Shown: piece by piece, positions 1-38,131 of the stretch
How the letters are laid out: each line of letters begins with the position of its first letter
Numbering within the stretch: the first letter of the stretch is position 1
DNA from: Rhodospirillales bacterium Ga0074136
GTDB taxonomy: Bacteria > Pseudomonadota > Alphaproteobacteria > Acetobacterales > Acetobacteraceae
NCBI GenBank assembly: GCA_001464375.1
Contig: LNEW01000217.1
Location: 1-38,131 of the forward strand
DNA length: 38,131 bases
Direction of reading: 5' to 3'
Notes under the pieces: generated by a model
Databases searched by the model: none
What the model saw: only the letters and a program-made list of their open reading frames with translations
Told to the model about the DNA's origin: nothing
Program-made: the position numbers and the translations under genes

Positions 1-728
1 TCGCGCGCCAGTTCCACGCCCCAGGCGGTGAAGCCCGATCGCGAGACCAGGATGGGGATGCCCATGCGCACGGTCTTGATGACCATCTCCGAGGTCAGCC
101 GGCCCGTTGTGTAGAAGATCTTGTCGTCGGGTGTTTCGCGTTCGCGGAACATCCAGCCGGCGATCTTGTCCACCGCATTGTGGCGGCCGACATCCTCCAT
201 GTAGACGATGGGGTCGTCGCGCAGGCACAGCGCGCAGCCATGGATGGCGCCGGCTTCCAGATACAGCGTCGGCAGCGTGTTGATCCGATGCAGCAGGCGG
301 TACAGCCAGGATGTGCGCAGTTCTGTCTTGGCGAGGCTCACCTGCGCGAAGCCTTCCATCAGGTCACCGAAGGCCGTGCCCTGGGCGCAGCCGGAGGTCA
401 GCGTCTTCTTGCGTAGCTTCTCCTCGAAGTCGGTGCGCTCTGGCGTGCGCACGATGACCACGCCGAGGTCGTCGTCGTAGTCGACGCCGGTGACCACCGC
501 ATCGGGCTTCAACATGCCTTGGTTCAGCAGGTAGCCGAGCGCGAGGTCCTCCGGGCGGTCGAGGATGGTCATCATCGTCACGATCTCCTGCCCGTTCAGA
601 TACAGCGTGAGCGGGCGCTCGACGGTGACGGAGGTCTCGATGGGCTGGCCGGTGTGGTCGATGCCGGCGACGCGGCGCGTCAGGCGCGGATCGGTTGGGT
701 CGGGCTGGACGCGGAGCGGCTGTTCCAT
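1..728 (-). CDS. fdhD: FdhD, sulfur carrier/sulfurtransferase for formate dehydrogenase (3' end cut by window)
   Basis: FdhD passes sulfur from a cysteine desulfurase to the molybdenum cofactor and is needed for active formate dehydrogenase in the cytoplasm. The reading frame is open from an ATG at 728 to the window edge, about 242 codons, so only the last part of a protein of roughly 260-280 residues is missing. Visible family signatures are ERPLTLYLNG near the N-terminus, a cysteine segment TSGCAQGTAFGDLM in the place of the E. coli CGVCG loop, and EDVGRHNAVDKI followed by SRSGFTAWGVELA near the end. The start gives the sequence MEQPLRVQPDPTDPRLTRRV; no upstream in-frame start looks better. 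It lies 79 nt downstream of the C39-like protease gene and may be the last gene of that transcript or have its own promoter. No formate dehydrogenase genes are visible here. Confidence 0.9.
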   Translation of the reverse strand, partial: MEQPLRVQPDPTDPRLTRRVAGIDHTGQPIETSVTVERPLTLYLNGQEIVTMMTILDRPEDLALGYLLNQGMLKPDAVVTGVDYDDDLGVVIVRTPERTDFEEKLRKKTLTSGCAQGTAFGDLMEGFAQVSLAKTELRTSWLYRLLHRINTLPTLYLEAGAIHGCALCLRDDPIVYMEDVGRHNAVDKIAGWMFRERETPDDKIFYTTGRLTSEMVIKTVRMGIPILVSRSGFTAWGVELAR

Positions 729-807
729 GCGTCGCAGATGGGGGAAGGCGCGATGCGAGGCAAGCGGCGCGTCAGCCGCGGCGGGGCGGCGCGAGCACAG
801 CGGGGCG

Positions 808-1413
808 TCACGCGCCGGACAGCGCGATCCCGCGCCCTGCATAGAACCGTTCGAAGACGCCGACAGGCAGGCGAACATCCCGCTGCGCGGCCGCGCTGTC
901 GCCGGACGGGTTGTGCAGTCGCAACGCGCCGTCCTGCGCGCCGAATACCAGCACCAGATGCCCGCCGCGAGAAGGCGGGTCCTGCTCCGGCCTGCGGATG
1001 GAGGGATGCACGGAGGCAATGAACACCCCGCCATCGGCGACGCGTCCCGGGATGTCCCCCGCCGCGACATCCACGCTTACGCCGGCGCCGATGCCATGCG
1101 CCTCCCGCAGCCAGGCCGCTGCGGGCGCGTAGATCAGCCCGCGGATCGTACCGTCCGGCTGGGCCACATAGCCTCCGCGCGTGGTCAGTTCCCGCGCCAG
1201 GTCGAAGGCGCGCGGCGGGACGATGCCGCGCGCGGCGAGCGCCATGCGCAGGCACGCCACGCCGCAGAGGTGGTCGGCCCAGCGCGCATAGTCCGCGGCA
1301 CTCGCGGCACCGGAGCGCGGCCAGAGCGGATCATCCGCCGCCCGCAACGCGCCCGACAGGATATCGCCGATGCGCTCCGCCGATTCCCATTGCCCGAAAA
1401 AGGGCGGGATCAC
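808..1413 (-). CDS. C39-like (papain-fold) cysteine protease family protein
   Basis: The protein resembles the peptidase C39-like family. The putative catalytic cysteine is in HLCGVACLRMAL (about residue 50), the histidine in GGHLVLVFG, and the third catalytic position in HNPSGD. I place the start at a GTG at 1413, which overlaps the TGA of the creatininase gene in a GTGA junction and follows an AAGGGAAG ribosome binding site. An in-frame ATG at 1443 would add ten residues. No signal peptide or transporter domain is present, so it is not a bacteriocin-exporter type C39 protein. It is probably a free-standing hydrolase translationally coupled to the gene before it. The substrate is unknown, and the protease assignment rests on motif spacing alone. 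Confidence 0.7.
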   Translation of the reverse strand: MIPPFFGQWESAERIGDILSGALRAADDPLWPRSGAASAADYARWADHLCGVACLRMALAARGIVPPRAFDLARELTTRGGYVAQPDGTIRGLIYAPAAAWLREAHGIGAGVSVDVAAGDIPGRVADGGVFIASVHPSIRRPEQDPPSRGGHLVLVFGAQDGALRLHNPSGDSAAAQRDVRLPVGVFERFYAGRGIALSGA

Positions 1414-2207
1414 CGCTTCCCTTGCGCCCGCCCACGCGCCCACACGTCGTCCGGCGACGACCAGTTGGTGCTGTCACGCAATTCCTTCGCCAGCCCCTCG
1501 GCCATCGCCTCGAAAATGGCCTTGCCCTTTTCCGGCGTGGCCGCCCGCGCGTCGCCGCGCACGCCGGTCACGGGCGCGCGCTCGCTGAACGACCAGAAGC
1601 GGGACGACACCTGCTGCCCTGCGTCGAAATTCCCGGGCGAGACGGAATTGGCGATCTCATCGTGGCGCACCTGCGACGGGTCGAGGTGCAGCCACAGGCT
1701 CGTCTCCGCCTCGCAGGCGTGATGCATCGCCTTCTGCGCGGTCAGTGCCGCGGCGATGGCGGCGGGCGCGACCTTGGTGACCGTTGTGGTCAGCACCGGG
1801 ATGCCGAATTCATGCGCGAGCTCGCGCGCGCTGACCGCCAGCGGGTCGATGTTGCCGCCATGCGAATTGAACAGCATCACCTTCGAGAAGCCGTCGGCCA
1901 GCAGCGAGCGCACGATGCAGCGCAGCACCGCGGCGAAGGCCGCGTAGTCCAGGCTGATCGTGCCGCCAAAGGGGAAGTGATGCTCCGACAGCCCCAGCCA
2001 CATCGGCGGCGTGACCACCGCGGGCAGGTCGGCGCACAGCTCCGCCGCGCGGACGCTGACCGAATGGCCGATGAAGCTGTCGGTCCAGACCGGCAGATGC
2101 GGCCCATGCTGCTCGAGGCTCGCGACCGGCACCACCACAACCGCGTTGCGTTCGGCCAGCGCGCGCAGCTCCGGCGCGGTCAGGCGTTCCCAGCGGACTT
2201 CGGGCAT
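1410..2207 (-). CDS. Creatininase-family amidohydrolase
   Basis: This 265-residue protein belongs to the creatininase/creatinine amidohydrolase family, metal-dependent amidases that open cyclic amides. The metal-binding signature is clear: ASLEQHGPHLPVWTD near residue 30, the NSHGGN motif near residue 115, and a HACEAETS segment near residue 160. Length is normal. Its ATG shares one base with the stop of the AhpD-like gene before it (TGATG), and its stop overlaps the next gene's GTG start, so the three genes are probably translated together. The real substrate cannot be told: members include creatininase, the MftE peptidase and formamide hydrolases, and no mycofactocin or creatine genes are nearby. 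Confidence 0.85.
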   Translation of the reverse strand: MPEVRWERLTAPELRALAERNAVVVVPVASLEQHGPHLPVWTDSFIGHSVSVRAAELCADLPAVVTPPMWLGLSEHHFPFGGTISLDYAAFAAVLRCIVRSLLADGFSKVMLFNSHGGNIDPLAVSARELAHEFGIPVLTTTVTKVAPAAIAAALTAQKAMHHACEAETSLWLHLDPSQVRHDEIANSVSPGNFDAGQQVSSRFWSFSERAPVTGVRGDARAATPEKGKAIFEAMAEGLAKELRDSTNWSSPDDVWARGRAQGKR

Positions 2208-2773
2208 CAGCCTCTCCCCATGGCGTAGAATTCGTCGTTCGGGCGCAGGCTGGTCACGTTGGCCAGCCGGTTGGACATGCCGAAGAAGGCGGCGATGGCG
2301 GCGATGTCCCAGATCGCCTCGTCATCGAAGCCGGCGGCGCGCAGGGCGTCGTGGTCGGCATCGGAAACCTCGTTCGCGCGGTCGGTCACCTTCATGGCGA
2401 ATTCCAGCATCGCGCGCTGCTTGTCGCTGATGTCGGCCTTGCGCCAGTTCGCCACCACCTGGTCGGCGATCAGCGGGTTCTTCGCGCGGATCCGCAGGAT
2501 CGCACCATGCGCCACAACGCAATACTGGCACTGGTTGCGCGACGATACCGCGACGACGATCATCTCGCGCTCGGCCTTGGTCACGCCCTCCGCCTTGTCC
2601 ATCAGCGTGTCGTGATAGGCCATGAAGGCGCGGAATTCCGCCGGGCGATGCGCGAGCATCAGGAACACGTTCGGGATGAAGCCGGACTTCTCCTGCACCG
2701 CCAGGATGCGGGTGCGGATGTCCTCGGGCAGGGTAGCGATATCGGGGATGGGGGTACGGGCGATCGGCTTCAT
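2207..2773 (-). CDS. AhpD-like carboxymuconolactone decarboxylase family protein (peroxidase-related)
   Basis: The 188-residue protein has the AhpD/CMD fold signature: a redox CxxC with following histidine, NQCQYCVVAHG (about residues 80-90), preceded by EREMIVVAVSS. Such proteins reduce peroxides with a CxxC pair. It starts MKPIARTPIPDIATLPEDI and carries a GFIPNVFLML segment typical of the uncharacterised peroxidase-related subgroup. I chose the ATG at 2773 because the upstream in-frame extension lies within the end of ftsY. It begins 28 nt after the ftsY stop and shares one base with the following creatininase start, so it probably belongs to the dapF-mtaB-ftsY transcript. The physiological substrate is unknown. 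Confidence 0.85.
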   Translation of the reverse strand: MKPIARTPIPDIATLPEDIRTRILAVQEKSGFIPNVFLMLAHRPAEFRAFMAYHDTLMDKAEGVTKAEREMIVVAVSSRNQCQYCVVAHGAILRIRAKNPLIADQVVANWRKADISDKQRAMLEFAMKVTDRANEVSDADHDALRAAGFDDEAIWDIAAIAAFFGMSNRLANVTSLRPNDEFYAMGRG

Positions 2774-2801
2774 GGGCGCGACCTTCCGTCCGATGCGCGC
2801 G

Positions 2802-4022
2802 TCAGTCCAGCCCCAGCAGCCCGCGCGCGAAGTCCCGCGCCTCGAAGGGCCGCAGATCCTCGGCCTTCTCGCCGACGCCGACCACATGTACCGGCAGCGC
2901 GAATTCCTGTGCCAGCGCCACCACCACGCCGCCCTTGGCGGACCCGTCCAGCTTGGTCACGGCCAGGCCGGTGACATCGACCATCTCGCCGAACACCTTC
3001 ACCTGCTGCACGGCGTTCTGGCCGGTGGTGGCGTCCAGCACCAGAAGCACCGAATGCGGGGCCGTCTCGTCCACGCGGCGGATGATGCGCACGACCTTGC
3101 GCAGCTCCTCCATCAGCGCGGTCTTGTTGTGCAGGCGCCCGGCGGTGTCGATCAGCAGCACGTCCAACCCCTCGGCCCGGGCGGCGGTCAGCGCGTCGAA
3201 GGCCAGGCCCGCGGCATCGGCACCCGGCTTGGCGGGGGGGAAGAAGCGCGCGCCCGTGCGATCGGCCCAGACCTGCAGCTGTTCGACCGCGGCGGCGCGG
3301 AAGGTGTCGCCGGCGACGAAGCCGGCGCGCAGCCCCTGGTCGCGATACTGCTTGCCCAGCTTCGCGATGGTGGTGGTCTTGCCGGTACCGTTCACGCCCA
3401 CCACCAGAACGACATGCGGCGCGCGTCCGGCGTCGATCACCAGCGGCTTCGCGACGGGCGCCAGGATCGCGGCGATCTCCTCCGCGAGCGTCGCCTTCAC
3501 CTCCTCGTCCGTCACTTCCTTGCCGAAGCGCGTGCGGCGGAAGCCCTCGACGATGCGCGAGGACGCCGCGACGCCGAGGTCGGCGGCGATCAGCGTCTCC
3601 TCGAGCTCCTCGAGCGCGGCATCATCCAGCTTCCGCTTCGTGAAGATGGCGCTGACGCTGTCGGTGAGCTTCGCCGTCGAGCGCGACAGCCCGGCCTTGA
3701 GACGAGAAAACCAGCCCTGGCGGGCTGGCCCCTCGGCGATCGTCGGTGGGGCTTCCATCGGTGGAAGCTGCGCCGGGGGCGGCAGTTCCACCGGCGGGGC
3801 CTCGGCTGGAGGCTCCCGGAAGGGCGGCGGGGTTTCCGCCGGCCGGTCGGGGGTGGGGTCCTCGATCGGCGGCGGCGGCGCTGCGGGGGGTTCCGGGGGG
3901 CGTGGCGGCGCCTCGGGCGGTGGGGGCGCCTGGGGCGGGTCGTCCCGCTGTGGCTCGGGCCGGGGGCCGGGCTGCGCGGGGTCGCTGCCGCGCAGGCGGG
4001 ACCAGAGTTCGCGCAACGCCAT
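2802..4022 (-). CDS. ftsY: FtsY, signal recognition particle receptor
   Basis: FtsY is the membrane-associated GTPase that receives SRP-ribosome complexes and hands nascent inner-membrane proteins to the translocon. The 406-residue product has a proline- and glutamate-rich A region (about residues 15-95), then the N domain, then the G domain with GVNGTGKTTTIAK (about 209-221), the DTFRAAAVEQL segment, DTAGRLHNK, TKLDGSAKGG and a C-terminal GEKAEDLRPF. The ATG at 4022 overlaps the mtaB stop by one base. The A domain is unusually proline-rich with several polyproline runs and far less acidic than in E. coli. Gene order dapF-mtaB-ftsY is common in alphaproteobacteria. Confidence 0.96.
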   Translation of the reverse strand: MALRELWSRLRGSDPAQPGPRPEPQRDDPPQAPPPPEAPPRPPEPPAAPPPPIEDPTPDRPAETPPPFREPPAEAPPVELPPPAQLPPMEAPPTIAEGPARQGWFSRLKAGLSRSTAKLTDSVSAIFTKRKLDDAALEELEETLIAADLGVAASSRIVEGFRRTRFGKEVTDEEVKATLAEEIAAILAPVAKPLVIDAGRAPHVVLVVGVNGTGKTTTIAKLGKQYRDQGLRAGFVAGDTFRAAAVEQLQVWADRTGARFFPPAKPGADAAGLAFDALTAARAEGLDVLLIDTAGRLHNKTALMEELRKVVRIIRRVDETAPHSVLLVLDATTGQNAVQQVKVFGEMVDVTGLAVTKLDGSAKGGVVVALAQEFALPVHVVGVGEKAEDLRPFEARDFARGLLGLD

Positions 4023-5338
4023 CAGGCGGCCTCCGCCAGCAGCGTGTCGTGCGCTGCCGCCGTCACGCGCAGGCGGCGGATCTCGCCCGGCTGCGCGAGG
4101 CCGCGCGCCAGGCGTAGCGGGGCGAAGTGGGTGGTGTGGCCACGGTCGGCATGTTCGAAAAGCACGTCTTCCTCCTGTCCGATGCGCGCGGTGAACAGCC
4201 GCGCTGCTGCCTTGGCCCCGGCTTCGCGCAGGCGCGCGGCCCGTTCGCGGCGGACCGGCACAGGCACCTGCGGCATGCGGGCCGCAGGCGTATCGGGACG
4301 TTCGGAATAGGGGAACACATGCAGGAAGGAGAGGTTGCACGCCTCGACCAGCGAGAGTGTGTCGGCGAATTGCGCCTCGGTCTCGGTCGGGAAGCCGGCG
4401 ATCAGGTCGGCACCGAAGACGATGTCCGGGCGCAGGCGGCGCGCGCGTTCGGCCAGCGCGATGGCATCGGCGCGCAGATGCCGCCGCTTCATGCGCTTCA
4501 GGATCATGTCCGACCCATGCTGCAGCGACAGGTGCAGATGCGGCATCAGCCGTGGTTCCTCGGCCACCAGGCGCCAAAGGTCCTCGTCGACCTCGACCGG
4601 GTCGAGCGACGAGAGCCGCAGCCGCGGCAGGTCCGGCACCAGCGCGAGCAGGCGGCGCACCATCTGGCCGAGGCCCGGCCGCCCCGGCAGGTCCGGCCCA
4701 TAGGAGGTGATGTCCACGCCGGTCAGCACGACCTCGCGATACCCCGCCGCCACCAGCGCGCGCACCTGCTCCACGATCACGCCGATCGGCACCGACCGCG
4801 ACGGTCCGCGGCCGAAGGGGATGACGCAGAAGGTGCAGCGGTGGTCGCAGCCCTGCTGCACCTGGACGAAGGCACGCGCGCGGCCGGCGAATTCGGTCAC
4901 CAGGTGGGCGGCGGTCTCGGTCGCGGCCATGATGTCGCTGACCGGGGCAGGCGGGGCGTCCAGCGTCGCCCAGGTCTCGGGCCGCAGCTTGTCGGCATTG
5001 CCGATCACGCGCTCGACGCCGGGGATGGCGGTCCACTTTTCCGGTGCGATCTGCGCCGCACAGCCGGTGACGATGATGCGCGCGCCGGGGTTGTCGCGAT
5101 GCGCGCGGCGGATCGCCTGGCGGGCCTGCCGCTCGGCCTCGGCGGTGACGGCGCAGGTGTTCACCACGATGGTGCTGGCCTGGCGGGAATGGCTTGCGTC
5201 GCCCGGAAGGGCGCAGGATACGTCCCCGGGAAGGGCGCGGGATGCGTCACCCGCGAGGGCGCGGGTCGCCAACTCGCGCATCGCCTCGGACTCATACGTG
5301 TTGAGCCGGCAGCCGAAGGTCAGGACCTCGACCGTCAT
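4022..5338 (-). CDS. mtaB: MtaB, tRNA t6A37 methylthiotransferase (radical SAM)
   Basis: MtaB adds a methylthio group to N6-threonylcarbamoyladenosine at position 37 of tRNAs reading ANN codons. The 438-residue protein shows the N-terminal UPF0004 domain with its three cluster cysteines (FGCRLN, VNTCAVT, TGCAAQ), the radical SAM motif GCDHRCTFC near residue 175, and the [12 protein letters not shown] segment typical of methylthiotransferases. A C-terminal TRAM-like domain follows. The ATG at 5338 overlaps the dapF stop in an ATGA junction. The oddity is an insertion at about residues 24-47 made of three eight-residue repeats ([24 protein letters not shown]), encoded by a 24-bp tandem repeat between the first and second cluster cysteines. 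Confidence 0.93.
5196..5267. repeat. Three-copy 24-bp tandem repeat inside mtaB
   Basis: Three consecutive 24-bp units (5196-5219, 5220-5243, 5244-5267) share the pattern gcgtc-n-ccg-n-aagggcgc-gggat with a few substitutions. The unit length is a multiple of three, so the frame of mtaB stays open and eight residues are added per copy. Confidence 0.85.
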
Positions 5339-6165
5339 GGTGCGAAGGCATCCAGGTCCAGCGTGCCGGTGAAGGCGGTGGCGACCGGGCCGGTCATCAG
5401 CACATGCCCGTCGGCCTCTCGCCAGTCTATCAGCAGGTCGCCGCCGGGCATCGACACAGTGGCGCGCCGGCCGGTGAGGCCGCGGCGCGCCGCGTTGACG
5501 ATGGTGGCGCAGGCGCCCGACCCGCAGGCCAAAGTCATGCCGGCACCGCGTTCCCACATGACCAGGCGGATATGGTCGGCCGAGAGCACCTGCGCGAAGC
5601 CGATATTCGCCCGGTCGGGGAAGATCGGGTCGTTTTCCAGGGCTGGGCCCAGCGTCGCGACATCCAGCTTGGCAAGGTCCTTCACGAAGAAGGTCGCATG
5701 CGGGTTGCCCATCGAGCATGCCGCAGGGTCCGCGACGGGGCCGAGCGACACGGGCAGATGCAGCGTGTCCGTCGCGTGGGCCAGCGGCACGTCGTCCCAG
5801 TTCAGCCGGGCGGGGCCCATGTCGGCGCGCCAAAGGCCACCCGGCAGGCGTTCCACCGGCAGGTCGCCGGCGATGGTGCGCACCACCACCCGGTCGGTGC
5901 CGCCTTCGTCCGCCACCAGGGAAGCGACGCAGCGCGTCGCATTGCCGCAGGCGCCGGCCTCCGAGCCATCGGGGTTGCGGATGCGCATGAACACGTCGGC
6001 GCCGGCGGGCGGCGGTTCCAGCACGATGATCTGGTCGCAACCGACGCCGGCATGCCGGTCGGCGATGGCGGCGGCGCGGGCGGCCGTGATGGGCAGCGCG
6101 GCGGCGCGTGCGTCCAGCACGACGAAGTCGTTGCCCAGGCCGTGCATCTTGCGGAAGGGAACCAT
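5335..6165 (-). CDS. dapF: DapF, diaminopimelate epimerase
   Basis: DapF interconverts LL- and meso-diaminopimelate, giving the precursor for peptidoglycan and lysine. Both catalytic cysteines are visible, in GACGNATRC and LACGSGACA, as are the HGLGNDFVV start motif and the SMGNPHA segment. I place the start at the ATG at 6165, which gives [14 protein letters not shown], the usual beginning of the family; an ATG at 6177 would add MRSI. On the coding strand TATATG sits at 6180-6175 with a weak TTCCGG 17 nt upstream, so a nearly leaderless message starting at the 6165 ATG is possible. The stop overlaps the mtaB start in an ATGA junction. Confidence 0.94.
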
Positions 6166-6227
6166 GATGCTGCGCATATAGAGCGGCCGGGGCGCCGCCG
6201 GAACCCGCCGCGCGCGGGGCGGGTCCG

Positions 6228-6869
6228 TCAGCCGTTCAGCAGGCGGTCGATCTCGACCTGCGCCAGGTCCGGGCCGGCGGTCGCGGTATCCGCGACGGTC
6301 GCCTCGTGGCCGACCACCTCCAGCCGCGGCGTGGCGGCGGGGGTCCCGGGCATCAGCCCCTCCAGCATCGTCTCGACCTGCTGCAATTGCTTGATGGCAC
6401 GGCGGATGCGCTGGCCAGTCAGGTCCTGGAAGGAACAGGCCTGGAAGATGGTGTTCACGCGTTCGGTCAGGGCGGCGATGGAGTCCGCGTCGCGCCCGCC
6501 GCCATCGAGCCAGGTCTGGATCGCCTCGGCCGCTTCCATGATGGTGTCGGCCGCGGCCTCGGTCGCCTGGACCACGGCTTCGAGCTCAAGCCCGGAATTG
6601 CGCGCGCCGGAGACCGGGATGGCAATGAGCCGGGCGATCTGCGCATGCACCTCGGCGATCCGGGCGGTGATGGCGTCCTCGCTCATGCCCATGAGCTGGA
6701 CGGAGGCGGCGACCTCGGCGCTCAGTTCGGCGATGCGGCGGTCCACGAAGGCGCGCAGGGCGGCGAAATGGGGCGCGAGGGCCTGGTCGAGGGCCAGGTC
6801 CGGGCGGTCGGTCACGGTGTCCAAGGGCGGGCGGCCTTCTGTCCGGTCGGCGATCGGGGGAGGTAACAC
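6228..6869 (-). CDS. CheZ-like protein phosphatase
   Basis: The predicted product is about 213 residues, mostly helical, and carries [13 protein letters not shown]. This is the CheZ signature in which the aspartate and glutamine act in dephosphorylating CheY-P. A helical region with long alanine/glutamate runs precedes it, and the C-terminus ends in a short IDRLLNG peptide, as expected for a CheY-docking tail. The start is uncertain: I use a GTG at 6869, since the frame stays open far upstream through rpmI and rplT on the other strand and has no reliable start there. Another GTG lies at 6815. No other chemotaxis gene is in the window, so it could act on a different response regulator. Confidence 0.72.
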
Positions 6870-6899
6870 CGGACAGGATGAAGGCTCCGTTGCTGCCCC

Positions 6900-6928
6900 T
6901 TGCTCCCGCCGGCGCCCGCCGCTATACG
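6900..6928 (+). promoter_or_regulatory. Probable sigma-70 promoter for rpmI-rplT
   Basis: TTGCTC (6900-6905) and TATACG (6923-6928) are separated by exactly 17 bp. The implied leader is about 115 nt and GC-rich, with a small hairpin (GCCGCA/TGCGGC, 6984-6998). Whether the leader is regulated by L20, as in some other bacteria, cannot be judged from the sequence. Confidence 0.5.
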
Positions 6929-7049
6929 CCCGCCTCCCGCGTCGTGGCCCCCTGGACATGCCCGGCCGGGAACACGCGTCCCCGCCGCATGGTGCGGCCC
7001 CGGTCTCCGGGCGCAAGGCGGGACGTGGCATCCCCACAAGGAGGGCCAA

Positions 7050-7256
7050 ATGTCCAAGATGAAGACGAAGTCGAGCGTGAAGAAGCGCTTCCGACTGACC
7101 GCGACCGGCAAGGTCAAGGCGGGCGCTGGCAACAAGCGCCACATGCTGACCGCCAAGACCAACAAGATGAAGCGGCAGAACCGCGGCATGTCCGTGATGG
7201 ACAAGCAGGACGGCGATACCGTGAAGCAGTGGCTGCCCTATGGGCTGAGCCGGTAA
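7050..7256 (+). CDS. rpmI: 50S ribosomal protein bL35
   Basis: bL35 is a small basic protein of the large ribosomal subunit. The 68-residue product starts [20 protein letters not shown] and has the family's [15 protein letters not shown] core. An AAGGAGGG ribosome binding site lies at 7038-7045, fixing the ATG at 7050; the longer frame upstream is not the real start. It is followed 15 nt later by rplT, as in most bacteria. Unlike the common infC-rpmI-rplT arrangement, there is no infC upstream, where a divergent cheZ-like gene sits. Confidence 0.96.
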
Positions 7257-7271
7257 AGAAGGGGACGCACC

Positions 7272-7628
7272 ATGGCTCGTGTAAAGCGCGGCGTCACCAA
7301 GCACGCCCGGCACAAGAAGGTCCTGAAGCTCGCGGAGGGCTATGTCGGCCGGTCGTCGACCGCCTATCGCCCGGCGCTCCAGCGGGTCGAGAAGGCGCTG
7401 CAATACGCCTATCGCGACCGCCGCAACAAGAAGCGCGAATTCCGCGGGTTGTGGATCCAGCGCATCAACGCGGCGGTGCGCGAGCACGGCCTGACCTATT
7501 CCCGCTTCATGGCGGGCATCAAGGCGGCCGGGATCGAGATCGACCGCAAGGTGATGGCGGCCCTGGCCTTCGACGAACCGGCGGCCTTCGCGGCGCTGGT
7601 CGAGCAGGCCAAGGCGAAGCTCGCCTGA
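7272..7628 (+). CDS. rplT: 50S ribosomal protein bL20
   Basis: bL20 binds 23S rRNA early in large-subunit assembly. The 118-residue protein has the typical [19 protein letters not shown] start, the [24 protein letters not shown] core, and normal length. An AGAAGGGGA ribosome binding site precedes the ATG. It forms an operon with rpmI; two hairpins separate it from pheS. Confidence 0.97.
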
Positions 7629-7634
7629 AGCCGT

Positions 7635-7658
7635 CGGCGCGGGGGTTCCCCTGCGCCG
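7635..7658 (+). terminator. Hairpin 1 after rplT
   Basis: CGGCGC and GCGCCG arms enclose a G-U pair and further GGGG/CCCC pairing, giving a very stable stem 7 nt after the rplT stop. No U-run follows, so it may be an RNA 3'-end stabiliser or a pause site rather than a complete terminator. Confidence 0.5.
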
Positions 7659-7674
7659 GTTCAGCGTTTAGCAG

Positions 7675-7708
7675 AGGGCCGCTTCCCGGTGACGGGGCGC
7701 GGCCCTTT
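7675..7708 (+). terminator. Hairpin 2 before pheS, terminator- or attenuator-like
   Basis: AGGGCCGC (7675-7682) pairs with GCGGCCCT (7699-7706) and is followed by a short T run. It sits 15 nt before the first pheS ATG. This could terminate part of the rpmI-rplT transcripts or act as an attenuator; no phenylalanine-rich leader peptide is visible. Confidence 0.5.
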
Positions 7709-7722
7709 CGCGTGTTCCGGAC

Positions 7723-8811
7723 ATGGTGCCAATGACCGACGACCTCGCTTCCCTGCAGGCCGAGACCGAGGCGGCGCTGGCTGCCGCGAGCGACCTGCGC
7801 GCGCTGGACACGGTGCGCGTGGCCGTGATGGGCAAGTCCGGCAGCCTGTCCGGGCTGCTCAAGGGCCTCGGCGCCGTGGCGCCCGACCAGCGCAAGGACC
7901 GCGGCGCCGCGCTGAACCGCCTGAAGGGCACGATCGAGGCCGCCATCGAGGCACGGCGTCTGGTGCTGGATGCCGCGGCGCTCGATGCCCGCCTGGCAGC
8001 CGAACGCATGGACGTGACCCTCCCGCCGCGGCCCTTCGCCCCCGCCACAGCGGCCGAGGGCGGCATCCACCCGATCGCGCGCACCATGGAGGAACTCACC
8101 GCCCTGTTCGGCGCCATGGGCTTCGCTGTCGCGGAAGGCCCGGACATCGAGGGTGACTGGTTCAATTTCGGCGCGCTGAACATTCCCGACCATCATCCGG
8201 CACGGCAGGATCACGACACGTTCTACCTGCCCGAGGTCAACGGGCGCCGCCCGGTCCTGCGCACACACACCAGCCCCGTGCAGATCCGCACCATGATCGC
8301 GCAGGAACCACCCATCCGCGTGATCGTCCCGGGCCGCACCTATCGCGCCGACCACGACGCCACGCATTCGCCGATGTTCCACCAGGTCGAGGGCCTCGTG
8401 ATCGACCGTGGCATCACGCTGGGGCACCTCAAGGGCTGCCTGATCGACTTCCTGCGCGCCTTCTTCGACATCTCCGACCTGCCGGTGCGCTTCCGGTCAT
8501 CGTATTTCCCCTTCACCGAGCCCTCCATGGAAGTCGATATCGGCTGGTCGAAGAAGACCGGCGAACTCGGCAAGGGCGGCGATTGGCTGGAGATCCTGGG
8601 CTCCGGCATGGTGCACCCGAAGGTGCTGGCCAACTGCGGCATCGACCCGCGCGAATGGCAGGGCTTCGCCTTCGGCATGGGGATCGAGCGCATCACCATG
8701 CTCAAGCACGGCATCCCCGATCTGCGCCCCTTCTACGAGGCCGATATCCGTTGGCTGCGGCACTACGCGGCCGATCCGCTGGCGCCGGCCACGCTGCACG
8801 AGGGGGTGTGA
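7723..8811 (+). CDS. pheS: Phenylalanine-tRNA ligase alpha subunit
   Basis: PheS is the catalytic subunit of the alpha2-beta2 enzyme that charges tRNA-Phe. The product has the N-terminal coiled coil (about residues 1-90) and the class II core with [25 protein letters not shown] (motif 2 region), [11 protein letters not shown], and the motif 3 segment [14 protein letters not shown]. Length is normal at 362 residues. Two ATGs are close together (7723 and 7732); [16 protein letters not shown] from 7732 also fits the family. It is followed by pheT after a 143-nt spacer, unusually long for this pair. Confidence 0.96.
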
Positions 8812-8812
8812 G

Positions 8813-8950
8813 ATGGTGTCTTTCATGCCCTCAGACGCCGGGCGCCGCCTCCGGCGGCTTGGCTTCGCCGCGGCGCTGTTGCGCCGGGCGGTGAAGGCGG
8901 GTGGGCAGCGGCGGCCGCCGTGCGGCCGCATCCTCGAAGCGCGGAGCTGA
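8813..8950 (+). CDS. Possible 45-aa arginine-rich small ORF between pheS and pheT (doubtful)
   Basis: An ATG 1 nt after the pheS stop opens a 45-codon frame ending 4 nt before the pheT GTG. The product is arginine- and alanine-rich (MVSFMPSDAGRRLRRLGFAA at the start) with no recognisable domain. The DNA is full of short inverted repeats (for example GCCGCC/GGCGGC and GCGGCC-type arms), so it may instead be a palindromic intergenic repeat that happens to lack stops. Translation would couple pheS to pheT. I cannot decide between these. Confidence 0.2.
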   Translation: MVSFMPSDAGRRLRRLGFAAALLRRAVKAGGQRRPPCGRILEARS

Positions 8951-8954
8951 TCCT

Positions 8955-11450
8955 GTGAAGTTCACGCTGAGTTGGTTGAAGGACCACCTCGACACCGAAG
9001 CCGGCGTCGATGAGATCGCGCGCACGCTGAATGCCATCGGCCTGGAAGTGGAAGGCATCGAGGATCGCGGCGCGGCGCTGGCATCCTTCCGCATCGCGCG
9101 CGTGATCGAGGCGGTGCAGCACCCCAATGCCGACCGCCTGCGCGCGCTGCGGGTGGATGTGGGCGATGGCGTCGAGCGTTCCGTCGTGTGCGGGGCACCC
9201 AATGCGCGCACCGGCATGATGGGTGTCGCGGCCCTGCCCGGCGCCTTCATCCCCGGCACCGGCATCACGCTGAAGGCGGGCGAGATCCGCGGCGTGAAGT
9301 CGGAGGCGATGATGCTCTCCGCGCGCGAGATGGGCCTCGGCGACGACCACGCCGGCATCGTCGACCTGCCCGCCGATGCGCCGCTGGGCGCCTCCTACGT
9401 GACCTGGGCCGGCATGGACGACCCGGTCATCGAGATCAGCGTCACGCCCAACCGGGGCGATGCGCTGTCGGTGCGTGGCGTGGCGCGGGACCTGGCGGCG
9501 GCGGGGCTCGGTACGCTGAAGCCATGGTCGGCCCCTTCCGTCCCCGCGACCTGCAAGGCGCCGCTGAACTGGAAGATCGAGGACCCGCGCGCCTGCCTGT
9601 GGGTACTCGGACGCGCGGTGCGCGGCGTGAAGAACGGGCCGAGCCCGAAATGGCTCCAGGACCGCCTGGTGGCGATCGGCCTGCGCCCCATCAGCGCACT
9701 GGTGGACATCACCAACTACGTCACCTTCGATGTCGGCCGCCCGCTGCATGTCTTCGACGTGGCGAAGGTGAAGGGCACGAACCTGGTCATGCGCATGGCG
9801 CGCGATGGCGAGATGCTCGCCGCGCTGAACGGCAAGACCTATGCGCTGACTGCCGAAGACGGCGTCATCGCCGACGAGGCCGGCCCGGAAGCCCTCGGCG
9901 GCGTGATCGGCGGCGAGCCCTCGGGCTGCGACGACGCCACCACCGAATGCTTCATCGAATGCGCGCTGTTCGACCCGGTGCGCATCGCGTTGTCGGGCCG
10001 CCGGCACGATGTGCGCACCGATGCGCGCGCGCGGTTCGAGCGCGGGCTTGATCCGGCGCTGCTGCCCGATGCGCTCGAAGTGGCGACGCGCATGATCATC
10101 GATCTGTGCGGCGGCGAGGCCAGCGAGGTGTCGTCCGCCGGCGCCGAGCCCGCCTGGCGGCGTTCCGCCACGCTGCGCTTCGACCGCGTGCGGGATTATG
10201 GCGGGCTTGATTTGCCGGCCGATGAATCGATCGCGCGGCTGGAGCGCCTCGGCTTCGCTGTGCAGGCGCGCGATGCCGTGTCCGTGACGGTCGCGGTGCC
10301 ATCCTGGCGCAACGACGTGGCCGGCGACCTCTCGGCCTACCGCGCCGGCGGCGGTGCGCTGGCGCAGTTCGACGGGCTGGACGCGGCGCGCGCCGCGAAG
10401 GCCGCCGAGGGCCAGGCCGCGATCGAGCCCGAATGCGACCTCATCGAGGAAGTGCTGCGGCTGGGTGGCCTCGATGCCGTGCCGGCGGTCTCGCTGCCGG
10501 CGCTGGCCGTGATCCCGCCGCCCGCCTTCACCGCGAAGCAGGCGCGCGCCGCACTCGCGCGCCGCGTGCTGGCCGCGCGCGGCATGCAGGAAAGCGTGAC
10601 CTTCGCCTTCATGGAAGCGAAGGCCGCCGCGCTGTTCGGCGCCACCCCTGAGGCGCTGCGCCTGGTGAACCCCATCGCCGCCGATCTCGACCAGATGCGG
10701 CCCACGCCGGTCGCGTCCCTGCTGCTTGCGGCCGCGCGCAACGCCGCGCGGGGCTTCGCCGATGTGGCGCTTGCCGAACTTGGCGCTGCCTATCGGGACA
10801 TCACGCCGGATGGCCAGGCCGCGGTCGCGGCCGGCGTGCGGCACGGCGCCACGGCACGGCACTGGGCGGCGGCCGCGCGCGGCGTCGATGCGATGGACGC
10901 GAAGGGCGATGCGCTGGCGGTGCTGGCTGCGCTCGGCGTGCCGATGGCGGCGTTGCAGGTCACCACCGATTCGCCGGGCTTCTACCATCCAGGCCGTTCG
11001 GGCGTGATCCGGCAGGGCCCGAAGATCGTGCTGGCCACGTTCGGCGAGATCCATCCGACGGTCCTGGCTGCGCTCGACCTGCCCGGGCCGGCGGTGGCCT
11101 TCGAGGTGTTCCTCGATGCCGTGCCCGAACCGAAGCGCCGGAAGAAGGGCGCGCCCGACCTTCCGGCCTTCCAGCCGCTGCGGCGCGACTTCGCCTTCAT
11201 CGTGGAGGAGGCTGTCGCGGCCGAGGCGCTGCTGCGCGCGGCGCGCGGCGCCGACAAGCAACTGATCGGCGATGTCGCGCTGTTCGATGTCTATCGCGGC
11301 AAGGGCGTACCGGACGGCTCGAAGTCGCTCGCCATCCAGGTGACCATCCAGCCGCGCGAGGCGACGCTGACCGACGTGCAGATCGAGGCGGTGGCCGACC
11401 GCATCGTCGCCGCGGTGGCCAAGGCGACCGGGGCGGTGCTGCGCGCGTGA
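8955..11450 (+). CDS. pheT: Phenylalanine-tRNA ligase beta subunit
   Basis: PheT is the structural and editing subunit of phenylalanyl-tRNA synthetase. The 831-residue product begins with a GTG at 8955, giving MKFTLSWLKDHLDTEAGVDE, with a GGAG ribosome binding site at 8943-8946; the longer upstream frame is not needed. Domains in order are the EMAP-II-like tRNA-binding domain (about 40-150), the B3/B4 editing region with NYVTFDVGRPLHVFD, the B5 domain, the synthetase-like core with RPTPVASLLLA-type residues, and the C-terminal anticodon-binding FDX-ACB domain. An extra segment of about 36 residues is inserted in the B5 domain between PSWRNDVAGD and LIEEVLRLGG (10328-10436). Its stop overlaps the next gene in a GTGA junction. 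Confidence 0.95.
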   Translation: MKFTLSWLKDHLDTEAGVDEIARTLNAIGLEVEGIEDRGAALASFRIARVIEAVQHPNADRLRALRVDVGDGVERSVVCGAPNARTGMMGVAALPGAFIPGTGITLKAGEIRGVKSEAMMLSAREMGLGDDHAGIVDLPADAPLGASYVTWAGMDDPVIEISVTPNRGDALSVRGVARDLAAAGLGTLKPWSAPSVPATCKAPLNWKIEDPRACLWVLGRAVRGVKNGPSPKWLQDRLVAIGLRPISALVDITNYVTFDVGRPLHVFDVAKVKGTNLVMRMARDGEMLAALNGKTYALTAEDGVIADEAGPEALGGVIGGEPSGCDDATTECFIECALFDPVRIALSGRRHDVRTDARARFERGLDPALLPDALEVATRMIIDLCGGEASEVSSAGAEPAWRRSATLRFDRVRDYGGLDLPADESIARLERLGFAVQARDAVSVTVAVPSWRNDVAGDLSAYRAGGGALAQFDGLDAARAAKAAEGQAAIEPECDLIEEVLRLGGLDAVPAVSLPALAVIPPPAFTAKQARAALARRVLAARGMQESVTFAFMEAKAAALFGATPEALRLVNPIAADLDQMRPTPVASLLLAAARNAARGFADVALAELGAAYRDITPDGQAAVAAGVRHGATARHWAAAARGVDAMDAKGDALAVLAALGVPMAALQVTTDSPGFYHPGRSGVIRQGPKIVLATFGEIHPTVLAALDLPGPAVAFEVFLDAVPEPKRRKKGAPDLPAFQPLRRDFAFIVEEAVAAEALLRAARGADKQLIGDVALFDVYRGKGVPDGSKSLAIQVTIQPREATLTDVQIEAVADRIVAAVAKATGAVLRA

Positions 11451-12631
11451 GCGGCGCGGCGGGGAGCAAGCGGCGCAACCTCGCGCTGCTCTCCGCCGCG
11501 CTGGTGCTGGTGCTGGCGGTCTGGTTCGCCGGCACCGCCGCCGTGCCGGCGCTGATCGCGCAGGGCGTGGTGACACCGGGTCGCGCGGCCTGGCTCACGG
11601 CGGCGGTGCAGTTGGGCTTCGTGGCGGGCACGCTGGTCAGCGCGATCCTGTCGCTCGCCGACCGGGTCGATAGCCGTCGGCTGTTCCTGGGCTGCGCGCT
11701 GGTGGCCGCGGCGGCAACGCTGGCGCAGGTGCTGGTGGCACCCTCCGGCACCGCCGCCATCGTGTTGCGCTTCGTGGCGGGGGCAACGATGGCGGGCGTC
11801 TATCCGGTCGCGATGAAGCTCGCGGCCTCGTGGGCGAAGGGCGACCTTGGTTTGCTGATCGGCATCGTGGTGGGGGCGCTGACCCTGGGCTCGGCGCTGC
11901 CGCATCTGATCCCGGCGGTGGTGGGGTCGCTCGACTGGCGGGCGGCCTATGCCGGGGCGGGCGTTCTGGCGGCGGTGGGCGGGGTGCTGATCCTGGGCTT
12001 CCGCGCGGGGCCACTGATCGGCGCCAGGCCGCCCTTCCGCCCGGCGCAGATGCTCGAAGCCTGGCGCAACCGCGGGCTGCGCCTCGCGAACCTCGGCTAT
12101 CTCGGCCACATGTGGGAACTCTATGCCATGTGGGCCTGGATCGGCGTGTTCCTGGCCGGCGTGCTGGAGCGCCCGCAGGTGGGCGGTTGGGTCTTCGGCG
12201 TGATGGCGGCCGGGGCGGCGGGCTGCGTCCTGGCAGGGTTGGCGGCGGACCGGTGGAACCGCGCGCGTGTCGCCGCGCTGTGCATGGTGGTTTCGGGCGG
12301 CTGCGCGCTGGCCATAGGCGCGGTCACCGCCTGGCCGACGGTGGCGCTCGCCCTCGCCTTTGTCTGGGGGTTCTCGGTTGTGGCGGATTCGGCGCAGTTC
12401 TCGGCCTGCGTGGTGAGCCTCTCGCCGCCCGACTATGTCGGTACGATGCTGACGGTGCAGACCTCGATGGGCTTCCTGCTGACGGCGGGGATGATCGGTG
12501 TGCTGCCGTTTCTGATGGGCGCGCTGGGGACCGGCGCCGCCTTCGCGGTGCTGGGGATCGGGCCGCTGGCCGGGGCCCTGGCGATGTGGCGCCTGGCGCC
12601 GATGCTGGATCAGGCGTCCTCGCCCAGATAG
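11447..12631 (+). CDS. MFS transporter
   Basis: This is a 394-residue inner-membrane protein with about twelve hydrophobic segments and the layout of the major facilitator superfamily. The CynX/NimT-like or nitrate/cyanate-type subgroups are possible relatives. It starts with a GTG overlapping the pheT stop, so it is probably translated from the pheST transcript. The loop after the second helix carries LADRVDSRRLFLG, which fits the MFS motif A position (normally GxLaDrxGrrxxl) in degenerate form, and a second copy LAADRWNRARV lies in the middle loop. The substrate cannot be predicted. The last 22 nt overlap the end of the convergent RidA gene. Confidence 0.85.
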   Translation: MSGAAGSKRRNLALLSAALVLVLAVWFAGTAAVPALIAQGVVTPGRAAWLTAAVQLGFVAGTLVSAILSLADRVDSRRLFLGCALVAAAATLAQVLVAPSGTAAIVLRFVAGATMAGVYPVAMKLAASWAKGDLGLLIGIVVGALTLGSALPHLIPAVVGSLDWRAAYAGAGVLAAVGGVLILGFRAGPLIGARPPFRPAQMLEAWRNRGLRLANLGYLGHMWELYAMWAWIGVFLAGVLERPQVGGWVFGVMAAGAAGCVLAGLAADRWNRARVAALCMVVSGGCALAIGAVTAWPTVALALAFVWGFSVVADSAQFSACVVSLSPPDYVGTMLTVQTSMGFLLTAGMIGVLPFLMGALGTGAAFAVLGIGPLAGALAMWRLAPMLDQASSPR

Positions 12632-12999
12632 GCCGTCGCGTCGATCTCGACGAGGCAGTCCGGCGAACCGAGGCCGCTCACGATGCAGGAGACCCGGTGT
12701 GGCGGGTGCTCGGCGAAATTCGCGAAGTAGACCTCGTTCATCGGCGCCCAGTGGGCGCGGTCGGTCACATAGACCGTGCACTTCACGATATCCGCGAGGC
12801 TGCCGCCGGCCTCCTCGATCAGCGCACGGATGTTGTCGATCGCCTGCTGCGTCTGCGCCCGTGCATCGCCGGTGGCGTAGGTGCCCTGCGCATCGCGCCC
12901 GACGCAGCAGACGAACATGAATCCCCCGGCGATGGTCGCCTGGGCGAAGGGCAGGGTCCCCTTGAAGACCCGGTTGGAGGAGACGGCGCGCTTGGGCAT
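12610..12999 (-). CDS. RidA family protein (YjgF/YER057c/UK114)
   Basis: RidA-fold proteins hydrolyse reactive enamine/imine intermediates made by PLP enzymes. The 129-residue product has family landmarks: a FAQATIAGGFMFV strand near the start, IDNIRALIEEAGGSLADIVK, the segment VTDRAHWAPMNEVY, HRVSCIV with the key arginine, and VEIDATAYL at the end. This is close to normal length. Some Rid subfamilies lack hydrolase activity, and this protein is divergent enough that the subgroup is open. It converges on the MFS gene with a 22-nt overlap of the two 3' ends. Confidence 0.88.
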   Translation of the reverse strand: MPKRAVSSNRVFKGTLPFAQATIAGGFMFVCCVGRDAQGTYATGDARAQTQQAIDNIRALIEEAGGSLADIVKCTVYVTDRAHWAPMNEVYFANFAEHPPHRVSCIVSGLGSPDCLVEIDATAYLGEDA

Positions 13000-13030
13000 G
13001 GGATGAAGCTTTCGTTCCGGGGAGGGGGGG

Positions 13031-14443
13031 TCAACGGCGCGCGGCGCCGGCCCGCCGCGCCGCTGGCTGCGGTGCGGCGGGCGAGGCCAGGAAATCTACC
13101 AGCGCACGATTGTTGCGGATCACCGTCTCGCCGGCCGCGACCAGTAGGTCCACATCCTCGCGCGGCAGCGTCAGGCCGGTCGGGATGCGGCGGAGCCGGT
13201 CGCGGATCGCGGGGTCGGGATGGTCGGCCAGCGAGACATGGACCAGCGTCCCGGCGACATCGTCGCAGGGCCGGCCCTCGATGACTGGGGCGTGGGCGCA
13301 GCGATTGGCGCGCTGGCGGTCCACCATGCGGTCCACTTCGGCCGCCGTCACCGCCAGCGTCTCGAGGTTGTAGTTGTCGATCTGCCCGCCGGAGACGGCA
13401 TCGAATATCTGCACCAGGCCATTCACCATGCGCTGGCGGGACAGCGCGGGGTCCGTGGCGGATTGGCCGTCCACGCTGATCATCAGCAGCCGCCGCACCG
13501 GCAGGATGGCCGTGGCGAAGCGTGGGTCGTCGGTGCCGCCCAGCAGGGCGAAGTTCAGCGTCACCCGCAACGCGAGATTGTCCGAGATGCCGCCATCCAG
13601 CAGGTGCAGCCAGGGCGTGCGGTCGCGGTCGGCCATGCGGGCCACCACCTCGATCAGCCGGCGGCGGTTGTAGTCGGCCAGCATCGGCATCGTCGAAAGA
13701 TTGCCCGGCAGCGGCGCGGCGCAGTCCGGCCCGCGATGGTTCGCCAGGGTGATCGGCGTGAACAGCAGCGGAAACCCGTTCGAAGCCGCGACCGCGCGCG
13801 CGACCGAGAACCGCGCAAGGTCCGAGCAGATCACGTCGAAGGCATGCGGGAGGAACGGAAAGGCCGAGCCGGTCGCAAGGTCGGTCGCGTTGATCGACAG
13901 CCGCGGCCGGCCGCGCGCCTGCAGGTCGCGGAAGGTGGCGCCGCGGAACAGCAGGTGGTCGTAGACCTCCGCCATGCGGTCATTGGTGCCCACCCCCGGG
14001 TCCACCAGCCAGCCCCATTGCCAGGGCAGGAGGTAGGTGCCCCAGACATAGGCGGCGATGTCGCGATGCAGGAAGTCGCGCGGGAAGGTCTCGAAGGATT
14101 GCCGGCCGTGCAGGGCATAGTGTGCCGCGGTGAAACTGCCGCCGGAGACGCCGGCGACCTGGTCGATCTCCTCCAGCAGGGTCGAGGGCGGGCCGCCCAG
14201 CATGACCGGCACGTCCCGCATGCCGCGCAGCGCCCCGTGGGCGAAGGCCGCCGAACGCTTCCCGCCGCCGGAGAAGGCCACGAAGATGAGGATGTCCGAC
14301 CGGCCGCCCAAGGCATTGAGCTCCTCCAGGCCATAGCCGGCATTGCGCGCGCCCGCGGCCAGCGGGGGGTTGATGCCGCGATCCATGCTGCCGCATCCCA
14401 ACAGCGCCAGGACCAGCGCCAGGGCGCCAAGATGCTTTGACAT
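13031..14443 (-). CDS. Patatin-like phospholipase lipoprotein
   Basis: The 470-residue protein starts with a lipoprotein signal peptide whose lipobox is ALLGCGS, so it should be anchored by a lipidated cysteine in the envelope. The patatin hydrolase signatures follow: the oxyanion-type FSGGGKRS (normally GGG-x-R/K-G), the nucleophile elbow GVSGGS, and the catalytic aspartate in LLDGGISDN. Patatin-like enzymes cleave acyl esters of phospholipids; substrate and side of the membrane are not shown. I chose the ATG at 14443 because it directly precedes the signal peptide; the longer frame upstream runs into lepA. It diverges from lepA across 73 bp. Confidence 0.87.
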
Positions 14444-14464
14444 GCGGGCCGACTGCCCTATGTC
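14437..14464 (+). promoter_or_regulatory. Probable promoter of lepA
   Basis: A consensus TTGACA (14437-14442) and TATGTC (14459-14464) are 16 bp apart, giving a leader of about 47 nt to the lepA ATG. The -35 box overlaps the first codons of the divergent patatin gene. Confidence 0.55.
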
Positions 14465-14516
14465 CCCCCGCAGGCTGCGGGCGGCGCCCCTGCCATCGTC
14501 CCGTCTCCGGATTCCC

Positions 14517-16322
<1,806 letters not shown>

Positions 16323-16461
16323 CGGGACAGCCTGCACCGTTGCCTGCCTGCATGCTGTTTCGTGGGCGGGCCTGTCATTACAGGGCGCGAATTCTGGTTA
16401 TTTCCGGTGAGCATAGGCATTGACTTTCGACCATGCCTTGCTGATTTCGACTGTCATCGAA

Positions 16462-16480
16462 CAGGCCGCCTGACGGCCTG
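16462..16480 (+). promoter_or_regulatory. Hairpin in the leader of the Bug receptor gene
   Basis: CAGGCCG (16462-16468) and CGGCCTG (16474-16480) form a 7-bp stem with a 5-nt loop, ending 4 nt before the GGAGGA ribosome binding site. It may influence translation. A TTGACT at 16420-16425 could be a -35 box, but no convincing -10 follows. Confidence 0.35.
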
Positions 16481-16498
16481 CACCGGAGGAAACGCACC

Positions 16499-17488
16499 AT
16501 GTCGCTCATCACCCGCCGCATCTTTGCCGCCGTGGCCGCCGCATCGGCCACGGGCCTGGCCGCGCCGGCCCTGGGTCAGGGGGCCTTCCCCTCGCGCCCT
16601 GTCAGCATGGTGATTCCCTTCGCCGCCGGTGGCCCGACCGACACGGTGGGTCGGCTGATCGCGCAGGCCATGAGCGCCGACCTGGGCCAGCCGGTGGTCG
16701 TTGAGAATGTCGGCGGCGCGGGCGGCACGCTGGGGGCACAGCGCGTGGCCAATGCGCGCCCCGACGGCCACACCATCCTGCTGCACCACATCGGCATGGC
16801 GACCATTCCCACGCTGTATCGCCGCGTTGCCTACGACCCGATCAACGGATTCGAGACGCTTGGCCTGGTGACCGAGGTGCCGATGACGCTGATCGCGCGC
16901 CGCAACATCGAGGCGACGAACCTGGCCGAGCTGGTGGCGCTGATCCGCCGCCGCGGCGAGGCGCTGAACTACGCCAATGCCGGGATCGGCGCGGCCAGCC
17001 ACCTGTGCGGCCTGCTGCTGATGAAGGCCGTGGACACGCGCATGACCACTGTTCCGTATCGCGGCACCGGTCCGGCGATGAACGACATCGTGGCTGGCAC
17101 GGTTGACCTGATGTGCGACCAGACCACGAACACTACGGAGCATATCCGCGCTGGCACGGTGCGCGCCTTCGCCGTGACCACGTCAGAGAGGGTCGGCGCG
17201 CTGCCCGACCTGCCGACCGCGGGCCAGGGTGGACTGCCCGGCTTCGAGGTGAGCGTGTGGCACGGCCTGTATGCGCCGCGCGGCACGCCGGCGCCCATCG
17301 TCGCTCGGCTGAACCAGGCGCTGGTGAAGGCGCTGCAGGATGAGGGGATTGCCCGCCGGTTCGCGGACCTGGGCACGGCGCCCGTGCCGGTGGCGCGCGC
17401 CACACCGCAGGCGCACCGTGAGTTCTGGCAGGCTGATATCGCGAAGTGGCGGCCGCTGATCCAGGCGGCTGGGCAGTTCGCGGATTGA
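16499..17488 (+). CDS. Bug family tripartite tricarboxylate transporter substrate-binding protein
   Basis: This 329-residue periplasmic solute receptor belongs to the Bug/TctC family. It has an N-terminal signal peptide (RRIFAAVAAASATGLAAPALGQ, of twin-arginine-like or Sec type, cut near residue 27), then FPSRPVSMVIPFAAGGPTDTVGRL, the usual entry to the ligand-binding fold, and VPYRGTGPAMNDIVAGTVDL around residue 180. A GGAGGA ribosome binding site lies at 16485-16490. No TctA/TctB membrane genes are nearby, which is normal for this family in its typical hosts, where orphan Bug genes are numerous. The ligand (often a carboxylate) cannot be assigned. Confidence 0.9.
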   Translation: MSLITRRIFAAVAAASATGLAAPALGQGAFPSRPVSMVIPFAAGGPTDTVGRLIAQAMSADLGQPVVVENVGGAGGTLGAQRVANARPDGHTILLHHIGMATIPTLYRRVAYDPINGFETLGLVTEVPMTLIARRNIEATNLAELVALIRRRGEALNYANAGIGAASHLCGLLLMKAVDTRMTTVPYRGTGPAMNDIVAGTVDLMCDQTTNTTEHIRAGTVRAFAVTTSERVGALPDLPTAGQGGLPGFEVSVWHGLYAPRGTPAPIVARLNQALVKALQDEGIARRFADLGTAPVPVARATPQAHREFWQADIAKWRPLIQAAGQFAD

Positions 17489-17496
17489 TTCGGGCG

Positions 17497-17528
17497 GGCG
17501 CGGCCGCGGGTTGCGCGCCGGCCGCGCC
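17497..17528 (+). terminator. Strong GC hairpin after the Bug receptor gene
   Basis: GGCGCGGCC (17497-17505) and GGCCGCGCC (17520-17528) are perfect inverted arms around a 14-nt loop, 8 nt after the stop codon. No T run follows. The 3' arm lies in the spacer of the tRNA promoter, so the role as terminator is uncertain. Confidence 0.4.
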
Positions 17529-17539
17529 GTGACTATGGT
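17511..17539 (+). promoter_or_regulatory. Probable promoter of tRNA-Ser
   Basis: TTGCGC (17511-17516) and TATGGT (17534-17539) are 17 bp apart and end 11 bp before the mature tRNA 5' end. Confidence 0.5.
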
Positions 17540-17550
17540 CCGCGCCCTTC

Positions 17551-17641
17551 GGACAGGTGGCCGAGCGGTTGAAGGCGCGCGCCTGGAAAGTGCGTATACG
17601 TCAAAAGCGTATCGAGGGTTCGAATCCCTCCCTGTCCGCCA
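17551..17641 (+). tRNA. tRNA-Ser (anticodon GGA)
   Basis: A complete class II tRNA. The acceptor stem GGACAGG/CCTGTCC, D arm GCCGAGCGGTTGAAGGC, anticodon GGA at 17585-17587, a long variable arm and the T arm GAGGG-TTCGAAT-CCCTC are all present. The discriminator base is G at 17638 and the CCA end is encoded (17639-17641). It reads serine codons UCC and UCU. It marks the change from core chromosome to the accessory island, but I found no second copy of its 3' end in the window. Confidence 0.96.
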
Positions 17642-17973
17642 GTTCCCATACGAGCCGTGCTCTCCGCCTCACCGAGCGCCGCGCTGAGTGGCAGGTTTCC
17701 TGGGGTTTTCGGGGCAGACCTGTTGACTGGCCCGGCGCTGAGACGGACGAAAATCGCTCTCCGGAGGCCCTTTCTCTCCGGACCTCCTGACTTGGGCGTT
17801 TTAGTACGGAACTCAAAGACCTAGGTCAAAGGCCGGTTTCAGGGCGGTCGACGCTTGCCATGGTTCGAACCCCACTTGCCCGAAATCCGTACTTCGAGAG
17901 CGAACCAAACGTACGTCTCTCACCGATCGTGGAAGCGTCTTGGCCGCCCCGCGTTGAGGCGCCAACCCGCCAG
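17642..17973. other. Gene-free stretch between tRNA-Ser and the helicase operon
   Basis: About 330 bp with no convincing gene. Short frames here are low-complexity shadows or read through the tRNA. There are two nearby CTCTCCGGA repeats (about 17756-17782), but no integrase remnant, terminator with a T run, or copy of the tRNA end was seen. Confidence 0.5.
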
Positions 17974-20037
17974 TCAGCCCGCCATGTCGCGCAGGAATTC
18001 CGACTCGGGCTGAACACCCGACACCCAAAGATGGTCACGTGCCCGGGTGCATGCGACGTAAAGCAGATGCCGCTCCGTCTCATAGACTTCCTGTAGGTCT
18101 CCCTCGTCGGTGACGGCCTCGACACGTTCTTGCAGCGGCAGCACCTCATCGTCGCAAGCCATTACCGCGACGGCTCTGAACTCGAGGCCCTTAGCCAGGT
18201 GCATTGGGCTGATGCAGACCGCGCCTAGTACCGTCTCGACCTTCTCGTCAAACTCCGTCGCCTTGGCACCGGCGGCCTTCGCCGCCGCTCGCGCCCGTGG
18301 AAGCTCGGCGGCCGAGCGCACAAGCAGTCCGATTTCCTCGGGCGCGCACCCGTCGCGCAGCCTGTCCGCGACCCAGGCGCCGACGGCCTTGCTCTCTGCA
18401 GCGTCATCCGGGAACAGCCTGACGGCTGGCTCGGGCCCATCGAAGAGCGACACGGTCCCGCGCCGCCCCTCCTTCAGCCCATCAACGTCAGAAACGCTGC
18501 CGGGCAGCAGCCGGTCGGCCTGGGTTCTGATCTGGTGAGAGGTCCGGTAGTTGATCCTGAGGCTGATGGATCGCCCGCGCACATCGATCCCGAGGGCCTT
18601 CCAAGAGAAAGGTTGCTGGAAGATCCGTTGCCCGAGGTCACCGGTGAAGAACAAGCCGTCTGGCCTGTCACCCGCCATGGCCGCCAAGAACCGTGCCTCG
18701 GGCATGCCCAGGTCCTGGGCCTCATCGACCACGACGTGGTCGTAATTAGGCGCTTTGCCGGCCCGGGCCCGCTCTGCCAGGCGCGCGAAGACCTCGGCCC
18801 AAGTCACCAGCTTCTGCGCCGAAAGCCCGGACTGGACGGCGGCGAACACGTTCCAGAGCACCTGACGTTGTTTTTCGCCGAGGCGCGTCTTCCGCCCCAG
18901 GCGCGGCGCATCGCGATACGCCTCCCAAGAGCGGGTCTGCTGCGCGTCCACGACCTCATTCCACTCGGCGATCAGGAACGGCTGTGGGGCGGCGACGCCG
19001 GACTCCTGGCTCGCCTTGCGGAGCAACCCCTGGACGATGGCGGCGGGAGCGATGTTGGGTTGCCCGAACGCCTCAGTGTAGAGGTCGTAGGCGGCGCCGG
19101 ACATCGGCTGGACCGCGATGCGCGCCGCGACTGCCGGTTCTCCGCCGACGAGGCTTTCCAAGCGGGTTGCCAACGCGCGTGCCAGGGGCTTGGAGAAGGT
19201 GGCAAGCAGTACACGGGCCTTCGGGTTGCTTCGGGCCAGATAGGCGGCCCGATGCAGCGCGACGATCGTCTTGCCCGTTCCGGCAGAGCCTGTCACGCGG
19301 GCCGGACCTGCGTAGCGCCGCTCCACCACCTCACGCTGTGAGGGGTGCAGGAACACGGCCCAGCGATCCCACGGGTAGTCGAAGGCCCGCCGTAACTCCT
19401 CCACGTCATGCAGCACCCGGAACCGACGCTGTGCGTCCGGGTGCGCGAATGGGTCGGCGCTGACAGGGGCAGGCTGCGGCGCTGGTGGCTTCTCGCCCAC
19501 CGCCAACCGCAACAGGGCTTCCTGTGCTTCCTGCGGCAGGTGGCCCAGCACGTCGAACAGCGTCTCCTCGGTGAGCGCACGAACGTCCTCGACCCACTCC
19601 TCGGGCACGCCCATGGCCATGAGCTCGAGCTTGCGAAGCGACGCAAAGAGCTTCGGACCGACGGACGCGGCTACCGTCGCGGGAGTGACGGGAGGCAACT
19701 CCTCAACTCGCTCCCGGATCTCCACCATCTGCATGGCGCCGGTCGTCGGGTGGCGTTCGATCTTTCGCCGCTCCGCCCAGCGATAGGCCTTGTCGTGATG
19801 ATCCACATAGGCCAGCAGCAGGCTCGACCCGGTGCGATGCACGATCAGGCGGATGTCGGCATTGACCCGCACCGACCAGAAATTCGGGTCCTTCGCGCGA
19901 TCCACCTTGTGGAACGACAGCCCCGGCGCCGAGGCATCCATCTGTAGATCGAACGCGGTGGTCTTGACCGCTTTCTGCTCGGCTGCCGTCAGCTTGGCGA
20001 GGCTGCCGGTGAAGCTGTCGGCGATGCGGAATTCCAT
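17974..20037 (-). CDS. RelE-fold domain fused to UvrD/Rep-like superfamily 1 helicase
   Basis: The 687-residue protein is a two-part fusion. Residues 1 to about 95 look like a RelE/ParE-type toxin fold (GLSFHKVDRAKDPNFWSVRV, then DIRLIVHR and HHDKAYRWAERRK). After a linker comes an SF1A helicase: Walker A GSAGTGKT (about 250-257), Walker B VVVDEAQDLG (about 436-445), the GDLGQRIFQQPFSWKALG segment, INYRTSHQIR, HLAKGLEFRAVAVM, and a final YVACTRARDHLW. Such helicases unwind DNA 3' to 5' with ATP. It starts 3 nt after the preceding gene and ends the operon. The toxin-like domain may serve in nucleic-acid or protein binding rather than mRNA cleavage; that is inference. Confidence 0.85.
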   Translation of the reverse strand: MEFRIADSFTGSLAKLTAAEQKAVKTTAFDLQMDASAPGLSFHKVDRAKDPNFWSVRVNADIRLIVHRTGSSLLLAYVDHHDKAYRWAERRKIERHPTTGAMQMVEIRERVEELPPVTPATVAASVGPKLFASLRKLELMAMGVPEEWVEDVRALTEETLFDVLGHLPQEAQEALLRLAVGEKPPAPQPAPVSADPFAHPDAQRRFRVLHDVEELRRAFDYPWDRWAVFLHPSQREVVERRYAGPARVTGSAGTGKTIVALHRAAYLARSNPKARVLLATFSKPLARALATRLESLVGGEPAVAARIAVQPMSGAAYDLYTEAFGQPNIAPAAIVQGLLRKASQESGVAAPQPFLIAEWNEVVDAQQTRSWEAYRDAPRLGRKTRLGEKQRQVLWNVFAAVQSGLSAQKLVTWAEVFARLAERARAGKAPNYDHVVVDEAQDLGMPEARFLAAMAGDRPDGLFFTGDLGQRIFQQPFSWKALGIDVRGRSISLRINYRTSHQIRTQADRLLPGSVSDVDGLKEGRRGTVSLFDGPEPAVRLFPDDAAESKAVGAWVADRLRDGCAPEEIGLLVRSAAELPRARAAAKAAGAKATEFDEKVETVLGAVCISPMHLAKGLEFRAVAVMACDDEVLPLQERVEAVTDEGDLQEVYETERHLLYVACTRARDHLWVSGVQPESEFLRDMAG

Positions 20038-20040
20038 CGA

Positions 20041-21117
20041 TCAGGCTCCATCATGCCCTGAGGCCGCGGGACCGAAGCCACACTTCCCGTATGCCGTGAG
20101 GAGCCGGATCGTGTCGTAGCCATCGATAATCGTGAAACGCCTTGGATTGCCCATCTGCTGTGCGAACGCCCGCATCATCGTGCGAACGGCCGAAGTGACC
20201 TCGTGGCAATGCTGAAGGACAAGAAGCTCGGCCGGCTCGGTGAAGAGTCTCTGGATTTGATCGCCATTGCTTCCGAGCTCAGCCATCGTCATTGGCCTGA
20301 AGCTCGCGGGCCCCTTCAGGAGGAAGGCGGTGGATACCCGATTGTCGTCGATCGTAACCCTGCTGCTGAATAGGTCTGACGACTCGCCGCCCCAGTCTTT
20401 CGGGACGTTCGGCTCCCCCAGAATATTGGCGATCGCTTCCTTGATCTGCCGCTCTGGGACGGCCCTCAGACTGTCGAGAGCGGCCCGCGTCCGTGCGAGG
20501 GGAACCTCGGAAACACGCGCAAATGAGTCGATCTGGTCGATGTGGATTTCGAGATGGCTTGACCAGGCGCCGGAGCTCAAGATTTGCCCGCGAAGCTGGT
20601 TCTCAACCACATCAGCAAACAGGTACGGGATCGCCCGAATGCCTCCGTTCGCCACGTCCTGAATCACGCCCAGAAAGAACTTTCGCTTCTGCCCTGATAG
20701 CTCACCCCATGCTGACACCGACGTCAGGTGTTCTGGATAGTAGTCGCAGGTGACCTTCCCATTCGGCATCCAAGGATCGAGCTTGGAATAGGCGACTGGG
20801 ACCGGCGCGGACCGTCCACTTTGCCGAGCCGCATCGTACTTGTTCAGGCCCTTGAAGCCAAAGAGCCCGAGATGGGTGAATACCCTTCCGGCGTCGGCGG
20901 CACCCGTCGTGAGAAGCACGCCGAGGGGTGAGGGCTTGGCGGCCTGCATCCAGTCGATGGCGGCGTCCTTCAAGTCCCGCAGGCGCCGAAGCCGGTCCAG
21001 GTGAGGGTCGCGAGACGGTGACCCACCACCGCCGCAGTCGAGGGCCCCTGGCCCCACCAGTTCCATGATACGCCGGTCATTCAGGTACCAGCAGGTGAGG
21101 TCGTAGGGGACCGCCAT
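20041..21117 (-). CDS. Protein of unknown function in the restriction operon
   Basis: I do not recognise this 358-residue protein. It has no signal peptide or membrane segment. The N-terminal third contains GVLLTTGAADAGRVFTHLG; the centre has GKVTCDYYPEHLTSVSAWGE and a region rich in aromatic residues. The C-terminal third (about 240-345) looks like a compact alpha/beta domain with DWGGESSDLF, TAFLLKGPASFRPMT, NGDQIQRLF, ELLVLQHCHEV and FTIIDGYDTIRLLTAYGK. The D...FLLKG spacing recalls a degenerate PD-(D/E)XK core, but the acidic residue two before the lysine is missing. Its start shares one base with the methyltransferase stop (TGATG), and the helicase gene follows after 3 nt, so it must act with them. 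Confidence 0.8.
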   Translation of the reverse strand: MAVPYDLTCWYLNDRRIMELVGPGALDCGGGGSPSRDPHLDRLRRLRDLKDAAIDWMQAAKPSPLGVLLTTGAADAGRVFTHLGLFGFKGLNKYDAARQSGRSAPVPVAYSKLDPWMPNGKVTCDYYPEHLTSVSAWGELSGQKRKFFLGVIQDVANGGIRAIPYLFADVVENQLRGQILSSGAWSSHLEIHIDQIDSFARVSEVPLARTRAALDSLRAVPERQIKEAIANILGEPNVPKDWGGESSDLFSSRVTIDDNRVSTAFLLKGPASFRPMTMAELGSNGDQIQRLFTEPAELLVLQHCHEVTSAVRTMMRAFAQQMGNPRRFTIIDGYDTIRLLTAYGKCGFGPAASGHDGA

Positions 21118-24059
21118 CAGGCCACCGCGAACACCTTCATCACCTCATCCCCGAGGTGATTGATCACCTTCACTGCGATCCGCCCCTTGGCCGGCTTCGG
21201 GAAGGGGTAGGACACATCGCTGTTCAGGCTGCTCCACGCGGCCTCATCAACCTCGGCCTTCAGCGTCGTCTTCAGCGCCTTGTATGGGTCGTTCGCGCCG
21301 AGGAAGTAGGCGTGGCGGACGAAGAAGCTCTCCTCGTTGTAGTCGGTGTCGATCATCCAGAGCGCGATCTTGTCCGTGCCCTCGGACTCGACCTCGCCGG
21401 TCTGCGGCTTGAACACGTCCACGCCCTTGATGCGCACCCGCAGCTGCCCATCCTTCTGCGGCTCGATCTTGATGTCGGGCTCGCCGAAGATGACGAAGAG
21501 GTTGCCCTTGCCCGTCGCCTTCAGGTCCTGCGCCATGTGCAGGTCCGGGTTCATGCGGGCGCGCAGCACGCGCACGCGGCCGAGCCGGTCGAACTCAGCC
21601 GAGTGGGCGTCATAGGCGAAGGCACAGGCAATCAGTGCGTCGAAGCCAGCATCTGCCGCCTCGCGCGCTGCTGCCACCAGGTCGGGGCGTGTCAGCGTGC
21701 CGAATTCGGGGCCGATCAGGATGCCGGCGCGGCGTTCCTGCTCGCCTTCCATGTAGCGGCCCTCGGCGCAGATCAGCGTGCCGGGCCAACCGACCAGGCT
21801 GGTGAAGCGGATGTGGTCCGCCTTGTCGGCCTGCTGCACACCGGCGCTGCGCAGGTTCTCGATGATCATGGCGGCGAAGTCGTGCTTGATCGCCGCCTGC
21901 CCCTCCGCCATGCCCTTCGCGCCCTTGGGCCGCTGCGGGTCGATCAGCTCGTCGTTCCAGTCCACAGTCAGCGCGCGGTGGGGCGAGAGGCTTTCCACCG
22001 TGAAGGGGCCGGCGACGCGAATGCGCCCGCGGTCCTCATAGGGCTTGTCGTAGAGGAATTCGACATCGGCCTTGGCGGCGATCGAGGCGTCGATCTCCTT
22101 CTGCCGGGCGATACGCGCCTTCCACCACTCGGCGTGCAAGCGTGTGGGCTCCGCCGGCCAGGGATCGCGCGGCGCCTGCGGCAGGGTGGCGAGGGTGTAG
22201 CTGCGGCCGAGCTGCTTGTTGAGTTTTTGGAGATGCACCGCGGCCTCTGCGGGCTTGTCCTGGACGCGCCGAAGGTCTTCCCGGGTCTTGGCCGCCTCGG
22301 CGGGCCAGGGCTCCCCGGCCTCGCGCGGTATCTGCCATTCCTCCCAGGACTTGCCCAGCGCGGCGTTGAGCGCGGCGCGGAGCGGTTCCAGTACCGTCTG
22401 CGCCTGCTCCCAGATCACGTCTATCTCGGCGTTCTTGGCTACAGAGCTGAGCATGATGTGAGGAACACGCTCGTAGACGAAGCCGAGTCGCAGGCGGCCG
22501 GCCGTGGGCGCAGACTTCGGGGCCGTTCGCGTGACCTCGGCTTCCTTGCGCTGCCCCTCGGAGCTGTCAGCGAGGAGATAATAAGGATAGCGCGCGCCCA
22601 TCAGGCGCGATCGGGCAAGGGCAAGGGAGACGCGCGAGGTATCGATCGTGATCCAACGGCGCCCCCATTGCTCGGCAACGTAGGCGGTCGTGCCCGAACC
22701 GCATGTCGGATCGAGCACGAGATCACCAGGATCGGTTGCCATCAAGATACAGCGCTCAACAACCTTTGTTGCTGTTTGAACAACATAAATACGAGGGTCA
22801 GTGGAAGAGCCGCCCGTCCCTGTATCTCTCCAGCTATTTACGAGCGGAAATACAGGAAAGTCCTCCAAAAATCTTTTGTATTTCAATACGCGGCCAGATG
22901 ATATCACGCGATCTGCCATTGCAAGTCGCTGCACGCCCTGCTTGTGGGTTTTCCAGTGACTGCTCGCGCCAGGATGATGAGGCTTTCCAAATACTGTAAC
23001 AGTCGGATCTTCAGATCCCGCACCTTGAGAAACCATCGAATCTTGCCGGAAGACTAACGCGCCGTCTGGCATTGGGATGATCCCGCGTCGTTCATCGGGA
23101 TGCATGGTGCGTTCGCTGCCATTCGGTAGCCGTAGCCAAACGTATTCACCCGTACCCGCACCGCCGACTGTCTTTTCGTTATAGATCTGCCGAAACTTAG
23201 CAGAGGGCCGGCTTTTGGCGTACCACAGGATATGATCAGAGACGTTGGGGAGAAGTTCGCTCGCCTGCGCTGTCGTCTTTTGGAATATAACGGAGGACAC
23301 AAAGTTATCCTCTCCAAAAATTTCATCCAATAATGCGCGCACTCGGTGAACATTCTCGTCGCCAATCTGCACGAAAACGCTGCCGCTCTCGTGCAGCAGG
23401 TCGCGCGCGACCGTCAAACGGTCCCGCAGGTAGGTTAGGTAGGAGTGGATGCCGTCGCGCCAGGTGTCACGGAAGGCCCGGACTTGCTCCGGCTCGCGTG
23501 TCACCTGACTGCGGTCGCCGTCCTTAACGTCGCGGCTCGTCGTACTCCACTGGAAGTTGCTGTTGAACTTGATGCCGTAGGGCGGGTCGAAATAGATGCA
23601 CTGCACCTGCCCGCGCAGCCCCTCGCGTTCCGCCAGCGAGGCCATCACGCTCAGGCTGTCGCCCAGGATCATGCGGTTCGACCAGTGCTGGTCGTGCTGG
23701 TAGAACTCGGTCGCCGCCTCGGCGTCCTTCAGTCCGTTGAAGTCAGCGAAGAGGTCCGGCATCGCCTCCGCCGCCGGCTTCGCCTTGCTGCGCCGCTTGA
23801 TGTCTTCGATCAGCGCCTGCGGGTGCACCTTCTCCTGGATGTAGAGCGGCGGCGCCTGCACGATCAGGTCCGACCAGTCCTGCTCATCCTTGCCGCGCCA
23901 GACCAGTTGCGGGTCGAGGTCCCGGTTCCGCCGTTCATAGGCGAGCCGGATGGGCGACTTGTCCTCCGCCCGCATCACCGTCTCCAGCTCCGCGGTCGGG
24001 ATGTTGCGGCGCGTGGCGTCGTGCTTGAGCGAGGTGATTTCCAGGGGCTGCTTGGCCAT
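21117..24059 (-). CDS. Type III-like (beta-class) site-specific DNA methyltransferase
   Basis: The 980-residue protein has the amino-methyltransferase motif DPPY at about residues 158-161 and the AdoMet-binding DPTCGSGTT at about 450-458. This is the beta-class order (motif IV, recognition domain, motif I) used by type III Mod proteins. It probably methylates adenine-N6 or cytosine-N4 in a short asymmetric site. It is longer than usual Mod proteins (about 650): the last 450 residues form an extra region with no clear motif, including VDWNDELIDPQRPKGAKGM. The stretch between motifs IV and I, the target-recognition part, is markedly AT-rich (about 22740-23340). The ATG at 24059 lies 4 nt after the dinD-like stop; an upstream extension would overlap that gene. 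Confidence 0.9.
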   Translation of the reverse strand: MAKQPLEITSLKHDATRRNIPTAELETVMRAEDKSPIRLAYERRNRDLDPQLVWRGKDEQDWSDLIVQAPPLYIQEKVHPQALIEDIKRRSKAKPAAEAMPDLFADFNGLKDAEAATEFYQHDQHWSNRMILGDSLSVMASLAEREGLRGQVQCIYFDPPYGIKFNSNFQWSTTSRDVKDGDRSQVTREPEQVRAFRDTWRDGIHSYLTYLRDRLTVARDLLHESGSVFVQIGDENVHRVRALLDEIFGEDNFVSSVIFQKTTAQASELLPNVSDHILWYAKSRPSAKFRQIYNEKTVGGAGTGEYVWLRLPNGSERTMHPDERRGIIPMPDGALVFRQDSMVSQGAGSEDPTVTVFGKPHHPGASSHWKTHKQGVQRLAMADRVISSGRVLKYKRFLEDFPVFPLVNSWRDTGTGGSSTDPRIYVVQTATKVVERCILMATDPGDLVLDPTCGSGTTAYVAEQWGRRWITIDTSRVSLALARSRLMGARYPYYLLADSSEGQRKEAEVTRTAPKSAPTAGRLRLGFVYERVPHIMLSSVAKNAEIDVIWEQAQTVLEPLRAALNAALGKSWEEWQIPREAGEPWPAEAAKTREDLRRVQDKPAEAAVHLQKLNKQLGRSYTLATLPQAPRDPWPAEPTRLHAEWWKARIARQKEIDASIAAKADVEFLYDKPYEDRGRIRVAGPFTVESLSPHRALTVDWNDELIDPQRPKGAKGMAEGQAAIKHDFAAMIIENLRSAGVQQADKADHIRFTSLVGWPGTLICAEGRYMEGEQERRAGILIGPEFGTLTRPDLVAAAREAADAGFDALIACAFAYDAHSAEFDRLGRVRVLRARMNPDLHMAQDLKATGKGNLFVIFGEPDIKIEPQKDGQLRVRIKGVDVFKPQTGEVESEGTDKIALWMIDTDYNEESFFVRHAYFLGANDPYKALKTTLKAEVDEAAWSSLNSDVSYPFPKPAKGRIAVKVINHLGDEVMKVFAVA

Positions 24060-24063
24060 CGGG

Positions 24064-24906
24064 TCAGTCGTCCAGCCGCTTGGGCTTGCTTTGCGTCTTT
24101 CGCTCATCAGAGGCGAGGCGCCGCTCGACCTTCCTGATGTCCTCTGCGGGCGGAAGCGCCTCGGGGCGAATGCCGCGACCCAGCAGGGTGTTGCGCACAG
24201 CCTGATTGTTGGTCGTGTGTTCGGCCGCGATCCGCGCTTCGCTCGCCATGCCATGGGCGCGGGCGTTGAAGATGGTGATCTCGGTGGCGAAGTCCTTCGC
24301 CTTCAGGATGATGGTGGGCGCGAAATCCGCCAGCGGCCGGCTGTCCGGCACCTTCCATTGCGCCTTCATCGCCTGGGTAGACCGGCCGAACAGCGCCTGG
24401 TCGCCCTTGCTGCGGATCAGGGCGAAATCCTGGTTGCCGCCGGTCTGCTCATAGATCACGCGGGACAGGTCCTTCTCGGTGCTCGTCAGCTTGCGGCGCG
24501 CTGTCAGGCGTTCGGCTTCCAGGATCCGCTGCTCGATCAGTTCGGCGCGGCGCGTCTGGATCGCGAAGTAGGATTGCGCGAAGGCGATTTCCGGTTTGCT
24601 CGGGTCGCCATTCTGCGCCACCAGGTAGCAAGCGAAGCGGGTGAGCATGACGTCGTCGATCTCTCGCTGCGCGCCGGACCCGAGTTCGACCATTTTGCTG
24701 ACCTCAGCAAAATGGTCCGCCGGGTCGTGCTCCGAGACCTCACAGGCCGTCCGCGCCTTGCCCAGGACGTTCTGGAAATTGACCCAGTTCGCGTAACCGA
24801 GCAGCACCTGGAGGTCCCGTGCCAGCCAATACTCCACGCCGGAGTCGGTCTGCTGCGCATGGCCTTCGAATGTTTCAGTCAGCTGCAGGATGACTTGGCG
24901 GTCCAA
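24064..24906 (-). CDS. DinD-like DNA damage-inducible protein
   Basis: The 280-residue protein matches E. coli DinD in length and layout. It has a Bro-N-like N-terminal part, YWLARDLQVLLGYANWVNFQ, then MLTRFACYLVAQNGDPSKPE and AFAQSYFAIQTRR. The C-terminal half has LFGRSTQAMKAQWKV and DFATEITIFNARAHG. E. coli DinD is SOS-induced and inhibits RecA strand exchange. Here the gene lies between the Res-like and methyltransferase genes. The start is a TTG at 24906 with a GGAGA ribosome binding site about 8 nt upstream, 36 nt after the Res stop; the methyltransferase begins 4 nt after its stop. No SOS box is visible before it. A role in the restriction system is inferred only from position. Confidence 0.87.
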   Translation of the reverse strand: MDRQVILQLTETFEGHAQQTDSGVEYWLARDLQVLLGYANWVNFQNVLGKARTACEVSEHDPADHFAEVSKMVELGSGAQREIDDVMLTRFACYLVAQNGDPSKPEIAFAQSYFAIQTRRAELIEQRILEAERLTARRKLTSTEKDLSRVIYEQTGGNQDFALIRSKGDQALFGRSTQAMKAQWKVPDSRPLADFAPTIILKAKDFATEITIFNARAHGMASEARIAAEHTTNNQAVRNTLLGRGIRPEALPPAEDIRKVERRLASDERKTQSKPKRLDD

Positions 24907-24942
24907 AGGTAATCTCCGGGGGCAGGAAAGTCGTTCAGGGTA

Positions 24943-27900
24943 TCAGACCAGCACCGATTCGTCCGCGAAGGCGGCGAGCAGCGAGGCGAACTCATCCTCC
25001 ATCTCATAGACCGCGGTGAACTCGGCGAACGCCCAGCGGCCATGGCTGCCGAGGTTGTTGACGCCCGGCACCCAGAAGGCGCGCATCGTGTTCGCCTTCT
25101 CCTTCGCATCCTCACCGCGATAGCCTTTCACCTCGACGATCAGGTTCAGCGGGTCATCGCGCCCGTCATCCACGCGCAGGATGAAGTCAGGCCGGTAGTG
25201 CCGGGACTGCGTGCCGAGCAGGTACGGCACTTCGAAGCCGAGGCCCTGGTTCTTCGCATAGGCCAGGACGCGCGGATGGTTCTCGGCCACGCGGCAGAAC
25301 TCGGCTTCCCAATCGCTGTCGCAGACGACCCAGTTGATGTGGCTGCGGTCGGGGCGTGCTTCCCACCGCGTCGCCTTGGAGGTGGTGAAGTTCACGAAGC
25401 GGGTCGAGCCGGTGGGGTTGTAGGGGTCCAGGATCGCCAGCACCGGCTTCTCGCCGACGAGTGACTCGGTGATGGCGTCCTTGATCTTGTTGGCCGCCAT
25501 CTCCGCCAGCTCCATGTAGAGGAGCTGCGCGGGGAACGTACCCCCGATGCAGCGAAGGTAGCCGCCATCGATCCATTGCCGGACGATGCGCTTCATCTGC
25601 CCGAAGAGATGCAGCTTCGGCTCCTCGCCTGTCTCGCGGTAGGTGCGGTAGAGCAGGTGCCGCGTCAGGTGAAAGAGCACCGTGGAGTCCCGCACCTCGT
25701 CCAGATGGTCGAGCGTGAGGTCCGCGGCTTCGCCGATGATGCCCTGGTTGCGCGTGCGGGTGGCGCCGACGAGCTCCGGCGTCAGCTCCAGCACATGGTC
25801 GGGCTTGAACTGTGCCTCCAGGCGCTGCTCGGGCAGTTCGACGCGGTAGCCCTCGACACGGGGGAAGGTGATCTCCAGCGCATCACGGTCCGGTCGCACG
25901 GCATGGACGCGCACCGTCTCCCGTGGCGGTGCTGGGGGCGCCACGACCGGCTTCGCGGTGAAGTCGAAGGGAATGCCGAGGATGTCGGCGTACTCGACGT
26001 TGAACAGGTCCTGGTCATTCAGCTCGTAGGACTGGCGCCGAAGGGCGCGGCCGACAACCTGCTCGCACAGAAGCTGCGTGCCGAAGGCGCGCACGCCGAG
26101 GATGTGCGTGACGGTGTTCGCGTCCCAACCCTCCGTCAGCATGGAGACGGACACCACGCATCGGACCTGCTCGCCCAACCGGCCAGGCTTGCCGACGGTA
26201 TTCATGACCTCGCGCAGCAGGGTGGCGTCGTCGATCGTCTCACCGGCGCGGATGTCACCGCTGCGCTCGACCATCTCCTTGCGGAAGCGCTCGATCTCAT
26301 CCGCGGCCATGGCGCGGAAGTCCTTGTCCAGCGCTTCGCCGGATTCGAGCTGCGCGCTGTCCACGAGGATGGTTTTGGGGCGGGCGAGGCGATTGCCGAA
26401 CTCATCGTAGTTGCGGAACAGCTCTAGCGCACCCTGTTGGAAGCTCGTGCCGCCCTCGGCATCGCTCAGCTCGTAGCCGGAGATGTAGCGGTAGATCAGC
26501 TCCGAGGTCGCGGTGTTGTTGCAGACGATGATGAAGACGGGCGGGATCCGTATCCCCTTTTCCTGCCAGAGGTCGTAAGTCTGCTTGTAGTGGCCATAGA
26601 GCGCCTGCAGCGCGGTGATGAGGTAGGTGGGCAGCTTCTGCGGATCGGCGGCCTGGCCGGTGCCGCGGCCCTTCTTGGGCATCGCCTTGCCGATGTGGTC
26701 CCAGAGGTTCCGGAACACCGGCATGGTGCCGTCATTCACGTTCGACGAGACGGGCACACGCGGCAGCTTTACGATGCCGCATTCAATCGCGTCCATCAGC
26801 GAGAAATCCGACATCGTCCACGGGAAGAGCGTGCCTTCGGCATAGCCGGAGCCGCGCAGGAAGAAGGGGGTCGCGGAGAGGTCGTAAACATTAGCGACGC
26901 CCAGCTTCCGCTTCACCGCTTCCAGGCCGCTGATCCACAAGCGCGCGGCCTCGTTGTTCTCCTTCGCCTCTTCCTTCTCGTCGCCTTTCAGATCGTCATC
27001 CTCGTCCGACACGCGCTCTCGGTAGCAGTGGTGCGCTTCGTCGTTCAGGACGACGATGTTCTTGAAGCCCATGAGGTCGGGCATCACGCGCTGGAGCATC
27101 TGCCCTTCGGTTTCGAGAGTCTGGAGCTTTTCCTCGCGCCAACCTTCGAGTGCAGAGCGCGTGCCCTTTGCGACGTCGATGCGCTCGCGCAGCTTGAAGG
27201 CGTGGTAGTTGGTGATGACGATCTTGGCGCGTGCGATGTCACCGAGCATGTCCTGCGGGACGATCTCGCGTTCCCGGAAGTAACTGTCGGGATCGTTGGG
27301 CTGCAGGACGCGCAGGCGATCCCGGATAGTGATGCCCGGCGCGACGATGAGGAAGCCGCGCGAGAAGGTCTTGCTGTTCGGCTGGCGGACCGCGTTGACC
27401 GTCTGCCACGCGATGAGCATGGCCATGACGGTGGTCTTGCCCGCCCCTGTCGCGAGCTTCAGCGCGATGCGCATCAGGTCAGGGTTGGCCTGCGCGTTGG
27501 CGCGCTTCAGGTGGTCAATGAACTTGCCGTATCGGGCTGCGCGCTTCGGATCTGAGGCGACCTCGGCAAGCCAGATGGCCGTCTCTACCGCCTCCACCTG
27601 ACAGAAGAAGGGGCGGACGCCCTGGAACTGGTGGTGACGCCAATGCTGGAGCAGGCGCGCTGTCTCTGGAGTGACGCCCCATTGGTCGGGGTTCGGCAAG
27701 TTCCGCCAGGTTTCGACGTAGCCGCGGACCTCGTTGATGATAGGGGTCGGATTGTACTCCTGCGTCGCGGAGGAGAGACCTCCAGAGTCTTGGAAGGTGA
27801 ACTGCGACTGGTCTTTGCCCTTGCCGCCCTTCCTACGCTTTGGCTTCGGTACCGGTGTGATCAGGTCCGACCGTCGGCGGGTCTCGACGATCCGGGAGGT

Positions 27901-27990
27901 TGGTTGCCCATCCGAGTCGAGTTCCCAGTGACGTGCCGGAGGCGCGTAGGGCGAATTGAGGATCGGGCGGCTGAAGAACTCCGAATCCAT
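24943..27990 (-). CDS. Res-like DEAD/DEAH helicase-nuclease, type III-like restriction subunit
   Basis: The 1015-residue protein combines a superfamily 2 helicase motor with a C-terminal nuclease. Helicase motifs are ATGAGKTT (about 180-187), LNDEAHHC (about 315-322), LSATPFF (about 371-377), SMLTEGWDANTVTHILG and EQVVGRALRR. Near the C-terminus PDFILRVDDG followed by LIVEVKGY is a PD-(D/E)XK nuclease core. From memory this resembles the set NCBI calls BPTD_3080 family restriction endonuclease. With the methyltransferase it would translocate on or cut DNA lacking the host's methylation. It starts the five-gene leftward operon. A GAACC/GGTTC inverted repeat lies 43 nt upstream of its ATG. Confidence 0.9.
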   Translation of the reverse strand: MDSEFFSRPILNSPYAPPARHWELDSDGQPTSRIVETRRRSDLITPVPKPKRRKGGKGKDQSQFTFQDSGGLSSATQEYNPTPIINEVRGYVETWRNLPNPDQWGVTPETARLLQHWRHHQFQGVRPFFCQVEAVETAIWLAEVASDPKRAARYGKFIDHLKRANAQANPDLMRIALKLATGAGKTTVMAMLIAWQTVNAVRQPNSKTFSRGFLIVAPGITIRDRLRVLQPNDPDSYFREREIVPQDMLGDIARAKIVITNYHAFKLRERIDVAKGTRSALEGWREEKLQTLETEGQMLQRVMPDLMGFKNIVVLNDEAHHCYRERVSDEDDDLKGDEKEEAKENNEAARLWISGLEAVKRKLGVANVYDLSATPFFLRGSGYAEGTLFPWTMSDFSLMDAIECGIVKLPRVPVSSNVNDGTMPVFRNLWDHIGKAMPKKGRGTGQAADPQKLPTYLITALQALYGHYKQTYDLWQEKGIRIPPVFIIVCNNTATSELIYRYISGYELSDAEGGTSFQQGALELFRNYDEFGNRLARPKTILVDSAQLESGEALDKDFRAMAADEIERFRKEMVERSGDIRAGETIDDATLLREVMNTVGKPGRLGEQVRCVVSVSMLTEGWDANTVTHILGVRAFGTQLLCEQVVGRALRRQSYELNDQDLFNVEYADILGIPFDFTAKPVVAPPAPPRETVRVHAVRPDRDALEITFPRVEGYRVELPEQRLEAQFKPDHVLELTPELVGATRTRNQGIIGEAADLTLDHLDEVRDSTVLFHLTRHLLYRTYRETGEEPKLHLFGQMKRIVRQWIDGGYLRCIGGTFPAQLLYMELAEMAANKIKDAITESLVGEKPVLAILDPYNPTGSTRFVNFTTSKATRWEARPDRSHINWVVCDSDWEAEFCRVAENHPRVLAYAKNQGLGFEVPYLLGTQSRHYRPDFILRVDDGRDDPLNLIVEVKGYRGEDAKEKANTMRAFWVPGVNNLGSHGRWAFAEFTAVYEMEDEFASLLAAFADESVLV

Positions 27991-28032
27991 GCCCGGCGCG
28001 GCCCCTAGGTTGCTTGAAATACATCTTTCCCG

Positions 28033-28045
28033 GAACCAGTGGTTC
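28033..28045. promoter_or_regulatory. Perfect inverted repeat upstream of the Res-like gene
   Basis: GAACC and GGTTC arms separated by 3 nt lie 43 nt before the start of the Res-like gene, in the only gap from which the five-gene operon could be transcribed on its own. It may be an operator; no dedicated control-protein gene is present. Confidence 0.3.
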
Positions 28046-28125
28046 GATCAAGCATGGCGAGCAACTTAGTGGCGAATTTCACAGCGCGTAATCAACAGAG
28101 CCGCTTGCCTTCGGGCTCGTGGGAC

Positions 28126-28204
28126 CACGTCCACCGGAAACGGCTCAATCAACCCCCTCAGGGTGGGCCTTCCGGCTGTTGGCTGATCGGCACCGCCTCC
28201 ACGT
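28126..28204 (-). pseudogene. Frameshifted remnant of a recombinase-associated small HTH gene
   Basis: On the minus strand this stretch encodes VEAVPISQQPEG and then, one base out of frame, LIEPFPVD. The intact gene at 33318-33704 has VEAILDGRQPEG and LIEPLPVEW at its C-terminus with the same spacing less one base. The DNA matches in 21 of 22 bases at 28131-28151 (plus-strand CCACCGGAAACGGCTCAATC) and in 11 of 11 at 28168-28178. The F in LIEPFPVD suggests it came from a different homologue, not a recent copy of the intact gene. It begins where the hsp70-like frame stops, so the hsp70-like gene and the relic are directly abutted. Confidence 0.75.
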
Positions 28205-29979
28205 CAGGTCTGCTCCTTGCCAACAAACCGCCCATCGTCGTCGCGCCGCCGGCGTCGCTCCACGTCCTTAATCTCGTCTGGCAGCGTAACCTCGGGCATG
28301 TCCACCGCGGGTAGGCTCAGGCCGACCGCCACCGCCAGGCGGTGCACCTCCGCGGCGCCGCACAGCACGTGATCAAGATTCTCGGGAGACGGCAGCCGCA
28401 TTAGGCGGACCCCGCCGCCGTCCTGGCTGTGACGCCGCAGCCAGGCGTCAAGGCTACCTGTGCTGGCCTGATGCACAGCCGACCGGGTGCCGCCGCCCAC
28501 AAAGAACACGGGCAGTCCCTGCACCCAGCGTTCGCTTTGCGGGTCTCGGTTCCGCTTGGTTCCCCAGATCACAGTTCGCTGTCGGCGGTCGAGATCCCAG
28601 CGGAAATAGTTCGCAAGCGGTGGATCATCCGCACAACCCTGCCAGACCTCAGCGCCGAGCATTGCCACCTCGGCCGCGAAGATGGGGCAGCGCGCCGCAC
28701 CATCGCGTCCCTTGAACAGGTTGAAAGTGCAGCAGTCCACCGTGCCGCCTCCTACGTCGACGATGGCGTAAAGGCCGTCATCCAGCATGGTGGAGTTGGC
28801 GAAGCCGGATACCGCCGCCGCGATCTCGGGGACAAGCGCGGCTTGCGCGCGCTCAAGCAGCCCTGTCTCACAGTTTGCCATCGCGGCCAGCGCTGCACGG
28901 GTAGCGGCGAGAGTTATAGCGGCGGGTTCGTCGATCAGCGACAGTGCGGCGGCGATACACCGCTCGTAGCGACGGCGGAGACCGCTATTGTTCAGTGAGG
29001 CGGCGGGGAAACCGAAATTGTAAGACCAAGTAATCCGCCCCCGCTGCATGAGCATGGCCCGTTCGGTTGCCAGCCAGCCCCGCGCCTGCCGGACCTGAAG
29101 CGCTAGAAACGCGCAGGCTGCTTCTTCAGCATTCGCCTGTGCGGCCATGGCCGTCATCACCGGGGCACGCGGGTTCGCCATCAAGCCTGCCTTCAGAGCG
29201 CAGGAAACGGCGGCGCCCGGCAGGGGTGCAAGAGAGAACGCACCATCAGACGCGAGCCAAAGCCGCGATGCCCAAAGATAAGGGTGTTCATCGGCCTGTG
29301 CGAAGGACGGCACAGGGACGGCATAAGCGGGTGAGCCCGCCTCGTAGGGCAAACGCGCGGCGATCTTCGTGCTGCTGGTACCGAAGTCCACGCCCAAGAC
29401 GATCTCGATCCCACGCCGGGTGGAAGCCGCTGGCGAGACAGGGGTCGCACCATTTGCGAGGCGCTTGTTGAGTTCGGCAACATCATCAGAAGTCGCGCGG
29501 CATGCCGAGGCTAGCTCGCGCGCGCGCTGCTCGATCTCCGCTGGTAATGCCTCGATCTTCGCGGCGAGCCTGCGCGCCTCAGCTTCCTTCTCGCTATCGC
29601 TCGGTGGACGCGGCGGGGCCATAGCGCTGGCCTGGATCGCCTGGCCGTTGAGCGAGGGCGTGGGCGGTCCCGCCGCCTGTGGACGCTTTGCATTTGCGCC
29701 GCCGGCAGTCGTCGCTGCCTTCGGTATCGCCGGATGAACGCTGCCGCTACTACCCGCCGGCCGAGCATGCCGGGCCTGAGCGACGGGCGATTGAGGGAAT
29801 AGAGTTTGGGGAGCGATCTGAGGTGTCGGCGCTGGGTGCCCCCCGGGCAAATCCTTGGTCGTAGACGAATCAGGTTGTCTTCCGCGCGAGTTCGCCAACT
29901 CAGGCTGTTGCGGCGCCCTGGGAGCCGAAGGCTCAGCGGACCTGAAGAGCCGCCCGATCCATCGCAAAAGCCCCGACAT
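28204..29979 (-). CDS. Hsp70/actin-fold ATPase with long N-terminal extension
   Basis: The 591-residue protein carries an Hsp70-type nucleotide-binding domain at its C-terminal side: phosphate-1 loop GVDFGTSSTK (about 196-205), phosphate-2 loop DVGGGTVDCC (about 408-417) and adenosine motif FFVGGGTRS (about 492-500). The usual Hsp70 substrate-binding domain after it is absent. Before it lie a short amphipathic start (MSGLLRWIGRLFRS), about 110 residues rich in proline, alanine and glutamine, and a helical, probably coiled-coil stretch (KEAEARRLAAKIEALPAEIE). No DnaJ or GrpE gene is nearby. It begins 58 nt after the SNF2-like gene and is probably its operon partner. Its stop codon lies at the edge of a gene remnant. 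Confidence 0.85.
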   Translation of the reverse strand: MSGLLRWIGRLFRSAEPSAPRAPQQPELANSRGRQPDSSTTKDLPGGHPAPTPQIAPQTLFPQSPVAQARHARPAGSSGSVHPAIPKAATTAGGANAKRPQAAGPPTPSLNGQAIQASAMAPPRPPSDSEKEAEARRLAAKIEALPAEIEQRARELASACRATSDDVAELNKRLANGATPVSPAASTRRGIEIVLGVDFGTSSTKIAARLPYEAGSPAYAVPVPSFAQADEHPYLWASRLWLASDGAFSLAPLPGAAVSCALKAGLMANPRAPVMTAMAAQANAEEAACAFLALQVRQARGWLATERAMLMQRGRITWSYNFGFPAASLNNSGLRRRYERCIAAALSLIDEPAAITLAATRAALAAMANCETGLLERAQAALVPEIAAAVSGFANSTMLDDGLYAIVDVGGGTVDCCTFNLFKGRDGAARCPIFAAEVAMLGAEVWQGCADDPPLANYFRWDLDRRQRTVIWGTKRNRDPQSERWVQGLPVFFVGGGTRSAVHQASTGSLDAWLRRHSQDGGGVRLMRLPSPENLDHVLCGAAEVHRLAVAVGLSLPAVDMPEVTLPDEIKDVERRRRRDDDGRFVGKEQT

Positions 29980-30037
29980 CTAGCTCAGCCCGCCGACTGT
30001 GTCGCACAACTGGCGACCGCTGTGGCGTCACTGGCGC

Positions 30038-33000
30038 TCATCGCACAACCTCGACAATCGCCACTGCCAGTTGCTCAGCCTGCGCGGTCTGCATTCGTCC
30101 ACGCTCAATCTCGGCACGCCGGATCGTCGCGCGCTCTTCCAAACGCTTAAGCTTCCCCTCATTGGCTGCCAGGATACCGGTGAGCCGGCGGGCGCGCGAG
30201 CTTCCGCTGTTGATCTCCCGCCGTTGACCATCAATGAGGGCCATGAGCCGCCCACGTTCCGCGCCGAGACGTTGTTCCAGTGTGCGCAACTGAATGGCTG
30301 CACGGTCGTCTTGTTCGGCCTTGCGCGTCGCCTTCTCCTGCAGGAAGCGCTCGGTCAGCCGTTCAAGGAGGTCGGACTCGCAGCGGTCTGCGAGGGCAGT
30401 GGTGTTGAGAAGGGCGTCAGCTTCGCTCCACAGAGTGCCGGCTTCTGCTGCAATTAGCAGGAGCCTCTCGGCATCGTCGTCCGCCAACGCAGTTCCGTCC
30501 GATAGAGCGAAGCCGCCATATACGATGCGCTCCTGCTCGACCTGACCACCGAAGCGGCAGAGCATTGCGAGGATCGTGTAGCGGCCGGGGGAGATGTTGG
30601 CCACAGCGCCAACTCGCTCCGAGCTGAGCCGCGCGGCGACCGCTGGTCGTAGCTTCGGAGCATCGGTCTCCGCGACCCGGGCCGCGACGAAGCGGACCAG
30701 AGGGTGTGTCTGTGTGATTGTCTCCACAGCACGAACGCGCCGCTGGCCTGCAATCGGGCGCCCGAACCGGCACACAAGCGATCCGGTCTCACGCTCGACT
30801 TTGCCACCTGTCGGCAGGCGGCTTGCCTGCAGCCAGTCCACGTAGGCGGCGCGAGCCTCAGAGGTTAGCCGAATCTCGTAGGTATCTTCGCGGTCGAGGT
30901 CGCGGATAGCGCTTCCAGGGTACAAGGCCGCAAGCGCGTCACTCAGGTAGCGTGCCAGGTCGCGAGCACCGATCCAGCGATGCATCTCATGCGCCGTATG
31001 AATCGAGCGGAGGACGTGATCGCCGTGGGCGATTAGCGCCGCTGCCTCGCCTTCCAACTCCTCTTCGAGCTTGAGGCGATTCTCAATCGCTTGGCTCGTC
31101 TGGTCGATCCGCTGCGATATTTGTTCGGGTGTTAGCGCCCCCATGAGCAGCTCTGGGGTCAGCTTTGCGATCTCCTCACCAAGCACGGCCTCGAAGCCGC
31201 CAAGGGCGCGTTCACAGATGCCCAATCGCTCGTAGAGGCGACGGTAGATTTCGTCGTCGATGGTGCCGCGGTGCATGAGGTTGATGACTGTGACAGCGTC
31301 GGCCGCTTGACCTAATCGGTCAACACGGCCGATCCGCTGTTCCACACGCATCGGATTCCAGGGCAGGTCATAATTGACTACCGTGCGGCAAAACTGGAGA
31401 TCAATGCCTTCGCTTCCCACCTCGGAAGACAGCAGAACCCTTAGCTCACGATTGGCCTCGAACCGCGAGATGGCAGCGTCCCGCTCCGTCGTGCCGCCAT
31501 GGATGGTCTCACACTGGATGCCGGCTTGCTCCAGGCGACGCGCCAAGTAGCGAAGCGTCGGTCGGAATGTCGAGAATACGACGGCCTTTTCTTCGGGATC
31601 CGACACGAAGAACTCACGCAGGACCTCGAGGAAGGTGGCAAACTTTGTGTCGTGCCGCTCCAGTTCCTTTCCAGACGGCAGGCTGGTGCAGATGCGAGCG
31701 AGGCGTTCTACGAGAGGTTTGAGGCCGATCTCTGACGTTGCGTCGACGTCGCCCTCCGCAGCGATGTCCTCATCCTCGGCCTCGGCGTCTACGATGTGTC
31801 GCCGCCAGTGGTCGACAGCCGCGGGCAGGCAAGAAGCGAGAAGTCTTTGCGGTGTGGCGAGCAGGAAGCCAGCGGGGACGTCGCGTCGCCAAGCATGCTG
31901 CTGCACCTCGGCCGTGATTGCGTCGTAAGCTTCGCGCTCTAGCGGAGACATCTCGGCCCGGTGCGCACTCACGCGCCGGACAACACGAAGCTCCTGGACA
32001 TCGCGGCGGCGCGTTCGGTTCACTGTGTTCGCAAGCAGGTTCGCCGCTTCGAGACGCCCGGCCAGGCGAGCACGCTCAGCCAGTGGAATTGGGTCTGGCA
32101 ATCGGCCCAGATCGCTGAGGAGAGTTGCAATTTGCTGCGTACCGGCGAGCAGCCGGTGCCGCGCGGCCTCTGACACCAGCGCGCGGATTTCACCGGACGG
32201 TCGTCCACGGAGTGCAGCTTCCCTTGCCTCGATCAGCGGGCGGTTGGCGTCCAAGATTTCGTCAAGCGCGGTCGGGTGTCGGAACGTCTCCGGGTCGATC
32301 AATGCCAGGAGTGAAAAAAGGTCGCGGCTCTTGAGGTGGATCGGCGTCGCTGACAAGAACACATGGTGCTGTGCTAACGGTCGGGCCAGCCGGCCGAGCA
32401 AATTGCTCTGGGTGTCAGGGTTGCGGAGGTGATGGGCCTCATCCACGACGAGCATGTCGAACACCGGCTCGTCGTCTGCGCGGTCGCGCATGAGCCTGGC
32501 AAGCTCCGCGGAGGCGCGCCCAAACATGGGGTCGGTCTCATCTTCCCATCGTGCCGGAGGCTTAAGGCCCTGCAGACTGCACACGGCGATGAAGCCTCGC
32601 GACCAGCGGTCGCGATCGCGCAAGAGAGCAAGGAGTTCGGCAGCTGATAACACGCGTGCATCGAGCCCAAACTTGCCGGAAAGCTCGGCTTCCCACTTAC
32701 TGCACAGGACTTTGGGACAAACAATGAGTGCCCGTCGATAGTCAAAGCGCGCGCGCAACTCTGTCCAGATGAGGCCTGCTTCGATCGTTTTGCCTAGGCC
32801 AACCTCGTCGGCGATGAGCAGGCTGCCGGTTGGCGACGACAACATCTTCAACACCGGCTTGAATTGGTGCGCATGGAAGTCTGTGTTCGTCGACTCCATG
32901 CTGTAAATCACGTCTGCGAGGCGACCGGTCAGCCGGATGTGTGCGAGGACCTGCCGAAGCCGGGCCGGCTCGCTGAACCTGCCGGAGCGCAAGAACTCGA

Positions 33001-33211
33001 TCGGCTCCTCGCTCGCAGTCGGGAGCGGTTCGAGTTGGTCGAGCGGGACGGTACTGACCCCAGATGGAAACTGGACCCGGCCGAAGGAGCGGCCGGCACG
33101 GACAACGACATCCTGGAACGCGCCAAAGCGCTGGGGATCGCCGATTAGCCGCACGAGCATTCCACGCACGAACACGTCGTTGTTCACATCAGATCCGGGC
33201 GCGTCAGACAT
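30038..33211 (-). CDS. SNF2/RapA-like helicase-family ATPase
   Basis: The 1057-residue protein is a superfamily 2 Snf2-type DNA translocase. The N-terminal 60 residues form a small beta-rich domain (VRGMLVRLIGDPQRFGAFQD onward), as in RapA-like proteins. Motif I is IADEVGLGKTIEAG (about 133-146), motif II VVDEAHHLRNP (about 255-265) and motif III FLSATPIHL. The C-terminal lobe has AVVFSTFRPTLRYLARRLEQ, GSEGIDLQFC and QRIGRVDRLGQ. A long charged coiled coil ends the protein. Its overall form resembles DrmD of DISARM, but no drmA, drmB or drmC genes are present. I use the ATG at 33211 (MSDAPGSDVNND); a TTG 12 codons upstream is possible. It is the first gene of the island's leftward series. Confidence 0.88.
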   Translation of the reverse strand: MSDAPGSDVNNDVFVRGMLVRLIGDPQRFGAFQDVVVRAGRSFGRVQFPSGVSTVPLDQLEPLPTASEEPIEFLRSGRFSEPARLRQVLAHIRLTGRLADVIYSMESTNTDFHAHQFKPVLKMLSSPTGSLLIADEVGLGKTIEAGLIWTELRARFDYRRALIVCPKVLCSKWEAELSGKFGLDARVLSAAELLALLRDRDRWSRGFIAVCSLQGLKPPARWEDETDPMFGRASAELARLMRDRADDEPVFDMLVVDEAHHLRNPDTQSNLLGRLARPLAQHHVFLSATPIHLKSRDLFSLLALIDPETFRHPTALDEILDANRPLIEAREAALRGRPSGEIRALVSEAARHRLLAGTQQIATLLSDLGRLPDPIPLAERARLAGRLEAANLLANTVNRTRRRDVQELRVVRRVSAHRAEMSPLEREAYDAITAEVQQHAWRRDVPAGFLLATPQRLLASCLPAAVDHWRRHIVDAEAEDEDIAAEGDVDATSEIGLKPLVERLARICTSLPSGKELERHDTKFATFLEVLREFFVSDPEEKAVVFSTFRPTLRYLARRLEQAGIQCETIHGGTTERDAAISRFEANRELRVLLSSEVGSEGIDLQFCRTVVNYDLPWNPMRVEQRIGRVDRLGQAADAVTVINLMHRGTIDDEIYRRLYERLGICERALGGFEAVLGEEIAKLTPELLMGALTPEQISQRIDQTSQAIENRLKLEEELEGEAAALIAHGDHVLRSIHTAHEMHRWIGARDLARYLSDALAALYPGSAIRDLDREDTYEIRLTSEARAAYVDWLQASRLPTGGKVERETGSLVCRFGRPIAGQRRVRAVETITQTHPLVRFVAARVAETDAPKLRPAVAARLSSERVGAVANISPGRYTILAMLCRFGGQVEQERIVYGGFALSDGTALADDDAERLLLIAAEAGTLWSEADALLNTTALADRCESDLLERLTERFLQEKATRKAEQDDRAAIQLRTLEQRLGAERGRLMALIDGQRREINSGSSRARRLTGILAANEGKLKRLEERATIRRAEIERGRMQTAQAEQLAVAIVEVVR

Positions 33212-33317
33212 GGCGCTATGATCGCCGAAACCGGCGCGGATCTGCAACTATTCGATTACTTGGGGCTTTTCTGGATGCCGGCCCGAAACCTCGAAGCTGA
33301 CATGGCGCCCGTCGGTA

Positions 33318-33704
33318 TCACGCGCCGACGTGCCCGGTCTGTGCTTCCCATTCCACCGGAAGCGGCTCAATCAGGATAGGCAGCGTCATTCCTTCCGGCT
33401 GCCGCCCGTCAAGGATCGCTTCGACGATTTCTGGGGACAGTAGCGTGAGACGCAATAGGCGCGAGACGTAGGACGAGTTGATCTTCTCGGCTGCCGCCAG
33501 CTCGCTGATCGTGGCGAAGCACCCGGTCTCCATCATCCGCCGCCACCGGAACGCCCGGGCCAGCGCCTTCACCAACGTGGTGTCCGCCGCCGAGGAGCCC
33601 CGGTTCGTGGCGGTCGCAGGCGAGATCATCAGCTTCCGCCCACCCCGCTGCTTCCGGACCGCCAGCGGCACTCGCACGGTCAGCATCTGCGCGGCGCCGG
33701 TCAC
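33318..33704 (-). CDS. Small HTH protein accompanying the serine recombinase
   Basis: The 128-residue protein has a ParB/KorB-like helix-turn-helix segment, ISELAAAEKINSSYVSRLLR (about residues 66-85), followed by LTLLSPEIVEAILDGRQPEG and a C-terminal LIEPLPVEW. Proteins of this form often follow large serine recombinases in alphaproteobacteria; I know no experimental function. A recombination directionality or DNA-binding role is a reasonable guess only. It starts with a GTG at 33704 overlapping the recombinase stop in a GTGA junction. A decayed homologue is found at 28126-28204. Confidence 0.8.
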   Translation of the reverse strand: MTGAAQMLTVRVPLAVRKQRGGRKLMISPATATNRGSSAADTTLVKALARAFRWRRMMETGCFATISELAAAEKINSSYVSRLLRLTLLSPEIVEAILDGRQPEGMTLPILIEPLPVEWEAQTGHVGA

Positions 33705-35053
33705 GCTGCGACCCTCGCCGCTTCGGCCGGCGGCGCCGCCAGGTCCCGCGCCAAGCTGGCCAGCCCCTCCAGCTTCAGCCGCACGTCGGCGCCGCCCTCC
33801 CCGACATCCACCCGGTCAACCAGCAGGCGGATGATGCGCGCCTGCTCTGCGGGGAAGAGTTCATCCCACAGCGGGTCGAGCCGCTCCAGCGCCAGCCGGG
33901 CCTCGTCCTCCGTCATATCTGGCGCCGAGGCCCGCGCCGCGCGCCAAGCACCCAGCACCACCTCCGGCTGGCGCAGCAGCCCCCGGACCTGGGCGATGAC
34001 CGCGCCCTCGATCTCCGCGGCGGAAATGCGCGCGATGGCCGGCCCGTCCGCGGCGCTGCCCTTCAGCACCGACTGGCTGACATAGTAGCGGTACTGCTGC
34101 CCGCGGCGCCCCCGCGCGTGGGTGGGCGACATGGCACGCCCGTCGCTGCCGAAGATCAGCCCGCGCAGCAGCGAAGGCGTCTGGCAGCGGGTGCGGTTGG
34201 CGCGTGTCTTCGGGCTGATCGCCAGCAGGGCGTGCGCCGCGTCCCACATCGCCCGCGGCACGATGGCGGCATGCTCGCCCGGATGCGACTTGCCCTTGTG
34301 CATCGCCTCGCCGAGATAGGTGCGGTTGCTCAGCACCCTGTACACGTCGCTCTTGGTGAAGGCGCGGCCGCGTTTCGTGGTGGCGCCCTCCGCCCGGAGC
34401 ATCGTGACGAGCTTCGTGCCGGATTCCGTCTCGACGAACCCCTCGAAGATACGCCGCACCAGCGCCGCCTCAGCCTCATTCACCAGCAGCTTGCGATCCT
34501 TGGCGTCGTAGCCGAGCGGCACGAAGCCGCCCATCCAGATCCCGCGCGCCCGCGACGCCGCGACCTTGTCGCGGATGCGCTCGCCGATCAATTCGCGCTC
34601 ATACTGGGCAAAGCTGAGCAGGACGTTCAGCGTCAGGCGGCCCATCGACGTCGTCGTGGAAAACGACTGAGTGACGGAAACAAAGGTCACGTTGTTCGCG
34701 TCGAACACCTCCACCAGCTTCGCGAAATCCATCAGCGCGCGCGACAACCGGTCAATTTTATAACAGACGATGACGTCGATGCGGCCGCGCTCGATGTCCG
34801 CCAGCATGCGCCGCAGCGCAGGCCGCTCCAGCGTGCCGCCGGACACGCCGCCATCATCGTAGCGGTCCGGCACCAGCACCCACCCCTCCGACCGCTGGCT
34901 GGTGATATAGGCCTCACACGCCGCGCGCTGGGCGTCGAGCGAGTTGAACTCCATGTCGAGCCCTTCCTCGCTCGACTTGCGCGTGTACACGGCGGCGCGG
35001 ATCTTCCTGACGGTGGCCGGCATGGCGGCGTCGGCGGTCGGCTTGCGCTTCAT
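33701..35053 (-). CDS. Large serine recombinase
   Basis: The 450-residue protein is a serine site-specific recombinase that would cut and rejoin DNA through a serine-DNA bond. The N-terminal resolvase domain has YTRKSSEEGLDMEFNSLDAQ with the catalytic serine near residue 27, VICYKIDRLSRALMDF and SFAQYERELIGERIRDKVAA. A recombinase domain (GYDAKDRKLLVNEAEAALVR, then YRVLSNRTYLGEAMHKGKSH) and a zinc-ribbon-like region follow; the latter is reduced in cysteines (one clear cysteine, in TRCQTP). At 450 residues it is shorter than typical phage integrases such as phiC31. It is chained by 4-nt overlaps to DUF2924 before it and the small HTH gene after it. Confidence 0.93.
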   Translation of the reverse strand: MKRKPTADAAMPATVRKIRAAVYTRKSSEEGLDMEFNSLDAQRAACEAYITSQRSEGWVLVPDRYDDGGVSGGTLERPALRRMLADIERGRIDVIVCYKIDRLSRALMDFAKLVEVFDANNVTFVSVTQSFSTTTSMGRLTLNVLLSFAQYERELIGERIRDKVAASRARGIWMGGFVPLGYDAKDRKLLVNEAEAALVRRIFEGFVETESGTKLVTMLRAEGATTKRGRAFTKSDVYRVLSNRTYLGEAMHKGKSHPGEHAAIVPRAMWDAAHALLAISPKTRANRTRCQTPSLLRGLIFGSDGRAMSPTHARGRRGQQYRYYVSQSVLKGSAADGPAIARISAAEIEGAVIAQVRGLLRQPEVVLGAWRAARASAPDMTEDEARLALERLDPLWDELFPAEQARIIRLLVDRVDVGEGGADVRLKLEGLASLARDLAAPPAEAARVAA

Positions 35054-35556
35054 GCCGTGCCTCTCCGGTTCTTCAGGCCAAAGAACAGCCAGCCATTCCA
35101 GCGCGTGCCGGTGATGGCGCGTGCGATGGAGGACAGCGACTGGTAGGGGCGGCCCTGATACTCGTAGCCGTCGTGCAGCACGGTGACGCTGTGCTCGACG
35201 CCCTGGTATTCGCGGATCAGCCGCGTGCCGGTGATCGGCTTGTCGTCGCCGCGGATGCGCCGCAGGACCGGATTGCCGCCGTCGAGTTGTTCACCCAGGG
35301 CCTCGAGGCGCTGGATCGTCTCGGGCTTCAGGCCGCCATAGGCGAGCTCTTGTATGCGGTAAGCGAGCCGGCTTTCCAGGAAGCGCCGATTGTAGGGCGG
35401 CGGCTCGGCGGCAAAGAGTTCCCGCCATTGCTGCTTGAGGTCCGGCGTGGGCGCAGTTTTCAGGGCGGCGAGCCGGCCGAGCACGTCGGCCTGCGGGATG
35501 GCGGGTATAGTCGCCGTGGGCGGGGTGCCGCGTTTGGGTTTGGGGGCGCGTGTCAT
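35050..35556 (-). CDS. DUF2924 family protein
   Basis: The 168-residue protein has the DUF2924 pattern: LESRLAYRIQELAYGGL, GTRLIREYQGVEHSVTVL, DGYEYQGRPYQSLSSIARAI and TGTRWNGWLFFGL. Such genes regularly lie just before serine recombinase genes in alphaproteobacteria, which implies a role in the same recombination process; the biochemical role is unknown. The C-terminal part resembles small beta-rich domains seen in other mobile-element proteins. The ATG at 35556 overlaps the stop of the 67-residue gene, and its own stop overlaps the recombinase ATG, both in ATGA junctions. Confidence 0.88.
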   Translation of the reverse strand: MTRAPKPKRGTPPTATIPAIPQADVLGRLAALKTAPTPDLKQQWRELFAAEPPPYNRRFLESRLAYRIQELAYGGLKPETIQRLEALGEQLDGGNPVLRRIRGDDKPITGTRLIREYQGVEHSVTVLHDGYEYQGRPYQSLSSIARAITGTRWNGWLFFGLKNRRGTA

Positions 35557-35756
35557 GCGGGTCTCCGGTTGGTCCGGTTCGCATCCAGGCGCTGGGGTGC
35601 CGGGAAGTGTAGGGCAGGCTCTCCGCGGTCCGCCGCCTCGCGCGCAGCTTCTTCGGCAGCGCGGCTGCGCAGCCGCACCAGCCCCGCGGCCAGGATGCTG
35701 CACACCTCCCGAAGGTGCGGCGGGAGGTGAGGATTGATCGGTCCGGGACGCTGCAT
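35553..35756 (-). CDS. Small 67-aa protein heading the recombinase cassette
   Basis: This short protein (MQRPGPINPHLPPHLREVCS at the start, then GLVRLRSRAAEEAAREAADR and ending in ANRTNRRPA) resembles small proteins commonly encoded before DUF2924 and recombinase genes in alphaproteobacteria. The function is unknown. The central part is an amphipathic helix rich in arginine and alanine. I use the ATG at 35756; an extension to 35831 would run over the operator palindrome and into the repressor gene. The stop overlaps the DUF2924 start in an ATGA junction. Confidence 0.75.
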   Translation of the reverse strand: MQRPGPINPHLPPHLREVCSILAAGLVRLRSRAAEEAAREAADRGEPALHFPAPQRLDANRTNRRPA

Positions 35757-35795
35757 CCCGTGACAATACGAATCGCCAGCGGTTTGGGGAGTGCG

Positions 35796-35811
35796 ATTGT
35801 GTAGCGCTACA
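35796..35811. promoter_or_regulatory. Operator-like palindrome before the recombinase cassette
   Basis: The word ATTGTGTAGC (35796-35805) overlaps the perfect 12-bp palindrome TGTAGCGCTACA (35800-35811). It lies between the repressor stop and the 67-aa gene start. The same ten bases occur twice more in front of the repressor gene. Confidence 0.6.
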
Positions 35812-35820
35812 TTTCCCGGT

Positions 35821-36600
35821 CTATGCCCCAACCTGGCGCCCCAGCCAGATCACCCGACCAACGACGTGTATATCGTCCGGGTTGAGGTGCGGCTGCGGCG
35901 CATAGGCGGGGTTGTCCGACCGCACCGTGATCAAGCCCTTGCCCAGCTCGACCTGCACCCGCTTCACCTGAAGCCCGTTGCCGGTGCGGATCACGTAGAT
36001 CCCGTCCTTGTCGCCTGGCTGGTTCTGCCGGAAATCGATCAGCACCGTGTCGCCTGGCCGTAGCGTCGGCTCCATCGAATCGCCGTCGACATTGATCACG
36101 GCCAACTGGTCGAGCGGCGCCTTCGTGACCGTGCGGATCCACTCTTCCCGGAAGGCGATGCGGTGGGTGACGGCCTCGCCGTCGATCAACTGGCCGGGGC
36201 CTGCCGAGGCGGTGGCGTCGTAGACCGGTAGCAACGCCCAGGTGTCACCGCCCATGGAGATGATCTCTGCCGCGGTCGGCCCGGAATAGGTCGACGGAAC
36301 TTTTGCCACGGGCTTGCGACGCACGCGCTGCCCAAGCGCTGCCGCGGCCTCCTCCGGCGTGTTGATCGCGATCCCAGTTGGGGACGCCTCCTTCCCGAAC
36401 AGCAGCATCTGCCAGGTGATGCCGAGCGGTGCCGCGAGCTCGCGGGCGGCACGCGCGGTCAATGGTCGGCGCCCGCTCTCGTAAGCGCGGTACGTCGCCT
36501 CCGGCACGCCGGCCAGGCGGGCCAGTTCGGCGCCACTCCCGATGCCTTTCTCCTCACGGAATCGGCGGAGTCGGTCTGCTGAGGTGTCCATACGCTTCAT
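35821..36600 (-). CDS. Phage-type repressor with HTH and S24 (LexA/CI-like) domains
   Basis: The 259-residue protein has an N-terminal XRE-type helix-turn-helix (SGAELARLAGVPEATYRAYE, about residues 22-41) and a C-terminal S24 self-cleavage domain: the serine in NVDGDSMEPTLRPGDTVLID and the general-base lysine in GNGLQVKRVQ. This is the layout of CI-like repressors that are inactivated on DNA damage through RecA. I use the ATG at 36600; ATGs at 36612 and 36591 are also in frame, and none has a good ribosome binding site. Operator-like words overlap or precede the start, so it probably represses itself, the divergent phage-like genes and, through 35796-35811, the recombinase cassette. Confidence 0.9.
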   Translation of the reverse strand: MKRMDTSADRLRRFREEKGIGSGAELARLAGVPEATYRAYESGRRPLTARAARELAAPLGITWQMLLFGKEASPTGIAINTPEEAAAALGQRVRRKPVAKVPSTYSGPTAAEIISMGGDTWALLPVYDATASAGPGQLIDGEAVTHRIAFREEWIRTVTKAPLDQLAVINVDGDSMEPTLRPGDTVLIDFRQNQPGDKDGIYVIRTGNGLQVKRVQVELGKGLITVRSDNPAYAPQPHLNPDDIHVVGRVIWLGRQVGA

Positions 36601-36630
36601 TGTGTAGCGCATCTGGCTCGATTGTGTAGC
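36599..36630. promoter_or_regulatory. Two operator-like repeats at the repressor start
   Basis: ATTGTGTAGC occurs at 36599-36608 and again at 36621-36630, 22 bp apart, so both lie on the same face of the helix. The first overlaps the likely repressor start codon. A separate AAACA/TGTTT inverted repeat with a 4-nt spacer is at 36647-36660. Confidence 0.6.
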
Positions 36631-36654
36631 AGGTTTCTGCGAATACAAACAGTC

Positions 36655-36684
36655 TTGTTTCCGTGCCGCGACATTGCGTATCTC
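36655..36684 (+). promoter_or_regulatory. Possible promoter of the rightward early genes
   Basis: TTGTTT (36655-36660) and TATCTC (36679-36684) are 18 bp apart. The expected transcription start would fall at or next to the ATG at 36691, so that message could be leaderless; no ribosome binding site is seen there. The -35 overlaps the AAACA/TGTTT inverted repeat. Confidence 0.3.
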
Positions 36685-36690
36685 ACTCCC

Positions 36691-36987
36691 ATGCCCGCCA
36701 GGATCTCCCCCCAGCCGAAACCGGTGGAACAGCCCGCCCCCGCGCGCCGTTCCGCCACCCCGCCGCCGGCCAGCTTCGCGGAGGTCATCAACCTCTGGCC
36801 GAGTGCCAACGATCTCGCCGTCGTGCTGGACGTCGAGGCGGTGACCGTCCGCGCCTGGCGGCGCCGCGGCATCCCCGCCCGCTACTGGTCCGCCGTCGCC
36901 CAGGCCGCGCGCGTCACCAGCCGCCCGGTGGATGAACGCCTGCTGGCCGAACTGGCCGCGGTGCGGAGGGCCCGCCTCCATGGGTAA
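36691..36987 (+). CDS. Cro/YdaS-like small HTH protein
   Basis: The 98-residue protein has a proline-rich start and a central helix-turn-helix: WPSANDLAVVLDVEAVTVRA, then WRRRGIPARYWSAVAQAA. The IPARYW segment after the recognition helix is typical of YdaS/Cro-type phage regulators. Diverging from the S24 repressor, it sits where a cro-like gene is expected. The ATG at 36691 is chosen because the longer frame upstream would run through the operator-like repeats. Its stop overlaps the next gene by 8 nt. Confidence 0.7.
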   Translation: MPARISPQPKPVEQPAPARRSATPPPASFAEVINLWPSANDLAVVLDVEAVTVRAWRRRGIPARYWSAVAQAARVTSRPVDERLLAELAAVRRARLHG

Positions 36988-37402
36988 GCCCTCGCGCGAC
37001 AAGGGGCTTCGGCGCGAGCGGGCCATCGTCGAGCTGCACGTGAAGTGCGGGCTGCGCGCCGAGCGCGTGCCGCTGTCGGGCGCGCTCCGGTATCGCGGCA
37101 ATGGCGCCGACGTCGATCTCTATGTCCGCGGCGCCGAGCCGGTGAAGGCCGAGGTCAAGGCGCGCGGCGACGGGGATGGGTTCCGGACGCTGGAGCGCTG
37201 GCTGGGCGGCAATGACGCGCTGTTCCTCTGGCGCGATCGCACCTCGCCCTTCGTGGTGCTGCCCCTGCATGTCTGGCTGGAGATCGTTGGGCGCAGCGCG
37301 CGCGCCGATGCGGACACCGATGCCGCACGGACCGAACGCCGCAATGCGATCGAGCATGGACCGCTGCCACCCACCGACGCCGTCGCGCGGAGCGCCGCAT
37401 GA
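36980..37402 (+). CDS. Predicted PD-(D/E)XK nuclease, Holliday junction resolvase-like
   Basis: The 140-residue protein has the core layout of small archaeal-type resolvases: KGLRRERAIVELHVKCGLRA with the first glutamate, NGADVDLYV with the catalytic aspartate, and KAEVKAR with the final E-x-K. Phage genomes often carry such a protein for recombination or DNA branch processing. It overlaps the preceding gene by 8 nt and the next by 4 nt, so the rightward genes form one transcript. Fold assignment rests on these motifs only. Confidence 0.75.
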   Translation: MGKPSRDKGLRRERAIVELHVKCGLRAERVPLSGALRYRGNGADVDLYVRGAEPVKAEVKARGDGDGFRTLERWLGGNDALFLWRDRTSPFVVLPLHVWLEIVGRSARADADTDAARTERRNAIEHGPLPPTDAVARSAA

Positions 37403-37509
37403 CCTGGCACCGGATCGGCGAGGCACTGCGCGCGCTGCTCGGCGGCGTGCTGCTGGCCGGCGGCTTCATCGGCCTGCTCTGGCTCGCCGAACTGGCGACC
37501 ATCCGATGA
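37399..37509 (+). CDS. 36-aa single-span membrane protein
   Basis: A small ORF whose ATG and stop overlap both neighbours in ATGA junctions. The product is MTWHRIGEALRALLGGVLLA and then a continuing hydrophobic stretch up to WLAELATIR, so one membrane helix fills most of it. Coupled overlaps on both sides make translation likely. No family is recognised. Confidence 0.6.
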   Translation: MTWHRIGEALRALLGGVLLAGGFIGLLWLAELATIR

Positions 37510-38072
37510 GCGCGCCCGCCATGCCGATGTCCGCGCCTGCCCGGCCGCCTGCATCGCCCATCCAGCCGGGCGCCACCTCGTTGAACGGGACCACGATGAC
37601 CAACCGAACCACTCTGGCGCAGCTGCGCGAGATGGACGCCGCGCAGGCCGCACGCCTGCCCGTCGATCATCTGGCGCTGCTGCTGGAAGAGGTCGGGGCG
37701 CTGAAGGCCGACGCCAAGCACCTCGCCGACCTGCTGCACAACGCGCTGCATGACCGCTACGGCGCCCCCGCCGCCGCGGCCCGTCGCGCCGAGGGCAAAG
37801 ATACCGGCCGCATCCGCATCGCGGATGACGCCTTCGAGGTCGTCGCCGATCTCCCGAAGAAGGCGGCGTGGGACCAGCCGAAGCTGGCCGCGGCGGTGGC
37901 TACCATCGTGGCGTGGGGCGAGGACCCCGCGGACTACGTCACCACCGAGATCCGCGTGCCGGAAAGCCGCTTCACGGCCTGGCCGCCGCGCATCCGTGCG
38001 GTGTTCGAGCCGGCGCGCACGGTCGCCACCGGCCGCCCCTCCTACACCCTCGAACAGAAGGACGCCGCGTGA
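37506..38072 (+). CDS. Phage-like early protein, unknown function
   Basis: The 188-residue protein has a low-complexity proline/alanine start (residues 1-30), then TLAQLREMDAAQAARLPVDH, a helical LLLEEVGALKADAKHLADLL, then AEGKDTGRIRIADDAFEVVA with DLPKKAAWDQPKLA and a C-terminal FEPARTVATGRPSYTL. This resembles a small protein common in prophages of Rhodobacterales and Rhodospirillales with no known role. The ATG at 37506 overlaps the previous stop in an ATGA junction; an internal ATG at 37596 is an alternative start. Confidence 0.65.
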   Translation: MSAPAMPMSAPARPPASPIQPGATSLNGTTMTNRTTLAQLREMDAAQAARLPVDHLALLLEEVGALKADAKHLADLLHNALHDRYGAPAAAARRAEGKDTGRIRIADDAFEVVADLPKKAAWDQPKLAAAVATIVAWGEDPADYVTTEIRVPESRFTAWPPRIRAVFEPARTVATGRPSYTLEQKDAA

Positions 38073-38131
38073 TGGCGCACGAACTCCGCATCCAGGTCGC
38101 CATTCCTCTCGTCGGCGACGCCATCGCCCGC
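38072..38131 (+). CDS. Start of a further gene, cut by window end
   Basis: An ATG sharing one base with the previous stop (TGATG) opens a frame that runs to the window end, with 20 codons visible (MAHELRIQVAIPLVG at the start). It probably continues the phage-like operon. Nothing more can be said from so short a piece. Confidence 0.5.
   Translation, partial: MAHELRIQVAIPLVGDAIAR

What the first reader, a model, noticed from the sequence alone, without database searches (positions are those of the whole stretch)
28204..33211. SNF2/RapA-like helicase paired with an Hsp70-fold ATPase: candidate undescribed defence module
The sequence shows a Snf2-type motor (motifs DEVGLGKT, DEAH, SATP) followed by an Hsp70-type ATPase (GVDFGTSSTK, DVGGGTVD, VGGGTRS) on the same strand with a 58-nt gap, beside restriction genes and a serine recombinase. 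Snf2 motors occur in DISARM, but none of drmA, drmB or drmC is here, and I know of no defined system made of these two proteins alone. That it is a defence system is inference from context.
Basis: partly seen in the sequence, partly recalled or inferred. Interest (0 to 1): 0.75.

Follow-up and report, generated by a model that had tools for sequence, protein, structure and literature searches.

The report
SNF2 motor with obligate Hsp70-like partner
Two adjacent genes, a DNA-moving SNF2 motor and an Hsp70-shaped ATPase without the chaperone's substrate-gripping part, recur side by side in many unrelated bacteria amid anti-phage genes, and look like an undescribed two-gene defence module.

Summary
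Both ORFs are intact, same strand, 58 nt apart. In 80 genome loci holding the helicase's relatives, an Hsp70-like gene lies next door on the same strand in 71 (3 more have one ORF broken; 3 truly lack it). From the Hsp70 side, 13 of 15 hits in three phyla adjoin the full helicase, 2 a motor-degenerate relative; none is alone. No third gene family is in more than 8 of 86 loci. The two gene trees match (r = 0.91). Six DISARM DrmD and 74 other SNF2 loci show no such neighbour. The helicase is not DISARM DrmD: three loci carry the pair inside DISARM-type operons, one beside a true DrmD. The Hsp70-like protein keeps Hsp70's catalytic residues but lacks the substrate-binding domain. In a deep sub-branch some helicases instead adjoin a Tiamat-like, Hsp90-type ATPase. 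Neighbours of the pair match 197 defence-gene models, control genes 1. My searches found no paper describing the pair. Most likely mechanism (inferred): the Hsp70-fold ATPase is an ATP-driven regulatory subunit of a SNF2 translocase acting on invading DNA, alone or as an add-on to R-M, Hma, DISARM-like or Druantia-like systems. Defence is inferred, not shown.

The parts
30038..33211 (-). RapA-like SNF2-family helicase/translocase, 1057 aa (alternative TTG start at 33247)
   Evidence: ORF; SNF2-rel_dom, Helicase_C; PDLC02623 822 bits; RapA closest solved structure
33026..33157 (-). helicase residues 19-62: five-strand barrel, read as SH3/Tudor-like
   Evidence: secondary structure of the model; the SH3/Tudor reading is mine, by analogy with RapA/BrxHII (PMC12839542 passages)
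30095..30403 (-). helicase residues 937-1039: long helical hairpin followed by a last strand
   Evidence: H937-1001, H1007-1039, E1042-1056
28204..29979 (-). Hsp70-like ATPase, 591 aa, nucleotide-binding fold only, disordered N-terminal arm
   Evidence: model pLDDT 81; Foldseek top 50 all Hsp70 family; catalytic residues, short tail
28255..29412 (-). Hsp70-like residues 190-575: nucleotide-binding domain
   Evidence: mostly high pLDDT over this stretch
29980..30037 (.). 58-nt gap between the two genes
24943..27990 (-). Res-type restriction enzyme, BPTD_3080 family
   Evidence: NF046055 1351.6 bits, cut-off 800
24064..24906 (-). 280-aa PDC-S13-like protein (also resembles a type I specificity subunit)
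   Evidence: PDLC04919 375.7 bits; PDLC03083 157.5 bits
21117..24254 (-). Mod-type N6/N4 DNA methyltransferase, 1045 aa
   Evidence: PDLC03632 1331 bits; PF01555
20041..21117 (-). 358-aa protein without a family match
   Evidence: no match at E 0.01
17974..20037 (-). UvrD-like helicase, 687 aa
   Evidence: PF00580/PF13361; GajB models, partial matches
33318..33704 (-). 128-aa protein, weak ParB similarity; relatives near the pair in L007 and L064
   Evidence: TIGR00180 E 9e-4 (below cut-off); cluster 33
33701..35053 (-). large serine recombinase, 450 aa
   Evidence: PF00239, PF07508
17551..17641 (+). tRNA-Ser(GGA) at the island's edge
   Evidence: collinearity with Roseomonas sp. HF4 stops at 17522

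Best explanation
It is a mobile two-gene defence module. The SNF2/RapA-like protein is a double-strand DNA translocase. The Hsp70-fold protein is not a general chaperone but its dedicated ATP-driven regulatory subunit: ATP binding and hydrolysis in the Hsp70 fold switch the motor, or its assembly on DNA and with neighbouring systems, on or off. The motor then tracks along unmodified invading DNA and strips or remodels what is bound to it, blocking replication or transcription, or delivering the DNA to the nuclease of whichever system it is encoded with (here Res/Mod). Shown here: the near-obligate, co-inherited pairing; intact motor motifs; Hsp70 fold with catalytic residues and no substrate-binding domain; an Hsp90-type ATPase in the partner's place in some related loci; strong defence context. 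Inferred: physical complex, direction of regulation, DNA as target, anti-phage activity.
For: Pairing: 71 of 80 loci, same strand, gap at most 109 nt, 19 of them with a 4-nt overlap, in 11 named phyla of which one is archaeal; 15 Hsp70-like hits at E <= 1e-15 in 888 genomes of three phyla, none alone. Co-inheritance: for 71 intact pairs (plasmid loci included) the distance correlation is 0.91, permutations at most 0.14; 42 of 52 supported helicase splits recur in the Hsp70 tree. No fixed third gene: next commonest family in 8 of 86 loci; 19 of 54 assessable pairs have no same-strand neighbour within 150 nt. Active Hsp70 site: K263, E385, D408 in 53 of 53, T413 in 52 of 53, with E, D and T aligning to BiP's. 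No SBD: 79-115 residues after the last motif in 52 of 53. Alternative partner: sacsin/GHKL protein adjacent in L009, L010, L089, L149 and directly downstream in 4 viral-contig loci; 5 of 5 such proteins scanned match Tiamat TmtA. Context: 197 against 1 PADLOC models.
Against: No functional, physical or expression data. No complex could be modelled. Defence genes cluster anyway, so context alone cannot prove that the pair itself defends. The Hsp70-like protein could act on phage proteins rather than on the motor. Two cyanobacterial loci keep the Hsp70-like gene beside a helicase relative whose motor is degenerate, which weakens the idea that its only job is to drive translocation. L066, inside the paired clade, and L088 have neither partner. 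The pair is rare: 5 of 398, 3 of 198 and 7 of 292 genomes, the last two sets being centred on known carriers.
Confidence: 0.58

Rival explanations
1. The helicase is a DISARM DrmD and the pair is what is left of, or belongs to, DISARM.
For: PADLOC's best model is DrmD PDLC02623, 822 bits over nearly the full length. In L047, L052 and L058 the pair sits inside an operon with DrmMI-, DrmA-, DrmB- and DrmC-like genes; L027 has DrmA- and DrmB-like genes nearby on the other strand.
Against: Below the DISARM_DrmD cut-off, 430 against 610 bits. Separate clade from six over-cut-off DrmD, none of which shows the Hsp70-like neighbour in the stretch held. L058 holds a true DrmD (PDLC02621, 1535 bits) beside the pair. 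No match to DrmA or DrmB in the own genome.
Confidence: 0.05
2. The Hsp70-like protein acts on proteins: it senses or disassembles a phage protein or complex, with the SNF2 motor clearing DNA, in the manner of a chaperone-based sensor.
For: Hsp70 catalytic residues are kept. Chaperone-fold ATPases recur in prokaryotic conflict systems (PMC7159879 passages; PMC11090510 passages and section 9 part 2). The alternative partner is Hsp90/sacsin-type and Tiamat-like.
Against: No substrate-binding domain. No third gene family, so no dedicated co-chaperone, recurs beside the pair (at most 8 of 86 loci); DnaJ and GrpE were not searched for by name.
Confidence: 0.2
3. The pair is an accessory of the neighbouring restriction-modification genes only: a translocase that replaces or helps the Res motor.
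For: 35 of 54 assessable pairs have a same-strand neighbour within 150 nt, in many loci of methyltransferase-bearing systems. In the window the Res/Mod genes follow on the same strand.
Against: Neighbours differ from locus to locus and 19 of 54 pairs have none that close. Res itself carries a ResIII motor.
Confidence: 0.12
4. A non-defence function such as plasmid or element maintenance, transcription recycling (RapA-like) or DNA repair, hitch-hiking in defence islands.
For: RapA is the nearest solved structure. The pair occurs on plasmids and, here, near a serine recombinase. Two cyanobacterial genomes hold motor-degenerate forms.
Against: RapA's own model is far from its cut-off (157 against 576 bits). 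Rare, scattered distribution and a strong excess of defence neighbours.
Confidence: 0.1

Closest known systems
DISARM DrmD
   Same: RapA-like SNF2 helicase encoded in methyltransferase-bearing defence operons; PADLOC model PDLC02623 labels this helicase DrmD
   Different: Separate clade, below the NCBIfam cut-off, Hsp70-like partner that six true DrmD loci do not show
RapA (RNA polymerase recycling SNF2 ATPase)
   Same: Best solved structure by sequence (E 4e-28) and fold (E 1e-32)
   Different: Not RapA by its own model (157 against 576 bits); rare and paired with an Hsp70 fold
CoCoNuT CnuD and the Hsp70-McrB fusions
   Same: Hsp70-like ATPase in a predicted defence system (PMC11090510, passages and section 9 part 2)
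   Different: Those have NBD plus SBD, degenerate Walker-A-like motifs and an McrB GTPase partner; here NBD only, conserved catalytic residues and a SNF2 partner
MORC/paraMORC GHKL ATPases with SNF2 helicases in R-M operons
   Same: A second ATPase encoded beside an SF2/SNF2 helicase, often with methyltransferases (PMC2292703, passages)
   Different: GHKL fold, not Hsp70, and several helicase families. Some relatives of our helicase do adjoin a GHKL (sacsin-type) protein
Tiamat (TmtA)
   Same: The sacsin-type neighbours of related helicases match TmtA, best E 7e-51 to 2e-98 in 5 of 5 scanned; Tiamat's anti-phage status is recalled
   Different: The window's partner is Hsp70-type and has no TmtA match; Tiamat is a one-gene system (recalled)
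SNF2 remodellers with actin/Arp subunits
   Same: A SNF2 motor with a dedicated actin/Hsp70-superfamily subunit (PMC5969521, abstract; that actin and Hsp70 share a superfamily is recalled); the Sth1-Arp7-Arp9 entry is among the helicase model's fold matches (rank 28)
   Different: No HSA domain shown, nearest fold is Hsp70 rather than actin, prokaryotic

Membership tests
DISARM | DrmA (YprA-like helicase) present | tested here: not met
   no match to PDLC02567 in the own genome (93% complete); one of several DrmA models tried
DISARM | DrmB (DUF1998) present | tested here: not met
   no match to PDLC02584 in the own genome; one of several DrmB models tried
DISARM | DrmC (PLD nuclease) present | tested here: inconclusive
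   no DrmC match shown for the 8 window proteins scanned; the genome was not searched for it
DISARM | DrmMI or DrmMII methyltransferase | tested here: not met
   the methyltransferase fits type III model PDLC03632 (1331 bits); no Drm model among the best 25 of 50 families shown
DISARM | helicase meets the DISARM_DrmD cut-off and clusters with DrmD | tested here: not met
   430 against 610 bits; separate clade
Hsp70 chaperones | Hsp70-type nucleotide-binding fold | tested here: met
   profile to BiP/DnaK E 6e-7; model; Foldseek E 3e-9, modest TM-scores
Hsp70 chaperones | catalytic K, E, D, T (DnaK K70, E171, D194, T199; numbering recalled) | tested here: met
   K263, E385, D408 53/53, T413 52/53; E, D, T aligned; the K is placed by spacing only
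Hsp70 chaperones | substrate-binding domain | tested here: not met
   79-115 residues after the last NBD motif in 52 of 53
Hsp70 chaperones | passes Pfam HSP70 | tested here: not met
   no PF00012 match for the window's protein (E 0.01) or for four relatives (E 1)
RapA | meets the RapA equivalog cut-off | tested here: not met
   156.7 against 576 bits
RapA | binds RNA polymerase | not testable with these tools
   needs biochemistry
CoCoNuT | McrB-like GTPase and Hsp70 with SBD | tested here: not met
   no McrB-type match among the 10 window proteins; no SBD
Type III-like R-M (BPTD_3080 Res plus Mod) | Res above the family cut-off with a Mod partner | tested here: met
   1351.6 against 800 bits; PDLC03632. 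Applies to the neighbours, not to the pair
SNF2-Arp module of chromatin remodellers | HSA helix of the motor binds the actin-fold subunit | not testable with these tools
   no complex modelling available; the long hairpin is only a candidate site

The most novel reading that the evidence does not exclude
A prokaryotic counterpart of the SNF2-actin/Arp module: a SNF2 motor that cannot work without a dedicated subunit of the actin/Hsp70 superfamily, used as a transplantable power-and-control unit by many defence systems, in which Hsp70-type and Hsp90-type (Tiamat-like) ATPases are interchangeable regulators. If so, immune motors and eukaryotic chromatin remodellers share, by descent or convergence, the rule that SNF2 motors are controlled by chaperone-fold ATPases.
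Probability: 0.2. Interest if true: 0.9.

Novelty: new variant of a known kind. Interest (0 to 1): 0.73.

Why it matters
It would add a two-gene defence module seen in eleven named phyla (some by a single metagenome contig) whose second half has no match in Pfam, NCBIfam or PADLOC at E 0.01. It exposes a likely mislabelling: PADLOC calls the first half a DISARM DrmD. It suggests that several apparently unrelated large systems (type I and III R-M, Hma, DISARM, Druantia-like) borrow one portable SNF2 unit, and that SNF2 motors in immunity are governed by chaperone-fold ATPases of two different folds. Both genes are short enough to clone and test.

Tried and rejected
Decayed DISARM: rejected. A fixed three-gene or larger operon: rejected, no third family in more than 8 of 86 loci (several loci are short contigs). 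Generic pairing of any SNF2 helicase with an Hsp70 fold: rejected, 0 of 74 low-scoring SNF2 loci. Phage-borne pair: no match to the window's protein in the phage collection; one viral-contig locus (L150) has a pair. An att copy of the tRNA-Ser 3' end in the window: no 14-mer copy found. Membrane anchoring by an N-terminal helix: looked at, variable, left as unproven. Inter-protein coevolution at residue level: not tried, too few pairs.

Limits of the counts. Of the 9 loci not counted as adjacent, L012 and L037 have the Hsp70-like ORF broken in two, L079 has the helicase ORF broken, L024 and L082 end with the contig, L054 has a truncated helicase and a displaced Hsp70 remnant, and L066, L088 and L089 have none; L089 has a sacsin-type neighbour. 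Plasmids: of 10 helicase records, the 6 with at least 80% coverage all have the neighbour; L009 and L010 do not; two Rhizobium records were not looked at. Tree: quick method, no mixture model; L079 and L082 left out as too short; a few rows are one locus from two collections. DISARM control loci hold only about 0.5-1.5 kb on each side of the helicase. G482 (E 7e-9) was not counted; by length it looks like an ordinary DnaK, not checked. Enrichment counts matched models, not genes: one gene can match dozens; the neighbour proteins are longer on average than the controls (about 635 against 507 aa), and one of 79 was dropped for the size limit. The 37 of 53 tail motifs come from patterns drawn after seeing the tails.

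Papers: PMC11090510 (passages; section 9 part 2), PMC7159879, PMC3710099, PMC2292703, PMC12458937, PMC12839542, PMC9142583 (passages), PMC5969521 (abstract and section list). That the pair is not in print rests on searches of an open-access library; most subscription papers are not in it.
Full report
WHAT IS THERE. The two ORFs exist as described: helicase 30038-33211 (-) and Hsp70-like 28204-29979 (-), 58 nt apart. Downstream on the same strand follow a BPTD_3080-family Res (24943-27990; 1351.6 bits against a cut-off of 800), a 280-aa PDC-S13-like protein (24064-24906), a type III-model methyltransferase (21117-24254, 1331 bits), a 358-aa orphan and a UvrD-like helicase. Upstream lie a 128-aa protein and a large serine recombinase. 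The stretch 17522-35741 is collinear with a contig of Roseomonas sp. HF4 at 92-93% identity, apart from 22760-23344 inside the methyltransferase gene, and stops beside tRNA-Ser 17551-17641, so the island is shared by two genomes.

THE PAIR IS A CONSERVED UNIT. An ORF of the Hsp70-like family lies on the same strand within 200 nt in 71 of 80: 67 downstream, 4 upstream. Gaps run from overlaps to 109 nt and are exactly -4 nt in 19 of 71. Three more loci have the neighbour with one ORF broken, two end with the contig, one has a displaced remnant, three have none. Among plasmids, the 6 helicase records with at least 80% coverage all have it, one in reversed order; two of the six are near copies (Sphingobium). 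The 71 pairs lie in 11 named phyla, one of them archaeal, and 3 without a named phylum.

THE REVERSE TEST. The Hsp70-like profile was run over 398 genomes of the own phylum, 198 of the phylum of the Treponema locus and 292 of that of the Phormidesmis locus. At E <= 1e-15 there are 5, 3 and 7 hits. All 5 and all 3 adjoin the helicase; of the 7, five do, and two (L245, L246) adjoin a 501- or 544-aa relative. In L245 it matches the helicase profile at positions 3-90 and 725-926, so the bulk of the motor has no match. None stands alone. Only the best few candidates of each genome were scored. In 26 genomes behind loci the family occurs once, in one of them in two pieces.

THE PAIR IS INHERITED TOGETHER AND NEEDS NO FIXED THIRD GENE. 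For a set of 71 intact pairs (plasmid loci included, so not the same 71) the two distance matrices correlate at 0.91, against at most 0.14 in 1000 permutations; 42 of 52 well-supported helicase splits recur in the Hsp70 tree and 38 of 42 the other way. Clustering of neighbouring ORFs in 86 loci gives the helicase in 86, the Hsp70-like in 80, and then a WYL regulator family in only 8. In 54 of 85 loci long enough to judge, 35 pairs have a same-strand neighbour within 150 nt and 19 do not (ORF calls are mechanical).

IT IS NOT DISARM. PADLOC's model PDLC02623 would call the helicase DrmD, but the DISARM_DrmD model gives 430 bits against a cut-off of 610. Six helicases over that cut-off form their own clade; the 83 paired helicases fall with 8 unpaired rows on the other side of a branch with SH-aLRT 100. 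None of the six shows an Hsp70-like ORF in the 5-6 kb held. The own genome has no match to the DrmA and DrmB models tried. Most telling, L047, L052 and L058 carry the pair inside an operon of DrmMI-, REase-, DrmA-, DrmB- and DrmC-like genes, and L058 has a true DrmD (1535 bits) as well. These labels were scanned on one member each (DrmMI, REase, DrmA and DrmC in L052, DrmB in L047, DrmD in L058) and carried to the others by clustering.

WHERE IT SITS. Besides these, pairs lie beside Hma genes (L060, L061, L065, L038), type I R-M genes (L072, L076, L083 and others), PglX-like methyltransferases (L015, L041), DruE-like plus UvrD-like genes (L030, L044, L046) and McrBC/RecB-like genes (L003, L026, L081) (labels by cluster representative). 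As a control, 78 proteins flanking 20 pairs match 197 PADLOC models at E <= 1e-20; 80 proteins from 20 arbitrary stretches of the same genomes match 1. These are counts of models, not of genes.

THE PROTEINS. The helicase model (pLDDT 84) shows a small N-terminal barrel, the motor and a long C-terminal helical hairpin ending in a strand; RapA is its nearest solved relative. The Hsp70-like model (pLDDT 81) has about 100 disordered residues, two helices and one well-predicted nucleotide-binding domain; all 50 Foldseek matches shown name Hsp70-family proteins (E 3e-9 to 2e-7, TM-scores 0.28-0.54). In 53 sequences K263, E385 and D408 are invariant and T413 is kept in 52; E, D and T align with those of BiP. 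Only 79-115 residues follow the last motif in 52 of 53, so a substrate-binding domain is absent. 37 of 53 end in one of two short motifs, reminiscent of a docking tail; their role is unknown.

A SECOND CHAPERONE FOLD. The deepest 11-row sub-branch of the paired clade is mixed: six helicases have the Hsp70-like partner, one (L088) neither, and four adjoin a sacsin/GHKL (Hsp90-type) protein: L009, L010, L089 and L114/L149. In viral contigs six helicases score 459-535 bits on the family profile; one has the Hsp70-like partner, four have the sacsin-type protein directly downstream, and one has such an ORF on the other strand; the other 74 loci, at 285 bits or less, have neither. Five of five sacsin-type proteins scanned match Tiamat TmtA models. 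That Tiamat is an experimentally verified anti-phage protein is recalled, not read here.

MECHANISM. Established knowledge (recalled unless cited): SNF2 motors translocate on double-stranded DNA; Hsp70 nucleotide-binding domains are ATP-driven conformational switches; SWI/SNF- and INO80-family motors bind actin and Arps, and Arps regulate RSC (PMC5969521 abstract). From the near-obligate pairing, the intact ATPase site, the missing substrate-binding domain and the replacement by another ATPase, I infer a regulatory subunit of the motor. That the target is invading DNA follows from context only. The two motor-degenerate loci caution that the Hsp70-like protein may have a role beyond driving the motor.

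LITERATURE. The nearest printed ideas are GHKL (MORC) ATPases beside SNF2 helicases in R-M operons (PMC2292703), Hsp70-like domains in CoCoNuTs (PMC11090510) and in GTPase-centred conflict systems (PMC7159879). Two recent surveys of related systems do not contain a word beginning with 'hsp' in the main text (PMC12458937, PMC12839542). No paper describing this pair was found in eight searches (listed in Tried and rejected).

VERDICT. Observation confirmed; interpretation supported, with additions. My estimate that the pair is a real functional unit is about 0.97; that it is a defence module working as described, 0.58.

Noticed in passing
window 22760-23344: Inside the methyltransferase gene, the only stretch of 17522-35741 without nucleotide similarity to Roseomonas sp. 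HF4; looks like a swapped target-recognition domain.
   Followed up: partly
window 24064-24906: 280-aa PDC-S13-like protein overlapping the start of Mod, also resembling a type I specificity subunit, between Res and Mod.
   Followed up: partly
L047, L052, L058: DISARM-type operons with the pair inserted between a restriction enzyme and DrmA; L058 also keeps its own DrmD.
   Followed up: yes
L009:10362-13466, L010:9989-13330, L149:6583-9702, L089:12921-18917: Sacsin/GHKL proteins directly downstream of a related SNF2 helicase, the first three matching Tiamat TmtA: a possible second two-gene module.
   Followed up: partly
L006, L050, L051, L053, L069: Cyanobacterial pairs in reversed order; the Hsp70-like protein of L051 carries a long N-terminal extension with weak coiled-coil-type matches.
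   Followed up: partly
L245:4999-8364, L246:4642-7848: Cyanobacterial loci with a motor-degenerate helicase relative beside the Hsp70-like gene; decayed or repurposed.
   Followed up: partly
Hsp70-like family, C-terminus (window 28204-28240): Two alternative short C-terminal motifs (SKD/GKE-type and DELY-type) in 37 of 53 sequences, perhaps docking tails.
   Followed up: partly
window 17974-20037; L030, L044, L046, L069: A UvrD-like helicase family present in the window's island and beside DruE-like genes in L030, L044 and L046.
   Followed up: no
window 33318-35766; L007, L011, L064: A small ParB-like protein (window, L007, L064) and a serine recombinase with a companion gene (window, L007, L011) recur near the pair, perhaps its mobilising element.
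   Followed up: partly
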